A stretch of DNA of 64,000 nt from Deltaproteobacteria bacterium. GTDB taxonomy: Bacteria; Myxococcota_A; UBA9160; UBA6930. The notes under the pieces were generated by a model. The model had not been told where the DNA came from, ran no database searches, and saw only the letters and a program-made list of their open reading frames with translations. The position numbers were made by a program, and so were the translations under genes. The stretch is from positions 51,978 to 115,977 of the forward strand of contig JAJDAP010000033.1 of assembly GCA_029261795.1 (NCBI GenBank), in the 5' to 3' direction. Below, in pieces: positions 1 through 64,000 of this stretch (position 1 is its first letter; every line of letters begins with the position of its first letter).

Positions 1-433
1 TCCGTCTCGATCTCTTCGGAAGTGACGCCGCCGGTGTTGCGCATCTCGGAGATGGGCGTGTAGCCGAGCATGCCGCTGTAGATGTTGAGGCTCACGAAGT
101 CGAAGACCGCGAGGTTCCCGCGAATGACGTAGTCGTGGTCGCCTCGAACGTGCGCGCTCAGGTAGAGGCTGTCCGGGTTGTTCCATCCGATCTGGGCCAC
201 CGAGTTCGGGAAGCGCACGAATGCGGATAGTCGGGGTCGTTGTGGTCGGTCTCCGTCGCGATCATCGAGCTCAGGAATCGCGCGAGGTGCCGATAACCCT
301 CCGCCGCGGTCTGATCATCTTCGTTGAAGGGCGCGTCCTCCACCAACTCGCCAAGGGCTTCGATCTCCCGCGCGAACTCCTTCCACACCTCGTTCGCCGA
401 TTCCTGCCATGCCTCGAGACTACCGCAAGACAT
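1..433 (-). pseudogene. DUF1214-type protein, partial and frameshifted
   Basis: A gene that runs off the left edge of the window. From an ATG at 433 the frame reads MSCGSLEAWQESANEVWKEF and onward to about base 221. There the recognisable protein continues in another minus-strand frame (FVRFPNSVAQIGWNNPDSLY...), so one base appears to be missing, while the original frame hits a stop at 158. The combined product, with FADPDYP-like and GWNNPDSLYLSA-like stretches followed by a beta-rich region, resembles the N-terminal part of DUF1214/DUF1254 proteins of unknown function found beside lipid and steroid catabolism genes. It could be a decayed gene or a single-base sequencing error. No clear ribosome binding site precedes the ATG. 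Confidence 0.55.
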
Positions 434-510
434 CGCGGCGGGGCCTCAGCGAAGTTGGCGAGACGGTTCCGGGCGCCTCGGCCCGGCCTCAATTGCGTCA
501 TGCGGTGGGT

Positions 511-1443
511 TCATCGGGTCGTCGCGCGCTCCGCCTCCATGGAAGCAGCGATCATCTCGAGCCAGACGCGCGCGGGAACGAGATCGCTGCTCCAGGCCGC
601 CCAATCCTCGGGCAGCCCGGCAGCGATGATCTCGTCTGCGCTGGCGCCACTAACGAACCGGGGTTCTGCAAACCGACGTGTCTCACGAATCATCGTCCGG
701 TACGCGTCGACCTCGTCGTAGTCGAGCACCCCACCGTGACCGGGAATGAACCTGAAGTCCTTCGCCGCTTCCGTTAGCAGCTTGCCGAGCGCGCGTTCCA
801 GGCCCGCGACCGTGCCACCGTTGTGAACGTCCACGTAGGGGAATGCACCGGGCCAGATCAGGTCGCCCACGGCGGCGACCTTCTCCACATCGAAGTAGAC
901 GACCAGGTCGCTGTCGGTGTGGGCCCGCGGGTAGTGGACGACTCGGATGGCGCCCTGCCCGGTGGGGAACTCGAACGAGCCCGAGATGGCCCGAGTCGGC
1001 AATCCAGCCGCCGTTCGCGCCGGGAACGTGTGGTGCGATCCCGGTTTCGTCAGGCCGAACCCCTGCTGTGGCCGAGATAGGCGATCGAAGACGTTCTCAT
1101 GCGCCACCACCTCGGTATCCACCGAGTACCGCTCGATGCCGCCGCTGTGATCCGGGTGCCAATGCGTCACGACGACCAGCCCGATGGGTGCTCTTGCGAT
1201 TTCTTCCGCGCGTTCGCGCTTCGAGCCGGCGAGCGGTTGAAGCTGCGTATCGACCACGATCCCGGTCTCGCCATCGGCGTAGACGACGACGTTGGCTCCG
1301 ATCTGATCGAGCACGTTCCTCTGCGTGAGTACAGCCACGGAATCGGTAACCCGTGTGAGCCCTCCGTAACCGAAGAAGAAGTGATAGGCGGCGGCCGCGG
1401 AGACGAGCAAGGCGGCCGCGACGACGCCGCCGAACCGCTTCAT
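511..1443 (-). CDS. MBL-fold metallo-hydrolase, exported or membrane anchored
   Basis: A 310-residue metallo-beta-lactamase-fold hydrolase. Residues 1-25 (MKRFGGVVAAALLVSAAAAY) form a signal peptide or anchor, so it acts outside the cytoplasm. The zinc motif HxHxDH is visible as THWHPDHSGG, followed by a later HYPRAHTDSD histidine/aspartate pair, GDLIWPG, and FIPGHG near the C terminus, the full ligand set of the family. The substrate cannot be told; relatives are class B-like hydrolases and quinoprotein-relay-type MBL proteins. The start ATG (1441-1443) overlaps the TGA of the upstream TetR-like gene by four bases, so the two are translationally coupled. A long in-frame extension upstream exists, but it lies inside the TetR gene and is not coding here. 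Confidence 0.8.
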   Translation of the reverse strand: MKRFGGVVAAALLVSAAAAYHFFFGYGGLTRVTDSVAVLTQRNVLDQIGANVVVYADGETGIVVDTQLQPLAGSKRERAEEIARAPIGLVVVTHWHPDHSGGIERYSVDTEVVAHENVFDRLSRPQQGFGLTKPGSHHTFPARTAAGLPTRAISGSFEFPTGQGAIRVVHYPRAHTDSDLVVYFDVEKVAAVGDLIWPGAFPYVDVHNGGTVAGLERALGKLLTEAAKDFRFIPGHGGVLDYDEVDAYRTMIRETRRFAEPRFVSGASADEIIAAGLPEDWAAWSSDLVPARVWLEMIAASMEAERATTR

Positions 1444-2042
1444 CGGCTCAGATCTTCGGCCACCAGGTACCGATGCATGACATCGGCCACGCGGCGGGCG
1501 ATCGATCGGGTGTCGCGCGGCTGCGGATAGAGGCTGGCGTCTCCGAAGACGATCGCGTCGCGAAGCATGGCGGACATGCAGGCCATCGCCGTCCGGATCG
1601 CGACACGCGGCCGACCGTGCACGATCTCGTTGCGCTTCTGGAGCAGCAGCCGCTCCATCTGGGAGACGATCCCCTCGTTGTAGGCGACGCGCGCTTCGTC
1701 CTCGCCACTCAGCGGCATCATGCGGGAGCTCACGTAGACGACGGCAAGCACGCCCCGGTACTTCGCGTAGATCTTGGCGTTCCGTGCCGCGACGTGGGTC
1801 AGCAACTCGCGCATGCTCTTGCGGGACCAGTCCGCGGCGAGGGCCTCCTCGATTTCCCAACGGGTCTCGCGAGCGAGCTGATCGAACAAGGTGCCGAGGA
1901 GCGCGTCCTTGTTCTCGAAGCGGGAGTAGAAAGCACCCACCGATATGCTCGCGCGGGCCGCGATCTCGGCGATCGATACTTCGTCGTAGGACTTCTCGGA
2001 GATCAGCGCGGTTCCGGATGACAGAATCCGGTCGAGCGTCTG
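1440..2042 (-). CDS. TetR-family regulator lacking a usable start codon
   Basis: The minus-strand frame encodes a TetR repressor. The helix-turn-helix reads SYDEVSIAEIAARASISVGA then FYSRFENKDALL, followed by a helical ligand domain of about 130 residues ending LVAEDLSR. The HTH is complete from QTLDRILSSG on, but the codon before it is TAA, which is the stop of the upstream lipoprotein gene in the same frame. No ATG, GTG or TTG occurs between that stop and the GTG in the middle of the recognition helix (about 1940). Either a CTG/ATT start is used, or the first ~12 residues and the start were lost by mutation, or the base sequence is wrong. From the GTG alone the protein could not bind DNA. 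It is co-directional with both neighbours. Confidence 0.6.
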   Translation of the reverse strand, partial: QTLDRILSSGTALISEKSYDEVSIAEIAARASISVGAFYSRFENKDALLGTLFDQLARETRWEIEEALAADWSRKSMRELLTHVAARNAKIYAKYRGVLAVVYVSSRMMPLSGEDEARVAYNEGIVSQMERLLLQKRNEIVHGRPRVAIRTAMACMSAMLRDAIVFGDASLYPQPRDTRSIARRVADVMHRYLVAEDLSR

Positions 2043-3104
2043 TTAGCGGGGTGCCTTCTCGAAATCGTAGAGCAGCATTCCCTCGGCGTTGCCGTGGCCG
2101 CCACCCTTGACGCGCAGGCCGAACGCCATCTTGCGGCCATCGGGGCTGATCACCGGATTGTTGGCGCCATAGCCTCTGTACTCGGAGAAGTAGGTGAGCC
2201 GCTCTGGAACGCCGCGGCCATCGAGCGGCAGTCGCCAGATGTCGATGTCGCCGACCGGCACGGCCGTGTATGTGTCGACCTCGCGCTCGATGGCGATGCT
2301 CTCGCCATCCGGGAAGACGCCTTCCGCCTCGTCGTAGGCCCAAGCGCGGGAGTAGTTGGTCAGTTCGCCCGACTCGAGATCAATGCCCATCACCTCGCCG
2401 CCTCTGTAGGCGTACGCGGTGAACAGCAGCTCTCGGTCGTCGGGTGGGCGGAAGTCCTGGGATTCCAGATGGGCCAGGTACATGAAATCTCCGCGATCTA
2501 CCCGCTTCCGCCGGTCGACGAGTCGCGCCTTGCCTCCCACGAACTCGACCCGGCCCGTCCAGATTTCCGACGCACCGAACAGGGGATCGTCCCGAGACTC
2601 CGACACGGTCCAGGCGATCTGCATGTCGCGCCGCGATACGGCGGGGCCCTCGAAGCAGGGCGTCTCGAGGGGCTGGGCAGGCCCCTCGAGGCTGCGCGAC
2701 AGGTACCACATCTCGGCGTTCCAGCGACCGCCTTCTGCCTCGTCTTCTACCGCCCGGACCGGCCCACATAGCAACAGGTCGCCGTTTGCGAGATAGCGCG
2801 CGCGCGTGAACCCGCGGTGCTCGAAATGTCGTGTCAGGATGCGGCGCTCACCCGTCGCTAGTTCGAGTTCGTAGACATCGCCGACGAGCGCGTCGAGATA
2901 GAGGAGATGGTTTCCGTCGCCCGACCAGTCGGGGCGAACCCCCGACGGGAGCAGCGGACTGATCCATATGGGCAGCTCGTCCATCGGTGAGCCGGTCCGG
3001 CTCCCGACGCCCGCCGAGCGACCGCAACCGACCAGACTCGACGCGAGCAGCAGCCAGACGAGCCCGATGTGCAGCGGTCTCCCGATTCTGCCAGGCCGGT
3101 TCAC
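2043..3104 (-). CDS. TolB-like beta-propeller lipoprotein
   Basis: A 353-residue exported lipoprotein. The N terminus has a signal peptide ending in a lipobox (LLLASSLVGC). The body carries repeated WD40/PD40-type strands (RPDWSGDGNHLLYLD, NNPVISPDGRKMAFG), typical of TolB-like or peptidase-S9 N-terminal propellers. No catalytic triad is visible, so it is probably a binding or scaffold protein in the periplasm. Its ATG overlaps the stop of the upstream membrane protein by four bases (3101-3104), so the two are in one operon. The TAA that ends it sits directly in front of the start-less TetR frame. Confidence 0.65.
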   Translation of the reverse strand: MNRPGRIGRPLHIGLVWLLLASSLVGCGRSAGVGSRTGSPMDELPIWISPLLPSGVRPDWSGDGNHLLYLDALVGDVYELELATGERRILTRHFEHRGFTRARYLANGDLLLCGPVRAVEDEAEGGRWNAEMWYLSRSLEGPAQPLETPCFEGPAVSRRDMQIAWTVSESRDDPLFGASEIWTGRVEFVGGKARLVDRRKRVDRGDFMYLAHLESQDFRPPDDRELLFTAYAYRGGEVMGIDLESGELTNYSRAWAYDEAEGVFPDGESIAIEREVDTYTAVPVGDIDIWRLPLDGRGVPERLTYFSEYRGYGANNPVISPDGRKMAFGLRVKGGGHGNAEGMLLYDFEKAPR

Positions 3105-3646
3105 GCGCCGCGGCCCACGATCTCACCGGCCACGGGCATGTGCGCAATGGTCTTTGCTTCGAGGCCGGCCATCGCTTCGTCGACCAGCTGGACGAACTCG
3201 GGCGATTCCAGTTCGTGCCAGATGCGGTTGAGTCCCCACTCCTCCCGCATCGTGGCGGACTTGCGTCCTTCGCTGGCGACGCTGAGCACCGCCTGCCGGG
3301 CGAGCCCCGCTGCGCCAACGGTCCTGGCGCGTACGAAGTTGGCACGTTGGGTGTTCGTGAAGTCGATCCAAACGAAGCTGAGACGCACGCGCGCAATCGC
3401 ATCGAGCGGCTCGTCCTTGCCGGCCGCGTGCCAGATCCGCATCAGGTCCTCGTTCTCCATGAGGCGCCCGCGCCAGCGCCCGATCGAGTCGCTGTGGCGA
3501 TCCAGGGCCGAAGCGCGTTCGAGCCGGTTGGACTCCTGCGTGGCCCGCGTGCTGTCGCGAATCTGGAAGACCAGGATGATCAGCGTCGCCACCACGGCCG
3601 CAGCGCCGACGATCTCCCCGACGGCGCCGATCGCTTCCCAGTTCAT
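3101..3646 (-). CDS. Small membrane-anchored protein of unknown function
   Basis: 181 residues. MNWEAIGAVGEIVGAAAVVA followed by TLIILVFQIR gives a single N-terminal membrane segment (about residues 8-29). The rest is a soluble, helix-rich, charged domain with a conserved-looking FVWIDFTNTQRANFVRAR stretch. Proteins of this layout (MNWEAIGAxGEIxGA...QIRxNT) are common in proteobacteria next to regulators and catabolic genes, but no activity has been assigned. First gene of the leftward operon 3646 to 511. Confidence 0.55.
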   Translation of the reverse strand: MNWEAIGAVGEIVGAAAVVATLIILVFQIRDSTRATQESNRLERASALDRHSDSIGRWRGRLMENEDLMRIWHAAGKDEPLDAIARVRLSFVWIDFTNTQRANFVRARTVGAAGLARQAVLSVASEGRKSATMREEWGLNRIWHELESPEFVQLVDEAMAGLEAKTIAHMPVAGEIVGRGA

Positions 3647-3690
3647 GCCTTCAGGCTAACGCAGCGCCGATGGGCAGCGTTCATCCTGTA

Positions 3691-3703
3691 GCACTGCCAG
3701 TGC
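3691..3703. promoter_or_regulatory. 13-bp palindrome in divergent promoter region
   Basis: GCACTG-C-CAGTGC is a perfect inverted repeat with a one-base centre. It lies in the 193-bp gap between the leftward operon starting at 3646 and the rightward thiolase gene at 3840. Its position suits a repressor site, possibly for the TetR-like product encoded at the end of the leftward operon. This is inference from position and symmetry only. Confidence 0.3.
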
Positions 3704-3839
3704 AAACCTCCCCAGAGTCGGCCCTTTCGTGACGATTCGCCCCGTGAGCAGTGGCTGCATCCCGATCCGCAAGCGCGAGCGGCCTTCTCGGCAGCGGCAC
3801 ATCGCTTGCAACGCCCCTGCGGAGGTCGCGGGAGGGCGA

Positions 3840-5342
3840 ATGGAACATCTTCAGCTGCCGGCCCTCTCGGGGAGCGCGCAATGGGTTGGACGGACACTCG
3901 ATCCGGGTGCCTGTGCCGACCCGGTGTCGCTACTCGCCTCGCTCGCCGAGGAGGCTGCCGAGGACGCCCAGGGCGGGCGCCGACTGCTCGACGCGATCGA
4001 CACCATCGGGTTGCTCGGCTCCGCGGGCTGGTCGCCCGACAATGGACCGCGGCTGCTGGGCGAGCGACTCGGCGTGAAGCCTCACTGCGAGATCGAGACG
4101 GCCGTGGGAGGCGAGATCCCGATCACGCTGGTCAACCACGTGGCCGACCGGATCGTCCGCGGGCAGACACGGGTCGCCCTGATCGGGGGCGTCCATCTGA
4201 TGCGCGTGCTGAAGGCTGCCGCGGCCAGCGGCGAGCGGCCGAACTGGCCGAGCCGTTCCGGCGGAGCGCCTCAGGTGCTGGGCGAGCCGCGCTCCGGCCA
4301 CAGCGAACGCGAGCAGAATGGCGGGCTCGACGCACCCATCCATCTCTACCCGCTGATCGAGAACGCCATCCGCGCCCGGCTCGGCCGTGGTCTCGAGGAG
4401 CATCGCGAGGCGCTCGGCCGCCTGTTTGCGCCGTTCACGCGGGTGGCGGCCGAGAACCCGTATGCGTGGTTCCCGGTGGAACGCTCTGCGGCGGAGCTGA
4501 CCCGGATCAGCGCCGCGAACCGCATGATCTCGTACCCGTACACGAAGTATCTGAACGCGGTGCTCGATACCAATCAGGCCGCCGTGCTGATCCTGTGCTC
4601 GGCCGAAGCGGCGCGATCCCTCGGAGTTCCCGAAAGACGTCTGGTCCACTGGTGGGGAGGCGCCCATACCCAGGAACGCGCCTGGAACGTGAGCGAGCGT
4701 CCGGAGATCGGAGACTCCCCCGCGCTCCGCGAATGTGCGCGCCGCACCTTGACCCGCGCTGGAATGACGGGAGACGATCTCGGCATCGCCGATTTCTACA
4801 GCTGCTTTCCCGCCCCGGTTCAACTCGCCTGCGACGCATACGGGATCTCCGAGGACGATCCCCGAGGCCTCACGGTGACGGGCGGGCTCCCCTACTTCGG
4901 CGGTCCCGGCAGCGGCTACCCGCTACACGCGATCGCGACGATGTCGCAGCGGCTTCGCGCGCAGCCCGGCGAGAAGGGTCTCACCACCGGCAACGGCTGG
5001 TACGCGACGAAGCACTCGGCGTGCGTCTGGTCGACGGAGCCCCCGCCGCCTGCCGTGGTCGCACCCGTGGAGGCGCGGGCCGAGGTCGGCCCGCAACCCC
5101 TTACCGTGGTGGATGCACCCTCGGGAGCGGCCCGCGTGGCCTCCTATACCGTCGCGTTCGGACGCGACGGGCAGCCGTCACGCGGAATCGTCGTTGCCGA
5201 CCTCCCCTCCGGCGAGCGCTGTGTGGTCGACACGCCCGGCGACGTGCCGTTCCTCGAGGATTTCGTCGCCCGCGAACAGGTCGGAGCGACGGGCATCATC
5301 CGGGATGGCGCGGGAGCCCCCGTCTTCATACCCGGTGGATGA
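3840..5342 (+). CDS. SCP-x-type thiolase-like protein with C-terminal OB-like domain
   Basis: 500 residues from the ATG at 3840, preceded by GGGAGGG five bases upstream; a longer frame exists but lacks this signal. It has the layout of acetyl-CoA acetyltransferase/SCP-2 thiolase-like proteins: PVSLLASLAEEAA..., TAVGGEIPITLVNHVAD, FYSCFPAPVQLACDAYGI and GGLPYFGGPGSGYPLHAI. The strand that normally carries the acylated cysteine (residues about 85-95) has no cysteine, so classical thiolysis is doubtful. The last ~100 residues (from about 400, VASYTVAFGRDGQPSRGIVV) look like an OB-fold appended domain seen in this subfamily. Role in CoA-ester chemistry of lipids or steroids is inferred from the family. 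Confidence 0.7.
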   Translation: MEHLQLPALSGSAQWVGRTLDPGACADPVSLLASLAEEAAEDAQGGRRLLDAIDTIGLLGSAGWSPDNGPRLLGERLGVKPHCEIETAVGGEIPITLVNHVADRIVRGQTRVALIGGVHLMRVLKAAAASGERPNWPSRSGGAPQVLGEPRSGHSEREQNGGLDAPIHLYPLIENAIRARLGRGLEEHREALGRLFAPFTRVAAENPYAWFPVERSAAELTRISAANRMISYPYTKYLNAVLDTNQAAVLILCSAEAARSLGVPERRLVHWWGGAHTQERAWNVSERPEIGDSPALRECARRTLTRAGMTGDDLGIADFYSCFPAPVQLACDAYGISEDDPRGLTVTGGLPYFGGPGSGYPLHAIATMSQRLRAQPGEKGLTTGNGWYATKHSACVWSTEPPPPAVVAPVEARAEVGPQPLTVVDAPSGAARVASYTVAFGRDGQPSRGIVVADLPSGERCVVDTPGDVPFLEDFVAREQVGATGIIRDGAGAPVFIPGG

Positions 5343-5475
5343 TCCAGGCGAGGCCTCGCCCCCGCCTGGAGGAAGATGCAATCAAAAGGGCCCCTCGCTC
5401 GTCTACCCGTAGAGCGCGCCCGCTCAACCTTGCGACGGGAGACCCCGAAGCAGGAATCACGAAGGAGAAAACAAG

Positions 5476-5886
5476 ATGACCATCGGGAAGATCTGGCCCT
5501 CGAAAATCGGGGCGATCGCCCTGGCATTGCTGCTCGGAATCATGGCGACGGCGGCCAGCGCCGCGGACGATCCCTCGATCAAGGGAGACCTGCGAACCAA
5601 CGTCCATGGGGCGATGGACCAGTTCGTGGCCGACAACACGGTAGATGGCGTGCTGCGCCTCTACGACGCAGTCGACGGCAAGCTGCTCAGCCTCCGCTCT
5701 TATGAGCTGCACAGCGGCATCGTCAAGAAGGGCGATTTCTACGTGAGCTGTGCGGATTTCGTGGACCAGGAAGGACGCAAGATCGACGTCGATTTCCTGG
5801 TGCTGCCGAAGGACGGCAAGCTCCAGACCAGCCAGGGGATCGTGCACTCCATCGAGGGTGAGAAGCGCAAGTACCACCTCGAATAG
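5476..5886 (+). CDS. Secreted protein of unknown function
   Basis: 136 residues with a clear Sec signal peptide (IGAIALALLLGIMATAASAA, cleavage near residue 29). The mature part has an N-terminal helix (NVHGAMDQFVADNTVDG), then a small beta domain with a single cysteine in YVSCADFVDQEGRKIDVDFL. A GGAG-containing ribosome site (gaaggagaaaac) precedes the ATG. It lies 17 bp ahead of an ECF sigma/anti-sigma pair and may be part of that regulon or its envelope sensor input. No family recognised. Confidence 0.55.
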   Translation: MTIGKIWPSKIGAIALALLLGIMATAASAADDPSIKGDLRTNVHGAMDQFVADNTVDGVLRLYDAVDGKLLSLRSYELHSGIVKKGDFYVSCADFVDQEGRKIDVDFLVLPKDGKLQTSQGIVHSIEGEKRKYHLE

Positions 5887-5903
5887 GGAGCCCTGGAGCG
5901 CGA

Positions 5904-6449
5904 GTGAAGAAGCGATCCATGCAATTGCGCGCCCGATCCGGCGAGAGCGAGAAGGCCCGGGACGAAGATCTCGATGAGCTGTTTCAGCGAGGTTTTCGCT
6001 ACGCCCTGGCACTCAGCCACGATCCGGATCGGGCGGCGGACCTGCTCCAGGACGCCTGCGTCTCGTGCCTGCGCGCGGGCGCAGCGTGGCGCACCGGGTA
6101 CCTGTTCTCGGCGATTCGCAGCCGCTTCGTCGATCAGTACCGAAGACAGATGATCTCCGTGGTCGAGCCGATCGGTGACCCGGGCGCCCTGGAGCGGGCC
6201 GGAGCAGCCGAGGATCCGACACACGACGAGCTTTTCCGGGCCGATCTCGATCACCTCGATCGCGCCCTCGGAGGCCTCCGAGCTGACGAGCGCGAGGCAC
6301 TCTATTTGAGCGCCGTCGAGGGATACAGCGCCCGGGAGATCGCGGAAGCGACTGGACGTCCCCGGGGCACGGTCCTGAGCGTCATCCACCGCGCCCGGCG
6401 CAAGCTTCGCGATCGGCTCCGTGATTCGGGCATCGAGGAGACCCTATGA
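5904..6449 (+). CDS. ECF-type RNA polymerase sigma factor
   Basis: 181 residues. Region 2 is visible as DEDLDELFQRGFRYALALSH and DRAADLLQDACVSCLRAG; region 4 as ALGGLRADEREALYLSAVEG with the helix-turn-helix YSAREIAEATGRPRGTVLSV, then IHRARRKLRDRL. It directs RNA polymerase to a specific promoter set on release from its anti-sigma partner. The stop overlaps the start of the next gene by four bases (ATGA at 6446-6449), the usual arrangement for an ECF and its anti-sigma factor. The start codon is GTG at 5904; a downstream in-frame ATG (5919, MQLRARSG) is an alternative. Confidence 0.8.
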   Translation: MKKRSMQLRARSGESEKARDEDLDELFQRGFRYALALSHDPDRAADLLQDACVSCLRAGAAWRTGYLFSAIRSRFVDQYRRQMISVVEPIGDPGALERAGAAEDPTHDELFRADLDHLDRALGGLRADEREALYLSAVEGYSAREIAEATGRPRGTVLSVIHRARRKLRDRLRDSGIEETL

Positions 6450-7078
6450 GTAGAGAACGTCTGGACGGTCACCTGCGCCGCTACTACGGCTCGCAGCAGC
6501 TCGACGCGACGACGCTCGAGCGCCTGAAGCAGCTCGCACAGGTCGAGACGCGAGCCGAAGTGCCGGAGTCATCGACGCACGGCTCCCAAGGGCGACGCCG
6601 CTTCGCTTCCCGCTTGCTGGGCGCAACGACCGCAGTCGCGGCCCTGGTGCTGCTGACGTTCGTCTTGCCCGCCCTTCGCAGCGACCCGGTCGCCCGCCCC
6701 GAAGCGCTAGCGGGCTCCATCGCGCGCGAGATCGCGCTCAACCACGTCAAGAACCTGACGGTCGAGTTCCCCGCCGAGGGCTACCCGGGGCTCCGTGAAC
6801 AGATGGGCAAGCTCGACTTCTCGCTCCGTTCGCCGGAACACACCGGCGGCGGCGGCGCCTTCCGGGTGATCGGGGGGCGCTACTGCTCGATCCAGGGCCA
6901 GTTGGCCGCACAGATCAAGCTCGAGGACGGGGCGGGCCGGCTGCTGACGCTCTACCAGACCGACTTCAGCGAAGATTTCGAGGGGCTTTCCATGCAGCAG
7001 CGCGAACTCGAGGGAATCCAGATCCGGATCTGGCGCGAGGGCGACCTGCTCTTCGGACTCGCCGCCTCGGAGATCTGA
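6446..7078 (+). CDS. Putative transmembrane anti-sigma factor
   Basis: 210 residues. A short cytoplasmic N-terminal helical part (HLRRYYGSQQLDATTLERLK) is followed by one membrane segment (about residues 52-72, LLGATTAVAALVLLTFVLPA) and a periplasmic domain of ~130 residues with one cysteine (GGRYCSIQGQLAAQIK). This topology, and the four-base overlap with the ECF sigma gene, match a RskA-like or ZAS-less anti-sigma factor. No HxxxCxxC zinc motif is present in the cytoplasmic part. The periplasmic part could sense an envelope or metal signal relevant to the island that starts 740 bp downstream; that link is inference. Confidence 0.6.
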   Translation: MSRERLDGHLRRYYGSQQLDATTLERLKQLAQVETRAEVPESSTHGSQGRRRFASRLLGATTAVAALVLLTFVLPALRSDPVARPEALAGSIAREIALNHVKNLTVEFPAEGYPGLREQMGKLDFSLRSPEHTGGGGAFRVIGGRYCSIQGQLAAQIKLEDGAGRLLTLYQTDFSEDFEGLSMQQRELEGIQIRIWREGDLLFGLAASEI

Positions 7079-7821
7079 GCCAGTCTGCGCTCAGATCCGC
7101 GGGCACCTGCCAGCGAGCACGCCCCGTAGCCCTCGGCATCGAACGACCTTCGGGGTTTGAGCCGAGACGGATCGGTCGCTGCTAGTTCGGAGCGTTCGGG
7201 ATGCTCGATCGTTTCTTCGGACTCGGCCCGAAAGGATCTCGCCGCCCATGCTGAACTCGGGCGAGGTCGGGACGCCGACCAACCGTTCGATCGGCGTCCC
7301 GATAGGTGGGGCTCGTGGCCCGTCGCGCCCGAGGCAAAGAGCCCCACTCGCATGCGCGACGTGTAGAAGAATCCCTCAGATCCGGTGGTCTGGTTCGCTT
7401 GCGAAGCGGCGGGAGCTTCGAGGCGCGACACATTCCGCGCTTCCCGCTGCGCCCGAAGAGGCGTCTCGCGCCGTGATTGCGCCGAAATCCATCCGCGCAA
7501 TCGCGGCGGCGCCGAAACCAGCGGATTCAATCGATGTTGGTCTGCGGTTTGCATCGACCCCTTTCAGCTGGCCCGAGTGGGCCTGCGAAAAGGAGCGCTT
7601 CGCTTGGTCCCGGTCAGAACCTTCGTGGATGAGATCGAGGACACGTGCGACGGGCCAGGAGCGTGGCGTAACGGCACATCGAGCCAGCCCGGAACCTCCA
7701 GGACCAACGCGACGCCGGTTTGTCGTCGTCTCCTTCCGAGCAGGAAGGGCGATCGATGAGTTCGCCGCTGCTGCGCCGCCCTTGTTTCGATGTCACACCC
7801 CCGACCACTGGGAGAACGAGA
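7079..7821. other. 743-bp gene-free stretch before the copper/molybdenum island
   Basis: No open frame here has a ribosome site, codon pattern or motif that supports a gene. It holds a 12-bp-stem hairpin (7267-7302), a smaller CCTTCC/GGAAGG hairpin (7732-7748), and must hold the promoter of the operon that starts at 7822. It is the longest gene-free stretch of the window. Confidence 0.6.
7267..7302. promoter_or_regulatory. Long perfect inverted repeat / hairpin
   Basis: TCGGGACGCCGA (7267-7278) and TCGGCGTCCCGA (7291-7302) are perfect complements of 12 bp around a 12-base loop. No T-run follows, so it is not a standard intrinsic terminator. It is either an operator for a dimeric regulator or an RNA hairpin between the anti-sigma gene and the metalloenzyme operon. 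Confidence 0.45.
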
Positions 7822-8685
7822 ATGTCGACCATGCGAGCCACCACGACGGTTGCACTCTGCGCGATCGCGATGTTAGTCGCGCAGGCCGCCGCCGCCTACG
7901 ACGTCGTGCCCGTCACGGATGGAGGCAAGATCTCGGGAACGATCTCGGTCGTTGGTGACATCCCCTCGCTCCGGCGCTTCAAGGTCGAGAAGACCCCCGA
8001 AGTCTGTGGCACCGACGACCGGTTGGTGGCCGAGATCCGCGCCACGAACGGGAAGCTGGCGGATGTGGTGGTGCACCTCGAAGAAGTGGACGCCGGCAAG
8101 CCCTACCCGAAGGAAGAGGCCCAGGGCGGCCCTCCTGAGACCGCCTTCCACTCACAGGTAGCCGGGGGCAATGGCGAGTTTCCGGGAACCACCATCAAGC
8201 CCAAGAAGTGCATCTTCGGGCCCTACACCGGCGTGATCGCACAGGGCAAGATGCTGAACTTCCGGAACCAGGATCCGGTGAAGCACAGCCCGCACACCTA
8301 CGCCTCCAGGGGTCGCGTGAAGACGACCATGCACAACGAAGATCTCGAAGGCGAGGGCAAGCTCGATCTCGAGATCAAGTTCGAGAAGGATTCGACCAAC
8401 GTCCTGAAGCTCGAGTGCGACCAGCACGAGCACATGCAGAACTGGTTCCGCAAGGTCGAGAACCCGTATTACGCGTTCTCCGGCGAAGATGGGACGTTCG
8501 AGATCGGCGAGGTTCCGCCGGGCACCTACAAGCTGATTGCGTGGCACCCCAAGTTCAAGCGGGAGAAGACGCAGAAGGTGACCGTGTCCGAGAACGGAAC
8601 CGTCGAAGCGAGCTTCGAATTCAAGTCGCGAGTCCGGAAGGTAGCCCCCGCACCGGTCGCCGCGGGAACAGGAGCAGGTGAATGA
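7822..8685 (+). CDS. Secreted cupredoxin-like protein with regulatory-type beta domain
   Basis: 287 residues, ATG at 7822 seven bases after GGAG; a Sec signal peptide ends near AAAAYD. The middle has a type-1 copper site pattern: GKMLNFRNQDPVKHSPHTYA supplies histidine, and LKLECDQHEHM supplies CxxHxxM. The C-terminal ~50 residues (GTFEIGEVPPGTYKLIAWHP) are a carboxypeptidase-regulatory-like beta sandwich. This is the layout of plastocyanin-like 'methylamine utilisation' proteins that accompany multicopper oxidases and dihaem peroxidases. The stop overlaps the ATG of the multicopper oxidase by four bases, so it is probably the oxidase's electron-transfer or copper-loading partner. Confidence 0.7.
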   Translation: MSTMRATTTVALCAIAMLVAQAAAAYDVVPVTDGGKISGTISVVGDIPSLRRFKVEKTPEVCGTDDRLVAEIRATNGKLADVVVHLEEVDAGKPYPKEEAQGGPPETAFHSQVAGGNGEFPGTTIKPKKCIFGPYTGVIAQGKMLNFRNQDPVKHSPHTYASRGRVKTTMHNEDLEGEGKLDLEIKFEKDSTNVLKLECDQHEHMQNWFRKVENPYYAFSGEDGTFEIGEVPPGTYKLIAWHPKFKREKTQKVTVSENGTVEASFEFKSRVRKVAPAPVAAGTGAGE

Positions 8686-11600
8686 GCGCAGCGGCTCATT
8701 GCGCTCCCGGGGCGCTCGCTCGCCTTGTGCTTGCCCTCGCTCTCGCTGGCGGCCTTGTCGTCAGCGGCAGCGCGGCATATGGCCATGGCGAGGAGAGAAC
8801 CAAGGAAGCCGAGGACGCGAGCCAGAGCATCTACTCGGGAGCGGCTGGGATTCCTGCCGCGATCAACCTGGGCTTGACGGGAAGAAAGGGGAGCATCGAT
8901 CCGAGCCTGGCGGCTCGCCACCTGATGGAAAAGCAGAAGGTTGCCCTGGAGGGCACCTACACCCAGTCCGGGAAACAACATTTCGGCGGCGACCTGCGTG
9001 AGGATGTTCGCCTGGTCCGAACCGCGACCGATTCGGTTCGCCGCGGCCACCGTTGCCCCGCCGATGTCACGAAGCGCGTCTTCGACGTGACCGCCATCAA
9101 CGTCGACATCACGCTCAACCAGTACCACGACTTCTACCCCGGCTACATGTACGTGCTGACGGAAAACATCGAGAAGGTGCGGGAAGAGGAGCAGCGCAAC
9201 GAAGACGCGCGTTACGAGCTGAACGATCCCGGCGCCGTCACCAATGGCCTCTCGGGCGACATCATCCAGCCGCTCGCGATCCGCGTGAACCAGGGCGAAT
9301 GCCTGGTGGTGAACCTTTCCAACGAGGTGGAGGACGAAGACGTCAGCTTCCACCTGCACGGCTCCAGTCTCGTCGTGGCCGCGACGGGAGAACCGGCGAG
9401 CGCGGTGAACCCCGACACGAACGTCGCACCGGGCGAGAGCCAGGCATTCGAGTGGCACGTCGCGTACAGCCAGCAGGAGGGCGTCCACCAGGTTCACAGC
9501 CACAACCACACACAGGCCGCCACGGGAATGTTCGGAACCGTGACCGTCGAGCCGGAAGGGTCGCGCTACCTGAGCCCCTACACGGGAGAGCCGATCAAGA
9601 GTGGCTGGCTGGCCATGATCGAAGACCCCAATGGCCCGGACTTCCGCGAGTTCGTGGTCGTCTATCACGAGACCGGCGATGGCGAGATGCGCCCGCTCAA
9701 CATCGACGAAGAGATGATCTCCCAGCGCGATCCGACTGCGCACAACTACCTCTCCGCTGGAAAGGCGCTGAACTACCGGAGTGAGCCCTTCGGAAACGGT
9801 CTCCGAAAGGAGGAAGAACTCTTCGGTCTGATGGACGAGTCGCAGTCCTACAGCTCCTATCACAACGGCGATCCCTCGACTCCGATTCCGCGTTCCTATC
9901 TCGGCGACCCGGCCAAGTGGCGGCTCGTCCACGGCGGTACGGAGGTCTTCCATTCCCACCACCTGCACGGTGGCGCGATCCGCTGGCGCCGGCAGTCCGA
10001 ACTCGAGCAGGAGCTCGACCTGTTCGGGTCCGCCAACGAAAACCTGGCCACGAACGGGCCGATCAAGTATCCCCCGATCCAGGTCGCCTCGAACCGGGTC
10101 GACGTGCAATCGCTGGGTCCGGCAGAGACCCACGATCTGGTGATCGAGTGTGGCTCGGGCGGTTGTCAGCGGACGGCGGGCGACTTCCTGTATCACTGCC
10201 ACGTCGTCCACCACTACGTGGCAGGGATGTGGTCCTTCTGGCGCACCTACAACACGCTGCAGGTCGACGGCGCGAGGACCGACACGATGCCCGCGCTGGC
10301 CGAGCTGCCCGATCGACACGGCGGGATGCTCGCGGCCGTGGATTCGACCCAGCTGGTGGGGAAGACCGTCGAGTGGTTCGGGAAGGAGTTCGAGATTGCC
10401 GACCTCGACGCCAGTACCGACCTCGAGAAGAACGTCTTCTCCCTGACGGACTGGGTCGAGATGCAGTTGCCGCCGAAGGGGCTGCCCGGAAAGAAGCAGG
10501 ACTGGAAGGAACAGATCCTCGCCTATGACTCGAGCGTCTGGAACTGGGATCGGAAAGGCGCGCTCTATCTGGGCGAACCGGAAACGATGGTCCAATGGGC
10601 GAAGTACAAGCCTGCCTGGATGGGCAACGAGCCCGGCGACCGGCCCGCGTTGCTATTCGACCCGGCAACGGGCAAGCGCGCATTCCCGGGAATGCGGCCC
10701 CACTTCGGCAAGCGCCCACCGTTCAGTCCGGACAAGAACCCGGCGCCATTCCTCGAGCCGATCCACCGCCAGGCGAACGGTGCCAACAGCGCCAACGTCG
10801 CTCGCCCCGGGGAGAACGGGCCGTGGAGCCTGTGTCCACGGGAGGCCGACTCAACGAGCCAGCGTAAGCAGTTCAACATCCACGCGATCGCTACGCCGAT
10901 CACCATGTCCGAGGCGAAGTGGGGGCAAGCGGCCATCACGGATCCGCAGGGCCAGCTCTACGTGCTTCACGAAGAGGAAGAGAGGATCCGCGCGAATAAC
11001 GAGCTGAAGGTTCCGCTCGTCGTTCGCATGAACGTCCACGACTGCGCGGATGTGATTCTCACCAACGAGATTCCGGACGATCACGAGAACCTCTACTCCA
11101 GCAAAGTGAACATGCACATCCACTTCGTGCAGTTCGACGTCCAGGCCTCGGACGGTGTGATCACGGGAATGAACTACGAACAGTCGGTCCGCCCGTTCAC
11201 GATCCTCGAAGACGAAGGCAAGGGGATGGGCACCCCGCAGAACACCCTGACGAAATCCAGGGCGAAGGCCGGTGCCACCTCGATCAAGGTCGAGGACGCC
11301 AGCATCTACCAGGAGGGCGTCCAGGTCGGCGTCGGGATGGACGCCGTCGGACGTCTCGACATCCGGGAGATCGAGAAGATCAAGGGCAATACCCTGGTCT
11401 TCAGTGAGCCGCTCAGCCACGAACACAAGAAGGGCGAGTTCGTCAGCACCGAGTTCGTACGCTACCGCTGGTATGCCGATTCGGATTTCGGAATCACCTA
11501 CTGGCACGACCACGTCTATGGCCTGACCTCGTGGGGCCACGGCCTGTTCGGTTCGACGATCATCGAACCCAAGGGCTCCACCTATCACGACCCCGTCACC

Positions 11601-13514
11601 GGTCGGCCGGTTCGCAGCGGAAATGTCGTCGACATCCACACGACCGAACCGGTCTCCTCCCAGGTGACCGGCAGCTTCCGCGAATTCGTGATGCAGATCC
11701 AGGACAGCAACCCCACCACCGAAACCCAGGTGATCGCGGGTGCGGTGCCCAACAAGAAGCCCAGCCCGGAAGCCGAGCCGAACACCATCAACGCGCTCGG
11801 AAGCATGGATTCGTGGAGCCTGCCGCTGAATGCGTTCAGCTACCTGAACGGCGGCGATCGCACCTCGGGTGGCTCGATCGGGCTGCGAGTCGAGCCGCTG
11901 CATCGACGCCTGCGCGCCAACAGCGACGCGTCCGTCCTGTTCAGCAGCGTCGAACACGGCGATCCCGACACGCCCCTGGTGAACGCCTATCTCGGCGATC
12001 CCATCGTGATCCGCGCCCTGGCCGAAGCGGCGAACGAAAGCCACATGATCCACGTCCAGGGACACTACTTCCCGATCGAACGCTTCCTGACCGGTGCGCG
12101 CCCGCAGAGTTCGGTGCACGTCGCGATCGCGGAACGCTACGACCTGGTGATTCCGGCTGCGGGTGGCCCCCAGAAGATGGCGGGCGACTACATGTACCAC
12201 AGCGGGCGCCTCTCCCACCTCGGTGAGGGAATGTGGGGACTGATTCGCGTCGAGGACGCGCTCCGCAAGGAGCTGCAGCCGCTCCCGATGCGCCGTGAGA
12301 TTCCGAAGTCGGCGACCGAGGTCTGTCCGGCGGATGCGCCGCTGAAACAGTTCGAAGTGGCGGCCATCGACTTCCCGCTCGATTTCAATCCCGCCGCACC
12401 CGATGAGGTGGCCGCACCGACGGGAACGAACCGTAATCTGTTGCTAGGCAACCCAGAGGGGAAGATATTCGCGCTCGAGAGCGAGGTCGCCTCACTGAAG
12501 GCCGGGAAGCTCAGACCGCACCCGCTGACGCTGCGCGCGAACATCGGCGACTGCATCCAGGTGACGCTGCACAACCGGTTGAAGGCCGAGAAGGCCTCCT
12601 TCCACGCCGACATGCTCGCCTACGATCCGAACGATTCGATGGGCGCCAACATCGGTCGGAACCGGGGCGACCAGACGGTCTCGCCGGGTGGCGCGCGAAC
12701 CTACACCTTCTACGCGCATCCGGAATTCGGCGAAGCCACCGCGATGGTCAGCGACTACGGCAAGGTGACGCGCAACCTTCGCGACGGTCTCTATGGCGCC
12801 ATCATCATCGGCCCCCGCGGCTCGAGCTACCGAGACCCCGCCACCGGCAAGGACGTTTCCCTCTCCAATCGCTGGCAGGCCGACGTGATCGTCGATCGCT
12901 CCATCCGGGGAAACCGGAGCCGGGCCGACTACCGGGACTCGGCGCTCTACTTCCAGGAAGAAGACAACCTGATCGGGACGCCGTTCATGCCCTACATCTC
13001 GAGTTCAGCGGGCTTGTCGGCGGTGAACTATCGGGTCGAGCCGATGGCATGGCGTGCGGAGAAGTACGGGTGTCCCGTGGAGGACGCTGCCCACTGCCAG
13101 GGTAGAGCGCCCGACCCCGCGACTCCGGTCATCGAGGTGGCGGCGGGCAGTGCAGTACGAATGCACGTCATCGGGGCCCACGGAGAACAGAACTCGACCT
13201 TCAGCGTCGAGGGCCATCAATGGCCGCTCGAACCGAATGTGGTCGGCGCAGAGATGATGGAAGTCCAGCAGTTCGGTCCGACGGATACGTTGGAGCTCAA
13301 TCTGATGGCGGGCGGTCCGCACGCGCTCGCCGGCGACTACATGTGGAGCACCGAGCGAATGCCCTACTCGATCGCCGGGCAGTGGGGAATCTTGCGCGTG
13401 CTGGACGCGTCCGGAGAGTCGCGGCAACGGGCCGATGCCGCGTTCTCGACAGTGCTCGATGAGGCGAAACCGGAGACCGGTAGCTTGCTATTCGGCATCC
13501 CGGGTGGCCTGTAA
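8682..13514 (+). CDS. Giant MofA-like multicopper oxidase, 1610 residues
   Basis: Exported (signal peptide residues ~10-33). It consists of three consecutive cupredoxin modules. The first carries a complete oxidase copper set: H224-L-H226, H272-S-H274, H424-SH-H427-L-H429, and the H505-C506-H507...H511...M516 motif that joins type 1 and type 3 copper. The second keeps HIH (812-814), WHDH (942-944) and HMIHVQGH (1121-1128), but the HCH motif reads HSG at 1173, so its type-1 cysteine is gone. The third (from ~1290) is largely without ligands. Size and multi-module form match MofA of Leptothrix, a candidate Mn(II) oxidase; iodide oxidases of Roseovarius/Iodidimonas are also multicopper oxidases. 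Substrate is not decided by sequence. ATG at 8682 after AGGAG. Confidence 0.85.
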   Translation: MSAAAHCAPGALARLVLALALAGGLVVSGSAAYGHGEERTKEAEDASQSIYSGAAGIPAAINLGLTGRKGSIDPSLAARHLMEKQKVALEGTYTQSGKQHFGGDLREDVRLVRTATDSVRRGHRCPADVTKRVFDVTAINVDITLNQYHDFYPGYMYVLTENIEKVREEEQRNEDARYELNDPGAVTNGLSGDIIQPLAIRVNQGECLVVNLSNEVEDEDVSFHLHGSSLVVAATGEPASAVNPDTNVAPGESQAFEWHVAYSQQEGVHQVHSHNHTQAATGMFGTVTVEPEGSRYLSPYTGEPIKSGWLAMIEDPNGPDFREFVVVYHETGDGEMRPLNIDEEMISQRDPTAHNYLSAGKALNYRSEPFGNGLRKEEELFGLMDESQSYSSYHNGDPSTPIPRSYLGDPAKWRLVHGGTEVFHSHHLHGGAIRWRRQSELEQELDLFGSANENLATNGPIKYPPIQVASNRVDVQSLGPAETHDLVIECGSGGCQRTAGDFLYHCHVVHHYVAGMWSFWRTYNTLQVDGARTDTMPALAELPDRHGGMLAAVDSTQLVGKTVEWFGKEFEIADLDASTDLEKNVFSLTDWVEMQLPPKGLPGKKQDWKEQILAYDSSVWNWDRKGALYLGEPETMVQWAKYKPAWMGNEPGDRPALLFDPATGKRAFPGMRPHFGKRPPFSPDKNPAPFLEPIHRQANGANSANVARPGENGPWSLCPREADSTSQRKQFNIHAIATPITMSEAKWGQAAITDPQGQLYVLHEEEERIRANNELKVPLVVRMNVHDCADVILTNEIPDDHENLYSSKVNMHIHFVQFDVQASDGVITGMNYEQSVRPFTILEDEGKGMGTPQNTLTKSRAKAGATSIKVEDASIYQEGVQVGVGMDAVGRLDIREIEKIKGNTLVFSEPLSHEHKKGEFVSTEFVRYRWYADSDFGITYWHDHVYGLTSWGHGLFGSTIIEPKGSTYHDPVTGRPVRSGNVVDIHTTEPVSSQVTGSFREFVMQIQDSNPTTETQVIAGAVPNKKPSPEAEPNTINALGSMDSWSLPLNAFSYLNGGDRTSGGSIGLRVEPLHRRLRANSDASVLFSSVEHGDPDTPLVNAYLGDPIVIRALAEAANESHMIHVQGHYFPIERFLTGARPQSSVHVAIAERYDLVIPAAGGPQKMAGDYMYHSGRLSHLGEGMWGLIRVEDALRKELQPLPMRREIPKSATEVCPADAPLKQFEVAAIDFPLDFNPAAPDEVAAPTGTNRNLLLGNPEGKIFALESEVASLKAGKLRPHPLTLRANIGDCIQVTLHNRLKAEKASFHADMLAYDPNDSMGANIGRNRGDQTVSPGGARTYTFYAHPEFGEATAMVSDYGKVTRNLRDGLYGAIIIGPRGSSYRDPATGKDVSLSNRWQADVIVDRSIRGNRSRADYRDSALYFQEEDNLIGTPFMPYISSSAGLSAVNYRVEPMAWRAEKYGCPVEDAAHCQGRAPDPATPVIEVAAGSAVRMHVIGAHGEQNSTFSVEGHQWPLEPNVVGAEMMEVQQFGPTDTLELNLMAGGPHALAGDYMWSTERMPYSIAGQWGILRVLDASGESRQRADAAFSTVLDEAKPETGSLLFGIPGGL

Positions 13515-13602
13515 CCAGGAAGAGACCCGTTCGCAGGGTCGTGGGGCAGACATCGTGAATCAAGACAACAGATCAGGCGTGGCCAGGAGAGGTAGAAGCG
13601 AA

Positions 13603-14727
13603 ATGAAGATCCGAAGCGTCGTGGCGTTGACATTGGTGACCCTGGCCCTGCTCGGACTGTCGAGCATGGCCGCTTCGGCGGACACCCGACCCTTGGCACC
13701 GCTGCCGGACGCCGAGATGCCCGACGCGGCCAAGGTCGAGATCGGCAAGTGGATGTTCTTCGAGAAGCGGCTTTCCGGCGACGGCGATCGCGCGTGTGCG
13801 GACTGCCATCTCCCCGAACAGGGCTGGGCCTCCTCGGACGCACTTTCGATCGGCTACCCCGGAACCCTGCACTATCGAAACGCCAAGACCGTGATGAACG
13901 TGCGTTTCGCCAAGTACTTCTACTGGGATGGGCGTCTCGACGGGGGGAACGATCTTGCCACCCAGGCACGCGATTCCATGACCGACTCCCACTTCATGGC
14001 TGCGGACGGTCGGATCATGGGCCAGCGCATGAAGCAGATTCCCGGCTACGTGGAGATGTTCAAGGCCGCCTACGGCGGAGAGCCCCACTTCGGCCTGATC
14101 ATCAAGGCACTGGGGGACTTCGAGAAGACCCTGGTGTCGAAGAACGTTCCCTTCGACAACTACCTGAAGGGAGATACGAGCGCGCTTTCCGCCCAGGCCA
14201 AGCAGGGCCTGGACCTCTTCCAGGGCAAGGCGAACTGCATCCAATGCCACGATGGGTTCATGCTGAGTGATGGGGAGCCCCACGCGCTGGGCGTAGCCGT
14301 GAATCCCGACATCTTCGAAGTGAAGCGATACACGACGCTGCGTTCCCAGCAGATGTTCCTCGGCACCCCGAACTACCGGAACCTCAAGTCGGACCCGGGC
14401 TTCTTTGCCACGGAGAAGAACAACAAGTACTTCGGCAGCTTCGTGACTCCCTCGCTTCGCGAGGTCTCCAAGACGGCCCCGTACATGCACAACGGGATGT
14501 TGCCGACGTTGGAAGCCGTCGTGGACTTCTACAACGAGGGCGGAGGGCAGGCGACGAACAAGGACCCGGTGATCGCGCCGCTCGGCTTGAGTGCAGGCGA
14601 GAAGGCGGCGCTGGTCGCGTTTCTCGAGAGCCTCAGCGGGGACGATCTCGGCTACCGCTCCGCAGATTTTACCGAGGACAAGAGGCCACCCTACCAGCTC
14701 CTTCAGTGGGTGGGACAGGACAACTAG
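13603..14727 (+). CDS. Dihaem cytochrome c peroxidase / MauG family (IdrP-like)
   Basis: 374 residues with a signal peptide (VVALTLVTLALLGLSSMAAS). Two haem c motifs are visible, CADCH (about residue 65) and CIQCH (about 212), the N- and C-terminal haems of the CCP/MauG fold, plus FFEKRLSGDGDRAC, WDGRLDGGNDLATQA and TAPYMHNGMLPTLEAVVDFY, all family signatures. Start ATG 13603 follows aggagagg. In iodate-respiring bacteria two such proteins (IdrP1, IdrP2) are thought to remove peroxide made at IdrA. This gene stands 88 bp after the multicopper oxidase and directly upstream of a second peroxidase, a Rieske protein and the molybdoenzyme. Which of P1/P2 it corresponds to cannot be told here. Confidence 0.8.
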   Translation: MKIRSVVALTLVTLALLGLSSMAASADTRPLAPLPDAEMPDAAKVEIGKWMFFEKRLSGDGDRACADCHLPEQGWASSDALSIGYPGTLHYRNAKTVMNVRFAKYFYWDGRLDGGNDLATQARDSMTDSHFMAADGRIMGQRMKQIPGYVEMFKAAYGGEPHFGLIIKALGDFEKTLVSKNVPFDNYLKGDTSALSAQAKQGLDLFQGKANCIQCHDGFMLSDGEPHALGVAVNPDIFEVKRYTTLRSQQMFLGTPNYRNLKSDPGFFATEKNNKYFGSFVTPSLREVSKTAPYMHNGMLPTLEAVVDFYNEGGGQATNKDPVIAPLGLSAGEKAALVAFLESLSGDDLGYRSADFTEDKRPPYQLLQWVGQDN

Positions 14728-14764
14728 TGGATTCCAGCGATCCAACTTCCAAGAGGCAACCAAA

Positions 14765-16033
14765 GTGACGACGACGCACAGCGTAGTTACCCGATCATCC
14801 CGCGAGTCGAGCATGATCTCCCGAGTCGGAGGGGTACTGGCGATCGCGGCCCTGGCTCTCTTCCTTGGCGCACCCGCTCTGGCGGGAACCGCCAAGCAAG
14901 TCATCCAGGACGGCAAGAAGTTCTTCGAAATTGACGGCGAGCTGTTCCCCGCGCTCGAGGCCCTCGGGCCGCCTCCGATTCCGAAGGACAACCCCCAGAG
15001 CGTAGACGCGAACGGCTGGCCGCTGACGGACGACCCGAAGGTCAAGCTCGGCTACTTCCTGTTCTTCGAGCCCGCTCTCTCCGGAGACGGCAGCGTTTCC
15101 TGCCAGACCTGTCACGTCCAGGGCGCGGGTTGGGCATTGAATTCCGCCATCAGCCGCAGCTACCCCGGTCAGTCCCACTGGCGCAACTCCCAGTCGGTGG
15201 TGAACGCCGCCTACATGAGCAAGCTGTTCTGGGACGGGCACACCGCGAGCCTCGAGACCCAGGCACCGTCGGCGGCGAAGGGTCTGGCGGGCAACGGCAA
15301 GCAGGACATGATGACGGCCCGGCTGACCGTGGTTCCCGAGTACGTCGAGATGTTCACGGCCGCGTTCGGGTCGGCAAACAATCCCGTACACGACGCCTGG
15401 CGCGCGCTCTCCGCTTTCGAGCGAACCCTGACCAGCACCGATTCGCCGATCGATCAGTACCTGCGCGGTGATGAGGACGCGCTCGACGAGGCGCAGCTTC
15501 GCGGCATGGACCTCTTCAACGGCAAGGCCCGCTGCATCATGTGTCACAACGGCAAGCTGGCCTCGGACGAGAAGTTCTACAACCTCGGACTGCCCAGGCA
15601 GCCCCTGTTCTCCAACATCGCGAAGAACCAGATCGGCTTCAGATCGCAGAACTACGGCGCCGGGCTGCCCGAAGAGATGTTCCGGAAGACGAAGTCGGAC
15701 CTCGGGCTCTACCACCGTACGCACAATCACGAGGACGCGGGCCTGTTCCGAACCCAGCCGCTGCGCTTCATCGAGTACACGCCGCCCTACTACCACAACG
15801 GCGTGATGGACGACTTGTACGAGGTGGTCGAGTTCTACAACCAGGGCGGCGGCGAGGACTACGTGCAGAAGGACTTCGGCTACAGCACGAAGACCGATCG
15901 TCTGAAGGAACTGAACCTGACCGAGGACGAGATCGACGACCTGGTCGTCTTCCTCGAAGGGTTCAGTGGGCCGGAAGTCCTGATGGAGATTCCGATCCTG
16001 CCGAAACCGCCCGCCCGCATCTCCGTCAACTAG
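14765..16033 (+). CDS. Second dihaem cytochrome c peroxidase (IdrP-like)
   Basis: 422 residues from the GTG at 14765 (AGAGG eight bases upstream); an ATG at 14813 (MISRVGGVL) would still leave the signal peptide and is an alternative. Haem motifs are CQTCH (about residue 112) and CIMCH (about 257). Family landmarks FFEPALSGDGSVSCQ, FWDGHTASLETQAPS and TPPYYHNGVMDDLYEVVEFY are present. The mature N terminus has an extra ~50 residues before the first haem compared with its neighbour. Lies 37 bp after the first peroxidase and 26 bp before the Rieske gene, in one operon with IdrB- and IdrA-like genes. Confidence 0.8.
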   Translation: MTTTHSVVTRSSRESSMISRVGGVLAIAALALFLGAPALAGTAKQVIQDGKKFFEIDGELFPALEALGPPPIPKDNPQSVDANGWPLTDDPKVKLGYFLFFEPALSGDGSVSCQTCHVQGAGWALNSAISRSYPGQSHWRNSQSVVNAAYMSKLFWDGHTASLETQAPSAAKGLAGNGKQDMMTARLTVVPEYVEMFTAAFGSANNPVHDAWRALSAFERTLTSTDSPIDQYLRGDEDALDEAQLRGMDLFNGKARCIMCHNGKLASDEKFYNLGLPRQPLFSNIAKNQIGFRSQNYGAGLPEEMFRKTKSDLGLYHRTHNHEDAGLFRTQPLRFIEYTPPYYHNGVMDDLYEVVEFYNQGGGEDYVQKDFGYSTKTDRLKELNLTEDEIDDLVVFLEGFSGPEVLMEIPILPKPPARISVN

Positions 16034-16059
16034 ATCCCACCAGAGCGAAGGAACGGACC

Positions 16060-16611
16060 ATGGCCACTGAATTCAAGATCTTGGAAACAGACAATGATGC
16101 GGAGGGCCGCCCCTGCCAGCTGAGCAGGCGGCGTTTCCTACAGGCCGCTGGCGTTGGCGGAGCCACCATCGCGATGCTCACGATTCCGGGCTGCGGAACG
16201 ATGATGGCACGGACGATTCCGCTGCCGCGACAGTCCGTGGCGAAGCTGGCCGATCTGAAGGTCGACAGGCCCGTGACGATCAGCTTTCCCGACCCCGGGG
16301 CAAAGTGCATGCTAGTCAAGCTAGGTGTCCCCGCCGGCGGCGGTATCGGACCGGACGGAGACATCGTCGCATTCAGCCTCGATTGTCCCCACATGGGCAT
16401 GACGCTGATCGGCAGCTACAACGCAAAACACAAGGGACTCGGCCCCTGCCCGTCGCATCTCACCCGGTTCGATCTGACCCGCTACGGGATCGTGATCTCG
16501 GGTCACGCCACCCAGAGCCTGCCCCAGGTAACCCTGGAACTTCAGGACGGTGAGATTTTCGCGACCGGGTTGAGAGGCCTGATCTACGGCCGAACACAGA
16601 ACCTCGGCTGA
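16060..16611 (+). CDS. idrB: Tat-exported Rieske protein, AioB/IdrB-like small subunit
   Basis: 183 residues. A twin-arginine signal (SRRRFLQAAGVGGATIAML) sends the folded protein to the periplasm. The [2Fe-2S] Rieske ligands are C109-P-H111-MG and C130-PS-H133, with the CPSHLTRFDLTRYG stretch typical of the small subunits of arsenite oxidase and iodate reductase. The Rieske centre would pass electrons between the molybdenum subunit and c-type cytochromes. The ATG at 16060 follows gaaggaac. It lies immediately upstream of the large subunit, the same order as in aioBA and idrBA. Assigned to IdrB rather than AioB because of the two flanking dihaem peroxidases. Confidence 0.7.
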   Translation: MATEFKILETDNDAEGRPCQLSRRRFLQAAGVGGATIAMLTIPGCGTMMARTIPLPRQSVAKLADLKVDRPVTISFPDPGAKCMLVKLGVPAGGGIGPDGDIVAFSLDCPHMGMTLIGSYNAKHKGLGPCPSHLTRFDLTRYGIVISGHATQSLPQVTLELQDGEIFATGLRGLIYGRTQNLG

Positions 16612-16661
16612 TCGAATCGAATCCACGAGAAACATCGCAAGAGTCATTGAGGAAAGAGGAC

Positions 16662-19346
16662 ATGGCGAACGAACCGTATTTCACTCCAGCTAGCGAAGTT
16701 CCCCTGCCGCCCACGGACGCGGACGAGTTCACCACCTGTTGCGACTACTGTGTCGTTGCCTGTGGCTACAAGGTCTACCGTTGGCCCGTCGGCAAGGAAG
16801 GCGGTCCCAAGGCCGCCGAGAATGCGCTCGGCGTCGACTTCCCCAGGAAGCCGCTGCAGGGGGGCTACATCAGCCCGAACATGCACAACGTCGTCACCGC
16901 CGACGGCAAGAAGCAGAACGTGATCGTCGTGCCCGACAAGGACTCGAAGGTCGTCAACCGCGACGGTGACCACAGTATTCGCGGCGGTTGCATCGCCCAG
17001 AAGTGTTACAACCCGGACACGCCCACACGCGATCGGCTGCAGCATCCGATGATGCGGGTGAACGGAAAGCTCGAACGCATTTCGTGGGACGACGCCACCG
17101 ACATCTTCGCGGAGATGGCGACCTACGTCATCGACAAGTACAGCGAGAACGCCTACGCGCAGAAGCAGTACTCGTACCAGTTCTTCGAGAACAACTACGC
17201 GCTGACCAAGCTCGCACTTCGTCACATCCACACTCCGGCCCATGCCTTCCACGACAACCCCGGGCACGCGCCGGATACCCCGGGCTTCCGGGACGCTGGC
17301 ATCGACAACTTCTCGGCCTCCTACGACGACTGGTACGAGGCGGATGTCGTGTTCCTCAGCGGTACCGACCCGTTCGAAACGAAGACGATCATCTGGAACG
17401 AGTACATGCTGCGCGGTTCGATGGAGCATGGTCAGAAACAGATCTTCGTGAATCCGCGCCGGACCTCGGGGGTCGACTACGCCGTGAAGAACGGTGGTCT
17501 GCACCTCCAGCTCATCCCCGGAACGGACACCGTGCTCTACATGGCTCTGGCGCGAGTGATCCTGGAGAACGGTTGGGAAGACAAGGAGTGGCTGGCCAAG
17601 TTCCCGCCGGCCAACAAGTGGGAATCCAACTCCGGCTTCGGACGGGGCATCCGAGACACGCCGTGGCAATGGCGCACCACGTGGGGAAAGGTCCAGACCA
17701 AGGGCCTGGAGGACTACAAGTCCTGGATCCTGTCGCAGAAGGAGAGCGAGCTGGAGTTTGCCTCCGAGCTCTGCGGCGTACCGAAGGAGCAGATCCTGAA
17801 GGCGGCCGAGATGATGGCAAAGCCGCGCGAGGACGGCAGCCGTCCGAAGCTCTCGGTGGCCATCGAGAAGGGCAACTACTGGACGAACAACTACAGCAAC
17901 ACCGCGTCCATCGCCTCGCTCGGATTGATCTGCGGGGCCGGCAACCGTCCTGGACAGATGATCAGTCGACTGGGCGGCCACCAGCGTGGCGGAAACAGCG
18001 GAGGATCCTATCCGCGTTCGAAGGGACCGGAGAAGTTCTTTGGCCGGCGGCGAATGACGCTGAACCTGGACAAGTGGATGGAGAACGGGCACGTCCGCAT
18101 GGCCTACGTCGTCGGCACGACCTGGGTCGGCGCGATGTCGGCCTCCCAGTCGCTGCAGGATTCGATGACCAAGCTGACGCGAGGCAATCCGCACCAGATC
18201 ACCCGCAAGAACAAGGCGCACGCCATCGAGGTCATGAAGCAGCGGGTCGACTCCGGCGGCACCATGATCGTCAACCAGGACATCTACCTGCGCGAGCCGA
18301 TCGGTAGCGAGCTAGCGGACTTCGTCTTCCCCGCAGCGACCTGGGGCGAAGAGGTCTTCGTACGCTCCAACGGCGAACGTCGCATGCGGATCTACGACAA
18401 GTTCTACGACGCGCCGGGCGAGTCCAAGCCGGATTGGTGGATCGTGGGTCAGATCGGCCAGAAGATGGGCTTCCCCGGTTTCGATTGGAAGACCTCCAAC
18501 GACGTCTATGAAGAGAGCATGAGAGGCAATCGCCGTGGCCGACGGGACTACGCGGTCTTCCTGAAGTACGCCAAGAAGGCCGGGAAATCCGGCCACCAGT
18601 TCTTGCGCGAGCTCGGCACCCAGGGAATCCAGACCCCGGTGCGTGAAGTCGACGGAAAGATCGTGGGCACCAAGCGTTTCCACGACAGCACGTTGGAGCT
18701 TCCCGACACCGGTCCCGAGGCGTTGACCTGGATGCACAAGATATTCAAGTCGTTCAAGACGCAGACGGGACGGCCGCACCTGCTCAAGTCGCCGTGGTTC
18801 ATCTTTGCCGACTTCTTCGATGCGATCAAACCGCAGGATGACGAGTTGTGGATCTCGAGCGGCCGCATCAACGAGGTCTGGCAGTCCGGCTTCGACGACG
18901 TGCAGCGGCGCCCCTACATCACACAGCGTTGGCCAGCGAACATCCTCGAGATCCACCCGGACGATGCGAAGGCACGGGGCATCGAGAGTGGCGATCTGGT
19001 CGAGGCCTACAGCGACCGGGTAGCGGTCCAGACAGGAGGCTTCATCCACCGCACGCTGGAAGATGCGATGTACACCGGCCTGGTGAAGAACGGGCACATC
19101 GAATTCAAGAGCGCCTCGGTGGAGCTGGTCGCAATGGTGACGGACATCGTTCGCCCTGGAACGACCTTCTCGATCTGCCTCATGAACCCGAAGCGGGCTG
19201 TGAACGCGCTCTCGCCGAGCGTCACCGACCCGATGAGCGGAAACTACCGCTTCAAGCTCGGGGTGGGGAAGGTTCGCAAGATCGGGGAGAGTCCGTACAA
19301 GAATGATCTCGCCCAGATGTCATTCACGAGCCGGACGTTCAGCTAG
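16662..19346 (+). CDS. idrA: Arsenite-oxidase-family molybdoenzyme, probable iodate reductase catalytic subunit
   Basis: 894 residues, DMSO-reductase superfamily (bis-MGD molybdenum). The iron-sulfur motif is C27-x2-C30-x3-C34. The fourth ligand position carries serine (S105 in HSIRGG), as in AioA/IdrA, so a [3Fe-4S] cluster is expected. The substrate-side R436-x-G-G-H440 pair (SRLGGHQRGG), known from AioA, is kept. The segment that supplies another arsenite-contact histidine in AioA reads HDNPGHAPDTPGFRD here, without a matching histidine as far as can be judged by eye. No Tat signal of its own; it would be co-exported with IdrB. ATG 16662 follows ggaaagagg. Context with two CCP-type peroxidases fits dissimilatory iodate reductase; an unrelated AioA-like oxidoreductase remains possible. 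Confidence 0.65.
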   Translation: MANEPYFTPASEVPLPPTDADEFTTCCDYCVVACGYKVYRWPVGKEGGPKAAENALGVDFPRKPLQGGYISPNMHNVVTADGKKQNVIVVPDKDSKVVNRDGDHSIRGGCIAQKCYNPDTPTRDRLQHPMMRVNGKLERISWDDATDIFAEMATYVIDKYSENAYAQKQYSYQFFENNYALTKLALRHIHTPAHAFHDNPGHAPDTPGFRDAGIDNFSASYDDWYEADVVFLSGTDPFETKTIIWNEYMLRGSMEHGQKQIFVNPRRTSGVDYAVKNGGLHLQLIPGTDTVLYMALARVILENGWEDKEWLAKFPPANKWESNSGFGRGIRDTPWQWRTTWGKVQTKGLEDYKSWILSQKESELEFASELCGVPKEQILKAAEMMAKPREDGSRPKLSVAIEKGNYWTNNYSNTASIASLGLICGAGNRPGQMISRLGGHQRGGNSGGSYPRSKGPEKFFGRRRMTLNLDKWMENGHVRMAYVVGTTWVGAMSASQSLQDSMTKLTRGNPHQITRKNKAHAIEVMKQRVDSGGTMIVNQDIYLREPIGSELADFVFPAATWGEEVFVRSNGERRMRIYDKFYDAPGESKPDWWIVGQIGQKMGFPGFDWKTSNDVYEESMRGNRRGRRDYAVFLKYAKKAGKSGHQFLRELGTQGIQTPVREVDGKIVGTKRFHDSTLELPDTGPEALTWMHKIFKSFKTQTGRPHLLKSPWFIFADFFDAIKPQDDELWISSGRINEVWQSGFDDVQRRPYITQRWPANILEIHPDDAKARGIESGDLVEAYSDRVAVQTGGFIHRTLEDAMYTGLVKNGHIEFKSASVELVAMVTDIVRPGTTFSICLMNPKRAVNALSPSVTDPMSGNYRFKLGVGKVRKIGESPYKNDLAQMSFTSRTFS

Positions 19347-19451
19347 GCCCGAAATCGACCCATCGAGCCGAATCGCGTACCCGTCGAGAGGGCGGGGGCG
19401 GGGCTGTGCGCCCAGTCGACAGACACGGAAACACGAATGAGGAAATGAACG

Positions 19452-19781
19452 ATGTTAGTTCTGACGCGGATGACGGGAAGGGGCCCGTCAACGTGGGGCC
19501 TGCTGCTCTTCCTGCTTCTGACGCCGAGTGTCGGATTCGCCGACGGAACCCCCGGCCGGGAGCTATTCGAATCGAACTGTGCGGTCTGTCACGGGATCGA
19601 TGGGACGGCGACCCTGCCGAACGCCCCCCACTTCTCGAAGGGGGAACGGATGGAGAAGACCGATGAGGAGCTGCTCGCATCGGTCTCCGACGGCCTGAAT
19701 ATCATGCCGCCCTGGAAGGGTGTGTTGAACGAGCAGGAAATCAGCACACTGGTGGCCTATGTGCGATCCCTCGCTCCGTAG
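19452..19781 (+). CDS. Monohaem cytochrome c
   Basis: 109 residues, signal peptide (TWGLLLFLLLTPSVGFAD), then a small class I cytochrome: GRELFESNCAVCHGIDGTAT with haem motif CAVCH, and an axial methionine likely in DGLNIMPPWKGVLNEQEI. C-terminal helix ISTLVAYVRSL is standard. A periplasmic electron carrier, 105 bp after the molybdoenzyme, and a likely direct partner of the IdrB Rieske protein. Confidence 0.75.
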   Translation: MLVLTRMTGRGPSTWGLLLFLLLTPSVGFADGTPGRELFESNCAVCHGIDGTATLPNAPHFSKGERMEKTDEELLASVSDGLNIMPPWKGVLNEQEISTLVAYVRSLAP

Positions 19782-19788
19782 AACCCCG

Positions 19789-20451
19789 ATGGGCAGCAGG
19801 AGAGCCCTCGCCTCATCGGTAGTCATCGTGGTTGCTCTACTCTGCACCCAGGCCTCTGGCGGTACGCCCGCGGTCGATGCCGACCGGATCGAGGAGAACC
19901 TGGACTCGAGCAAGACGATCACGCGCCCCGAAGTCCTGGGCGGCGTCGAACGCCTGGGCATTCGCCAGGGGATTCCCGGCGCTTGCCACCTGTTCGGGAT
20001 GGATGGCTACCTGAAGGAGTACATGGTGTGGTCGGCAGATCTGAAGCTTGCGGTTCAAGTCCACGATGACGGAACCGTCGCTGACGCTGAAAGCGCTCAC
20101 TATGTCGTTTCGATGACCTGCACCCCGACCCGCGGGCACATGCCCGAGATCACCGTGACGTCCAGGAAAGAGAATCCAGACGGCTCGGTGACGATGACGC
20201 TCCCGCAGGTCCACCACGGCCCTCGACGGTTCCTGATCTTGAGCGGTCACACCGGAGCTTGCCGCCTGCTCGGTTACGCCGCGGCCGTCGAGTCCTCTCG
20301 AGAGTGGTCGGAGCATGCCGTTGATGGCGTCTCCCTGGCGATGGATGGGAAGATCTATGAGAAGGCATCGGGAACATTCCTGACCGCGCTCGCATGCACG
20401 AACGAGCCGCAGAAGCGAAGGACGTGGGTTGGAAATGAACAGGGCCAATAG
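19789..20451 (+). CDS. Secreted cysteine-containing protein of unknown function
   Basis: 220 residues from ATG 19789, with a signal peptide (ALASSVVIVVALLCTQASGG). The mature part has cysteines in GACHLFGMDGYLKEYMVWSA, VVSMTCTPTRGH, TGACRLLGYAAAVE and TALACTNE, spaced as two GACxLxG repeats. This suggests two similar halves held by disulfides. No CxxCH, so it is not a cytochrome. It starts 7 bp after one cytochrome gene and overlaps the next by 17 bp, so it belongs to the same operon. No family recognised. Confidence 0.55.
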   Translation: MGSRRALASSVVIVVALLCTQASGGTPAVDADRIEENLDSSKTITRPEVLGGVERLGIRQGIPGACHLFGMDGYLKEYMVWSADLKLAVQVHDDGTVADAESAHYVVSMTCTPTRGHMPEITVTSRKENPDGSVTMTLPQVHHGPRRFLILSGHTGACRLLGYAAAVESSREWSEHAVDGVSLAMDGKIYEKASGTFLTALACTNEPQKRRTWVGNEQGQ

Positions 20452-21079
20452 CAGTTTCGTGATCGGCCGGCGTGCCAGGCTGGCTGCGATCGCTGCCCTG
20501 ACCGCCCTTTCGTTCGTTGGGGCCGGTGTCGCACACGCGGCTCGTCCTGATCCCGCCGCAGGTGAGGAACTAGCAAAAACGGCTTGCGCCTCGTGCCATG
20601 GGCTGGATGGGGTCAGCCCCGAAGCCGCCTACCCGAACCTCAAGGGTCAAAAGGTCAAGTACCTGGTCCAGCAGCTCGAGGCTTTTCAGAGCGGCCTACG
20701 CACGAGTCCGGAGCATGCGGCTCCGGTGGCGGGTGAACTGTCCAAGGGCGACATCAAGAACCTCGCGGCCTACTACTCCGGACTATCCGATGAGGCCAGC
20801 ATCGCAGACGCGAGCCCCCCGGATTTCGCGGCAGGGGAGGAAAAGGCGAAAATGATCTGCGCCGCCTGCCACGGACTGGACGGAATCAGTCTCGTGGCTG
20901 CCTATCCGAATCTGCGGGGACAGAAGGTCGACTACCTGATCCGACAGCTCGAGGCTTTCCGAAGCGGCGAACGCGAGAGTCTGCAGCTGATGAACCCGGT
21001 GGCGAGTCAACTGACCGATGACGACATCAAGAACCTGGCAGCTTTCTTCTCGAGCCTGGAACCGGTGAGCCAGGAATAG
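20435..21079 (+). CDS. Dihaem cytochrome c4-like protein
   Basis: 214 residues with signal peptide (AAIAALTALSFVGAGVAHAA). Two similar halves each carry CxxCHGLDG (CASCHGLDGVSPEAAYPN and CAACHGLDGISLVAAYPN), followed by LxGQKVxYLxxQLEAFxSG and a methionine, the duplicated class I layout of cytochrome c4. Acts as a periplasmic two-electron relay. ATG 20435 is preferred over TTG 20429, since GGAAATGAACAGG places it better. The short overlap with the preceding gene indicates coupled translation. Confidence 0.75.
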   Translation: MNRANSSFVIGRRARLAAIAALTALSFVGAGVAHAARPDPAAGEELAKTACASCHGLDGVSPEAAYPNLKGQKVKYLVQQLEAFQSGLRTSPEHAAPVAGELSKGDIKNLAAYYSGLSDEASIADASPPDFAAGEEKAKMICAACHGLDGISLVAAYPNLRGQKVDYLIRQLEAFRSGERESLQLMNPVASQLTDDDIKNLAAFFSSLEPVSQE

Positions 21080-21092
21080 GAGTTTCGATCGG

Positions 21093-21449
21093 GTGATAAC
21101 GACTCGGCTGTTGTCAATCCTCTGCGCCTCTTCGTTCTTCTTCTTGTCACTAGGGGCGAGCCCAGGCTTGGCGGAAAGCCCGAAGCCGCTATCGGGGCGA
21201 AGCGTGTACAAACGCGTATGCATGGCCTGTCATACGTTGAGCGTCTGGGGGGCGCCCAAGCTCGGGGACCGATCCGCCTGGGCGGAGAGAATCGGCAAGG
21301 GGCGCGGGGCGCTCTACTTCAGTGCGCACAACGGCTTCAACGAGATGCCACCCAGGGGAAATTGTCAGTTCTGCACCGATGAGGAACTCAGGGCAGCGGT
21401 CGACTACATGGTCGGAAAGGCCATGCCGCGTACAAGAGGCGACGAGTAG
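21093..21449 (+). CDS. Small cytochrome c5-like protein
   Basis: 118 residues from GTG 21093; signal peptide (LSILCASSFFFLSLGASPGL). One haem motif, CMACHTLSVWGAPKLGD, and a second cysteine pair NCQFCTDEELRAAVDYM as in cytochrome c5, where it forms a disulfide. The sixth ligand is likely the methionine in NEMPPRGNC. Last gene of the rightward cytochrome run; the next gene is on the other strand. Confidence 0.7.
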   Translation: MITTRLLSILCASSFFFLSLGASPGLAESPKPLSGRSVYKRVCMACHTLSVWGAPKLGDRSAWAERIGKGRGALYFSAHNGFNEMPPRGNCQFCTDEELRAAVDYMVGKAMPRTRGDE

Positions 21450-21476
21450 CCGTGTTCGCCCATCGACTCGATCATG

Positions 21477-22457
21477 CTAGTCGTGGCTTCCGCCGCCAAC
21501 AGCAAGCAGCTCCACCTCGAAGACGAGTGTCGCGTTCGGCTCGATCGCCGGGACTCCCGGACGCGGGGGCTGGCCACGAATGCCATAGGCCAGATGCGGT
21601 GGCACGAACAGCTTCCATCTGGCGCCTTCCGACATCAGCATCAGTCCTTCCGAGTAGCCCGGAAGGACACTCTCGGACAGCACGAACTCGGCAGGCTCGG
21701 AATCGAACGTGTCGTCGAACTCGCTTCCATCCAGGAAGGTGGCCCTGTGATGAACCTTGACCTTCGCTCCGGCCCTGGGCTTCTGGCCCAGGCCTGGTCT
21801 CAGGATCCGGTATTGCAAACCACTCGGCAGCACCACGACGTCCGATTGGCGGGCGTTCAGCTCGAGGAAGCCGCGGCTCTCCTCCCGGTTTCGCGCCGCG
21901 ATCTGTTCTCGCTCGTCGCGCGCCCTGCGAGCGATCTCCCGGCCGTACTCCTTGACGATGAAATCCATCTCGGCCCGGCTCAGCTTCGGCTCCTGGCCCG
22001 TGTAGGCGTGGGCGATCCCTGCGTTGAAGAGTTCGAGGTCGAGATTCTCGAGCTGCTTGACGACGTTCTGCCCCAGGTCGTATCCGATGCTGTAGCTGAC
22101 CATCTCCTGGCGCAGATCCGAGCTCTCTCCTGCCGCGGAGAACACCACGGCTCGCGCCCTGATGCCCGGAATCTCCTTCACGAGGACCTCGTAGCTCCCG
22201 GGTCGATCGAACCGGTGGCGATAGGAGCCAGCCTCGAGCCGGTGCTCCCTCTCGGGCAGACTCGCCTCGCCGATGATGCTCAGGGTGAGTTCGCTCTGCG
22301 TGGAGCTCTGGAATCTCACGCTGTCACCGGCCTGCAAGACCACATGATCGGGGCGGATCCCGATAGTCGTGATCTCGAGGGTGAGCTCGTCGGCCCCAAG
22401 CGAAACCGGGAAAAGGGCCACGATCAGGAAGGCGACCCGTCGCTTCATTCTCTTCAT
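21477..22457 (-). CDS. Periplasmic FKBP-type peptidyl-prolyl isomerase with N-terminal cupredoxin-like domain
   Basis: 326 residues with signal peptide (RRVAFLIVALFPVSLGAD). Residues ~25-110 form a cupredoxin-like beta domain (GDSVRFQSSTQSELTLSIIG, RFDRPGSYEVLV) without copper ligands. Residues ~115-195 are the helical FKBP_N dimerisation part (SYSIGYDLGQNV...), and the C terminus is a complete FKBP domain (VHHRATFLDGSEFDDTFDSE, YSEGLMLMSEGARWKLFVP, LAYGIRG). It should fold exported proteins, plausibly the large oxidase or cytochromes. The Leptothrix mofA operon also carries a putative isomerase gene (mofB). Convergent with the cytochrome run, divergent from the peroxidase at 22580. Confidence 0.75.
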   Translation of the reverse strand: MKRMKRRVAFLIVALFPVSLGADELTLEITTIGIRPDHVVLQAGDSVRFQSSTQSELTLSIIGEASLPEREHRLEAGSYRHRFDRPGSYEVLVKEIPGIRARAVVFSAAGESSDLRQEMVSYSIGYDLGQNVVKQLENLDLELFNAGIAHAYTGQEPKLSRAEMDFIVKEYGREIARRARDEREQIAARNREESRGFLELNARQSDVVVLPSGLQYRILRPGLGQKPRAGAKVKVHHRATFLDGSEFDDTFDSEPAEFVLSESVLPGYSEGLMLMSEGARWKLFVPPHLAYGIRGQPPRPGVPAIEPNATLVFEVELLAVGGGSHD

Positions 22458-22579
22458 GCTGAGCGCATACTCCGCGGTCGCGGACGGCAGTTCGCTCCGC
22501 CGTGTGTTGTGATCTCTCTGGCCGCGACGCCCATGGAAGCTACGGCTTCAGTTCCCGACGTCGAGAGCAGGGGCCTCCA

Positions 22580-23704
22580 ATGATGCCGCTGAATCGCGAA
22601 GTCTTTGCGATGCTATTTGCACTGTCCGCTCTCTGGACACCGCGACCACTGCTGGCGGGGAACGAAGCCGCGTCCGCCCCGCCCCTGCCGCTGGGTCTGG
22701 AAGCCGCCGCGTACTTCGAGCCAGCCGACAATCCCGTCACAACGGCCAAGGTCGAACTGGGCCGGCTGTTGTTCTTCGACAGGCGACTCTCGGCGAACGA
22801 CAGCATCGCCTGCGCCAGCTGTCACTCGCCAGCACACGGCCTCTCCGACGGCCTGAAGGTGTCTTCGGGAATCCAGGGGCGACGAGGGGGCCGGAACGCT
22901 CCAACGATCATCAACCGATTCTCGAATTCCAGCCAGTTCTGGGACGGTAGAGCGGCCAGCCTGGAAGCGCAGGCAAAAGGGCCCCTGACCAGCCCGCTCG
23001 AGATGGGGATGCCCGACCTCGCGGCGGTGACGAAGAAGGTCGCGTCCATCGGGGGCTACCGGAAGCCGTTTCGAGAGGTCTTCGGACGGGACATCAATAT
23101 CGATGACATCGTCAGGGCGATCGCCTCCTACGAACGCACGATCGTCTCTGGAAACTCGAGATGGGATCGCTTCAACGCGGGCGACCGGGAAGCCATGACG
23201 GAAGCCGAGCAGCGAGGGCTCGCGCTCTTCACCGGGAAGGCACGTTGCAGCCAGTGTCACTCGGGCTGGAACCTGACCGATGAAAAATTCCACAACATCG
23301 GAGTCGGCTGGGACAAACAGCCTGTCGATGAGGGCCGCTTCGCGATCACGGGCAGGGCCAGGGACACAGGCGCTTTCAAGACGCCCACGCTGAGGGAGAT
23401 CGCACGGACCGCGCCCTACATGCATGATGGCAGCATCGGTACGCTCGGCGAGGTGGTGGACTACTATAGTGACGGCGTGATTTCGAATCCCTTCCTCGCC
23501 GTTGAGTTGGCGCGCCCCGCCCTGTCACTGGAAGAGACCATCCGCTTGTATGGCGAGCGTTCGAAGCTCGGCAGGGAGGTCGCCGTTCCCGTCAAGGAGC
23601 TGAACCTGACGAAAGGCGAAAAGGCCGATCTCATCGCCTTCTTGCACGCACTCGGCGGTGAAGGATGGCAGCACGTACGAGAACCCCGCGCGTTTCCCGA
23701 CTGA
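22580..23704 (+). CDS. Third dihaem cytochrome c peroxidase family protein
   Basis: 374 residues; the ATG at 22580 is chosen because the signal peptide (LFALSALWTPRPLLAGNE) follows directly. Haem motifs are CASCH (about residue 78) and CSQCH (about 223); FFDRRLSANDSIACASCHSP, FWDGRAASLEAQAKGPL, NPLEMGM-like TSPLEMGMPDL and APYMHDGSIGTLGEVVDYYS are intact. It is closer to classic CcpA/MauG proteins than the two peroxidases of the idr-like operon. It starts 122 bp from the divergent FKBP gene and leads a rightward set of copper-handling genes. Confidence 0.8.
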   Translation: MMPLNREVFAMLFALSALWTPRPLLAGNEAASAPPLPLGLEAAAYFEPADNPVTTAKVELGRLLFFDRRLSANDSIACASCHSPAHGLSDGLKVSSGIQGRRGGRNAPTIINRFSNSSQFWDGRAASLEAQAKGPLTSPLEMGMPDLAAVTKKVASIGGYRKPFREVFGRDINIDDIVRAIASYERTIVSGNSRWDRFNAGDREAMTEAEQRGLALFTGKARCSQCHSGWNLTDEKFHNIGVGWDKQPVDEGRFAITGRARDTGAFKTPTLREIARTAPYMHDGSIGTLGEVVDYYSDGVISNPFLAVELARPALSLEETIRLYGERSKLGREVAVPVKELNLTKGEKADLIAFLHALGGEGWQHVREPRAFPD

Positions 23705-23732
23705 GGGAATCGTGCCATGGAGGAAAGAGACC

Positions 23733-24335
23733 ATGTCGAAGAGAATGCAACGTCGTTGGAGCACGAAGTCGTTTCCGTCGGAACTGGCGAAGCTCGTGCT
23801 CCTCTCGCTGGCCTCGGCCCTGATGATCCTGCCCGGCTCGTCTTGCTCCGAAGAGCCCAAGCTCTCGGAGGCGCACTCGATGACCCTTGGCCCTTCGGCC
23901 AAGGAGAAGGTCGGAGAGGAGACCTACCAGGAGCTGGTGAGGTTCTTTCATGATGCGGAACGAGCCATCGAAGCGGGGAACCTGGAAGAGCTGATGACGC
24001 TCTACTCCGAGAAATATACGAATCTCGACGAGGACAAGGAATTCGCGAAGGGAGTCTGGGAGCAGATCTTCGCCAACTTCGACGACCTCTCATCAAGCCA
24101 CTCCATCGAGCTTCTCACCTACGACGACTCCTCGGGACAGACCGTGGCGGTCCTCGAATGCACCGGCCTGCTGATGGGTACCCCGAAGGGGGCCGAGCTA
24201 CCGGTCGCCGTCGATAGCTGGGACAAGCAATGGCACGTCCTGATCAAGGAAGACCGATGGCGGCTCTTCGGCAACTCCGGGGAGTCCGGGAAGAGATTCG
24301 GCGCCGGTGACCAACTGACGCATCCTCTCTTCTAG
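23733..24335 (+). CDS. Exported NTF2/SnoaL-like protein
   Basis: 200 residues from ATG 23733 (aggaaagag upstream), with a membrane-spanning signal (ELAKLVLLSLASALMILPGS) followed by a cysteine that could be lipidated, although the lipobox is weak. The mature part is a cone-fold domain: YQELVRFFHDAERAIEAGNL, EELMTLYSEKYTNLDEDKEF, WHVLIKEDRWRLFGNSGE. Such proteins are common next to metalloenzyme and SCO genes, with no assigned role. Ends five bases before the first SCO gene. Confidence 0.55.
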   Translation: MSKRMQRRWSTKSFPSELAKLVLLSLASALMILPGSSCSEEPKLSEAHSMTLGPSAKEKVGEETYQELVRFFHDAERAIEAGNLEELMTLYSEKYTNLDEDKEFAKGVWEQIFANFDDLSSSHSIELLTYDDSSGQTVAVLECTGLLMGTPKGAELPVAVDSWDKQWHVLIKEDRWRLFGNSGESGKRFGAGDQLTHPLF

Positions 24336-24339
24336 CCTG

Positions 24340-24921
24340 ATGAGAAGACTGCCTTCAGGATGGCGATGCTGGCTCGTCTTGCTGGTGCTCCTGGCGCCCG
24401 GCGGGGCCATGGCCGACGACGATCGGTTGGTTCGGGGAGGGGCGTTCACCCTTACCGATCACACCGGTCGCGTCGTGAGCGACCAGGATTTTCGCGGCCA
24501 GTTCATGTTGATCTACTTCGGCTACAGCCACTGTCCCGACGTCTGCCCGACGGGCTTGTCGGTAGCGACGCAGGCGATGCAGGCGCTGGGCGCTGCGGGG
24601 AAGCGGGTCCAACCGCTCTTCATCAGCTTCGATCCGGAACGTGACACCGTCCCCGTGTTGGCGGCGTACATGCGCCACTTCCACCCCCGCTTCCTCGGTC
24701 TGACGGGGTCGAAGGAGCAAGCCATCGCCGCCGCCAACGCATTCTCCGTCGACGTGTCGGCCACCTACGCCGCGAACACGCCCGGCATCGACTACTCGAT
24801 GAACCACTCCGCCTTTACCTACCTCGTGGGTCCCGAAGGCAGGTTGCGCTCGATGTACCGCGAAGGCATCGACGGAGCGACGATGGCCGTGGCGATCCGC
24901 AGACACCTGGAGGGGCAGTGA
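24340..24921 (+). CDS. SCO1/SenC-family copper chaperone (first copy)
   Basis: 193 residues. A signal peptide (WLVLLVLLAPGGAMAD) precedes a thioredoxin-like SCO domain: FTLTDHTGRVVSDQDFRGQF, YFGYSHCPDVCPTGL with the copper CxxxC motif, SFDPERDTVPVLAAYM, and the third ligand histidine in YSMNHSAFTYLVGPEG. SCO proteins deliver copper to CuA or other cuproenzymes and manage their thiols. The end abuts the start of a second SCO gene. Confidence 0.85.
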   Translation: MRRLPSGWRCWLVLLVLLAPGGAMADDDRLVRGGAFTLTDHTGRVVSDQDFRGQFMLIYFGYSHCPDVCPTGLSVATQAMQALGAAGKRVQPLFISFDPERDTVPVLAAYMRHFHPRFLGLTGSKEQAIAAANAFSVDVSATYAANTPGIDYSMNHSAFTYLVGPEGRLRSMYREGIDGATMAVAIRRHLEGQ

Positions 24922-25563
24922 GTGGAACGGGGAGCCTGCATTGCCTTCGTCTGCCTCGTGGTTTGTGCCGTCCCATTCCCGATCGGCACGCCCTTGTCAG
25001 CGGAGCCCGCGACCGAGGTGACTCCGGTTGCTTCCACTTCGCAGCCCAGGGGCCTGACCTTCACCGATCACACCGGACGAGCCGTGAGCGAGCGGGAATT
25101 CCTGGGGCGCTACATGCTGGTCTTCTTCGGCTACACGCATTGCCCCGACGTCTGCCCGGCCGATCTCATGATCATGAGTGCGGCCTTGCGGGAGCTGGGC
25201 GAGGCGGGCGAGGCCGTCCAGCCCGTATTCATCACGTTCGATCCCGAGCGCGACACCCCCGTGGTGCTGGCCGAGTACGTTCGACACTTCCATCCTCGGC
25301 TTACGGGCCTGACGGGCTCTCCGGCCGAGATTGCGGCAGCCACTCGTTCCTATGGTGTGATATTCGAGAGAGACGGCGATGAAGAAGGGTCCGAAAGCGC
25401 CGACTACTCCCTGCGCCATACCGCACTGACGTACTTGATCGGACCCGACGGCAAGGGCGTGGCGATCTTCGACCACGACTCGGACCCGGTGGAAACGGCT
25501 GCCGAGATTCTCGCGCTACTGGAGCAGGGCCCCGCCGGCGCGGTCGCTGGAGGTTCCCCGTGA
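24922..25563 (+). CDS. SCO1/SenC-family copper chaperone (second copy)
   Basis: 213 residues from GTG 24922 (GGAGGGG upstream). Signal peptide, then TFTDHTGRAVSEREFLGRYM, FFGYTHCPDVCPADLMIM (CxxxC), FDPERDTPVVLAEYVRHF and the ligand histidine in YSLRHTALTYLIG. A tandem duplicate of the previous gene, with an insertion (RDGDEEGSESA) before the histidine loop. No cytochrome oxidase genes are in the window, so the clients are likely the local copper proteins. GTGA overlaps the next gene by four bases. Confidence 0.85.
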   Translation: MERGACIAFVCLVVCAVPFPIGTPLSAEPATEVTPVASTSQPRGLTFTDHTGRAVSEREFLGRYMLVFFGYTHCPDVCPADLMIMSAALRELGEAGEAVQPVFITFDPERDTPVVLAEYVRHFHPRLTGLTGSPAEIAAATRSYGVIFERDGDEEGSESADYSLRHTALTYLIGPDGKGVAIFDHDSDPVETAAEILALLEQGPAGAVAGGSP

Positions 25564-26018
25564 AGTCGGCACTGATGGTCTTCGTTTCGATCCTCGGCCT
25601 TGCTGGTTGTGCGACGAGCGACGAGTTCCGCGAGGGCGATGTCGTGATCGAGAGCCCCTGGGCGCGCTCGAGCGCCGGCCGGACGGCGACCGGCGTCGTC
25701 TATCTCCGTCTTTCCAATCTCGCGGCCGAGCCGGAGCAGTTGCTCGGGGTCACGACGCCGATAGCGGCCGGGGCGTCCGTTCACCGGACCATGCGAGAGC
25801 ATGGAATGATGTCGATGCAGCCGCTGCAGGCCTTGGCACTTGCCGCCAACGAAACCGTCTCCCTGGAGCCAGGCGGTTTGCACATCATGCTCATGCAGCT
25901 GGGCTCACCGCTGGTGGAAGGGGAGACGTTCCCCATGACCCTCAACTTCGAACGCGCAGGGTCGATCGACATCCACGTCACGGTCCGGGGTGTGGGCGCC
26001 ATGAGCGCCCACGAGTAG
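25560..26018 (+). CDS. PCu(A)C-family periplasmic copper chaperone, lipoprotein
   Basis: 152 residues, GTG start at 25560, lipobox VSILGLAGC. The PCu(A)C copper motif is present: VHRTMREHGMMSM supplies His and Met residues, and LEPGGLHIMLM supplies the HxM pair. The fold landmark SPWARSSAGRTATGVVYLRL is also there. It hands Cu(I) to SCO-dependent targets. Translation is coupled to the SCO gene through a four-base overlap, giving a compact three-gene copper-delivery operon. Confidence 0.85.
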   Translation: MKSALMVFVSILGLAGCATSDEFREGDVVIESPWARSSAGRTATGVVYLRLSNLAAEPEQLLGVTTPIAAGASVHRTMREHGMMSMQPLQALALAANETVSLEPGGLHIMLMQLGSPLVEGETFPMTLNFERAGSIDIHVTVRGVGAMSAHE

Positions 26019-26029
26019 GGACCGCGGCG

Positions 26030-26365
26030 CTACTCGACGTGGATGACGCCCCTGGTCCCCGGATGCTGGTCGAGATGATAGTGAAAGGCGCCGGTCTGCT
26101 CGAATGTGTGGGTCCAGCTCTCGCCTTTCTCGAGCGCCGGACTCGAGAACGAATCGTCGTCCGCAACGACGCGGTGACCGCCGGACATGTTGACCCGATT
26201 GACGAAGGTCACCGCTTCACCCTTCTGGATGGTCAGCTCGGTGGGGCTGACCTGATGATGGCTGAGCTCCACCGTGGGATTTCCCGCGCTCACGACGAGA
26301 AGACTCGCGAACGACACGAGCGCAGCTCGCGTGAATCGCTGGATCCTTGTTATTCGTCGGTTCAT
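26030..26365 (-). CDS. Small cupredoxin-like protein without the copper cysteine
   Basis: 111 residues with signal peptide (RAALVSFASLLVVSAGN). The cupredoxin fold is clear: SPTELTIQKGEAVTFVNRVN, MSGGHRVVADD, and GAFHYHLDQHPGTRGVIHV. The first histidine and the C-terminal histidine (QHPG) match type-1 copper ligands, but the cysteine expected in FxYxCxxHP is replaced by histidine. A blue copper site is therefore unlikely; a different copper or Cu(II)-type site is possible. Runs leftward with the polytopic membrane protein; converges with the copper chaperone operon. Confidence 0.65.
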   Translation of the reverse strand: MNRRITRIQRFTRAALVSFASLLVVSAGNPTVELSHHQVSPTELTIQKGEAVTFVNRVNMSGGHRVVADDDSFSSPALEKGESWTHTFEQTGAFHYHLDQHPGTRGVIHVE

Positions 26366-26369
26366 TCTT

Positions 26370-27998
26370 CTACTCCACGATGGGCTGGGCGAGAATCCAC
26401 AAGCCAGCGAAGGTGTAGAATACCATCAGGGCCAGCATCGGGTACTGGCTGTTGAGCGCCGATCTCCGGTCCTCGAAGCCGCGCAGCGCGAGCACGTGAG
26501 CCAGATAGACCGCGATGACGTGGCCCACGACGACGGACGAGACGGATGCGTACCAGGTGAAGCGAGCGCCGATCAGCCCGGTATCGATCTTGTAGTCAGC
26601 GGTTCCCAGCAGGTCCCAGCCGAAGCCGAACGGGTCGGAGGCCAGGGGAATGATCAACTGTCCGGCGACGAACAAGAACGAAACGTAGTGTGCCAGGTGG
26701 TAGGCAATGGCGATCGGAATGAGCGAGAGAACGAAGTGGCTCGCCATTCGCATCGTCGTGTATTCGTTCGCACCGGCTTTGCTCGAAGCGCGCGACGCGA
26801 GCAGCATTGCCGCGCTGAATGTCAGATAGACCGTCAGGAACACCAGCGGAGCCAGCGCGAGGCCAATCGTGTAGACGATCGAGTCCACGCTCATGCCCAT
26901 CATGTTGAGCTGGTGGAGCAACGGCATCAGAGCCCGGGTCGAGGTGATGCCGTCGTAGAGCTCCAACCACAGGGACGTGGCCATGAAGCCGTCGAAACTG
27001 ACGCTGGCCAGCATCAGCACGACAAAGGCCATCTGCGAGGCCGAGATCGCCTCACGGCTCAGGAGTCCGACGCCAAAGGGACGCAGGTTCCATTCTCGGG
27101 CTTCGGCGCTGCCGCCGTGGTCGCGGCGGTGCGCTTTCGAGATGCACTCATTGCAACCGACACAATCCTCGCCGCGCTGACAGCGCTCGGCAGAGCAGCT
27201 CCGGCAGATCGAGGGATCGACGACGCGGATCTCGCTCGGCGCGAACCGGGCGAGCAAGCCGAACGCGACGTTGAATGCTTCGCCGCCGCGAAGCCACGCA
27301 TGCTTCCCGAAGGCGAACATCCCGATCCACGTCACGACCGAGTACGCGACGATGGCCAGGGCGAGGTTCCTGGGAATCGCGTTCTGTTCCCAGACCAGCT
27401 CTCCCCAGACGAAAACGAAGAACAGCAGGAAGGCGGGCCATACCCCGAGCCAGCCGGGGTAGCGGAATCGAAGGCCGGGCTCTTCGATCGCGAAGACTCG
27501 GCGCACGCCGCTCTCCGCCCAGCCGTAGAGGATCTTCCAGGGATTGATGAGCGCCCATACGTCCCCGAACAGAGCGGAGACGTAGGCCATGCCCGTCCAC
27601 CAGATGATCCACACGAGGGTGGGCAGCACGTTCTCGGAGGGGCTCTGTTCGCCCCAGAGTCCGGCCGCAAGGGAACCGGCAAAAACGACGACGCTCGCGG
27701 CCTGGAGCGTCGCGACGACGGCCGGTCGCATCAGGAGCCTTGGCAGCCGGCCCCGCAGCAGCTTCAGGCGCGGGTAGGAATCGAGCTCGCCGCCTCTGCG
27801 GACGAAGAACGCGATGATCGCGAAGGAGACCGCGACCGTTGCCGCGGCGCCGACGAGATAGAAATCGAGCGGTACCGGCAGGTCGAAGCGCTGACCGAAG
27901 CCGTGGCCGAGTGCCGGGCTCGCGAGCAGAGCGGAGAGAGGCAGCGGGGATAGGGCAAGGACGCCACGAGGACGTCCCTGCCGGCCGCCGCGTTTCAT
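26370..27998 (-). CDS. Polytopic membrane protein with cysteine-rich loop, NosR/NapH-like relative
   Basis: 542 residues, about 10-12 membrane segments and an N-terminal signal-like segment. A cytoplasmic-type loop carries CRSCSAERCQRGEDCVGCNE followed by CISKAHRRDH and later NLRPFG. The C-terminal half (LSLIPIAIAYHLAHYVSFLF, then PLASDPFGFGWDLLGT) matches by eye the C-terminal part of the 1074-residue polyferredoxin at 60054, whose loop ends ECIKSC...LNLRPIG. It is thus a relative of membrane-bound NapH/NosR-type iron-sulfur proteins that has lost one cluster cysteine (CIKSC to CISKA). May pass electrons across the membrane or assist metal export. Start overlaps the upstream lipoprotein by four bases (27995-27998). 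Confidence 0.6.
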   Translation of the reverse strand: MKRGGRQGRPRGVLALSPLPLSALLASPALGHGFGQRFDLPVPLDFYLVGAAATVAVSFAIIAFFVRRGGELDSYPRLKLLRGRLPRLLMRPAVVATLQAASVVVFAGSLAAGLWGEQSPSENVLPTLVWIIWWTGMAYVSALFGDVWALINPWKILYGWAESGVRRVFAIEEPGLRFRYPGWLGVWPAFLLFFVFVWGELVWEQNAIPRNLALAIVAYSVVTWIGMFAFGKHAWLRGGEAFNVAFGLLARFAPSEIRVVDPSICRSCSAERCQRGEDCVGCNECISKAHRRDHGGSAEAREWNLRPFGVGLLSREAISASQMAFVVLMLASVSFDGFMATSLWLELYDGITSTRALMPLLHQLNMMGMSVDSIVYTIGLALAPLVFLTVYLTFSAAMLLASRASSKAGANEYTTMRMASHFVLSLIPIAIAYHLAHYVSFLFVAGQLIIPLASDPFGFGWDLLGTADYKIDTGLIGARFTWYASVSSVVVGHVIAVYLAHVLALRGFEDRRSALNSQYPMLALMVFYTFAGLWILAQPIVE

Positions 27999-28522
27999 CG
28001 CGGATACACCTCGAAGTACAACAACGTCACCTCGCCGTGATCGCCCTCCTGCGCGGCCTGAGCGCCGTGTTCGTGCTCGCCGTGTTCGTGCTCGCCGTGG
28101 TCGTGTTCGTGCTCGTGGGCGGGCGCGGCCTGCTTAGGGGCCTCGAAGCCGTGGCTCGTGATCGGGAAACGGCCGCTTGCATTGGCCTCGAAGCTCATCG
28201 TGGACGGACGACCCGGCTCGAGGGATATCTCGATGTCGTAGCCGTGCAGGTGGATGGCGGTCGCCTCGTCGGTCACCCAACGGATTTCGGCCCGCTCACC
28301 CTGGCTCACCCGGATCGCGTCGCCCTCGAGCGAAACCGCGCGATCCACGATCGACAGCTCGAAGCTCCGCGGCTCGACCGGGGTCGCCTCGGCCGGAGCC
28401 TTGGCTTGCGGGGAATCGGAGCAACCCACGGCCAGCCCCATGATCGCCATCAGGGACAAGGCCGCGCAGGATCGCCGGAGTCGGTGGTGCATGGATGAGG
28501 GGACGGCCCTGACGACTAACAT
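27995..28522 (-). CDS. Histidine-rich lipoprotein with cupredoxin-like domain
   Basis: 175 residues from the ATG at 28522, which follows GAGGAG; an ATG at 28492 is an alternative. Signal peptide with lipobox (MAIMGLAVGC). The mature domain (FELSIVDRAVSLEGDAIRVS, IRWVTDEATAIHLHGYDIEI, GRFPITSHG) is cupredoxin-like with histidines at HLHG. It then has a HEHEHDHGEHEHGEHEHG run, a strong metal-binding tail, and a beta strand EVTLLYFEVYPR. Likely a periplasmic copper buffer or chaperone that works with the membrane protein it overlaps by four bases. Confidence 0.6.
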   Translation of the reverse strand: MLVVRAVPSSMHHRLRRSCAALSLMAIMGLAVGCSDSPQAKAPAEATPVEPRSFELSIVDRAVSLEGDAIRVSQGERAEIRWVTDEATAIHLHGYDIEISLEPGRPSTMSFEANASGRFPITSHGFEAPKQAAPAHEHEHDHGEHEHGEHEHGAQAAQEGDHGEVTLLYFEVYPR

Positions 28523-28627
28523 CGCGATCGATCTCCTCGCACCTGCCAAGGGGTGGGTCAGGCGACGAGGACGTAGTCTAGATGACCCACCAAGCAGGTG
28601 CCGGAACAACCCGCTCGCCAGCGCCAA

Positions 28628-29950
28628 CTAGAATTTCGCGTTCAGATCGAACCGGATTCGCTTCTCCATGTTTCGGGACGTCATCGGAGCGTCGATCGGG
28701 CGCGAGAAGAGGCTCCAGATCTTCAGTTTGATGTTGTCTGCGATTCCAATCTCACTCCCGAATGCGTGTCCGCGGAATCCGGTGGCGTGCTGGAAGTCGT
28801 CCTGGGCGAACCCGGAGAACACGGCCTCCCGTCCAAGTTCCTGGTACTGATAGAAGAACTTCGCGGAGCGTTCCATCACCTTTCCCTTGGTCGACGCTCC
28901 GAGCGCGTAGCCATCTTCGAAGTCGCTGTTGGACGCGTCGAAGTTGTGGATGTACTCCCCGGCCAGGGTGATCGGCCAGGACAGCCCGCTGAACGTCACG
29001 CTCGCGATCGGGTTGATGATCTGGAAGTCCGACGCGAACGCGTCGCCGATACCGTCGCCGTTGAAGTCGGTGAGCAGATTGCCCGCGTTGTCGGGGAGCA
29101 AGGCGCCGTCGCGGCCTGCGCCGCCATCATCGAGCCTCGAATAGTCGTAGTACCCCACCGCGGCGGTCGCGACGAGGTGCTCGGAGATCTCGATGCTCCC
29201 GTGTCCCTGCACGTCGAATAGCGTGGCCTCGTTCGCCCCGCCGCGCTCGACGAGCCAGTACTCGCCGGCCACCACGCCCAGCTCGAGGCCGTTTCCGTTC
29301 GACCAGGTATAGCCGCCGGTGAGACCCTCGGGATTGATGTCTTCATCCCAGACCAGCTCGCCGTAGACCGGGTTCGTCTTGAACTTGTGCGGCGCCTTGC
29401 CGGCGACGAGCCACAGCCCCTCGACGTGGTCGGGTTCGTAGCGGATGTAGGCGCGGTCGAGGTTGAACTCCCATGAGTCGAAGCCGCTGCCAAAGGTCTG
29501 GTGCGGAGAGTTGGGATCGTCCGGGTTCCCGGTCCTTAGTCGGAACCCCGCCGTGAACTCGTTCGTGAGCTCGTACTCCGCTCCGATCCGGAAGCGTGTG
29601 CGGAGACGTGTGCGGTCGCGGCGCATGCCGGGCTGGTGTCGCGCGTGCTCGAGGCGGAGCCGCATGTCGGCGAAGGGATGAATGCGGTCGAAGAAGGTCT
29701 TCTCGGCCTTGCTTCCTGAAGCGCTGCCGACCGCGGGAAGGCCGCGATTCTGCTGGGCGCGCATCGCCTCGCTGAGTTGTTTCACCGCCGACTTGAAGTC
29801 GGGAGATAGACTGGCGTCGTTCTCCGCCGCCGTTTGAAGCGCCTCGAGCGCCACCTCCAGGTCCGAGCTGCCCGCCTGCGCGCTCGTCCCGACGGCCAGG
29901 AACAGGCCCGCTCCGATCAATGCTGCAACGCCAATCCTCGATCTAGTCAT
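28628..29950 (-). CDS. Putative outer-membrane porin
   Basis: 440 residues from ATG 29950. Signal peptide (ALIGAGLFLAVGTSAQAG), a short helical N-terminal region (LEVALEALQTAAENDASLSP, possible coiled coil), then a beta-barrel of alternating strands (HPFADMRLRLEHARHQ, EYELTNEFTAGFRLRTGNP, FKTNPVYGELVWDEDI, NGLELGVVAGEYWLV) ending in phenylalanine, the C-terminal signature for BAM insertion. Resembles 'putative porin' family proteins found with respiratory or metal-related clusters. Could admit the oxyanion or metal substrate. Faces the same direction as the lipoprotein and membrane protein. Confidence 0.7.
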   Translation of the reverse strand: MTRSRIGVAALIGAGLFLAVGTSAQAGSSDLEVALEALQTAAENDASLSPDFKSAVKQLSEAMRAQQNRGLPAVGSASGSKAEKTFFDRIHPFADMRLRLEHARHQPGMRRDRTRLRTRFRIGAEYELTNEFTAGFRLRTGNPDDPNSPHQTFGSGFDSWEFNLDRAYIRYEPDHVEGLWLVAGKAPHKFKTNPVYGELVWDEDINPEGLTGGYTWSNGNGLELGVVAGEYWLVERGGANEATLFDVQGHGSIEISEHLVATAAVGYYDYSRLDDGGAGRDGALLPDNAGNLLTDFNGDGIGDAFASDFQIINPIASVTFSGLSWPITLAGEYIHNFDASNSDFEDGYALGASTKGKVMERSAKFFYQYQELGREAVFSGFAQDDFQHATGFRGHAFGSEIGIADNIKLKIWSLFSRPIDAPMTSRNMEKRIRFDLNAKF

Positions 29951-30283
29951 TCTGGTGCCTCCCGGCCGAGTACTTTGCAAACCAAGGGCCAGCCATTCGC
30001 CCGGACTGTTCCAAGCAGCCCCAGAAGAGCGACGACCGGCTCGAACCCCCCGTTTTAGCTTCGTTATTCCCGCCGTCACGGATTCCCGTCCGGAGTCCCG
30101 GGCTCCTCGGCAGCAGCTCACCCGAGCCGAGATGGGGCGAATTCAACCGCCGGACCCTGTCCACTGGGGCCTCGAGCCACGCCCACCGGGACTGAACCGG
30201 GCACCCTCCGAACGACGTGGTTGGACCGTTGTTAGTGCGGGCACGAGTTGGCCCTGGTCATACCGGCCTGGAGGCGAGCGCTG
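29951..30283. other. Gene-free stretch upstream of the porin
   Basis: 333 bp with no supported coding frame. It must carry the porin promoter (leftward). I see no strong repeat or terminator here apart from the hairpin at its right end (30283-30307). Confidence 0.5.
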
Positions 30284-30307
30284 TCAGCCCTTCTCGCCGG
30301 GGCTGAC
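30283..30307. terminator. Hairpin at the end of a membrane-protein gene
   Basis: GTCAGCCC (30283-30290) pairs with GGGCTGAC (30300-30307) around a nine-base loop, and includes the last codons and stop of the leftward gene ending at 30284. No T-run follows, so it may be a weak or Rho-assisted terminator or mRNA stabiliser. Confidence 0.3.
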
Positions 30308-30709
30308 GACCCGGTGATGCACTAGCGAGTGGTAGCGCCAGCGCCCGGGCATGTGGGAGCTGACGCTGCCGATCACCAAGGCGAGCGTCAGGAGCGGAAT
30401 CTCGAAGCCGCCGATCACGCTGATGGCGACCAACAGCCCCACTTTGGCCATGGTCGCGACCCCACGGATCTGGACCAGCCAGATGGGCGCCTGCCACGCT
30501 TCGAACAAGGCGAAGATTCCGCCACTCAACCCGACGGCCAGGACGGAGGGTGCTAGGCGCTCGGGCTCGACGCCGTAGAGCTGTCCGCCGTAGAGCGCAC
30601 AGACCGCGGCAATGTGCACGGTGCGTAGGCTGGTCCGAATCCAGCGCGCAGCGGGGAGTTTCGTCTTGGGTGCAAGCAGCCACGCGTCGACCCGGGGAGG
30701 GAGCCTCAC
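30284..30709 (-). CDS. Membrane protein of unknown function (about 4 TM)
   Basis: 141 residues. Hydrophobic segments near residues 28-45 (LRTVHIAAVCALYGGQLYGV), 50-70, 82-102 (MAKVGLLVAISVIGGFEIPL) and 104-118 suggest four membrane helices, with histidines in RTVHIAAV and the C-terminal RWRYHSLVHHRVV that could bind haem or metal. It looks like small CopD/cytochrome b-like membrane proteins, but no firm family can be named. Upstream of, and co-directional with, the porin. Confidence 0.5.
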   Translation of the reverse strand: MRLPPRVDAWLLAPKTKLPAARWIRTSLRTVHIAAVCALYGGQLYGVEPERLAPSVLAVGLSGGIFALFEAWQAPIWLVQIRGVATMAKVGLLVAISVIGGFEIPLLTLALVIGSVSSHMPGRWRYHSLVHHRVVSPGEKG

Positions 30710-30802
30710 TGAGCGTGCGTTGCCTCTTTCATGTCTGCGGTCCGGGCCTCCTGGCGATCGGTTCTACGTCACCGGGCCCGGCCCGTCCAGTGCTGTCCCG
30801 AT

Positions 30803-32035
30803 TCATGCCTCCGGTGTGTATTGCACATTCATCTGAAGACAGGTGCGCACCAGCGCCGAGGGTTTGAGGACGGGCCCGCCGTCGGAGTACGTCATGTCGG
30901 GGAAGCGCCGCAACAGTTCCGCGAAAGCGACGCGCATCTCCATCCGCGCCAGGTTGGCACCGAGGCAGAAGTGCTGCCCGATGCCGAAGCCCAGATGGTG
31001 CGGGTTGCGCTCGACGTCGAATTCATCGGGCCGTTCGTACACCTCCGGATCCCGGTTCGCCGAGGGGTAGACGATCAGGACCTTCTGGCCCTGCTTGATC
31101 TCCTGGCCTCGAAGCTCCGTGTCGCGGGTCACCGTACGGCCGAAGGAGCGAACCGGCGAAACCAGCCGCACCATCTCCTCGACCGCCGAGGGTATCAGCG
31201 TCGGGTCATCGAGCAGTTTCTGGCGCTGCTCGGGGTGCTCGATAAGGAGCTGCATGCCGCCGGAGAGTCCGTTCCGCGTGGTCTCGTTGCCGGCCACCAT
31301 CAGCACGACCAGGAGCATGGTGAGTTCGTCGTTGGCGAGGTCCATGTGCTCGCTGGGAAGACGGTCTGCGCCGGGGAGTTCGTTGCCATCGAACTCGCCG
31401 ATCAAGCCCTGATCCTTCGCACCCACCAGGATGCTCACGAGATCGTCCTTGGGGTTCCGGCGCCGGTCCTCGATGATCTCTCCGACGTAGGCCGAATAAT
31501 CCATGAAGGCCTGGCCGGCACGGGCCATCACCTCGGGGTCGTCCATGTTCCCGTCCGCGCCGATCATCGCGTCGGACCACTGGTGGAACCGCTCACGATC
31601 CTCCCGGCGGATGCCGATCATCTCGGCGATCAGGAGCAGGGGAAGGGGAACGGCGATGTCGTCGACGAAGTCGCAGCGGCCCTGCTTGGCGATCGCGTCG
31701 AGGGCTTCGTCCACGATCTCGCGGAACACGACCTCGAGATGGCCCACCATGCGCGGCGAGAAGCCCCGGTTGATCAGACCCCGCATCGCGGTGTGCCGCG
31801 GCTCGCCCTCGTCGATGAGGCCGAGCTTCGCGGGGTTGCCCGGCCGCACACCCTCCGCCGAGGTAAAGAGGCCCTGATTCTTCGAGACCTCGCTGACGTC
31901 GTCGTGCCGCGTGACGAGCCAGAGGTCGTCCTTCTCCGACCAGTGGACCGGATCGTGATCTCGCAGCCAGCGGAGGCGCTCGTACATTCGCTCGTCCCAG
32001 TTTGCAGACGCCAGGAACTCGATATCCATATCCAT
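30803..32035 (-). CDS. Cytochrome P450 (first)
   Basis: 410 residues, soluble bacterial class. I-helix oxygen motif AGNETTRNGLS, K-helix EEMVRLVSPVRSF, and the haem-binding loop LGFGIGQHFCLGANLARMEM with the thiolate cysteine. The N-terminal RLRWLRDHDPVHWSEKDDLW and the general pattern are those of CYP125/CYP142-like sterol or fatty-acid hydroxylases. Start ATG follows AAGGA by six bases. It needs external redox partners, none of which are in the window. Directly downstream of a TetR gene, in the same direction. Confidence 0.85.
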   Translation of the reverse strand: MDMDIEFLASANWDERMYERLRWLRDHDPVHWSEKDDLWLVTRHDDVSEVSKNQGLFTSAEGVRPGNPAKLGLIDEGEPRHTAMRGLINRGFSPRMVGHLEVVFREIVDEALDAIAKQGRCDFVDDIAVPLPLLLIAEMIGIRREDRERFHQWSDAMIGADGNMDDPEVMARAGQAFMDYSAYVGEIIEDRRRNPKDDLVSILVGAKDQGLIGEFDGNELPGADRLPSEHMDLANDELTMLLVVLMVAGNETTRNGLSGGMQLLIEHPEQRQKLLDDPTLIPSAVEEMVRLVSPVRSFGRTVTRDTELRGQEIKQGQKVLIVYPSANRDPEVYERPDEFDVERNPHHLGFGIGQHFCLGANLARMEMRVAFAELLRRFPDMTYSDGGPVLKPSALVRTCLQMNVQYTPEA

Positions 32036-32089
32036 GAAGGGTCCTTTCTCGAAATGCCGGTTCGGGCTCCCGGCGGGTCATCAACGGTG

Positions 32090-32752
32090 TCAGCCGGCAC
32101 TCTTCTCCGTGCTCGTGAACAGGGCGCCCACGATCTCCCGGAGCAGGCGGGTCTGCCGCTCGAGGGCCTGCTCGGCCAGCAGGTCATCGCCGGTCAGCGC
32201 CTCGTAGAGCGGGGCGATCGTGAAGTAGCCGATCACGATGTGGTACATGGCGAGCACCAGGTGGGGGATCTGATCGGGGTTCCAGCGCTCGGCCCCCGGC
32301 GAGATCTCCACCATTCGGTGGGCGCGGGCGAAGACGGGCACCATCCACTCGCGCAGCATCCGGGTGAGCTGATCGCCACCGCTCAGGGTTTCGTGGGCCA
32401 CGAGCCGGGGGAGCCGGGGACGCCGAGCCAGCAGTTCCATCACGCGCTCGGCCACCTGCGCCGGGTCTCCGCTGCCCTCGGAACCGTCGAGCAGGAACTC
32501 GGAGAGCGCCTCCAGAACGGGGCCGATATCGCGCTCGAGGACCGCCGCATAGAGGGCCTCCTTGCTCTCGAAGTGGTTGTAGAGGCTCGGGTTCTGGATG
32601 CCGACCCGGGTCGCCACGTCGCGCAGGGTGGTCGCGCTGTAGCCCCGTTCGGCGAAGAGCCCCTCCGCGGCGTCGAGGATGCGCTCCGCGGTGGCTGCTC
32701 CCCGGCGCCCAGCGGGGGTGGGCTTGAACGTTCGTGCGGGAGCCGCCGGCAT
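32090..32752 (-). CDS. TetR-family transcriptional regulator (P450-associated)
   Basis: 220 residues. HTH: AAEGLFAERGYSATTLRDVA then TRVGIQNPSLYNHFESKEAL, the canonical TetR N-terminal domain; the C-terminal ~150 residues are a helical ligand domain (LARRPRLPRLVAHETLSGGD). A 14-bp perfect palindrome lies 18 bp ahead of its start (32770-32783), likely its own operator. It probably controls the P450 gene that follows at 32035, and possibly the divergent NnrU-like gene. Confidence 0.8.
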   Translation of the reverse strand: MPAAPARTFKPTPAGRRGAATAERILDAAEGLFAERGYSATTLRDVATRVGIQNPSLYNHFESKEALYAAVLERDIGPVLEALSEFLLDGSEGSGDPAQVAERVMELLARRPRLPRLVAHETLSGGDQLTRMLREWMVPVFARAHRMVEISPGAERWNPDQIPHLVLAMYHIVIGYFTIAPLYEALTGDDLLAEQALERQTRLLREIVGALFTSTEKSAG

Positions 32753-32769
32753 CGATCCTCCAATAGACT

Positions 32770-32783
32770 AACTAGCGCTAGTT
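32770..32783. promoter_or_regulatory. Palindromic operator AACTAGCGCTAGTT
   Basis: A perfect 14-bp palindrome in an A/T-richer spot 18 bp upstream of the TetR start at 32752 and 104 bp from the divergent gene at 32887. Site symmetry and position are what is expected for autoregulation by a TetR dimer. Confidence 0.55.
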
Positions 32784-32886
32784 TGGTAAATTCCCCCGGT
32801 ATCGTCAATCCCCTGTCGTCGAGACGGCTGCTCCGCGCCTACCATGGGGCTGGCCCGCGCAGACGTTCGGGGTGGAGGAGCAAGGC

Positions 32887-33453
32887 ATGATCTGGCTCGC
32901 GCTCGGTGTTCTCTTGTGGGGTTGCGCCCATCTGTTTCCGAGCGCCGCGGTGCCGACCCGCTCGCGCCTCATCGAACGGCTCGGTGAGAAGAACTACCAG
33001 GGCGCCTTCGCGCTGACGATCGTCCTTTCCGTCGTCCTGATGGTGGTCGGCTGGCGCTCGTCCCTGGCGAGCGCCAGCTACGGGCCTCCCAGCTGGGGCG
33101 CTGGCGCTGCCTTGCCACTCGTCTTCGTCGCACTGTTCCTGTTCGCGGCCTCGGGAGCCGGCTCCAACATCAACCGCTTGATACGCCACCCCCAGTTGAC
33201 CGGCGTCGCGGTCTGGGCCGGTTCGCATCTGCTCTCCAACGGCGACAACCGCTCGTTGCTCCTCTTCGGGGGGCTCGGGTCGTGGGCCATCGTGGCCATG
33301 CTGTTCATCAACCGACGCGACGGCTCCTGGAATCGCCCCGAGCCGCAGCCGATGCTGGCTGAGTGGAAGCCCCTCGTGGGCGCAGCGGTGGCCTTCGCCC
33401 TGCTCGTCTTCGCGCATCCCTACATCGCTGGCGTACCGGCGATGCTGCGCTGA
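32887..33453 (+). CDS. NnrU-family membrane protein
   Basis: 188 residues, six or so membrane helices. It starts MIWLALGVLLWGCAHLFPSA and has RSRLIERLGEKNYQGAFALT, GAGSNINRLIRHPQLTGVAV and WAGSHLLSNGDNRSLLLFGG, all characteristic of NnrU, a relative of MAPEG/isoprenylcysteine methyltransferase-like membrane proteins that is linked with nitric-oxide metabolism and carotenoid (Z-ISO) isomerase relatives. ATG 32887 follows GGAGGAG. Its biochemical role in this organism is uncertain. Confidence 0.75.
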   Translation: MIWLALGVLLWGCAHLFPSAAVPTRSRLIERLGEKNYQGAFALTIVLSVVLMVVGWRSSLASASYGPPSWGAGAALPLVFVALFLFAASGAGSNINRLIRHPQLTGVAVWAGSHLLSNGDNRSLLLFGGLGSWAIVAMLFINRRDGSWNRPEPQPMLAEWKPLVGAAVAFALLVFAHPYIAGVPAMLR

Positions 33454-33661
33454 TGGCCGGACCAGACGCCGAACCAGCCCCGCGAAGCTTCGAGATCGCC
33501 GAGTTCGGGCCGGGGAGAGGCATCCTCGCCTTCACCTGCGTCCACTATACGGATACGGACCGCGGGGTCTACGAAGAGACCGCCCAGGCGTTCTTCGTTC
33601 GCTCCTGGCCATCTTCAACGGGCACCTCGACTTCAGCATGAGCGCGGCCGAGAAACGCTAG
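33453..33661 (+). pseudogene. Decayed short gene after nnrU-like gene
   Basis: From ATG 33453, which overlaps the preceding stop, the frame reads MAGPDAEPAPRSFEIAEFGP through VHYTDTDRGVYEETAQAFFV and then becomes serine/threonine-rich before a stop at 33641. In another frame the same bases give LLAIFNGHLDFSMSAAEKR and then a stop at 33661, which looks more protein-like. This suggests a frameshift near 33600 and a truncated gene. The family is not recognised. Confidence 0.35.
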
Positions 33662-33683
33662 GCGCACTGCGCGATCCGGGCTG

Positions 33684-34283
33684 CTACGCGGGCCGTAGGA
33701 TCAGTCGCACTGTCCGGCCCATGATCTCCTTGGCCTTCTCGAGCTCGAGCCGCCCCGATGTCAGCGCGATCATGAGGGAGAAGAAGAGGTGGCCGAGGAT
33801 CTCTGCCAGCTCTTCGCGATCCTCCTGGTCCTCGCTTCCCAACGCCGTATCGAGATAGGGGAGCAGGATCGTCTCCCGCCAGTACTCGGGATCGTTGGTG
33901 GCGGGATCGTTCGAGGTAACGGCGGCAATTCCGGCCGCGGAGAGGTTCAGGTCCGCCGCCGCGGCCTCGAGCATGCGGTGGAAGACGCCCTCGACGCGCT
34001 CCAGCTTGGAGCTACCCGGAGGCGGAGTCGCCGTCAGATCCTCCACCACCTCGCGACTCACCGCGGCATGGACCTCGGCGATCAGATGATCCTTCGAAGA
34101 GAAGTATCGATAGACGGTCGCCAGTCCGACACCGGCCCGGTCGGCGACATCACGAATCGTGACGGCGCCATAACCCCCCTCCGATGCCAGCTGCCGGGCT
34201 GCCTCGCGGAGCCGGTCGCGGCGCTCGGTTTGCGGGGGCGTCAGGCGTCTCGCGAGCCTGAGGGTGGTCGCGTCGGTGGTCAT
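33684..34283 (-). CDS. TetR-family regulator divergent from the amidohydrolase
   Basis: 199 residues. HTH: RDRLREAARQLASEGGYGAV then TIRDVADRAGVGLATVYRYF followed by SSKDHLIAEV, similar to KstR-like steroid/lipid regulators, and a helical effector domain. Divergent from the amidohydrolase gene at 34410 with an 18-bp perfect palindrome between them (34339-34356). Likely represses both its own gene and the amidohydrolase, released by a CoA-ester or related metabolite (inference from family). Confidence 0.8.
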   Translation of the reverse strand: MTTDATTLRLARRLTPPQTERRDRLREAARQLASEGGYGAVTIRDVADRAGVGLATVYRYFSSKDHLIAEVHAAVSREVVEDLTATPPPGSSKLERVEGVFHRMLEAAAADLNLSAAGIAAVTSNDPATNDPEYWRETILLPYLDTALGSEDQEDREELAEILGHLFFSLMIALTSGRLELEKAKEIMGRTVRLILRPA

Positions 34284-34338
34284 CTCTCTCCTGGGTCGAG
34301 TCGGGGCTCAGCCTAGTAGATCAAGTAGCGAAACGCAT

Positions 34339-34356
34339 ACGATAACATGTTATCGT
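34339..34356. promoter_or_regulatory. 18-bp perfect palindromic operator
   Basis: ACGATAACATGTTATCGT is a perfect palindrome in the 126-bp divergent gap between the TetR gene (start 34283) and the amidohydrolase (start 34410). It is markedly A/T-rich for this genome, so it probably overlaps promoter elements and serves as the TetR binding site. Confidence 0.65.
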
Positions 34357-34409
34357 TTCGGCCTGAATCCGGCCTGCTCCGAGCGGGCCAATGATGGGGA
34401 GAGCGAGCG

Positions 34410-36110
34410 ATGACCCATGACGTAGTGATCCGAGGGGGCCTGGTCGTCGACGGTACCGGGAGCGAGCCCCGGACGGCCGACGTGGCGATCGTGGGCGACC
34501 GCATCGTCGAAGTCGGCGATGTGGAAGAAGAGGGCAAGCAGACCATCGACGCCCGGGGCAAGCTGGTCTCGCCGGGATTCATCGACATCCATGCCCATAT
34601 GGACGCCCAGGTGATGTGGGATCCGATCGCGTCTTCTCCCTGCTGGCATGGCATCACCACCATGCTGAACGGCAACTGTGGCCTGAGCCTGGCACCGGCG
34701 GCGCCGGAGCGTCTCGGGTTCCTCGTCAAACTGCTCGAGTCCGTGGAAGACATTCCGGCGAAGGCGATCCTGGCAGGAAGCCGTTTCGCCGGGGGGAGCT
34801 TCGGCGACTACCTCGACACCATCGAAGCGCTGCCGACCGGCATCAACATCGCCTCGCTCGTCGGCCACACCGCCGTGCGTTTCGAGGCCATGGGCGAGCG
34901 CAGCATGGAGCCCGGGGCCGAGCCGAGCGCGGAAGAACTCGATGCTATGCGTGCGCTCGTTTCAGAGGCGATGAACGCCGGCGCCTTCGGCTTCTCGACC
35001 TCGCGCTCCCTGCTCCACACCACGCCAGACGGCCGCCACGTGCCCGGCACCTTCGCCGGGCTCGGCGAGTTGATGGCCATGGGCAAGGTCCTGGAAGAGG
35101 CGGGACACGGCGTCTACGGATGGGTCGCCCCGGTCGAATCGGGCGATCCCGAGCCGCATCACCGGGACATCGAGATGATGCGAACCATCTCGCTCGAGAC
35201 CGGCTGCCCGTTCACCTTCGCCGTCATCCAGAATCGCGAGAACCCGCAGCTGTGCAATGACTTGATGAAGCAGATCGAAGAGGCGAACGCCGGCGGGGCA
35301 CGGCTTTCTCCACAGACCGAGGTGCGCTCGGTCGGCGTGGTGATCGGGCTGCCCAACGTGACCCCGTTCGGCCAGAGCCTCGCGTGGCTGGCGCTCGAGG
35401 GCCTCACGATGGACGAGCGCCTGGCAGCCCTGCGAGATCCCGAGCGCAGGGCAGAGCTCGTGCGCGACGGCAACGAGAGTTCCAGTGAGGCGCAGCTCTC
35501 GATGATCTATCAGCTCGTCATCGAGGACGGCGATGCGCGCTACGACTTCAGCGAAGAGAACAGCCTCTGGGCGATCGCCCAGCGACTCGGCGTGAGCCCA
35601 GCGGACGCCTTCATCGATATCGTCCTCGAAGCCGAGGGGAAGGCGTACTTCATCTTCCCATTCGCGAACCACGACATCGACGTCGTGGGCGAGCTGCTCT
35701 CCGATCGCAACATGCTGCTCGGGCTCGCCGACTCGGGCGCCCACGTGGGCCAGATCTGCGACACGAGCTTCTCGACCTACTTCCTGCGCTACTGGATTGG
35801 CGAGCGGAAGCTGATGCCATTGGAAGCGGGAATCCGGAAGCTCACCTCCGAACCGGCGGAATTCCTGGGACTCGAAGATCGCGGAGTCCTGCGACCCGGT
35901 GCCTTCGCGGACGTGAACATCATCGATCTCGACGGCTTGCGCGTTCACGCGCCCGAGTTCGTGCACGACCTGCCGGCCGGAGCGGCGCGCTTCATTCAGC
36001 GCGCTTCGGGCTACGACTACACGCTAGTCAACGGCGAAGTATTCATGAAGGACGGCGTCCACCAGGGACCGTACGCCGGACGCGTGCTGCGCAGCGTCTC
36101 CGGAGAGTGA
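34410..36110 (+). CDS. D-aminoacylase-like amidohydrolase
   Basis: 566 residues. N-terminal beta domain MTHDVVIRGGLVVDGTGSEP, then the metal-dependent TIM barrel with HxH in FIDIHAHMDAQVMWDP, GITTMLNGNCGLSLAPAAPE, and later LLGLADSGAHVGQICDTSFS; C-terminal beta part (GAFADVNIIDLDGLRVHAPE). This is the N-acyl-D-amino-acid deacylase family; the long actinobacterial-type members beside P450s often act on unknown amides. Substrate not decidable. It starts 24 bp after a GGGGAGAGCGAG ribosome region and is regulated, by position, from the palindrome at 34339. Confidence 0.8.
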   Translation: MTHDVVIRGGLVVDGTGSEPRTADVAIVGDRIVEVGDVEEEGKQTIDARGKLVSPGFIDIHAHMDAQVMWDPIASSPCWHGITTMLNGNCGLSLAPAAPERLGFLVKLLESVEDIPAKAILAGSRFAGGSFGDYLDTIEALPTGINIASLVGHTAVRFEAMGERSMEPGAEPSAEELDAMRALVSEAMNAGAFGFSTSRSLLHTTPDGRHVPGTFAGLGELMAMGKVLEEAGHGVYGWVAPVESGDPEPHHRDIEMMRTISLETGCPFTFAVIQNRENPQLCNDLMKQIEEANAGGARLSPQTEVRSVGVVIGLPNVTPFGQSLAWLALEGLTMDERLAALRDPERRAELVRDGNESSSEAQLSMIYQLVIEDGDARYDFSEENSLWAIAQRLGVSPADAFIDIVLEAEGKAYFIFPFANHDIDVVGELLSDRNMLLGLADSGAHVGQICDTSFSTYFLRYWIGERKLMPLEAGIRKLTSEPAEFLGLEDRGVLRPGAFADVNIIDLDGLRVHAPEFVHDLPAGAARFIQRASGYDYTLVNGEVFMKDGVHQGPYAGRVLRSVSGE

Positions 36111-36160
36111 CGAACAGGGAACGAGCGTCCGTCGCCTGACATCCAGTCCCCGGCGCCGAC

Positions 36161-37708
36161 TCAGGGCTTGTTGAGCCACTCCTCCAGGAGGTGGTGGAAG
36201 TGCCGCGGCTTCGTCTCTCCGTAGTCGGCAAAGATCACGTGGTCCTGCTTCATGGTCTTCAGCCCGCTCTGCACCCGGGGCATGTTGTAGACGTCCTGGT
36301 TGAACACCTTCGCCAACATTCCGAGTTCGGGGGCTTCCACCCAGTCGTCGTCGGGGCCGAGCCAGTGGATGGGCGCCGCGGCGGGGCGAGGTTCGCCGAC
36401 GGGCGCCGGCGCGAAGTACATGCACTCGTGGATGCACTCCTCCGGGTTGTCGCCGTAGGGACGGAAGCGGTAGACGATCTGGTTGAACGAGCCCCAGGGA
36501 TGGAAGTTCGGGAAGAGCGTCAGATAGATCGAGTCGACCAGTTCGGCGTCACTGACGTCGTCCATGCAGTCACCCAGGATCGCGCGGAAGGCCTCGCGGC
36601 TGGGCGCCGCCATGGCCGCCCGCAGGTTCGGGGCTCCGCCGAGGTCTCCGCCTTCGGGGGTCGGCACCTCCTCTGCACCCGCGAGCTGTTTGCCCCCGAT
36701 CCAATCGCACATGTTCGGGTCGACCTGACCCAGGTCCCCCTCGATCCGGTAGCCCTCGTCGGTGAAGAGTCCCTCACGACCATCCGTGGTGGTGACCCGC
36801 ACGCAACCTTCCTTGACCCGCTCGTAGATCGCGCCGCTCAGGGGATGGCGCAGCTTCGTGTAGAAGCGGCCGTCCGCAAGGGCGGGCTGGCTCGGTATGC
36901 CAGCGAGATGCGGGCTCGGGGTGCCATTGGGGGACAGCGCGCGCGAGTAGTTGCCGAAGACGTCGTACTTCGAATTCGCGTCGCCGATGCCTCCCAGGAT
37001 GGTCGGATGCGTGGCGATCACATGATAGGCCTCGGAGAACGCCTCCTGCGCCACCTTCCAGTTGCAGCGCAGGATCTTGGCGACGTGGGCCTGCTTGTAG
37101 CGCCGCTCATAGGGCAGGAGCGTGAACTGCTCGGACAGATCACCCAGGAAATCCTCGAGAGGGCCCGCGTTCTCGTCCGGATTGATGAACAGGAAGCCGC
37201 CCCAGCGCCCGAGCTTCACCTCCGGTAGCCCGTACTCGGCTTCGGTAACGGACGGGAAATCCCAGTGGCAGGGGACCTCCCTCAGCGAGCCATCGAGGTT
37301 CCAGGCCCAACCGTGAAAGGCGCAGCGAAGCTCGCGGGCCCACTTTCCGTGGGTCTCGCGCAGCAGCCGTCCGCGGTGCAGGCAGGCGTTGTGGAATGCC
37401 TTGAACTCGTCCGGCCCGGATCGGACCACGAGGAAGGAGAGGTGGGCGATCTCGTAGACGTGGTAGTCCCCGACGTCGGGGATGTCGTCCTCGTGGCACG
37501 CCATCTGCCAGACGCGCTTCCAGACCTTTTCGACCTCGAGATCGTGGAACTCCTTCGAGAAGTAGCGCTCCACGGGGACCCGGGTCGGGCCTGGCTCCAT
37601 CGGCGATTCGACCCGCATGATGTCGCGTACCGGATGACTGTCGGCGTCGAGCAGTTCCAGGTAGGAGATTCCCGCCGAGCGGGCCTTTCCAGTGGTGGTC
37701 TCGGTCAT
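36161..37708 (-). CDS. Rieske aromatic-ring/sterol-type oxygenase alpha subunit
   Basis: 515 residues. Rieske [2Fe-2S] ligands: NACLHRGRLLRE (CxH) and LRCAFHGWAWNLDG (CxxH). The catalytic mononuclear iron region is visible as QEAFSEAYHVIATHPTILGG, with the third (acidic) ligand further on. A large C-terminal domain (MYFAPAPVGEPR...) matches RHO-type monooxygenase/dioxygenase alpha subunits acting on bulky hydrophobic substrates. A partner ferredoxin/reductase is absent from the window. Follows the P450 gene at 37736 with 27 bp between, in one operon. Confidence 0.8.
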   Translation of the reverse strand: MTETTTGKARSAGISYLELLDADSHPVRDIMRVESPMEPGPTRVPVERYFSKEFHDLEVEKVWKRVWQMACHEDDIPDVGDYHVYEIAHLSFLVVRSGPDEFKAFHNACLHRGRLLRETHGKWARELRCAFHGWAWNLDGSLREVPCHWDFPSVTEAEYGLPEVKLGRWGGFLFINPDENAGPLEDFLGDLSEQFTLLPYERRYKQAHVAKILRCNWKVAQEAFSEAYHVIATHPTILGGIGDANSKYDVFGNYSRALSPNGTPSPHLAGIPSQPALADGRFYTKLRHPLSGAIYERVKEGCVRVTTTDGREGLFTDEGYRIEGDLGQVDPNMCDWIGGKQLAGAEEVPTPEGGDLGGAPNLRAAMAAPSREAFRAILGDCMDDVSDAELVDSIYLTLFPNFHPWGSFNQIVYRFRPYGDNPEECIHECMYFAPAPVGEPRPAAAPIHWLGPDDDWVEAPELGMLAKVFNQDVYNMPRVQSGLKTMKQDHVIFADYGETKPRHFHHLLEEWLNKP

Positions 37709-37735
37709 GGTGTCTCTCCGTTTGTTAGGTCCGGT

Positions 37736-38992
37736 TCACGCGCCTCGGCGGGTGACCTCGATCTCGAGTTCCTTCAGGCCCCGCAGGATGAAGCTCGGCT
37801 CGTACTCGAGCGTCGTGCCCGGCGCGAAGGCAGGCGCCTCGATGCGCCGCGCGAGTTCCTCGAAGAGGACGCGGATCTCGAGTCGCGCCAGGGGGGCACC
37901 GATGCAGAAGTGGGCTCCCCGACCGAAGGCAACGGTGTCGTTCAGGTTGGCGCGAGTGGGATCGAAGCGGTCCGGATCGGGGAAGACCCGCTCGTCGCGG
38001 TTCGCCGAGCTGAACATCACCCACAGCATCGAGCCCTTGGGGATCTGGGTTCCCGCGACCTCGGAATCCTCGGTGCAGATGCGGAAGAGCCCCTGGTTCG
38101 GACTGGCGAGACGCAGTGCCTCCTCGGCCATGGCCGGAATCGTCGAGGGATCCTCCTGGATGCGCTTCCACTGCTCCGGGTTCTGGATGAGCAGCTTCAG
38201 GATCTCGGTGATGCCCTTCGTGGTCGCCTCGTTGCCCGCGACGATCAGCTGCTGGAGGATGCTCAGCATCTCCGGGGTATCGAGCTTGCGGGCCTCGCCC
38301 TGCCCGTCATCGAAATCGGCGTCGATCAGCTCGGTCAAGAAGTCGTCCTGCGCACTCTGGCGACGGTCATCCAGCAGGGAAGCCAGATAGCCATGCATCT
38401 CGACCACGCCCCTGGCAGCTTCGAGGCCACGCTCCTTCGTGATCTTCACACCGATCGAAGCGACCGAATCGTCGGACCAGCGCTTCACGTCATGCTCCCG
38501 GTCGAGCGGGATCGAAAGCATCTGCGCGATCACGCGCACGGGGAACGGGATCGACAGCTGGCGCATGAAGTCGACACGCCCGCTTGCGGGCCACGCGTCG
38601 ATCAGCTCGATTGCTAGTTCGCGGATGCCCGGCTCGAGGGCGAGGATCCGTTTCGTGGAGAAGGCTCGACCGACCGCCTTCCGATACCGGGTCTGGAGCG
38701 GGGGATCGAGGGTCAACATCGTGCTGACGGCGGGATAGCCCTCGGCGAAGATCCCCTTCAGCTCCTCCTCGCCACCCGGGACCGGCGCGGGGCCAGCGGT
38801 GTTGCCCCACTGCGACGAGAAGCGGTTCGGCTGCTCCAGGACCTCGAGCACGGCATCGTGACGCGAGACGAAGTACATGCCGTTCGGGCCCAGGTAGACG
38901 GGCGCCTCCTCCCGCAGGGCCTGGTAGTACGGGAAGGGATCCTGCTGAGCGGTCGGATCCATGGGGTCATATCCATCTAGCAGCGTGTTCAA
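37736..38992 (-). CDS. Cytochrome P450 (second)
   Basis: 418 residues from a TTG at 38992, chosen because AGGAGG lies five bases upstream; the longer frame to 39097 has no such site. I-helix AGNEATTKGITEILK, K-helix EEALRLASPNQGLF, and haem loop VAFGRGAHFCIGAPLARLEI with the cysteine thiolate are intact. It forms an operon with the Rieske oxygenase and is preceded by a repeated TTTAAC/GTTAAA-type site. Function in hydroxylation of a lipid or steroid substrate is inferred. Confidence 0.85.
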   Translation of the reverse strand: MNTLLDGYDPMDPTAQQDPFPYYQALREEAPVYLGPNGMYFVSRHDAVLEVLEQPNRFSSQWGNTAGPAPVPGGEEELKGIFAEGYPAVSTMLTLDPPLQTRYRKAVGRAFSTKRILALEPGIRELAIELIDAWPASGRVDFMRQLSIPFPVRVIAQMLSIPLDREHDVKRWSDDSVASIGVKITKERGLEAARGVVEMHGYLASLLDDRRQSAQDDFLTELIDADFDDGQGEARKLDTPEMLSILQQLIVAGNEATTKGITEILKLLIQNPEQWKRIQEDPSTIPAMAEEALRLASPNQGLFRICTEDSEVAGTQIPKGSMLWVMFSSANRDERVFPDPDRFDPTRANLNDTVAFGRGAHFCIGAPLARLEIRVLFEELARRIEAPAFAPGTTLEYEPSFILRGLKELEIEVTRRGA

Positions 38993-39017
38993 GGTGGCCT
39001 CCTTTTTGGGGCCCGAT

Positions 39018-39051
39018 TTTAACACGTTAAATCTTCTAGAACACGTTAAAT
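39018..39051. promoter_or_regulatory. Repeated half-palindromic operator upstream of P450/Rieske operon
   Basis: TTTAAC-AC-GTTAAA (39018-39031) is an inverted repeat with a two-base spacer, and AACACGTTAAAT occurs twice, at 39021-39032 and 39040-39051, 19 bp apart. The pair lies 26-59 bp ahead of the P450 start. Two helical turns of spacing suggest a regulator binding as tandem dimers. No TetR gene is immediately adjacent, so the regulator may be one of those elsewhere in the window. Confidence 0.5.
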
Positions 39052-39205
39052 GCTGGCCCCAGGGCTGATCGGGCGCGCCTGGTGCGAGGCTGCGCACGAG
39101 CCGGGCCGGATTCGGACCCGGGTCCCAGCACCGCTACCCGGAGACCTCTCGATCGATCGCACACGACCCCGCAGTCCCCGTCCCAGCTTGCGGATTCGGG
39201 CGTTT

Positions 39206-40006
39206 TCAGCGCGTAGACCTGCGCCCGACGAAACCGCCGACGGTACGTACGAGCCAGCGCGGGTAGAGCTGCACGGCACTCGCGACCAACCGGTTGGGGA
39301 GGCCCGGCACGACGACCGCGTGGCCAGCGACGCAGGCCTCGTATCCCTGCCGCGCCACGTCTTCGACTCTCGAGAGGAAGGGTCCGGGGACGTTCTGGAC
39401 GATGTCGTGCTCGTCGTGTGCGCGCTCGTACATGTCGGTTCTCGTGATTCCCGGGCAAAGAGCCGTGACCGTCACACCCGTACCCTTCAGCTCCTCGGAA
39501 AGCGACTCGGAGAGCGAAAGTACGAAGGCCTTGCTCGCTGCGTAGAGGGCCATCGAGGGCACGGGTTGGAATGACGAGGTCGAGGCGACGTTCAGGATGC
39601 GCCCGCGTCCACGTTCGATCATCGAGGGCAGCAGACGACGGGTCAGCGACGCCAGGACCACGACATTCAGCTGTAGAAGGCGCTCGTGCTTGGCAACATC
39701 GAGGTCGGCGAAGCCGCCCATGTCCATGAGTCCGGCATTGTTCACCAGGATGTCGACTTCCAGGTCCTGCTCCTCGAGCACATGGACCAGGGCCGCCGAA
39801 GCGTCGGGGACGAGCAGGTCGGCAGGCAGGACCGTGGCCCGAACGCCGTGCTCCCGTCGGACTCGCTCAGCCAGCGCCTCGAGCTCGGCCTTGCGCCGCG
39901 CAACGAGGATCACATCGAAGCCGTGGGTGGCGAACACCTGCGCCAACTCCAAGCCGATGCCGCTGGAGGCTCCAGTGACGAGGACGGTCTCGGGGGCCTG
40001 GGCCAT
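39206..40006 (-). CDS. Short-chain dehydrogenase/reductase
   Basis: 266 residues from ATG 40006. Rossmann cofactor loop VLVTGASSGIGLELAQVFAT (TGxxxGIG), NAG motif VDILVNNAGLMDMGGF, catalytic serine in NVASTSSFQPVPS and YxxxK in ALYAASKAFVLS; C-terminal PGITRTDMYERAHDE. A classical SDR, NAD(P)-dependent, with basic residues (ARRKAE) after the second strand favouring NADP. The C-terminal ~40 residues (LPNRLVASAVQLYPRWLVRT) are membrane-associating in related proteins. Same direction as the P450/Rieske operon, with the operator region between them. Confidence 0.8.
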   Translation of the reverse strand: MAQAPETVLVTGASSGIGLELAQVFATHGFDVILVARRKAELEALAERVRREHGVRATVLPADLLVPDASAALVHVLEEQDLEVDILVNNAGLMDMGGFADLDVAKHERLLQLNVVVLASLTRRLLPSMIERGRGRILNVASTSSFQPVPSMALYAASKAFVLSLSESLSEELKGTGVTVTALCPGITRTDMYERAHDEHDIVQNVPGPFLSRVEDVARQGYEACVAGHAVVVPGLPNRLVASAVQLYPRWLVRTVGGFVGRRSTR

Positions 40007-40039
40007 GTCAACCGCTCCGAAGATGGATGGGATCACCCT

Positions 40040-40338
40040 ACCACGGAGTGGCGGCATCATGGACTCGGCTCCCGAGGCGCCGGGGTCGCGCGCATCGCGC
40101 CTCACATCGAAGCGGTCCGGCTCGGTGTAGTGCCTCTCGTCGCGATGCCTGGAAGTCTCTGGCCCGCCTTCAGGTATCGGGGTCTGAAGACGTCACCCTT
40201 CACGGGGGACCCGTCGCTCCAAAAGCTGATGACCTGGTGATCCAGCGGGACATCCGCGGCGAATGCCGGAGCAACCAGCAGCAAGATCGCGCCAACCGCG
40301 CCGATCAGGTTGGGGAACAGGGGCTCCAGGATTCTCAT
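40040..40338 (-). pseudogene. Truncated alpha/beta-hydrolase joined to a P450 fragment
   Basis: From ATG 40338 the frame gives a signal peptide (LIGAVGAILLLVAPAFAADV) and the start of a hydrolase (ISFWSDGSPVKGDVFRPRYL then KAGQRLPGIA), which in intact relatives continues LCHGWGG. Here it breaks at about 40145. In a different frame the sequence then reads RDERHYTEPDRFDVRRDARD, which is the P450 segment just before the haem loop. The hydrolase frame stops at 40102. Two unrelated genes have therefore been joined by a deletion, and neither is functional. Confidence 0.55.
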
Positions 40339-40443
40339 CGTCGACTCTCCAGTCTCGGCAAGAGGGCCCGGGCCTACCATCGCCCTTTGCCAAGCGGCTT
40401 CTTCTATAGTCTCGTGGACAAGGGGAGGGCGTAGGACCGGGCC

Positions 40444-41766
40444 ATGGCGAAGCGTGTGCGGCTGCGAACCTTCTTCAACAGCGTCGACGAGTCGCTGCAC
40501 CTGCTCGACGAGGCCGAGCCGACCCAGCCCTTGAGCATCCAGTTCGAGCTGCGAGCGCCGGGCGCACTCGACGAGGGGCGCCTGCGGGCCGCGGTTGTCG
40601 CTGCCTGCGCGCTTCATCCGATGGCCCGGGCTCGGCAGGTGCCGTGGAAGGCTAGCCAAGCGCGCTACGAGTGGGAGATCACCGAGGGCCTCGACCTCGA
40701 TCCGGTCCGGGTCGTCGCAGCCGGCGATGACGAAGCCGTCCATACCGCGCGCGCGGAGCTGCAGAGCCGTTGCGTCTCCCTGGCGGAATCGCCGCCCTTC
40801 CGCGTTTGCCTCGTCCACCACCCGGCCGGCGACTTCGTCATGCTGAACATGAACCACTCGGCGAGCGACGGCGTCGGCACGCTCCGGCTGATGCGCTCGA
40901 TCGTCCGGGCCTACGCTGGCGACCCCGACCCGATCCCGGCGGTCGATCCCCTCGCCGTGCGCGACCTGGACGTGGAGCTGGCACCGGCGACGCTGGAGGA
41001 TCGCCTGCGCGGCTGGCGTGGGATGATCGACTCGTGGAGCAAAGCGGCCTCCCCGCCCGCGCGCCTGTCACCCGATGGCGGCGGCGACCTCACCGGCTTC
41101 GGCTTTCATCACCTCACGCTCTCCACTGAGCGGACGGCATCGCTCGACCCAAAGCGCTATGCCGCGGCCACCGTCAACGATCTCCTGCTCGCGGCCCTGG
41201 CACGCGCGGTCGAGAGCTGGAACGCGGACCACGGTGCACCGTGCCAGCGCGTTGGGCTGATGATGCCCGTGAACGTCCGCCCACGGGACCGCTGGTACGA
41301 AGTCGTCGGCAACTTCGCCGGCGACGTCACGATCAGCACGACGATGAAGGAGAGGGCCGATCGCGCGGCGCTCCTCACCGCAATCGCGGAGCAGACGCGG
41401 CAGGCCAAGGACGACGGCACGGCGTCCGCCGTGCTGGCGCTCCTCGGCGGCCGGGCAAGCGTGCCGATCGGAGTGAAGCAAGCCCTGACGGCCTTGCTCA
41501 CGCCCTCCACCGAGCGCTACGCCAACAGTGCCGTGCTCTCCAATGTAGGCCGCGTGGACGAGCCGATGTCCTTCGGTGACGACGGGGAAGCGAGCGAACT
41601 CTGGTTCTCCCCGCCGGTCCGCGCGCCGATGGGCATCGCGCTCGGGGCCGCGTCCTACGGGGGGCGTCTCCACCTGGCGTTCCGCTACGGCCACGCTTCG
41701 CTCAGCGCCGCGGCCGTCGAGCGCTTCGCGGGCAGCTATCTGGAAGCGCTCGACGAGCTCGGATGA
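40444..41766 (+). CDS. Condensation-domain/PapA-like acyltransferase with altered motif
   Basis: 440 residues of the chloramphenicol-acetyltransferase/condensation superfamily (WES-DGAT and PapA relatives): DESLHLLDEAEPTQPLSIQF, MNMNH-type LNMNHSASDGVGTLRL, TVNDLLLAALARAVESWNAD, RVGLMMPVNVRPRDRWYEVV, and the C-terminal NVGRVDEPMSFGDDGE. The catalytic HHxxxDG reads NHSASDG: the second histidine and DG are kept, the first is asparagine. It may still transfer an acyl group to a hydroxyl acceptor. Ends inside the convergent CPBP gene (31-bp overlap). Confidence 0.65.
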   Translation: MAKRVRLRTFFNSVDESLHLLDEAEPTQPLSIQFELRAPGALDEGRLRAAVVAACALHPMARARQVPWKASQARYEWEITEGLDLDPVRVVAAGDDEAVHTARAELQSRCVSLAESPPFRVCLVHHPAGDFVMLNMNHSASDGVGTLRLMRSIVRAYAGDPDPIPAVDPLAVRDLDVELAPATLEDRLRGWRGMIDSWSKAASPPARLSPDGGGDLTGFGFHHLTLSTERTASLDPKRYAAATVNDLLLAALARAVESWNADHGAPCQRVGLMMPVNVRPRDRWYEVVGNFAGDVTISTTMKERADRAALLTAIAEQTRQAKDDGTASAVLALLGGRASVPIGVKQALTALLTPSTERYANSAVLSNVGRVDEPMSFGDDGEASELWFSPPVRAPMGIALGAASYGGRLHLAFRYGHASLSAAAVERFAGSYLEALDELG

Positions 41767-42614
41767 GGGTCGGCGTTTTCGCGGCGGAGCGCGATCAACC
41801 TCCCTACGGCCCAGGAGAAGAGAGCAAGCGACGCGGTCAGCAACAGAGTCCAGGCCACGAAGTGGGCGTCCATTCCGGTCTCAGCGATCGGTCGCCTCTC
41901 GAACTTCCCGACGACATCTGACCACCAGTAGGAGAAATTGAAGATGTCCATGACCATGTGGCCAATCATCCCGGGAATCAGTGATCTGCACGCCCAAGCG
42001 AGCATCCCCAGCATGACGCTGCCGATGACGCCAGCGATCAGGAAAGGCGGCAGCCAGGCCTGGTGGAGGTGGGCAGCGAGAAAGACGACCGCCACCACGG
42101 CGATCGCGGTTGCAGGGCCGTAGCGTCGCTCGAGCGGCACCTGCATGTAGCCCCGATAGCCGACCTCCTCGCAGATTCCCGCGACCAGCGACGCCATGAC
42201 GATCCCAAGCCATGCCAACCAGACGGGCATGCCGGCGAAGTCGTACTCTGAAGTCAGCGCCTCGGCCGGCAGCTCGACGATCCGGAAGTTGACAACGAGG
42301 ATTGACTGAAAGACGACGACGAAGCTTACGGCAGCGACGAGGCCTAGCTTCCAGACCGCCACTGGTAGGCGCGTCATGCGAAAGCTCGCACGCCGGTACT
42401 CCACAGTGCTCGCCGGCCACCCGCTACCGCTGAAGTACTTCCAATACATCCACAACAGCCCGGTCATCACCAGGAACCACCAGGGAGCTGGAACCACCAT
42501 CAGACCCGCCAGCCAAGTGCCAATGCCAAGCGTACTGACAGCGAACCCTGAGAGAATCGCTCGAACGGCAAGCGGAATGCGCCCCCACGATCTCGTGATC
42601 GCCGAGTCAGTCAT
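41736..42614 (-). CDS. CPBP-family intramembrane glutamic endopeptidase
   Basis: 292 residues, about eight membrane helices. The CAAX protease/bacteriocin-processing (ABI/CPBP) signature is complete: GICEEVGYRGYMQVPLERRY (EExxxR), AVVFLAAHLHQAW (second histidine motif) and MIGHMVMDIFNF (HxxxD). An Rce1-like membrane protease; substrate unknown. Overlaps the acyltransferase end by 31 bp on the opposite strand. Confidence 0.75.
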   Translation of the reverse strand: MTDSAITRSWGRIPLAVRAILSGFAVSTLGIGTWLAGLMVVPAPWWFLVMTGLLWMYWKYFSGSGWPASTVEYRRASFRMTRLPVAVWKLGLVAAVSFVVVFQSILVVNFRIVELPAEALTSEYDFAGMPVWLAWLGIVMASLVAGICEEVGYRGYMQVPLERRYGPATAIAVVAVVFLAAHLHQAWLPPFLIAGVIGSVMLGMLAWACRSLIPGMIGHMVMDIFNFSYWWSDVVGKFERRPIAETGMDAHFVAWTLLLTASLALFSWAVGRLIALRRENADPHPSSSSASR

Positions 42615-43038
42615 CCTGTCCCCCTCGTTTTCGGAATGAGGCCTGGCCGGGAGAACCTACATCGCCAGGTGCCGATCGATGCCATGAGCGCCGAGAAGAA
42701 CGCGTACGGCTTCGAGATCGCCCGGCGTACGATCCACCTGGACCAGTCGCTCGTCCACACGGCGGGCATCACGACGTTCCTCTAGTCCTCGACTAGCGAG
42801 CCCTGCCGCTCCCTACGCTGCCGCGCGCGCCGGCATGGCCTCGACGGGGCGTTGTCGGCCGGCCAGCACGTTGTGGAGCGTCGTGATCGAAGCGCCTGCG
42901 TAGGCCCCGCACGCCATGCTTTCCAGCAGGCCAATCAAGAAGCTTGCCGGGCTTACGTGACCGGTGGAACCGCCACCGCTCGTGGACTTGAATAGCAAGC
43001 TCGCGCCGGAACTCGCTCCAGAAGGCCGTCGAGCTTGT
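42615..43038. other. Stretch with possible gene remnants
   Basis: 424 bp without a convincing gene. A plus-strand frame from 42636 to 42785 gives 49 residues (...MSAEKNAYGFEIARRTIHLD...HTAGITTFL), and a minus-strand frame from 42998 to 42813 gives 61 residues with TTG start (...GHVSPASFLIGLLESMACGA...). Both look like pieces of proteins but are not recognisable and lack ribosome sites. Confidence 0.35.
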
Positions 43039-43314
43039 TCAATCCCCGCTCGCCAGCACCCAGGTGCCGACCGCGATGAAGCCCAGTCCGGCGAACCACC
43101 GGACGACCTTCGGGCTCACGTTCTCGGCCAGGAACGCGCCTGCCAGCACCCCCAGGGCCGATGTGAGCACGAGTGCTGCGGCGGACGCTGCAAATACCGT
43201 CAGCTTCGGATGTTCGGCATTCGACGCGTAGAGGAGCGTGGCCAGCTGGGTCTTGTCGCCCAACTCTGCGATGAAGATCGTCGAGAAGACCGTTGCGAAC
43301 AGTTTCAGATCCAT
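43039..43314 (-). CDS. GDT1/TMEM165-family (UPF0016) membrane protein, single-domain form
   Basis: 91 residues, three membrane helices. MDLKLFATVFSTIFIAELGD KTQLATLL holds the ExGDK(T/S) ion-binding motif of the GDT1/UPF0016 cation transporters, which export Mn2+ (and Ca2+). Most bacterial members have two such halves in ~190 residues; this one has a single half and must dimerise. The ATG follows GGAGG by five bases. The ~190-base upstream region on this strand contains two stable hairpins and may be a structured leader (see findings). Confidence 0.75.
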   Translation of the reverse strand: MDLKLFATVFSTIFIAELGDKTQLATLLYASNAEHPKLTVFAASAAALVLTSALGVLAGAFLAENVSPKVVRWFAGLGFIAVGTWVLASGD

Positions 43315-43614
43315 GCGTTCCTCCGTCGCGCAAGGACCGCGGGGATGCTCGAGCGCGGCTGGTTCGTGTAGCACCAATGTAGCCACGGGAAGGCACCCTC
43401 GAATCGTCGCGGACGCGCCGGGTTCCTTCATGAGTCCGGGGACTTGCGGGCTCGGGAAGCCATCGCCCGAGTTGGATGGCCTCACTCTGGGGCGCTCTGC
43501 CCCTTGACCACGCTGTACTGGGTCCGAAAACCTCAGGTCGAATCCCCGGAAGCCACAGACGCGACCCCCACGCTGGCACGACGCGTGCAGTGCCTGTGGA
43601 CAAGGAGGATCTCC
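43315..43614. other. 300-bp intergenic region with two hairpins
   Basis: No coding frame is supported. GCCATC (43459-43464)/GATGGC (43475-43480) and GGGGC (43489-43493)/GCCCC (43499-43503) are inverted repeats close together, upstream of the leftward GDT1-like gene. The sequence GGTCGAATCCCC near 43536 resembles a tRNA T-loop, but no tRNA can be folded around it. Confidence 0.35.
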
Positions 43615-43725
43615 ATGACCAAGGCCCACCCGCGCGAAGTGCTTGCCTCGAACCTGTCCGTGCTGGCGGGGGCGGGCTTGTTATGCGCGTCCATCGCGAT
43701 CACCCCCATGAGCTTGCTCAGCTAG
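43615..43725 (+). CDS. Small hydrophobic peptide with strong ribosome site
   Basis: 36 residues: MTKAHPREVLASNLSVLAGA followed by a hydrophobic stretch (GLLCASIAITPMSLLS). AAGGAGG lies seven bases before the ATG, the best ribosome site in the neighbourhood, which supports translation. One short membrane helix with a cysteine. It is divergent from the GDT1-like gene and just upstream of the cupin/hemN pair. Function unknown. Confidence 0.45.
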   Translation: MTKAHPREVLASNLSVLAGAGLLCASIAITPMSLLS

Positions 43726-43744
43726 CGGCGAGGCTGAGATCCAT

Positions 43745-44134
43745 ATGCGCCACACAGAACCCGAATACATCGAACTCACACCCGAGATGCGCGATCGCCT
43801 CGAGCGCTTCCGCGAAGACCACGACGGCGAACGCCTCGGCGATGTGGCCACCACCCTCCTCTACGAGGATGACGGGGTCCGCGTCTGGGAGATGAACCTC
43901 GAACCCGGCGAGCACACCGACCTCCACCACCACGCGGTCGACTACCTGCTGGTGATCGACTCCGGCGATCTGGTCGCCGGAATCCCGCCGAAGGGCAGCG
44001 GCGTGGACCCGTTCGTGGGAAAGATCCCGGCCGCCGGCAACACGGTCCGCGTACCCGCGGGCGGTACCGAGTGGGCCCTGAACGTCGGAGACGAGACCTA
44101 CCACGAGATCCTGATCGAGTTGAAGCAGCCGTGA
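43745..44134 (+). CDS. Cupin-domain protein
   Basis: 129 residues. Jelly-roll cupin: VWEMNLEPGEHTDLHHHAVD YLLVIDSGDL carries G(x)5HxH(x)3-4E-type ligands (HHH...D), and the second motif is PAGGTEWALNVGDETYHEIL. A small monocupin that may bind a metal; reaction unknown. Four-base overlap with hemN (44131-44134) couples their translation, though no functional link is known. Confidence 0.65.
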   Translation: MRHTEPEYIELTPEMRDRLERFREDHDGERLGDVATTLLYEDDGVRVWEMNLEPGEHTDLHHHAVDYLLVIDSGDLVAGIPPKGSGVDPFVGKIPAAGNTVRVPAGGTEWALNVGDETYHEILIELKQP

Positions 44135-45510
44135 GCGCGTTCTCGCGAGGGGCCGTCGACGCGTTGTTGGCTCGCTACGACCGCTCCGGGCCGCGCTACA
44201 CCAGCTATCCGACGGCGCCTGAATGGGAGGACGGCTTCGGGGACGACGACTTCTCGTCGTTCCTCGGACGATCGGGCGACGAGCCCCTCTCGGCCTACGT
44301 CCACGTCCCCTTCTGCCAAAAGCTATGCGCGTTCTGCGCCTGCACGCGAACGATCCCGAAGGATCGCTCGGTCATTGCTCCCTACCTGGCCACGCTCGAG
44401 CGCGAGCTCGAACTGGTCGCCTCCCGGCTACCGGCGCAGCGCCCGTGCGCGCAGCTCGCTCTGGGCGGTGGCAGCCCCAACTACCTCGATGCGGCATCAC
44501 TCGGCCGATTGGTCGACGCGGTGGACGAGCGCTTCCCGCCCACCGCCGACGCCGAACGGAGCGCGGAGCTCGACCCCAGGCGCACCGACCGGGATCAGCT
44601 CGAGGCACTCGCCGAGCGCGGCTTCGAACGCGTGAGTTTCGGCGTCCAGGATCTCGATCCGCGTGTCCAGGCTGCGATCCACCGAAGCCAGAGTCCGGCG
44701 AAGACGGCCGCCATCATCGCCGAGGCCCGCGCCCTCGGCTTCGAGAGCGTCAACGTCGATCTCATCTACGGCCTGCCCGAGCAGACGCCGACCTCCTTCG
44801 ACCGCACGCTCGACCAGATCCTCGAAATCCGGCCCGATCGGATCGCGCTCTACGGCTACGCCCACGTGACCTGGATTTCGAGCACGCAACGCAGCTTCAA
44901 CCGGCGCAACCTGCCCTCCCCCGAAGATCGCCTGCTCCTCTACTTCCGCGCCCTGGAACGGTTTACCGAAGCCGGCTACCGGCACCTCGGCCTCGATCAC
45001 TTCGCGCTGCCCGAGGATGGGCTGGCCCTGGCCGCCGACGACGGCACCCTACACCGCAACTTCATGGGATACACCGTGGCCCGGAGTCGCGATCTCATCG
45101 CGTTCGGTCCGAGTGGGATCTCGGAAGTCGCCGGATGCTATGCGCAATCCGAGCGCGAGGTCGGCACATGGCAGGCAGCCATCGAAGCGGGCCGACTGGC
45201 GACCTTCCGGGGCTGGCGACTCAGCCTCGACGACGAGCGCCGGAAGTGGCTGATCCAGTCGTTGATGTGCAGCGGAAGCATCTCGCCCGAGGGCTTCCGC
45301 GACGAATTCGGAATCGAACTCGGCGAGTTGCTTCCCGGCTTCGAGGGCACGCTGAACGGGTTCCAAGCGGACGGCCTGCTGGCGGGTTCGCTCGAAGACG
45401 GCTTCCGCACCACCGACACCGGCCGGCTGTTCCTGCGCTCGATGGCCATGTCCTTCGACGCCTACCTCGCGCCCGCCACGGATCAGGCCCGCTACTCCCG
45501 CGTGGTATAG
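44131..45510 (+). CDS. hemN: Oxygen-independent coproporphyrinogen III dehydrogenase
   Basis: 459 residues from GTG 44131. The HemN hallmark GPRYTSYPTAPEW is at the N terminus, followed by the radical-SAM site YVHVPFCQKLCAFCACTRTI (CxxxCxxC plus the extra cysteine of HemN), GGGSPNYLD, GVQDLDPRVQAAIHRSQSP, NVDLIYGLPEQTPTSF, and the C-terminal GISEVAGCYAQ and LIQSLMCSG. It decarboxylates coproporphyrinogen III to protoporphyrinogen IX without oxygen, a haem-synthesis step suited to anaerobic respiration with the many c-type cytochromes encoded here. Its length matches true HemN rather than HemW. Confidence 0.85.
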   Translation: MSAFSRGAVDALLARYDRSGPRYTSYPTAPEWEDGFGDDDFSSFLGRSGDEPLSAYVHVPFCQKLCAFCACTRTIPKDRSVIAPYLATLERELELVASRLPAQRPCAQLALGGGSPNYLDAASLGRLVDAVDERFPPTADAERSAELDPRRTDRDQLEALAERGFERVSFGVQDLDPRVQAAIHRSQSPAKTAAIIAEARALGFESVNVDLIYGLPEQTPTSFDRTLDQILEIRPDRIALYGYAHVTWISSTQRSFNRRNLPSPEDRLLLYFRALERFTEAGYRHLGLDHFALPEDGLALAADDGTLHRNFMGYTVARSRDLIAFGPSGISEVAGCYAQSEREVGTWQAAIEAGRLATFRGWRLSLDDERRKWLIQSLMCSGSISPEGFRDEFGIELGELLPGFEGTLNGFQADGLLAGSLEDGFRTTDTGRLFLRSMAMSFDAYLAPATDQARYSRVV

Positions 45511-45623
45511 AGCCGCCCCACGCCCGCTCGCACCCTCGACCATGACCCGATCTACCTGGCAGCAACGCCGAGCGCCTCCATCGCTCTGCCCGAAGTGCGC
45601 GCAGGGCTCGGGCCAGGCCTCCG

Positions 45624-47078
45624 TCAGGCCATTTCGAAGGCCGCTGGATCCGGTTGCGCCATCGCTTCCCGGAACCGATCGAAGGTCCACGGCCAGGCCG
45701 CCGGAATGCCGCGATCGTCGAGATACCAGCTGCGGCAACCCGTCGCCCAGACGGTGTTTCGAGCGGCCTCGGTGCGTTCCGCGTCGAAGCGTTCGGTGAC
45801 GTCGGCCGATGGGCTGACCTCTTTGCAACGTCCGCTGCGGACCCAATCGATCAACTGGAGCGCGTAGGCGAGTTGCAGCTCGGCGACCTCGATCAACGAG
45901 AAGTTTCCGACCGGACCATTGGGGCCGTTGAGCATGAAGAAATTCGGCATCTCGGGGATCGAGATCGACAGATAGGCGGCGGGACGATCCGCCCATTTCG
46001 AATCCAGGCACTCGCCATCCCGGCCCACCACCTCGATGGGGCGCATGAAGCGATCGGCCTGGAACCCGGTCGCCAGGATCAACACGTCGAGTTCGTGGAG
46101 CCGACCGTCCCGGGTCCGCACGCCGAGCGGCTCGATGCGTTCGATCCCGTCCGTGACCAGCTCGGCATTCGGCCTTTGGATCGCTTGATAGAAATCCGGT
46201 GAGATCACGAGCCGCTTGCACGCCGCCCGGTGATCCGGCCGGAGCCGTTCGCGCAGCTCGGGATCCGCGACGCTCTGCTCCAGGTTGGCTCGACAGGTCT
46301 CCTCGATAAGGTGCATCTGCGGCGAGTCGGCATCGACGACGGCGTTGGAAAAGGCCTCGGAGAACAAACGGGAAAGATCATCGCGCAGCCGTTGCATCTG
46401 CTCGGGATGGTCGCGGTACGCGGCCTTCTCGGCCTCGTCGTAGACCGGATTCTCCTGCGGCATGATCCACTGCGCGGTGCGCTGGAACACGCGGAGATCG
46501 GCCACCTCGTCGACGAGTGCCGAAGTGATCTGCACGGCCGTCGAGCCGGTTCCGATGATGCCAACCCGGCGTCCCCGCAGCGGAACGTCGTGGTCGAACC
46601 GCGCGCTGTGGAAGCAGCTCCCTTCGAAGCCTTCGAGACCCGGAATCTCCGGCAGGTTCGGATGATGCAGGACGCCGGTCGCCGCGATCACGAAGTCGAA
46701 CTCGCTTCGCTCGCCGCGCTCGGTTTCGAGCTGCCAACGGCCGCCCAGGAACGCGCAGCGCACGATCTCCTGGTTGAATCGGATCAGGCCGTCCACCTCG
46801 TACTGGCGCGCGACCCGCTCGAAGTAGGCCTGGATCTCCGCGCCCGGGGCGAAGTGATGGCTCCACTCCGGATTCGGTGCGAACGAGTAGCTGTAGAGAT
46901 GGCTCGGGACGTCGCAGGCGATGCCCGGGTAGGTGTTCTCCCGCCAGGTCCCGCCCAATCGATCCGCCTTCTCGTAGATCGTGAAATCTTCGATTCCGGC
47001 TTCGCGCAGTTTGATCGCGGTCAAGATCCCGGACATTCCAGCACCGATGATGGCCACGGAGACGTCGCGCCTCTCCAT
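45624..47078 (-). CDS. Baeyer-Villiger-type flavin monooxygenase (first)
   Basis: 484 residues. FAD loop VAIIGAGMSGILTAIKLREA (GxGxxG), GGTWRENTYPGIACDVPSHL, which holds the BVMO/FMO fingerprint region (FxGxxxHxxxW-like GFEGSCFHSARFDHDV), and the NADPH loop VGIIGTGSTAVQITSALVDE. The C terminus has ATGFQADRFM and LNGPNGPVGN. It oxidises ketones to esters or heteroatoms; the lipid-catabolic surroundings suggest a bulky ketone. The NADPH and FAD loops are intact, so it should be active. Convergent with hemN. Confidence 0.85.
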   Translation of the reverse strand: MERRDVSVAIIGAGMSGILTAIKLREAGIEDFTIYEKADRLGGTWRENTYPGIACDVPSHLYSYSFAPNPEWSHHFAPGAEIQAYFERVARQYEVDGLIRFNQEIVRCAFLGGRWQLETERGERSEFDFVIAATGVLHHPNLPEIPGLEGFEGSCFHSARFDHDVPLRGRRVGIIGTGSTAVQITSALVDEVADLRVFQRTAQWIMPQENPVYDEAEKAAYRDHPEQMQRLRDDLSRLFSEAFSNAVVDADSPQMHLIEETCRANLEQSVADPELRERLRPDHRAACKRLVISPDFYQAIQRPNAELVTDGIERIEPLGVRTRDGRLHELDVLILATGFQADRFMRPIEVVGRDGECLDSKWADRPAAYLSISIPEMPNFFMLNGPNGPVGNFSLIEVAELQLAYALQLIDWVRSGRCKEVSPSADVTERFDAERTEAARNTVWATGCRSWYLDDRGIPAAWPWTFDRFREAMAQPDPAAFEMA

Positions 47079-47306
47079 TTCGAGTTCCTCCCTCGCAAGT
47101 TCTCGTTGGGTCAGATGGCACCAGCGCTCGGGGCGCGTGGGACAGCCCGCCCCGACGGTGCCGATGACCCGGTCCCGTCCATCCGCTCCGCCGATTGGAG
47201 CAAGCTCCGTGCCGAGTTGCAGAATTCCCCGGGCAACGACCGCGGGCGAAGCCGGGCATGCGAATTGCTTCGGATCCTCTCAGGCGCAAAGCCGACTGGA
47301 GGGCAC

Positions 47307-48698
47307 ATGAAGAACCACGACGCGATCGACCAGGAACGCCGCATGATGCTCGACCTCGATGATGGACACGTGCACATGCACGTGGCAGCGGCCCTGATCT
47401 TCGATGCGGCAACCCTTCGCAGCGAGGGCGGCGGGATCGATATCGACGCGATCCGGCGACGCGTCGCGGCCAACCTCTACCTGATCCCGCATGCCCAGCA
47501 GCGCATCCTGGTGACGCCGATCGAGGGGAGACCGGTCTGGGTCGACGACCGCAGCTTCAACCTCCAGTACCACGTCCGCCACACCCACCTCCCGCTTCCC
47601 GGGGACGATCGCCAGCTGAAGCGTCTGTGTGGGCAGATCGCCTCGCAGGAACTCGACCGGGAGAAGCCGCTCTGGGAACTCTGGGTCGTCGAGGGCGTTT
47701 CCGAGGACCGCTTCGCGATCATCGCGAAGGCCCACCAGTGCATGACCGGGGGCGTCTGGAGTTTCGATCTCGTGGATCGATTGTTGTCGGAGGTCCCGGA
47801 AGAGGTCCCGCAGGAATTGCCGATCTGGTACCCGCGACCGCGGCCGAGCGATGGTGAGCTGCTGGCATCGGCGTTGCGCCGGAGGATCGGCGCCCCGATC
47901 GCTGCAATCCAACGCAGTATCGATAGCGCCGGGGAGGGGCTTCCGGAACGACTGCGGGCTGCACTGCGCGGCGTCTTCGATGCCGGCGAATCGTCCGAGA
48001 CTGCACTCAACCAGCCGATCGGCCCGCACCGACGAATCGACTGGATGACGTTCGACGAGGCCACGGTGACGGACCTGGCCAACCGATCGGCCAGCAGTCC
48101 AGATGCCGTGATCACGAGTGCCATCGCGGGCGCCGTCGGTAGCTTCCTCGAACGGCGCGGCACCCCGATCGTCCAGCAGCAGGAAATGACGATCCGGGTC
48201 TGTGAACCCGCCAATGCCGGTGGCCTTCGCGCGCCCGAGGATCGCGCCAGCGCGCTCTCGTGGACGGTCGCCGAACTCCCGATCGCCGATGTCGATCCGG
48301 TGCAACGGCTCCAGGATACGGCGAATGCGCTGGAGGAAGCCGATTCGATCTCCTACGGGCTCTTCCTCGAGGCGAGCGAATTCCTGCCCGGACTCTCCGG
48401 GGTCATCGCGCGGCGGCAGCTTGCGCTGCGGGCGTCGAACCTCACGCTGACACGACTGACCGGGCCGAAGGAGCCGCTCTACCTGCTGAAGGCGCCGCTG
48501 CTGGAGATCTTCCCGGTCATGCCCCTGGTCCCCAGGCAGGCGCTTCGCGTCGCCGTGCTCTGCTACCAGGGCCGGCTCCACTGGGGCTTCAACTCCGACT
48601 GGGATCAGGTGCCGGACCTTCACGATCTGGTCCAGGCCACCAGCAACGGACTCGAGGAACTCGGCAAGGCGATCGGGTCGGAAGGAGCGCGGGCATGA
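47307..48698 (+). CDS. WES/DGAT-like acyltransferase with degenerate active motif
   Basis: 463 residues from ATG 47307 (GGAGGG upstream). Wax-ester-synthase/DGAT fold: RMMLDLDDGHVHMHVAAALI, FNLQYHVRHTHLPLPGDDRQ, ASQELDREKPLWELWVVEGV, ITSAIAGAVGSFLERRG, and C-terminal LRVAVLCYQGRLHWGFNSDW. The catalytic HHxxxDG position reads HQCMTGG, so the second histidine and the aspartate are lost and classical acyl transfer is unlikely. It may be a binding protein or use other residues. Overlaps the CBS gene by four bases. Confidence 0.65.
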   Translation: MKNHDAIDQERRMMLDLDDGHVHMHVAAALIFDAATLRSEGGGIDIDAIRRRVAANLYLIPHAQQRILVTPIEGRPVWVDDRSFNLQYHVRHTHLPLPGDDRQLKRLCGQIASQELDREKPLWELWVVEGVSEDRFAIIAKAHQCMTGGVWSFDLVDRLLSEVPEEVPQELPIWYPRPRPSDGELLASALRRRIGAPIAAIQRSIDSAGEGLPERLRAALRGVFDAGESSETALNQPIGPHRRIDWMTFDEATVTDLANRSASSPDAVITSAIAGAVGSFLERRGTPIVQQQEMTIRVCEPANAGGLRAPEDRASALSWTVAELPIADVDPVQRLQDTANALEEADSISYGLFLEASEFLPGLSGVIARRQLALRASNLTLTRLTGPKEPLYLLKAPLLEIFPVMPLVPRQALRVAVLCYQGRLHWGFNSDWDQVPDLHDLVQATSNGLEELGKAIGSEGARA

Positions 48699-49246
48699 TC
48701 GAATTCGAGCGACAGACACGACACATTGCCAGCCGCAAGCAACGCTCCGAGCCGCCGGCCGTGCGCGTCCGCGACGTGATGACGAGCGATGTCCACGTGA
48801 CGAGCCCGGAGACCACGCTGCTCGATCTCGACCGCGAGCTGACGGAGCTCCGCATCGGCGGAGCACCCGTGCTGGAGGGCGACCAACTGGTCGGCGTGGT
48901 CTCCCGTGCGGACGTGGTCGGAGCCCTCATCCAGGACCAACGCGATGCCTCGCGGATCTCGTCCTACTACTCGAGCCCGTACCCGCTTTCGATGGGCTCC
49001 GTCGCCCAGCTGAGCACGGACGCGAGAAAGCTGGCGCTACACCTCGGCCAGGCCCGTGTCGGCGAGGTGATGAGCACGGAGCTTCTGACCGCGACCCCGG
49101 ACGAAGATCTGCGTGCCGTCGCCCAACGGATGGTTGAACACCGCATCCACCGACTGCCGGTGGTCGAGAAGAAGGTTCTGGTCGGTATCGTCTCGGCCCT
49201 CGACCTGGTCGCCGAGATCGCCCAGCACGGCCTGCCGACACGCTAG
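48695..49246 (+). CDS. Tandem CBS-domain protein
   Basis: 183 residues with two CBS motifs: VRVRDVMTSDVHVTSPETTL ... LRIGGAPVLEGDQLVGVVSR, and VGEVMSTELLTATPDEDLRA ... HRIHRLPVVEKKVLVGIVSA. A Bateman module that binds adenine nucleotides. No attached catalytic domain. Coupled by ATGA overlap to the acyltransferase-like gene, so it may sense energy charge for that pathway (inference). Ends overlapping the convergent flavoprotein by four bases. Confidence 0.8.
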   Translation: MIEFERQTRHIASRKQRSEPPAVRVRDVMTSDVHVTSPETTLLDLDRELTELRIGGAPVLEGDQLVGVVSRADVVGALIQDQRDASRISSYYSSPYPLSMGSVAQLSTDARKLALHLGQARVGEVMSTELLTATPDEDLRAVAQRMVEHRIHRLPVVEKKVLVGIVSALDLVAEIAQHGLPTR

Positions 49247-50772
49247 TCGGGAGCGATTCTCGCTGGCCTGGCATTCCCTGACGTTGCGGCCAGCGATGTC
49301 GCTTCGAGGAACTCGAAGTCGGCGAAATCGGGTTTCGCCATGACGCGGTGGAACTCGTGGGCCGGCCACGGCCAGAGCGTCGGCGTACCCTCGGGGTCGA
49401 CGTACCAGCTGTTGCAGCCGGTCACCCAGATCGTGCTCTTCATCGCCTCGCGGAGGTCTGTCTGGAACTTCTCGGCGGCCTCTCGCTTCGGCGCGAGTAC
49501 CTTGCCCGGCTCCCGACCGATGCGCTCGATGCAATCCAGGATGTACCGCGTCTGCGTCTCGGAGACGTCGATGATCGAGATGTTCCCGATCGGGCTATTC
49601 GGCCCGACGATCATGAAGAAGTTGGGGAAGCCCGGCATCGTGACGGAGCGATAGGTGCGAGGGCCCTGCGCCCAGGCCTCCTTGAGACTGAGGCCCTCCT
49701 TGCCGACCACGTTCGCGATGCCCCATTCGTGCGCGCGGAACCCCGTCGCCAGCACGAGTACGTCGAGTTCGTGGAGCTTGCCATCCTCGGTGACGATGCC
49801 CCCGGGCTCGATGTGGTCGATCCCCTCGGTCACGAGATGCACGTGTTCCTTCGCGAGCGTCGGGTAGAAGTCGGTGGACAGGATCAGGCGCTTGCAGCCG
49901 GGCTGGTAGTCGGGCTTGAGCTTTGCGCGAAGCGCCGGGTCCTCCACCGCTTCGAGGTGCTCACGGCAGCCTCGTGCCATGCGGCGTCGCCACATGCCGT
50001 CCTCGACGACACCGGCCGAGGCGCGGTCGAAGATCGTCTTGTAGAAGGTGCGCGTGATCCTTCCGAGGATCGGGAGCCTGCGCTTCCAAGCGCGCTCGCG
50101 TTCGGTATAGGGCCGGTTCCCGATCGGGAAGATCCACTGCGGCGTGCGCTGGAACATCGTGAGATCGCTCGCCGCCTTCGAGAGCGGCGCCATCATCTGC
50201 ACGCCGGTCGAGCCGTTGCCGACAACGCCGATGCGTTTGCCTTCCAGCGGTACGCCGTGATCCCAGGCGGCGGAGTGGAACTGGACGCCTTCGAAGCGAT
50301 CGAGGCCCAGGATCTGCGGGTAGTTCTTGATGTGCAGGGGGCCTGTCGCGTCGACCAGGAAGTCGGCGCGTATCGTCTCGCCGTCGCTCGTCTGGATCGT
50401 CCAACTTCCGTCCTCGAAGCGGGCGTCGGTGACGGCCTGGCCGAAGGAGATGTCGCCTTCCAGCCCGTACTTCCCGGCGATGTTCTCGAAGTACGCGAGG
50501 ATCTCCGCCCCCGGCGAGAATCGGTGCGACCAGTCCAGGTTGGGCTCGAAGCTCAACGAGTAGAAGAAGGAAGGGACGTCGCAGCTCAGTCCCGGGTAGG
50601 TGTTCTCGCGCCAGGTGCCCCCGACGGATTCCGCCTTTTCGAGGATCACGAAGGGCCTGCCAGCCTGCTTCAGGCGGATCCCCATGACCAGGCCGGACAT
50701 ACCGGCCCCGATGATCGCGGTGCCGACGCTGCGCATCTCGCCTCCGCCGTAAGCCGGGTTCTCGCTGCTCAT
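49243..50772 (-). CDS. Baeyer-Villiger-type flavin monooxygenase (second)
   Basis: 509 residues from ATG 50772. FAD loop TAIIGAGMSGLVMGIRLKQA, GGTWRENTYPGLSCDVPSFF, fingerprint region RFEGVQFHSAAWDHGVPLEG, NADPH loop IGVVGNGSTGVQMMAPLSKA, and late ATGFRAHEWGI and VGPNSPIGNISIID. Close in layout to the protein at 45624, but with an extra ~30 residues in the linker (RPYTERERAWKRRLPILGRI). Leftward, followed upstream by an amidohydrolase and a TetR gene in the same direction, a likely catabolic operon 52703 to 49243. Confidence 0.85.
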   Translation of the reverse strand: MSSENPAYGGGEMRSVGTAIIGAGMSGLVMGIRLKQAGRPFVILEKAESVGGTWRENTYPGLSCDVPSFFYSLSFEPNLDWSHRFSPGAEILAYFENIAGKYGLEGDISFGQAVTDARFEDGSWTIQTSDGETIRADFLVDATGPLHIKNYPQILGLDRFEGVQFHSAAWDHGVPLEGKRIGVVGNGSTGVQMMAPLSKAASDLTMFQRTPQWIFPIGNRPYTERERAWKRRLPILGRITRTFYKTIFDRASAGVVEDGMWRRRMARGCREHLEAVEDPALRAKLKPDYQPGCKRLILSTDFYPTLAKEHVHLVTEGIDHIEPGGIVTEDGKLHELDVLVLATGFRAHEWGIANVVGKEGLSLKEAWAQGPRTYRSVTMPGFPNFFMIVGPNSPIGNISIIDVSETQTRYILDCIERIGREPGKVLAPKREAAEKFQTDLREAMKSTIWVTGCNSWYVDPEGTPTLWPWPAHEFHRVMAKPDFADFEFLEATSLAATSGNARPARIAPD

Positions 50773-50843
50773 GGTCGCCTCGGTGCTCGGGTCGCGGTGC
50801 GCAGGCATCCGCCCTCTCTGCGCGACGCCACCGGTCGGTCGTC

Positions 50844-52016
50844 TCAGTCGACGTGGTAGATGCTTGCCGCCGTTCCCTCGAGGACCTTGTGGACGACGTC
50901 TTCGTCCACGCCGGCGAGTGCGCGGTCGACGTAGTCGCGCGGCGCGTCGGCCGGTGTGGCCGGCCCCGGCGACATGCTGGTCGGGTGCGGGTAGTCCGTC
51001 TCCCACATGATGTTATTCGGGAAGCGCTCGAGTGCCTGGCGAGCGGATTGCTCCTCGAACCAGAAGCACGCGTAGATCTGGCGTTCGAAGTACTCGCTCG
51101 GCAGCAGGTCGTACTCGGGATGCTCCTTCGCGACCCCGCCGTTGCGCCACTGCCAATCCATCGCCTCGAGCGCGCTGCCAATCCAGCCGACGCCGCTCTC
51201 TACCGACACCAGCTTCAGGTTCGGGAAGCGGTGGCATACGCCGCCGAAAGTGACATCCGCGATCTGCTTCGAGTTGTCGGCGAAGATCGTCGACGAGACC
51301 CGGGCGAAATTCGCCTTGGGGCCGCCGCCCAGTTCGAACTCCGCCGCCATGTCCTCGAAGGAGCCACCGCCGATGTGGAAGCTGATGGAGAGGTCATGGT
51401 CCTGCGCGGCGGCGTAGACCGGGTCCCAGTGCGGATCGAAGAGCGCGGGCTCGCCCCATGCGCGGGGCTGGTTGCAGGCGAGCACGGCCTTGTGGCCCGT
51501 CTTCGCGCAGCGCTCGATCTCGCGGACCCAGGCGTCGACGTCCCAGAACGGGCTCGCCATCACGGGGATCAGCCGCTTCGGATCGGCACTGCACCACTCG
51601 ACCAGGAAGTCGTTGTAGGCCTGCACGCAGCTCAGCATGAGCTCCGGGTCCTTGAGCCCGAGGAACGCACCGGAGCCGAAGCCACCCGCGTTGGGATAGA
51701 CCACCTGGGCGTACACGCCATCGCGGTCCATCAGTTCGAGGCGCGCCTTCGCGTCCCAGGAGGCGGGCGGGCATTCTCCGAACGTCTTGCGGCTCTCGGG
51801 GAAGGTGCCGTCGAAACCGGCAGCCGTCACGAAGCCGGGGCCCATTCCGGCGTTCTCCCCGCCCATGAACCAGACGTCACGCCCATCGACCTTTTCGAGG
51901 TGCGGAACTGCATCTCCCCACTTTGCGGGGAGGCGCGTGGTCCAGAGATCGGGCGGCTCGGTAACGTGGGTATCCGTGTCGATGACACGATGACGGTCGA
52001 AGAATGAACTACTCAC
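50844..52016 (-). CDS. Amidohydrolase-2 family metal-dependent hydrolase
   Basis: 390 residues. VIDTDTHVTEPPDLWTTRLP gives the N-terminal HxE-type metal motif (DTHVTEP) of the ACMSD/amidohydrolase-2 group. Further ligands are seen in ISFHIGGGSF (histidine) and MWETDYPHPTSMSPG (aspartate), with KLVSVESGVGWIGSALEAMD between. These enzymes do decarboxylation or ring-opening hydrolysis; members next to BVMO genes act in steroid or aromatic side-chain breakdown, substrate unknown. 36 bp from the TetR gene upstream. Confidence 0.75.
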   Translation of the reverse strand: MSSSFFDRHRVIDTDTHVTEPPDLWTTRLPAKWGDAVPHLEKVDGRDVWFMGGENAGMGPGFVTAAGFDGTFPESRKTFGECPPASWDAKARLELMDRDGVYAQVVYPNAGGFGSGAFLGLKDPELMLSCVQAYNDFLVEWCSADPKRLIPVMASPFWDVDAWVREIERCAKTGHKAVLACNQPRAWGEPALFDPHWDPVYAAAQDHDLSISFHIGGGSFEDMAAEFELGGGPKANFARVSSTIFADNSKQIADVTFGGVCHRFPNLKLVSVESGVGWIGSALEAMDWQWRNGGVAKEHPEYDLLPSEYFERQIYACFWFEEQSARQALERFPNNIMWETDYPHPTSMSPGPATPADAPRDYVDRALAGVDEDVVHKVLEGTAASIYHVD

Positions 52017-52052
52017 GGGTCTTCCTCTTGGCGGGGCCTCGCGGCCTCGGCG

Positions 52053-52703
52053 TCAGGTGTGGCTCCCTGGCTCTTCCGCATCTCGCTGGGGATGCGTGAG
52101 GAGCCTCTCTAGAAGGAGCGCGGCCACTTCCGACCGCTGGGCGATTGGGTAATCGTCGAAGTGGACCCAGCCGAGCATCAGCGACGTGAAGGTCCCGAGC
52201 ACGATCTCGGTCAACCCGTCGAGCTCGTCTTCGCGCACGTCGCCGCGCGCGACGCCGGCCTCGAAGAAGCCCCGAAAGATCGTGTGCAGGCGGCGGTCCT
52301 GGTCTGCTGGTGATTCCTGATGGCCTAACGTCACCATGTGCCCGACCAGGTCGCGTTGCCCTGGGCCGAACTCCCGCGCGCTGCGCGTGAGCACTTCGAA
52401 CAGCGGGGCGAGCTTCTCGCTGGTCTGCCCAGGTGTCTTCGCGGCTTCCTCCACACGCTGGGCCAGCGTCCGCAGTGATTCGTCGACGATCGCTCGCAGC
52501 AGATCGAGCTTGCTCGGGAAGTGATTGAAGAACGTTCCGTAGGCGACGTCGGCCGCCTCGCAGATCTCGGCCACCGTCGTTTCCTCGAAGCCCGTCTCGC
52601 GGAAGCGGCCAAGCGCGGCATCGAGGATGCGGCCCCGCATCTCCAGGCGGCGCCGCTCGCGCCGGGGAGACTGCGCCGGGTGGGTAGGCGGTGCTTGGCT
52701 CAT
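52053..52703 (-). CDS. TetR-family regulator of the BVMO/amidohydrolase operon
   Basis: 216 residues. HTH: RILDAALGRFRETGFEETTV then AEICEAADVAYGTFFNHFPS KLDLLRA, a standard TetR N terminus, with a helical effector domain. First gene of a leftward operon with the amidohydrolase and flavoprotein. An A/T-rich inverted repeat lies 11 bp ahead of its start (52714-52727), a likely autoregulatory operator. Confidence 0.8.
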   Translation of the reverse strand: MSQAPPTHPAQSPRRERRRLEMRGRILDAALGRFRETGFEETTVAEICEAADVAYGTFFNHFPSKLDLLRAIVDESLRTLAQRVEEAAKTPGQTSEKLAPLFEVLTRSAREFGPGQRDLVGHMVTLGHQESPADQDRRLHTIFRGFFEAGVARGDVREDELDGLTEIVLGTFTSLMLGWVHFDDYPIAQRSEVAALLLERLLTHPQRDAEEPGSHT

Positions 52704-52713
52704 CGAGAACGAA

Positions 52714-52727
52714 TATACTGGAGTATA
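52714..52727. promoter_or_regulatory. TATACT-GG-AGTATA operator
   Basis: Perfect 6-bp arms with a two-base spacer, in a locally A/T-rich stretch between the TetR start (52703) and the convergent end of the porin gene. Position directly at the leftward promoter indicates repression of the TetR/amidohydrolase/flavoprotein operon. Confidence 0.5.
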
Positions 52728-52794
52728 GAATTAAATTACAAGTTCATTCTTGATATGAAATTCAGGACGCGGGCCGGCAAGGAGTTCCCAAGGA

Positions 52795-54069
52795 TCAGAA
52801 TGAAGTGTCGAGTTGGAGACTGAGCCGCGTGCGGTCGGCGCGCCCGCCCCGGCGACCCTCGAATCTCGCCGCCTTGATCAGCAGGCGGGTCCGCTTGGTC
52901 AGCGGCCTACCGAGAGTCGCGTCCCATTCGTGCCCAAAGCTGTCGCCGCCGTCATCCATCCAGAATTGGTGATAGACGAGCCGGGCCTTCAGACCCCACG
53001 GAAGCCCGGGCGAAACGTAGAGGTAGAGGTCGCGAAGCCCGGCTGCGCCTCCGTTGTCGAGGAAGGCGTCTGCCCAGCCGTTGAACTTGTGCGCCGTCGC
53101 CAGCGGCGTCACGAAACGGGCGCGGCCGTGGTCGCTGCCTAGCGTCTCCCAACCGATGCCGACCGTGCCGAACTCCCGGCGAGTGATCCCCACGTCGGCT
53201 GCCAGGTAGAACGCATCGTAGGAGACGGGGTTGCGGTGGGCGTCGGTCTGCCAGGCGAACGAAGCGCTCCAGGGGACCGACCAGTCAGCGTCGAGTTCCT
53301 CCCGGCCGCTGAGCCGCGTACCGAATGTGCTGGAGGAAGCGCCCGGTGCGTTTCCGAAGTCCAGCAAGTATGCGAAGGCTGTCAGCTTCGCATGCGGCAA
53401 CCCACCCCATGAGACGTTCACGAGATGGGAACTCGAGTCGAAGTCACGGGTCGGGCCGGTTCCCTTGTCGCCGAAGATCCGGTGGACGTCCCAGACGAAT
53501 GCATAGGTCACCATCAGATCTTCCACGCCGAGGGAGCTCGTCAGCTGAATGGCATCGAAGACCTGGTCGTTCTGTCGCCAGCCCACGTCCCCGACGAGGC
53601 GAGCGTCGTCGAGCACGATCCGCTGGCGCCCGCCCACGATCTTCGTGTCCGCTACCGGCAGGTCGTACGACAGGTAGAGCTGGTTGAGGTCGGCGTCTTC
53701 GGGGTCCGCTACCGCCGCCTTCCCGTTCGGCTTCGAGACCACGTCGAAATAGGCGTCGTCATCGAGCGCCACGATCCCTTCGATCTCGGCGAAACCCTGG
53801 AGTCCCTGCCATTTCTTCGTTCGGAAGCCGAGCCGGCCGCGCAGGGTCACCGCGTGCGCTTCCTCCAAGCCGTCGATGTCCGCGAATTCGTAGCGGAGCC
53901 GGGCTGCGAGGGAGAACGTACCGAGTGGGGTTTCCGTGAACCCGGGGCTGGTTTCCGGCGGGTCCTGGGCCGGAACACGCTCGGCACCAGCGGCGCCGGC
54001 CGCGAGCGCACACCCGGCGATCAGGAGCGCGGCTCGCAGGCCGCGACGGTGTCGCGTGAAGGTCGTCAT
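52795..54069 (-). CDS. Alginate-export-like outer-membrane porin
   Basis: 424 residues with signal peptide (RGLRAALLIAGCALAAGAAG). A beta-barrel of about 18 strands: FSLAARLRYEFADIDGLEEA, LRGRLGFRTKKWQGLQGFAE, LNQLYLSYDLPVADTKIVGG, KFNGWADAFLDNGGAAGLRD, and a terminal TRLSLQLDTSF ending in phenylalanine. The RYEFADID...GRLGF...GGRQRIVLDD layout is that of alginate-export/OprE-like porins. It lies directly downstream of the cytochrome b gene in the same direction, and may admit the electron acceptor for the Nap-like system. Confidence 0.7.
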   Translation of the reverse strand: MTTFTRHRRGLRAALLIAGCALAAGAAGAERVPAQDPPETSPGFTETPLGTFSLAARLRYEFADIDGLEEAHAVTLRGRLGFRTKKWQGLQGFAEIEGIVALDDDAYFDVVSKPNGKAAVADPEDADLNQLYLSYDLPVADTKIVGGRQRIVLDDARLVGDVGWRQNDQVFDAIQLTSSLGVEDLMVTYAFVWDVHRIFGDKGTGPTRDFDSSSHLVNVSWGGLPHAKLTAFAYLLDFGNAPGASSSTFGTRLSGREELDADWSVPWSASFAWQTDAHRNPVSYDAFYLAADVGITRREFGTVGIGWETLGSDHGRARFVTPLATAHKFNGWADAFLDNGGAAGLRDLYLYVSPGLPWGLKARLVYHQFWMDDGGDSFGHEWDATLGRPLTKRTRLLIKAARFEGRRGGRADRTRLSLQLDTSF

Positions 54070-54107
54070 GTCCGAAGCTGAAGCAAGCTCCGTACCAGGA
54101 CGGCGTG

Positions 54108-54728
54108 TCAGTCCTTCGGATCGGAGGTCTCGCGCACGCCCGTGATCATCTCGCGGAACAGCGCAAAGAATGTCTCGCCGGTCGTCGCGAGGTAGACGTG
54201 GACGACCACGAAGAGCGTGAGGAGATAACCCACGCTCAGATGAAGGATCGCCATGGGCCAGAGCCCTGGCCTTCCCAGCGCGTGCTCGGGTGCCAGGATC
54301 GGGAACAGGAGCAGCACGCCGGAAACGATCGAGAAGGGCATCAGCACGAAGAGCACGAACGCATAGACCAGTTGCTGGGCACTGTTATTCCGGAGCCCGG
54401 GCGAGAGCGGCGGCGCGTCTCCTCGAAACATTCCGAAGGCGTAGTAGCGCGCCTGCAGGACCGCGGAGTGGATGATGTGCAGATCCGCGGGGACGTAGTG
54501 GGCGAGGTGGCCCGAGACCGCACTCCGGATCACGAAGAACAGCCAGAGAAGAGCGGCGCCGATGCCGCAGGCGTTGTGCCCCATCACGGCGATCCGAAAT
54601 GGCACCATGGGCCATTCCGACCCGGCGTAGTGCATCGACACACCGGTCGCGATCAACCCCATGAACAGCAGCGCCAGGGCGCCGTGCCAGACCCGTAGCC
54701 AGAGCGGATTCACGACCTCACGCGTCAT
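54108..54728 (-). CDS. Membrane cytochrome b (FdnI/PhsC-like)
   Basis: 206 residues, four membrane helices: RVWHGALALLFMGLIATGVS, MGHNACGIGAALLWLFFVIR, VYAFVLFVLMPFSIVSGVLL and ILHLSVGYLLTLFVVVHVYL. Histidines in WHGAL, MGHNAC, LHLSVGY and VVHVY are the axial ligands for two b-type haems, as in formate dehydrogenase gamma and thiosulfate reductase cytochrome b. It would oxidise menaquinol or quinol. It overlaps the end of the heptahaem cytochrome gene by 11 bp, so the two form a quinol-to-multihaem module that may stand in for NapC. Confidence 0.75.
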   Translation of the reverse strand: MTREVVNPLWLRVWHGALALLFMGLIATGVSMHYAGSEWPMVPFRIAVMGHNACGIGAALLWLFFVIRSAVSGHLAHYVPADLHIIHSAVLQARYYAFGMFRGDAPPLSPGLRNNSAQQLVYAFVLFVLMPFSIVSGVLLLFPILAPEHALGRPGLWPMAILHLSVGYLLTLFVVVHVYLATTGETFFALFREMITGVRETSDPKD

Positions 54729-55719
54729 CGGGCCCCCGCTCGTCGGAACTGCGCTGACGACGGCTTCGCTGCCACGGGATGACGCGGGCAATGGCGTGCA
54801 TGGCGATCGCCCCCAGCAGGATGGCGAAGAGGATCTGGCTCAGCCGTTCGAGCCGCGGACTGCGGGTGGAACCGATCACGTAGGCATCTTCGCCCGGGTT
54901 GGTCTGCTGGCCCGGTCGCTGGGCGCCGTAGACGGCGTCGAGCAGCCGCGACGTCGGGGTGTGGCACTGCCCGCAATCGTCGACCGACTGCTCCTTCGGC
55001 TTGATGTCATGGAACGTCGCACTCCCCGCCGCGGTGTGGCAGGCCACACACTTGATCTTGCGCAGATGGTTCGCCGGGTTCGGGAAGTGTCCGTGAAAGG
55101 GCTCGGCGTCCGGCTGCACGAAGGAACCGGCAGCCCTTGGAACTCTACCGTGGCAACGCAGACAGACGGCGTTGCTTTGCTCGATCCGCTTCAACGCGTC
55201 CGCCGAATCGTTGATCGGCCGGAAGTCATGCGGGTCGTGGCAGCTGTGGCAATCCAGCGGGCCGTCATCCGTGGCGCCATGCACGCTGCCACGCAGATCC
55301 GTCTTGCGCTCGTCGAGGTGGAAGGATTCCAGGGCTCGATCCTTGTCGTGGCAGACCACGCAGAGATAGATCGGGTAGTGACCGGCTCCGGTGTGGGGGA
55401 TCTTGTCGTAGCCCCACTCATGGCAGGTCCGACACGGGAGTTCTCCGTGGGAGGATCCCAGGTAGGCGGCGCTGTCGATCGAGAGTTCCAGGGCGTTCCC
55501 GCTGACCGGGTCGTGGATCCGCCAATCGGGAAGTCCGTGGCAATGCTGGCAGGCACGGGTTTCCGAGTCCGCAAGCTCCGCGCCGTCCGCCGGCCAGGCG
55601 ATGACGGCGGCCGCAAGGCCGAGCACGGCCAGAATTGTACGAGACCATACGGAATCGGGCCGTCGATCGTGCCCGATTATCTGTACCAATATGACCCATT
55701 CTGTCCAACAATGGGGCAT
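54718..55719 (-). CDS. Heptahaem cytochrome c with C-terminal membrane anchor
   Basis: 333 residues with seven CxxCH motifs: CQHCH, CRTCH, CVVCH, CHSCH, CLRCH, CVACH and CGQCH. An N-terminal signal (RTILAVLGLAAAVIAWPADG) and a C-terminal membrane helix (LSQILFAILLGAIAMHAIAR) place the haem domain in the periplasm. The ATG at 55719 gives 26 residues before the signal and lies inside an inverted repeat (55691-55719); a TTG near 55686 is a possible alternative start. Partner of the cytochrome b encoded 11 bp inside its end; together they could feed electrons to the NapA-like enzyme. Confidence 0.75.
   Translation of the reverse strand: MPHCWTEWVILVQIIGHDRRPDSVWSRTILAVLGLAAAVIAWPADGAELADSETRACQHCHGLPDWRIHDPVSGNALELSIDSAAYLGSSHGELPCRTCHEWGYDKIPHTGAGHYPIYLCVVCHDKDRALESFHLDERKTDLRGSVHGATDDGPLDCHSCHDPHDFRPINDSADALKRIEQSNAVCLRCHGRVPRAAGSFVQPDAEPFHGHFPNPANHLRKIKCVACHTAAGSATFHDIKPKEQSVDDCGQCHTPTSRLLDAVYGAQRPGQQTNPGEDAYVIGSTRSPRLERLSQILFAILLGAIAMHAIARVIPWQRSRRQRSSDERGPDDA
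55691..55719. promoter_or_regulatory. Imperfect inverted repeat at the heptahaem gene start
   Basis: ATGACCCATT (55691-55700) and AATGGGGCAT (55710-55719) pair in nine of ten positions around a nine-base loop. It includes the annotated ATG, so it is either an operator or a hairpin controlling translation of the leftward cytochrome module. Confidence 0.4.
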
Positions 55720-55887
55720 TTATGGCCTGACACGACTTGGCCTCCGGGGCCCGGGAACCCGCGGACGGCTCGTTCGAGCGCTACCCGGTGCCCGCCAGAG
55801 ACGGTGTCGCGCCCGCCGCTGGGGCCATACGGACGGCTCGCGATCGATGATTGGGAAGGGACCGAATTCACTGGGCTTTGCATCCAC

Positions 55888-55904
55888 TTGGCACGATCAG
55901 TGCA
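55888..55904 (+). promoter_or_regulatory. Sigma-54 (RpoN) -24/-12 promoter
   Basis: TTGGCACGATCAGTGCA matches the consensus TTGGCACG-N4-TTGCA in all but one base, with GG and GC at the required spacing. It points rightward and would start transcription near 55915, just before the dihaem cytochrome gene of the Nap-like operon. An enhancer-binding activator would be needed; none is encoded in the window. Confidence 0.7.
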
Positions 55905-55934
55905 GAAATCACGCCACAGGGAGTTCGACAAGCA

Positions 55935-56642
55935 TTGATCACGATACACCGACGGATGGTTCGCCTCTTCACACCCCTACTGGCTGTGCCCATGGTGCTA
56001 CTGGCCGGAGGCGTCGTCGAGGCAGATCCAGCGCCTTCCGAAGCTTCGACGGCGAAGATGCGCTGGGTAGTTGGTTCAGCCGAGAACGTCGCGCTGGGCA
56101 AGGCGAGTTTCGGCACCTGCATGGGCTGCCACAACATCAACGCCACGGGACGCATCGGAATCGGCCCCCGCATCGCCAGCGAGAGTTATCTCGCAGCGGC
56201 CAGCGACGACTTTCTGATCGAGACGATCCGCGACGGTCGCGCGGGAACGACCATGGTGCCCTGGGGCGCCGTCTTCGGCGAAGCGGAGATCCAGGGCGTG
56301 GTCGCCTACCTGAGATCCCTCCACCCCGTCGAGCCCGTGGTGCTCGACGAAAGCGAACTTCGGGGAGATCCGGACAAGGGTGCGATCGTCTTCCGGAACA
56401 TCTGTTCGGGGTGTCATGGACGCTCGGGCGCCGGGTATCAGGAGACAGCGAACGGCACCGGTATCGGACGCAAGGCGTTCCTCGATGCCGCCAGCAATGG
56501 CTTCCTCCGTTTCATCGTGAGCGAGGGCAAGAGCCAGACGAAGATGCGCGGCTTTGCCGCGAAGAACATCACCGCGGTTGCAAATCTCACAGAACAGCAG
56601 ATCGAAGACACGATCGCCTACCTGCGTGCCAATGCCTGGTAG
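55935..56642 (+). CDS. Dihaem class I cytochrome c
   Basis: 235 residues from TTG 55935 (AGGGAG eleven bases upstream); ATG 55956 is the alternative and leaves the signal peptide (LLAVPMVLLAGGVVEAD) intact. Two domains: LGKASFGTCMGCHNINATGR (CMGCH) with a methionine in TTMVPWGAVFGEAEIQGVVA, and GAIVFRNICSGCHGRSGAGY (CSGCH) with KMRGFAAKNITAV. First gene of the rightward operon under the sigma-54 promoter. It may take the place of NapB as electron donor to the NapA-like enzyme; it has no NapB motif. Confidence 0.7.
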   Translation: MITIHRRMVRLFTPLLAVPMVLLAGGVVEADPAPSEASTAKMRWVVGSAENVALGKASFGTCMGCHNINATGRIGIGPRIASESYLAAASDDFLIETIRDGRAGTTMVPWGAVFGEAEIQGVVAYLRSLHPVEPVVLDESELRGDPDKGAIVFRNICSGCHGRSGAGYQETANGTGIGRKAFLDAASNGFLRFIVSEGKSQTKMRGFAAKNITAVANLTEQQIEDTIAYLRANAW

Positions 56643-56688
56643 AGGGTCCCAGATCCGCAGCGCGAAAATCTCGTCGAGGGGAAAAGAA

Positions 56689-59445
56689 ATGTCGGAAGCC
56701 AAGAGCAACGAGTCGGCCCAGTACGGGCGCAAGGAACTGGAAGTCCTGTCCGAACCGCCGGCCGAGCCGGAAGCCAGTGGTTTCCGCCGCCGCACCTTCC
56801 TGAAAGGCGTCGTCACTGCGGCAGCGGGAGGCGCCGTCGCCTGTGGAAGCGAGAGCGAGGAGATCGTCGCCCCGGAGCCGCCGGCCGCCGAAGCGGCAGG
56901 CGCGCCATCGGCAGACGGAACGCCGGCGCCCCCGATCAAGGACGTCCCCAACAACATCCTGGCCCAGTGCCCATATTGCGGCGTGGGCTGTGGAACCCTG
57001 ATCCAGACGGAGAAGGGTCGCATCGTCGGCATGAAGCCGGATCCGAAGCATCCGACGAACGCGGGGCTCCAGTGCATCAAGGGGCTCACCTCGGCCGAGG
57101 CCATCTACGTCGATCGCCTGACCGTCCCCCTCGTGCGCAAGGACATGACCGACATCATTACCGGCCACGCCAGTGCCACCAAGGGTCGTTTCGACGAGTC
57201 GGTGTTCCGCGAGGCGACCTGGGAGGAGGCCGAGCAGATCGTCGTCGACCAGACGGTTGCGAGCATCGAGAAGTACGGCGGCAACTCGGTCGGCCTGTAT
57301 GGCTCCGGCCAGCTGCCGGTCGAGGGCCAGTATCTCGAGAACTTGTTCATGAAGGGCGTGATCGGCTCGAACACGATCGAGGCGAACGCGCGGATGTGCA
57401 TGACCTCGGCCGTCACCGGCTACTTCAAGAGCCTCGGCAGTGACACGCCGCCGACGTCCTACGAGGACATCGAGCTCGCGGACATGGTGACCAATTGGGG
57501 ACACAATGCGCGCGGTTCGCACCCGATCGTGTTCTGGCGCATCGCGGACCACAAGTCCAAGACCGGGATCCCGACGCTGGTCGTGGATCCGCGTCGCACG
57601 GGAACGGTGCAGGGCTACGAGCAGGTGAACGCGGACAACTCGTACCACTTCTCGACGATCAACGGCGACATCGCGATCCACAACGCGATCGCCCACGTGC
57701 TCCTGACGAAGCACGACGATGCCGTCGCATGGGACCTGCTGAAGGAGCACACGACCGGATGGCAGACCTACGTGAAGGCCTGCAAGGAACGCTATTCGCC
57801 GGAGCAGGTCGAGCACATCACGATGATCGACCCGAAGTACCTGCGCGAAGTGGCCGCGGTCTGGGCCGAGGCCTCGAAGAAGGGCCGTGAACGCGGTACT
57901 GGCGGCGTGCTCTCGTTCTGGGGCATCGGCTACAACCAGCATCTCCACGGCCAGAACAACACGGTGAGCCTGATCAACCTGATGGCGCTCTCGGGCAACA
58001 TCGGGCGCCCGGGCTGCGGACCCTTCTCCATGACGGGCCAGCCCAACGCGATGGGCGAACGTCTCACCGGAGGCCTCACCGGCCGTCTCCCCTTCAACCA
58101 GGGGCTGGGCAACGAAACCTGGCGCAACCACATCGCCGACATGTGGAACATCCCGCGCGCTCGGCTGGAGGCGGTGAAGAGCCTTCAGAACACGGGCTAC
58201 GCGGTGGGGATGATGGAGCGCGCGCTAAAGGGCGAGGTGAAGGCCATGTTCCTCATCTACGCCACGCACATCGACCTGCCGGACCTGAACACGCTGGTCA
58301 GGCCGGCGCTCTCGAAGACCTTCAACGTCGTCCAGGAGATCTATCGCCACGCACCCAACAATTTGTACGCGGACGTGATCCTGCCCGCGGCGACCTGGGG
58401 CGAGTGGGTCGGAGGTACCTACATCCAGTCCGAACGTCGTGTCTACGTCACCGACGGCACTGCGAACCCGATCGAGGGGACGCGGCCGGACATGGACATG
58501 GTGATCGACAAGGGGAAGATGATTGCGGATCGCCTCGGCCTCGATGGCGACAAGATCTTCCCCTACAAGCGCAAGGAGAACGGCTTCTACGATCCGGAGG
58601 AAGTGTTCCGCGACCTCGTGCGCGCCTCCAAGGGCTCCGACGCCGACCTCTCCGGGTTGCTCGAGGTCGAAGAGAAGGATGGCGTTGGCCTCTACGACCA
58701 GATCCGGAACCACCGCGGCATCCAGTGGCCGGCACCGAACTACGAGATCGCCAAGGCGGGTGGCACGAAGCGTCGCTACCTGGGGCAGGAGGGTTGGGAG
58801 GACAAGCCCTACGGCGAGTTCCGCACCGACGATGGCAAGCTCCACATCCACCTGTGCGAGCAGAACTACGAAGGGCGCGAAGCCATCAACGCCGAGCTAT
58901 CCAGGGCCGGAACCGAGGAGGGCTACTACCTGATCGACCACATGGACGTGCTGGAGGCAGCGCGCGACAAGGGTCTCACACCCGAGCTCCCTGACGAAGC
59001 GTTCCGCGGCACGGCGGCGGCCGAGATTCCCAAGGACAAGTATCCCTACTGGATCGGCCTCGGCGTCGTCTACGAGCACTTCCATACCTCGAAGACGATT
59101 CGGGCCGGCACCACCCGACAACTGGTTCCGGAAATGTACGTAGAGATGCACCCGGAGGACGCGGCGGATCTCGGCGTGGCCGACGGGGAATGGGTCCGCA
59201 TCGTGACGCGCCGAGGGTTCTACGAAGCGCGCGCCTCGATCGGGCTCGATTCCGTGGTGCGTCCGGCGCGGAACACCGTGCCGCGCGGCTACATGTTCAG
59301 CCCCTGGAACCTGTCGGTGGCCGATTCGGCGGATCCTGCGAAGAATCGCTGGCTCGTGAACGGCGTGAGCCATCGCGCCTTCGACCCGGTGAGCGGGCAG
59401 GCGGACTTCAAGAAGCTCGCTGGACGCATCGAGAAGATCTCGTAG
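56689..59445 (+). CDS. napA: NapA-family periplasmic molybdoenzyme
   Basis: 918 residues. Tat signal GFRRRTFLKGVVTAAAGG followed by a cysteine (AVACGSE) that could be lipidated. [4Fe-4S] ligands C94-x2-C97-x3-C101 (CPYCGVGCG) and C129 (LQCIKG). The molybdenum-ligand cysteine is C237 in NARMCMTSAV, as in NapA. Other NapA-like blocks: GSGQLPVEGQYLENLFMKG, GYNQHLHGQNNTV, GNIGRPGCGPFSMTGQPNAM, and the end DPVSGQADFKKLAGRIEKIS. About 90 residues longer than typical NapA, with inserts after residue 600. Nitrate is the default substrate; another oxyanion is possible because napB/napC are missing. ATG 56689 follows GAGGGG. Confidence 0.75.
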   Translation: MSEAKSNESAQYGRKELEVLSEPPAEPEASGFRRRTFLKGVVTAAAGGAVACGSESEEIVAPEPPAAEAAGAPSADGTPAPPIKDVPNNILAQCPYCGVGCGTLIQTEKGRIVGMKPDPKHPTNAGLQCIKGLTSAEAIYVDRLTVPLVRKDMTDIITGHASATKGRFDESVFREATWEEAEQIVVDQTVASIEKYGGNSVGLYGSGQLPVEGQYLENLFMKGVIGSNTIEANARMCMTSAVTGYFKSLGSDTPPTSYEDIELADMVTNWGHNARGSHPIVFWRIADHKSKTGIPTLVVDPRRTGTVQGYEQVNADNSYHFSTINGDIAIHNAIAHVLLTKHDDAVAWDLLKEHTTGWQTYVKACKERYSPEQVEHITMIDPKYLREVAAVWAEASKKGRERGTGGVLSFWGIGYNQHLHGQNNTVSLINLMALSGNIGRPGCGPFSMTGQPNAMGERLTGGLTGRLPFNQGLGNETWRNHIADMWNIPRARLEAVKSLQNTGYAVGMMERALKGEVKAMFLIYATHIDLPDLNTLVRPALSKTFNVVQEIYRHAPNNLYADVILPAATWGEWVGGTYIQSERRVYVTDGTANPIEGTRPDMDMVIDKGKMIADRLGLDGDKIFPYKRKENGFYDPEEVFRDLVRASKGSDADLSGLLEVEEKDGVGLYDQIRNHRGIQWPAPNYEIAKAGGTKRRYLGQEGWEDKPYGEFRTDDGKLHIHLCEQNYEGREAINAELSRAGTEEGYYLIDHMDVLEAARDKGLTPELPDEAFRGTAAAEIPKDKYPYWIGLGVVYEHFHTSKTIRAGTTRQLVPEMYVEMHPEDAADLGVADGEWVRIVTRRGFYEARASIGLDSVVRPARNTVPRGYMFSPWNLSVADSADPAKNRWLVNGVSHRAFDPVSGQADFKKLAGRIEKIS

Positions 59446-59469
59446 GCGGCAGGTCGGGGTAGATCGAAA

Positions 59470-60057
59470 ATGCCGAGCCGGCGTAGCTTCCTCGGGATCA
59501 GCCTCTCTGCGCTGCTCGCCAGCCTCGGAGCGCTGTTCGCAAAGCCGAGCCGCGTGCGGGCGGGTCTGGTACTGCGGCCTCCCGGAGCGCTGCCGGAACC
59601 GGACTTCCTTGACGCGTGCGTGCGATGCATGCGCTGCGCCGACGCGTGCCCGAACGGGTGCATCCGTTTCCACGGCCTCGAGGAGGGATTGGAGAAGGCG
59701 TTCACGCCCTACATCCAGGCGCGCGCGCGGGGATGCATCGTGTGCGGAGAGTGCGCCGACGCGTGCCCCACCGGCGCGCTGGTTCCCTTCGAGACCACAC
59801 CCGAAGGGCTCCTGGCCGGCGTGAAGATGGGGACAGCCCGGCTCAACGAGAGCCTCTGCTACAGCTATAACGGTCGCACCTGCGGCGCCTGCTACCGGGC
59901 CTGTCCCCTTCCTGGCGTGGCGATGAAGATCGGTCTGTTCGAGAAGCCGATCCTCCAGGGGGCCGACCAATGCATCGGCTGCGGGCTCTGCGAGCAGGCG
60001 TGTCTGCACCTGCCCCAGGCGATCCGGGTGATCCCCTTCTCGGAGCCGGTCACGTGA
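59470..60057 (+). CDS. napG: NapG-like Tat-exported ferredoxin
   Basis: 195 residues. Tat signal SRRSFLGISLSALLASLGAL, then four [4Fe-4S] clusters: CVRCMRCADACPNGC, CIVCGECADACPTG, CGACYRACPLPG and CIGCGLCEQACLHLP, the set of NapG. It would carry electrons from a membrane iron-sulfur protein (NapH type) toward the periplasmic reductase. Starts 24 bp after napA, and GTGA overlap at 60054-60057 links it to the polyferredoxin gene. Confidence 0.8.
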   Translation: MPSRRSFLGISLSALLASLGALFAKPSRVRAGLVLRPPGALPEPDFLDACVRCMRCADACPNGCIRFHGLEEGLEKAFTPYIQARARGCIVCGECADACPTGALVPFETTPEGLLAGVKMGTARLNESLCYSYNGRTCGACYRACPLPGVAMKIGLFEKPILQGADQCIGCGLCEQACLHLPQAIRVIPFSEPVT

Positions 60058-63000
60058 TCGTTGCCCGCCCCAACGCGTCCCAGTTCCTGCGCCGGCTGAC
60101 GCAGCTCTCGGTGCTGTTCTTCGTGGTCGTCACGGCCTTCGGCGGCCCCTGGCGGAACTACAAGCTGGCCCACGGCCAGCAGCGGCTGGTCGAGCTGATG
60201 CAAGGGCCGGTCTGGGGCTTTCTCTACGGGGCGTACGAGGACGCACTCAGCTTGTTAGGCGACTCCTTCGAAGTGAGCCTCTCACTTCTGGGGTTCCCCT
60301 GGTCGGGCCGGATCTTCGGACTGGAGACGGCGGATCCGCTCCTGGTCGCCTCCCTCGGCGCCCAGGGCACCATGCCGCCGCTGCTTCTGCTGCTCGGCCT
60401 GGCGATCCCCCTCGGTCTGGCCCTCGTTTTCGGCAAGGTGTACTGCAGCCACCTGTGCCCGGCCCGCTTGTTGTTCGAGCTCGGCGAGCGCGTTCGCTCG
60501 GGCCTGCTGCGCCTCCGGATTCCACTACCGGAGTGGCGTCCGGCAGAGCGGCTCGGCGGCTGGGTGCTCGTCGGAGGCCTGCTCGCCAGCGCATTCTCCG
60601 GTGCCGCAGTCTGGTTGCTGCTGCTTCCGTACGCGAGCCTCGGCGCCGGCATCCATCTGTATGTCGCCGGCGGGGCGGCTTCCGTATTGCTAGGCATCGT
60701 CGCTTTCTGGCTCGCCGCCGACGTGCTGCTTGCGCCCGGCCTCTTTTGCAAGAGCCTGTGCCCGACCGGCTTCCTGCTCGAGCAGGTAGGCCGGTTCTCA
60801 TGGCTCCGCGTCGCCAAGCGGTCCGATGCGACTCCGTGTCCGAGCGGGTGCAATGTCTGCCAGCAGAGCTGCCCCTACGCGTTGCTCCCGCGCGACGGAT
60901 CGCATGTTCCGGCCTGCGACTCCTGCGGGCGTTGCGTCTCCACCTGTCCCGGCGGCCGATTGCAGCGCCAGTTGCTGGTTCCCCTGGTCGGCGTGTTGGC
61001 GCTGGTGTGCCTCCCCGTTCCCGCCGACGCGCACCACAACAAAGGCATGCCCCACTACGGCTACTTCGAGAACTACGCCCAGGTTCCGAGCGAGGAATAC
61101 GTGACGCTCCAGGGCCGCTGGGAGATGGGTGCCACCCTCTTCAACTTCCAGGGCCTCGATCGCCGGAACTCCGACACGCCAAACGACGTGAAGATCTACA
61201 TCTACCTCTACGACCTGGAGGCGAACGCCGGCTGGGAGGGGCAGGCGTCTTTCACGGTCGAACAGGACGGTGAGGTGATCGCCCGGTTCGACCGCAAGCA
61301 GGTCGACGAGGAGTCCGTCTACTCCACGCGCGAGACCATGCCCCGGAGCGGGGACTACGACCTAGTCGCCCGGGTCGACGGAGAACGCGTGGTGCTGCCG
61401 TTCCACGTCGAGCTGGCCGGAGACGGGGTCAGCTGGGCCCTGGTGCTGGGACTGACGCTTCCCGCGGCGCTGCTGTTCGGGCTCGCAATGCACGGGCGTT
61501 CCCGGCGCGGGCGCCCCCGTGCGCGCTCCCGGCAGCGTGCCCGCAACACGATCACGGGTGCACTGCTCGCTGGCGCATTCCTGCTTTCCCCCATCGACGC
61601 CGGCGCCCAACACGCCGCCCATGAACCCGTGCCGGTGCCCGTTGCGAGCGGACACCACGAGCACGCCGCCAAGCGCCCGGGCGCGCCCGCGATGACACAC
61701 GCGGACCACGAGGCCTCCGGCGAATCCGCGGACACGATGGTCATGGTGATGGGCGGTATCCCGCTGCCCTTCGTGCTCGTGGGCGTGGCCGCTATCCTGC
61801 TGCTCTCGTTCGTAGCGAGTGAGCGCTGGGCGCCCGTCGCACCGCGACGGCGTCCTCGCAACCGCAACCTGATCCGCAACCGGCGCATCTACGCGCTGCT
61901 GCGGAGCCGCTGGAGCCAGGCCGTTCCACAAATCGCCATGGTCGCCGTCTTGGTGTTCCTGATCGGCGCCGGCTTGTTCGGAAGCCCCAACGCCGGCTTC
62001 GTGCCGACGGCCGTCTGGACGCTCTGGTGGGGCGGGCTGATCTTCGCCGTGCTCTTCATGGGATCCGCATGGTGCTTCGTGTGCCCGTGGGACGGGCTCG
62101 CGAACCTCACCTCCCGGTTGCGCCTGGCTGCACGGGTCGAGCCGCTCTCGATGGGGCTCCCGTTCCCGCACTTCCTGGCCAATCTCTATCCGGCCATCGC
62201 GCTGTTCGCGTTGCTTACCTGGCTCGAACTCGCGAAGGGGGTGACCACGGACCCGCGCTCTACCGCCTACATGGGGATCGGGATGGCGACCGCGGCAGTC
62301 GGAAGCGCGTTGCTGTGGGACGGCAAACGCTTCTGCGCGCACCTCTGTCCGGTGGGCCGAATCTGTGGCGTCTACTCGAACGTGAGCCCGATCGAGATCC
62401 GCGCGCGGAATCCGAAGACCTGCGAGGTCTGTACGACGGAGGAGTGCCTCCACGGCAACGAGCGCGGTTACCCCTGCCCGACGGGGATCTCGCTCAAGAC
62501 CACGACCGACGCCACCCTGTGCACGGCCTGCACAGAGTGCATCAAGAGCTGCGACAAACACAACGTCGCGCTGAATCTCCGACCGATCGGCGCGGACGTC
62601 ATGGCACCCCAGGCTCCGCGCCTCGACGTTGCCTGGCTGGCGGTGATCCTTCTCGCGCTCACGCTCTTCCACGGCCTGTCGATGACGGGACTGTGGGAGA
62701 ACTTCGAGCCGGGTCGGCCTAGCATCTTGAAGTGGATGTCCCAGATGCTCGGAACACCGCGGCTCACGAGCTTCTCGCTCGCAATGACGGCGGCCGTCGC
62801 GATCCCGGTCACCTTGTATGCGAGTAGCTGCGCGCTCGGGGCCCGCTGGGCGAACGGTGGGGCAGCCGGCGGCGTGAGCAGCCGCGAGTTGTTCACCCGG
62901 CAGGCGCTCTCGCTGCTACCGATCGCGCTCTTCTATCACCTCGCTCACAACCTGATGCATCTCGGACGTGAGGCCGGGCACATCGTTCCCCAGCTGAGCG

Positions 63001-63278
63001 ACCCGCTCGGCGTGGGGGCCGACTGGCTGGGAACGAAGGCGCTCGCGGTCGGCCCGCTCCTGTCGGACACCACGCTGTGGTTCTCCCAGCTGGGTCTCAT
63101 CGTGTTCGGCCACGTGCTCGGCGTCGTCGTCGCCCATCGGATCGGCCATTCGATCATTCCCGACCGGAGCGCAGCTCGCCGTGCCCTCGTGCCGCTGCTC
63201 GTGGTGATGGTGCTGGTATCGGTCGGCGGTCTCTGGCTCACGCACCTCGACATGAACATGCGGATGGGGCGAATGTGA
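60054..63278 (+). CDS. Double NapH/NosR-like membrane polyferredoxin, 1074 residues
   Basis: GTG start at 60054. N-terminal third is NapH-like: membrane helices, YCSHLCPARLLFELGERV, FCKSLCPTGFLLEQVG, and ferredoxin clusters CPSGCNVCQQSCPYALL and CDSCGRCVSTCPGG. The middle (about residues 320-470) is a periplasmic beta domain (MPHYGYFENYAQVPSEEYVT, KIYIYLYDLEANAGWEGQAS). The C-terminal half is a second NosR/NapH-like unit: WCFVCPWDGLANLTSR, FCAHLCPVGRICGVYS, CEVCTTEECLHGNERG and CTACTECIKSCDKHN, then more helices. NapH is normally ~290 residues with one unit, so this is a fusion with duplicate transmembrane iron-sulfur wires. A His-rich linker (HHEHAAKRPG, THADHEA) joins the parts. The last ~200 residues match the membrane protein at 26370. 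Confidence 0.7.
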   Translation: MIVARPNASQFLRRLTQLSVLFFVVVTAFGGPWRNYKLAHGQQRLVELMQGPVWGFLYGAYEDALSLLGDSFEVSLSLLGFPWSGRIFGLETADPLLVASLGAQGTMPPLLLLLGLAIPLGLALVFGKVYCSHLCPARLLFELGERVRSGLLRLRIPLPEWRPAERLGGWVLVGGLLASAFSGAAVWLLLLPYASLGAGIHLYVAGGAASVLLGIVAFWLAADVLLAPGLFCKSLCPTGFLLEQVGRFSWLRVAKRSDATPCPSGCNVCQQSCPYALLPRDGSHVPACDSCGRCVSTCPGGRLQRQLLVPLVGVLALVCLPVPADAHHNKGMPHYGYFENYAQVPSEEYVTLQGRWEMGATLFNFQGLDRRNSDTPNDVKIYIYLYDLEANAGWEGQASFTVEQDGEVIARFDRKQVDEESVYSTRETMPRSGDYDLVARVDGERVVLPFHVELAGDGVSWALVLGLTLPAALLFGLAMHGRSRRGRPRARSRQRARNTITGALLAGAFLLSPIDAGAQHAAHEPVPVPVASGHHEHAAKRPGAPAMTHADHEASGESADTMVMVMGGIPLPFVLVGVAAILLLSFVASERWAPVAPRRRPRNRNLIRNRRIYALLRSRWSQAVPQIAMVAVLVFLIGAGLFGSPNAGFVPTAVWTLWWGGLIFAVLFMGSAWCFVCPWDGLANLTSRLRLAARVEPLSMGLPFPHFLANLYPAIALFALLTWLELAKGVTTDPRSTAYMGIGMATAAVGSALLWDGKRFCAHLCPVGRICGVYSNVSPIEIRARNPKTCEVCTTEECLHGNERGYPCPTGISLKTTTDATLCTACTECIKSCDKHNVALNLRPIGADVMAPQAPRLDVAWLAVILLALTLFHGLSMTGLWENFEPGRPSILKWMSQMLGTPRLTSFSLAMTAAVAIPVTLYASSCALGARWANGGAAGGVSSRELFTRQALSLLPIALFYHLAHNLMHLGREAGHIVPQLSDPLGVGADWLGTKALAVGPLLSDTTLWFSQLGLIVFGHVLGVVVAHRIGHSIIPDRSAARRALVPLLVVMVLVSVGGLWLTHLDMNMRMGRM

Positions 63279-63847
63279 GCGAGGTGCTATCGCGCAGGGC
63301 ATGGTTGACGGAAGTGACGCGCAAAGCGGTCAGCGTCGTGGCCGACGCCGCCCAGCGAGAAGTCGACCAGCGCTTCCCTCCGAAGCGGCGCCCACCGGGC
63401 GCAGAGTCGGAGGCCGCGTTCCTGGTGGACTGCACCCGCTGTGGCGCATGCGCCGAGGCCTGCCCGCATGACGCGATCCATCATTTCGGCGTGGACACGG
63501 AAGCCCTGGCGGGAACACCGGTCATGGTTCCGGAGAATCGCGCGTGCCACCAGTGCGAAGGCTTTCCCTGTGCGGCAGCGTGTCCAGAGCCGGCACTCAC
63601 GGTTCCGGCGACGACGACGTGGAGACTAGGCCAGGCACGGATCGTCGAGGAGCAGTGCATCGCCTGGAACGGCCCCGAGTGTGGCGCCTGCATCTCGGCA
63701 TGTCCTTCCGATGCGGTGGCCCTGCGACTACAGAACTGGCGCCCGGTCCTGGATCCGGCGCAGTGTGTCGGCTGCGGCCTCTGCATCGAGCGTTGCCCGA
63801 CGCTGCCGAAGGCGATCGTCCTCGATCCGCTCGGCGACGCGTACTAG
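63275..63847 (+). CDS. napF: NapF-like ferredoxin
   Basis: 190 residues, GTG start at 63275 overlapping the previous stop by four bases. No Tat motif, so cytoplasmic or membrane-attached. Clusters: CTRCGACAEACPHDA, CHQCEGFPCAAACPEPALTV, CGACISACPSDAV and CVGCGLCIERCPTLPKA. NapF is thought to help load or activate NapA in the cytoplasm before export. Last gene of the rightward operon. Confidence 0.75.
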   Translation: MSEVLSRRAWLTEVTRKAVSVVADAAQREVDQRFPPKRRPPGAESEAAFLVDCTRCGACAEACPHDAIHHFGVDTEALAGTPVMVPENRACHQCEGFPCAAACPEPALTVPATTTWRLGQARIVEEQCIAWNGPECGACISACPSDAVALRLQNWRPVLDPAQCVGCGLCIERCPTLPKAIVLDPLGDAY

Positions 63848-63853
63848 CAGGCT

Positions 63854-64000
63854 GCGGAAAAACCCACTCCCGTCGCCGGGTACGCATCTTTCCGGCCCAC
63901 TCTGCGTTGCGAAGCCTTGCTGGGGCTCGCCCCAGCGGCGGCTCCGCGCCTTGATTGGACCGAAAATCTGCGCACCGGGCTCGGTCCGGGGTTCTTCCGC
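63854..64000. repeat. Inverted-repeat-bounded element, cut by the window edge
   Basis: GCGGAAAAACCC (63854-63865) and GGGGTTCTTCCGC (63988-64000) are imperfect inverted repeats about 120 bp apart, and between them lies a perfect hairpin GCTGGGGC-TC-GCCCCAGC (63919-63936). No gene fits inside. The layout is that of a MITE or an IS end; a transposase may start beyond the window. The internal hairpin could also act as a terminator for the Nap-like operon. Confidence 0.45.

What the first reader, a model, noticed from the sequence alone, without database searches (positions are those of the whole stretch)
13603..19346. Probable dissimilatory iodate reductase locus joined to a giant copper oxidase
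Two dihaem peroxidases, a Tat-exported Rieske protein and an AioA-family molybdoenzyme lie in one direction. This is the gene content of idrP1/idrP2/idrB/idrA as described in iodate-respiring bacteria. Here it follows, 88 bp downstream, a MofA-like multicopper oxidase with its own type-1 copper protein. Iodide oxidases of known iodine bacteria are multicopper oxidases, so one island may hold both an oxidative and a reductive half of a halogen (or metal) cycle. I know of no described locus with this combination.
Basis: partly seen in the sequence, partly recalled or inferred. Interest (0 to 1): 0.88.

Follow-up and report, generated by a model that had tools for sequence, protein, structure and literature searches.

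The report
Copper oxidase built into iodate reductase
In an uncultured bacterium, and in relatives from three further bacterial phyla, the genes of a likely iodate-reducing enzyme sit in one row with a giant copper oxidase that in some of those relatives is fused to one of the enzyme's haem subunits, so the two are predicted to work as one machine pairing an oxidising step with iodate reduction.

Summary
In detail: 13603-19346 encodes idrP1, idrP2, idrB and idrA homologues in the published order, 88 bp after a 1610-residue MnxG/MofA-type multicopper oxidase (MCO), itself overlapping a type-1 copper protein gene. The molybdoenzyme branches inside the IdrA clade, far from arsenite oxidase. The MCO link is no accident. 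The order cupredoxin-MCO-P1-P2-B-A recurs in Myxococcota, Pseudomonadota, Verrucomicrobiota and Planctomycetota; in the last two the MCO is fused to IdrP1. A genome found with the MCO alone as query carried the whole set. MCO-linked IdrP1 and IdrP2 form their own clades. The window, and in part its near kin, also carry FKBP, cytochrome c, SCO1 and exported-unknown genes downstream, the gene types reported for a mof (manganese oxidase) operon. Most IdrA-positive genomes examined lack the MCO (34 of 42). Four full-text searches gave no paper with the combination. Iodate reduction is inferred by homology; the MCO's substrate is unresolved, with Mn(II) my first choice and iodide or plain O2 removal live rivals. 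Verdict: real, conserved, apparently undescribed variant of the Idr system, functionally untested.

The parts
7822..8685 (+). Exported type-1 copper protein (cupredoxin domain plus C-terminal carboxypeptidase-regulatory-like domain), 287 aa
   Evidence: Cu ligands H149, C193, H196, M199 (numbered from base 7840) invariant in the 27 sequences aligned, window included, of 31 at hand; AlphaFold2 pLDDT 85, PDB matches NirK, amicyanin, plastocyanin at E about 1e-4 to 1e-3; ATGA overlap with the MCO
8682..13514 (+). Giant MnxG/MofA-type multicopper oxidase, 1610 aa, Sec signal by inspection
   Evidence: Cu-oxidase Pfam domains; best solved relative MnxG 9bxa, E 5e-102; four MCO copper motifs in order at 224, 272, 424, 505
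13603..14727 (+). idrP1-type di-haem peroxidase, 374 aa
   Evidence: CCP_MauG, two CxxCH; clade of MCO-linked P1 with support 99
14813..16033 (+). idrP2-type di-haem peroxidase, 406 aa (or from GTG 14765, 422 aa)
   Evidence: CCP_MauG, two CxxCH; clade of MCO-linked P2 with support 99
16060..16611 (+). idrB-type Tat-exported Rieske subunit, 183 aa
   Evidence: SRRRFL and CXHX18CX2H; TIGR02694 above cut-off
16662..19346 (+). idrA-type molybdopterin catalytic subunit, 894 aa, no signal peptide by inspection
   Evidence: inside the IdrA clade; CX2CX3CX70S at 27-105
19786..20451 (+). Exported protein of unknown function, found only at window-type MCO loci
   Evidence: hit in 3 of 3 window-type MCO+ loci with downstream sequence (L001, L002, L003), in none of the other loci of the 86 searched
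20435..21079 (+). Di-haem cytochrome c, MofC-like by gene context only
   Evidence: two CxxCH, while the relatives at L001, L002 and L003 show one; cytochrome c Pfam; 3 of 3 window-type MCO+ loci, none of the others searched
21477..22457 (-). Exported FKBP-type peptidyl-prolyl isomerase, MofB-like by gene context only
   Evidence: FKBP_N + FKBP_C; present at L001 and L002, not found at L003, none of the others searched
22580..23704 (+). Third MauG-like di-haem protein (P3)
   Evidence: CCP_MauG, TIGR03791 245 bits, under its cut-off of 444; long branch of its own
24340..24921 (+). SCO1/SenC-like copper chaperone, first of a tandem pair
   Evidence: matches at L001, L002 and one MCO-less locus, L021; read as SCO1-like by inspection, not scanned itself
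24922..25563 (+). SCO1/SenC copper chaperone, second
   Evidence: PF02630 E 9e-48

Best explanation
Six adjacent genes (7822-19346) encode a cupredoxin, a giant MnxG/MofA-type multicopper oxidase and a complete idrP1-P2-B-A set, and they likely make one periplasmic iodate-reductase system into which the copper oxidase has been built as an extra, O2-using oxidising subunit. Likely working: IdrAB would take electrons from cytochrome c or the cupredoxin and reduce iodate to hypoiodous acid; IdrP1 and IdrP2 would remove the H2O2 that is thought to form; the MCO, docked on or fused to IdrP1, would oxidise a reduced partner, Mn(II) as first choice, and pass the electrons to O2 at its trinuclear copper site. 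Shown by sequence: gene content and order, cofactor motifs, clade membership, recurrence across phyla, MCO-IdrP1 fusions, separate clades of MCO-linked P1 and P2, a mof-like accessory set downstream in the window and, in whole or part, in its near kin. Inferred: iodate as substrate, a physical complex in this organism, O2 as the MCO's acceptor, Mn(II) as its donor.
For: IdrA: three plasmid relatives at 50-52%, the other 37 listed records under 30%, known AioA hosts among them; trees place it inside the IdrA clade together with an Azonexus/Rhodocyclaceae group and a Ruegeria group. The Azonexus locus has an ATP-binding protein and a sigma-54 regulator just upstream, much as reported for Azoarcus DN11 (PMC10149662, sections 7 and 10 read). 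Linkage: MCO at window, L001, L002, L003, L009 (extended as L107), L012, L066, L106 and L105: MCO followed by or fused to P1 in 9 of 9, P2 next in 9 of 9, B and A in 8 of 9 (L106 ends in P2). Fusion: 8 database proteins of 2099-2536 aa hold the MCO, one or two predicted membrane spans, then a di-haem domain with two CxxCH; precomputed Pfam lists PF03150 in all 8. Out of sample: G1285, found with the MCO as query in the family of an IdrA-positive genome, has cupredoxin-[MCO-P1]-P2-B-A. P1+P2: MCO loci one clade, support 99; the grouping seen in the IdrA tree is rejected for them, p-AU 7.6e-5. MCO and IdrA identities correlate, Mantel r 0.95, p 1e-4, 9 pairs. Copper motifs A-B-C-D in order in 28 of 30 proteins (P0121-P0150) of the MCO clade. 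The accessory genes are of the types reported for the mof operons of Rubrivivax A210 and Leptothrix (PMC8218464 and PMC5566968, passages read). IdrA, P1 and P2 were found together in active bands of SCT and DN11, so an MCO fused to P1 would sit in that complex.
Against: No activity evidence for any of these proteins. Most IdrA-positive genomes examined lack the MCO (34 of 42), so it is not needed for iodate reduction in general. The MCO is far below NCBI's MnxG cut-off (171 of 3100 bits). In the fusions the MCO is predicted to sit in the periplasm, where Mn oxide deposits would be awkward. OmpB, another MofA relative, is reported as needed for Fe(III) reduction, so family kinship does not fix the reaction (PMC5566968). 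The mof-like set was not found at the fused loci L009, L012, L105 and L107 as far as their flanks reach, apart from weak SCO1-like hits at L012 and L105; FKBP and SCO1 are also missing at L003. No RuBisCO match in the 91%-complete host assembly, so Mn lithoautotrophy by that route is unlikely. Sequences of experimentally proven IdrA (SCT, IR-12, DN11, R. azorensis) could not be fetched; the bracket rests on stand-ins.
Confidence: 0.5

Rival explanations
1. The MCO is an iodide (or hypoiodite) oxidase, so one complex runs both halves of an iodine cycle: IdrAB reduces iodate when O2 is short, the MCO oxidises iodide when O2 is present.
For: Known bacterial iodide oxidases are multicopper oxidases (PMC10643221, PMC12535851, passages read); the MCO lies with an iodate-reductase-type set in the 9 loci read.
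Against: Nearest relatives are Nitrospirota-named and MnxG-type proteins, and accessory genes look mof-like. Known iodide oxidases are described as extracellular, here the fused form is periplasmic by prediction. No IoxA sequence was compared.
Confidence: 0.2
2. The MCO is an O2 scavenger: it takes electrons from the cupredoxin or cytochrome c and reduces O2 to water next to the O2-sensitive IdrAB, while P1 and P2 remove H2O2.
For: Induced R. azorensis cells reduced iodate only without air and the authors suggest that Idr is O2-sensitive (PMC11445184, parts 2 and 3 of 5 read); the MCO keeps all four copper motifs, overlaps a cupredoxin gene and in some genomes is fused to a peroxidase; the host has one COX1-family gene and so probably respires O2.
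Against: A 1600-residue MnxG/MofA-type enzyme is an unusual choice; most other idr genomes examined do without it.
Confidence: 0.2
3. The reductase of this clade uses another oxyanion (bromate, chlorate, selenate) rather than iodate.
For: Only distant members of the clade are tested; window IdrA is 50-54% identical to the stand-ins for tested enzymes.
Against: It lies in one clade with the two groups that stand for tested IdrA, with P1, P2 and B of Idr type. The position of AioA Glu203 is Asp in 12 of 13 MCO-linked and in 122 of 122 Azonexus-type IdrA.
Confidence: 0.1
4. The molybdoenzyme is an arsenite oxidase (as automatic annotation says).
For: TIGR02693 and TIGR02694 above cut-off; databases call relatives arsenate reductase (azurin).
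Against: 27-30% identity to AioA of NT-26, Thermus HB8 and Acidiphilium, on the other side of a branch with support 100; AioA lacks idrP1/P2 in its neighbourhood (PMC8692401 section 10; NT-26 locus); Glu203 replaced.
Confidence: 0.03
5. The neighbourhood is an accident of one genome or an assembly error.
For: The window is from a 139-contig assembly and the MCO is found in 1 of 235 genomes drawn from the phylum.
Against: Same order in other assemblies and phyla, fusions, and five exact contig-length matches between MCO and IdrA protein clusters.
Confidence: 0.02

Closest known systems
Dissimilatory iodate reductase IdrABP1P2 (Pseudomonas SCT, Denitromonas IR-12, Azoarcus DN11, Aromatoleum TC-10)
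   Same: P1-P2-B-A order, di-haem peroxidases, Tat Rieske, signal-less molybdoenzyme, Fe-S motifs
   Different: Here preceded by a cupredoxin and a giant MCO; P1 and P2 form a separate clade; in Planctomycetota and Verrucomicrobiota P1 is fused to the MCO; no sensor kinase or sigma-54 regulator among the few upstream frames scanned
mof operon of Leptothrix/Rubrivivax (MofA, MofB, MofC, copper chaperone)
   Same: Giant MCO with four copper motifs, FKBP-type isomerase, cytochrome c, copper chaperone, exported unknown protein
   Different: An idrP1-P2-B-A set lies between the MCO and the rest, and the FKBP gene is on the other strand; orthology of the accessory proteins to MofB and MofC, and of the MCO to MofA, was not tested
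MnxG of Bacillus (Mnx Mn(II) oxidase)
   Same: Multi-cupredoxin-domain MCO, aligned in several pieces over most of MnxG
   Different: Far below NCBI's MnxG equivalog cut-off; no MnxE/MnxF looked for
Nitrospirota-named MCOs including Ca. Manganitrophaceae
   Same: Nearest group in the tree, about 49-53% identity over 90% or more
   Different: Outside the clade that holds all idr-linked MCOs (support 100); idr linkage there not known
AioAB arsenite oxidase
   Same: Two-subunit Mo/Rieske architecture, cofactor motifs
   Different: 30% identity or less, no peroxidases, Glu203 differs

Membership tests
Idr (iodate reductase) | IdrA branches in the IdrA clade, away from AioA | tested here: met
   proven IdrA represented by stand-ins (Azonexus, Ruegeria)
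Idr (iodate reductase) | Conserved order P1-P2-B-A in one direction | tested here: met
   that idrAB is preceded by idrP1P2 is stated in PMC8801600 (passages)
Idr (iodate reductase) | IdrA [3Fe-4S] motif CX2CX3CX70S (reported for DN11) | tested here: met
   in the window; exact spacing in 65 of 92 rows, missed among others by L001 and L003, by AioA rows L084 and L085 and by the truncated L086, but met by AioA of NT-26, so it does not tell the two families apart
Idr (iodate reductase) | IdrB with Tat signal and CXHX18CX2H | tested here: met
Idr (iodate reductase) | P1 and P2 di-haem, Sec-exported | tested here: met
   two CxxCH each; Sec signal by inspection only
Idr (iodate reductase) | Iodate reduction in vivo or in vitro | not testable with these tools
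   needs culture or expression
AioA arsenite oxidase | Groups with characterised AioA | tested here: not met
AioA arsenite oxidase | Arsenite-site Glu203 (residue number recalled) | tested here: not met
   Asp in 12 of 13 MCO-linked rows, Ser in 1; Glu in 3 of 3 AioA
MofA/MnxG-type multicopper oxidase | Four MCO copper motifs in order | tested here: met
   28 of 30 proteins P0121-P0150, misses P0131 and P0144
MofA/MnxG-type multicopper oxidase | MnxG equivalog score | tested here: not met
   171 bits against cut-off 3100
MofA/MnxG-type multicopper oxidase | mofB, mofC and chaperone-type genes nearby | tested here: inconclusive
   gene types present; orthology to MofB/MofC not tested; a search for MofA-like loci in 250 genomes of the order of a betaproteobacterial assembly (G276) found nothing at E 1e-50
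MofA/MnxG-type multicopper oxidase | Mn(II) oxidation | not testable with these tools
   needs assay
IoxA-type iodide oxidase | Sequence kinship with IoxA | not tested
   no IoxA sequence at hand

The most novel reading that the evidence does not exclude
A single periplasmic complex wires copper, haem, Fe-S and molybdenum centres together so that electrons drawn by the MCO from Mn(II) (or iodide) can leave either to O2 or, through IdrP1 and IdrB, to iodate: Mn(II) oxidation driven by iodate where O2 is absent.
Probability: 0.1. Interest if true: 0.95.

Novelty: new variant of a known kind. Interest (0 to 1): 0.76.

Why it matters
Iodate reduction shapes the iodine budget of low-oxygen seawater, and how hypoiodous acid and O2 are handled there is open. 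A conserved, partly fused copper oxidase partner in four phyla points to an unknown function of IdrP1/P2 and to a direct tie between the iodine cycle and a Mn(II)-oxidase-type enzyme. It gives a concrete gene set for testing whether Mn and iodine redox cycles are coupled inside one cell.

Tried and rejected
Arsenite oxidase: rejected by identity gap, tree and neighbourhood. Chance neighbourhood or chimera: rejected by recurrence and fusions. Cupredoxin as a private partner of the MCO: only partly so; relatives at 25-37% identity stand at many MCO-less idr loci (directly before P1 in 17 of 72, after idrA in 11 of 72), while those of MCO loci are closer, 55-79%. Single gain of the MCO on the IdrA tree: two changes counted and one clade rejected with 9 MCO rows under LG+G4 (p-AU 0.0057; with L005 added 0.023), but not rejected with 6 MCO rows under the mixture model (p-AU 0.324); IdrB says nothing (0.39 and 0.41). 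I leave gain or loss open. The P1 and P2 stems of the window group are long, so attraction of long branches cannot be fully excluded there. MofA loci for comparison: nothing at E 1e-50 in 250 genomes of the order of G276. Proven IdrA by a third protein search with Azonexus IdrA: SCT, IR-12 and DN11 do not appear by name among the 120 listed of 1338. The giant MCO of a Nitrospinae genome (G239, L095) is only a weak 40% partial match and not on the contig of its idrA. Promoter and terminator scan: no better than shuffles. Rfam and tRNA scans empty.


Full report
1. What is in the sequence. The window is G000:C33:51978-115977 of a 5.74 Mb, 139-contig assembly. On the + strand, in one run, lie a cupredoxin (7822-8685), a 1610-residue multicopper oxidase (8682-13514), two di-haem CCP/MauG-type proteins (13603-14727 and 14813-16033), a Tat-signal Rieske protein (16060-16611) and an 894-residue molybdopterin enzyme (16662-19346). 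Gaps are -4, 88, 85, 26 and 50 bp, and the scan lists no terminator-like site on the + strand between 7.4 and 22.4 kb (the scan as a whole is no better than shuffles), so one transcript is plausible. GC is 62.9% in 7822-25563 against 66.5% and 65.9% on the two sides, which fits, but does not prove, acquisition. By kinship the host is probably a myxococcotal bacterium: the idrA of G065, same order as the window, forms an identical pair with that of L014, titled Myxococcota Arabian9_MAG_39, and the genome of L001 (titled Deltaproteobacteria ARS66) appears as same family (contig and coordinates equal).

2. The molybdoenzyme is IdrA-type. Against plasmids it has three relatives at 50-52% (Azonexus, Vibrio THAF190c, Thiothrix); the other listed records are under 30% (40 of 734 records listed). 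In both trees (84 rows; 47 rows with a mixture model; both of the quick kind) the window lies inside the clade that holds both the Azonexus/Rhodocyclaceae group and the Ruegeria group, with AioA of NT-26, Thermus HB8 and Acidiphilium outside and two 42% proteins of the window's phylum in between. The proven iodate reducers could not be fetched. PMC8801600 (passages) puts the experimentally confirmed iodate respirers in one small clade; the Azonexus locus shares an upstream regulator arrangement with DN11, and R. azorensis, whose IdrA was found in an active gel band (PMC11445184), is a roseobacter like Ruegeria (recalled). That these two groups hold the proven enzymes is therefore an inference.

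3. Motifs. The DN11 paper (section 7 read) lists CX2CX3CX70S in IdrA, CXHX18CX2H and a Tat motif in IdrB, two CX2CH in P1 and P2: all are met in the window. The exact IdrA spacing is met in 65 of 92 rows; L001 and L003 are among the misses, and AioA of NT-26 meets it too. Of the four residues that line the arsenite site of AioA (names recalled), His195, Arg419 and His423 are kept in all rows counted, while Glu203 is Asp in 12 and Ser in 1 of 13 MCO-linked rows, Asp in 122 of 122 Azonexus-type rows, Ser in 5, Asp in 2, Pro in 1 and Ala in 1 of 9 nearer MCO-less rows, and mostly Ser elsewhere (52 of 64; Asp 7, Ala 4, Glu 1).

4. The copper oxidase is part of the locus in many genomes. In the 80 loci, with their limited flanks, the MCO was found at L001, L002, L003, L009, L012 and L066. 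Whole-genome search of 42 IdrA-positive genomes found it in 8, of which 7 are strong (62% or more) and one, G239, weak (40% over part). In G241 the MCO and idrA (L007) lie on different contigs, the MCO contig ending inside P2. One of the 8, G236, has two idr loci, one with (L002) and one without the MCO (L019), which suggests different jobs. Searches with the MCO as query: 1 of 235 genomes of the window's phylum (its own), 1 of 246 (order of L012), 1 of 188 (class of L009, fusion as query), 2 of 60 relatives, 0 of 250 (order of G276), 1 of 194 (order of G236), 2 of 241 (family of G241); cut-offs ran from 1e-50 to 1e-100, sets overlap, and the centres were chosen as IdrA-positive. The one new positive, G1285, was then read: cupredoxin, MCO-P1 fusion of 2518 codons, P2, B and A in order. 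No MCO-positive genome without idr was met in these searches. Five MCO clusters share the exact length of their longest contig with an IdrA cluster (135930, 25109, 12257, 111820, 46530), which I read as linkage; only the best 120 of each list were visible.

5. Fusion. Database proteins P0136-P0138, P0140-P0143 and P0145 hold the MCO, one (P0137, P0142) or two predicted membrane spans, then a di-haem domain with two CxxCH (12 proteins examined, of which P0144, 1917 aa, has no haem motif and P0121, P0133 and P0139 are unfused). Pfam finds DUF3347, Cu-oxidase and CCP_MauG in the 2 scanned. Long open frames of this kind are seen at L009/L090, L012 and L092/L106, cut by contig ends in some, and in full at L105, next to P2. 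The di-haem part falls with IdrP1 of the window-type loci. With two spans both parts would face the periplasm (inference).

6. History. The MCO clade of 36 rows (support 100) holds all 11 rows with idr linkage evidence; for the other 25 the context is not known. Next to it stand Nitrospirota-named proteins, one of Ca. Manganitrophaceae (the root is not certain). For P1 and P2 the MCO loci are one clade each and jointly, and the grouping seen for IdrA is rejected for P1+P2 (p-AU 7.6e-5). For IdrA the evidence on one clade is mixed (0.0057, 0.324). Identities of MCO and IdrA over 9 linked pairs correlate (Mantel r 0.95). dN/dS of the MCO is about 0.10-0.13 against L001 and L003. The MCO thus seems to belong most closely with P1 and P2.

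7. Accessory genes. Downstream of idrA lie an exported unknown protein, a di-haem cytochrome c, an FKBP isomerase (opposite strand), a third MauG-like protein and two SCO1 chaperones. The unknown protein and cytochrome c were found at 3 of 3 window-type loci with downstream sequence (the cytochromes there have one haem motif), FKBP and SCO1 at 2 of 3; at MCO-less loci among the 86 searched they were found at none, none, none and one (L021). At the fused loci none but weak SCO1-like hits were seen. PMC8218464 (passages) reports for Rubrivivax A210 mofA, mofB (isomerase), mofC (cytochrome c), a metallochaperone and an exported unknown protein: the same five gene types. Orthology was not tested. 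The cupredoxin keeps its four copper ligands in the 27 sequences aligned and models as a cupredoxin.

8. Reading. Iodate reductase plus a built-in MCO is well supported as an arrangement; a joint machine is supported by the fusion together with the reported joint recovery of IdrA, P1 and P2 from active bands. The MCO's substrate is not known. Mn(II) is favoured by family and accessory genes; against it stand the predicted periplasmic place of the fused form and OmpB, a MofA relative needed for Fe(III) reduction. Iodide oxidation and O2 removal remain possible. The host has one COX1-family match and no RuBisCO match.

9. Print. Full-text searches for iodate reductase with multicopper oxidase (4 papers), iodide oxidation with iodate, MCO and manganese oxide (2), idrA with multicopper (3) and iodate reduction with manganese oxidase (0) gave no description of the combination; of these I read passages of PMC8692401 (and its sections 8-10), PMC10643221, PMC12535851 and PMC9732548, and saw only the listing of PMC4993787 and PMC10019592. 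Of PMC10989891 I read the first of three parts. The library holds open-licence papers only.

Noticed in passing
L006, L010, L011, L016, L017, L019, L020, L021 and others (17 of 72 loci): A cupredoxin related to the window's 7822-8685 stands directly before idrP1 (17 of 72) or after idrA (11 of 72) in idr loci without the MCO; it may be an overlooked idr accessory electron carrier.
   Followed up: partly
G236: L002 and L019: One gammaproteobacterial assembly (NP964) carries two idr loci, one with and one without the MCO.
   Followed up: no
L100, L101 (G214, G218): Two genomes of the window's phylum carry 42% identical IdrA-like proteins that branch between AioA and IdrA, with Asp at the Glu203 position.
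   Followed up: no
L095 (G239): A Nitrospinae genome with idrA also has a different giant MCO (frame of 2197 codons, 40% partial match) on another contig.
   Followed up: no
L105 4479-5669 (minus strand): Just past idrA in G1285 lies a 396-codon frame with one CxxCH motif, perhaps a cytochrome partner.
   Followed up: no
window 56554-63278: A second molybdopterin oxidoreductase (963 aa) followed by a protein with a 4Fe-4S binding domain; apparently unrelated to Idr.
   Followed up: no
window 22580-23704: A third MauG-like di-haem protein on its own long branch, with a higher MauG score than P1 and P2.
   Followed up: partly
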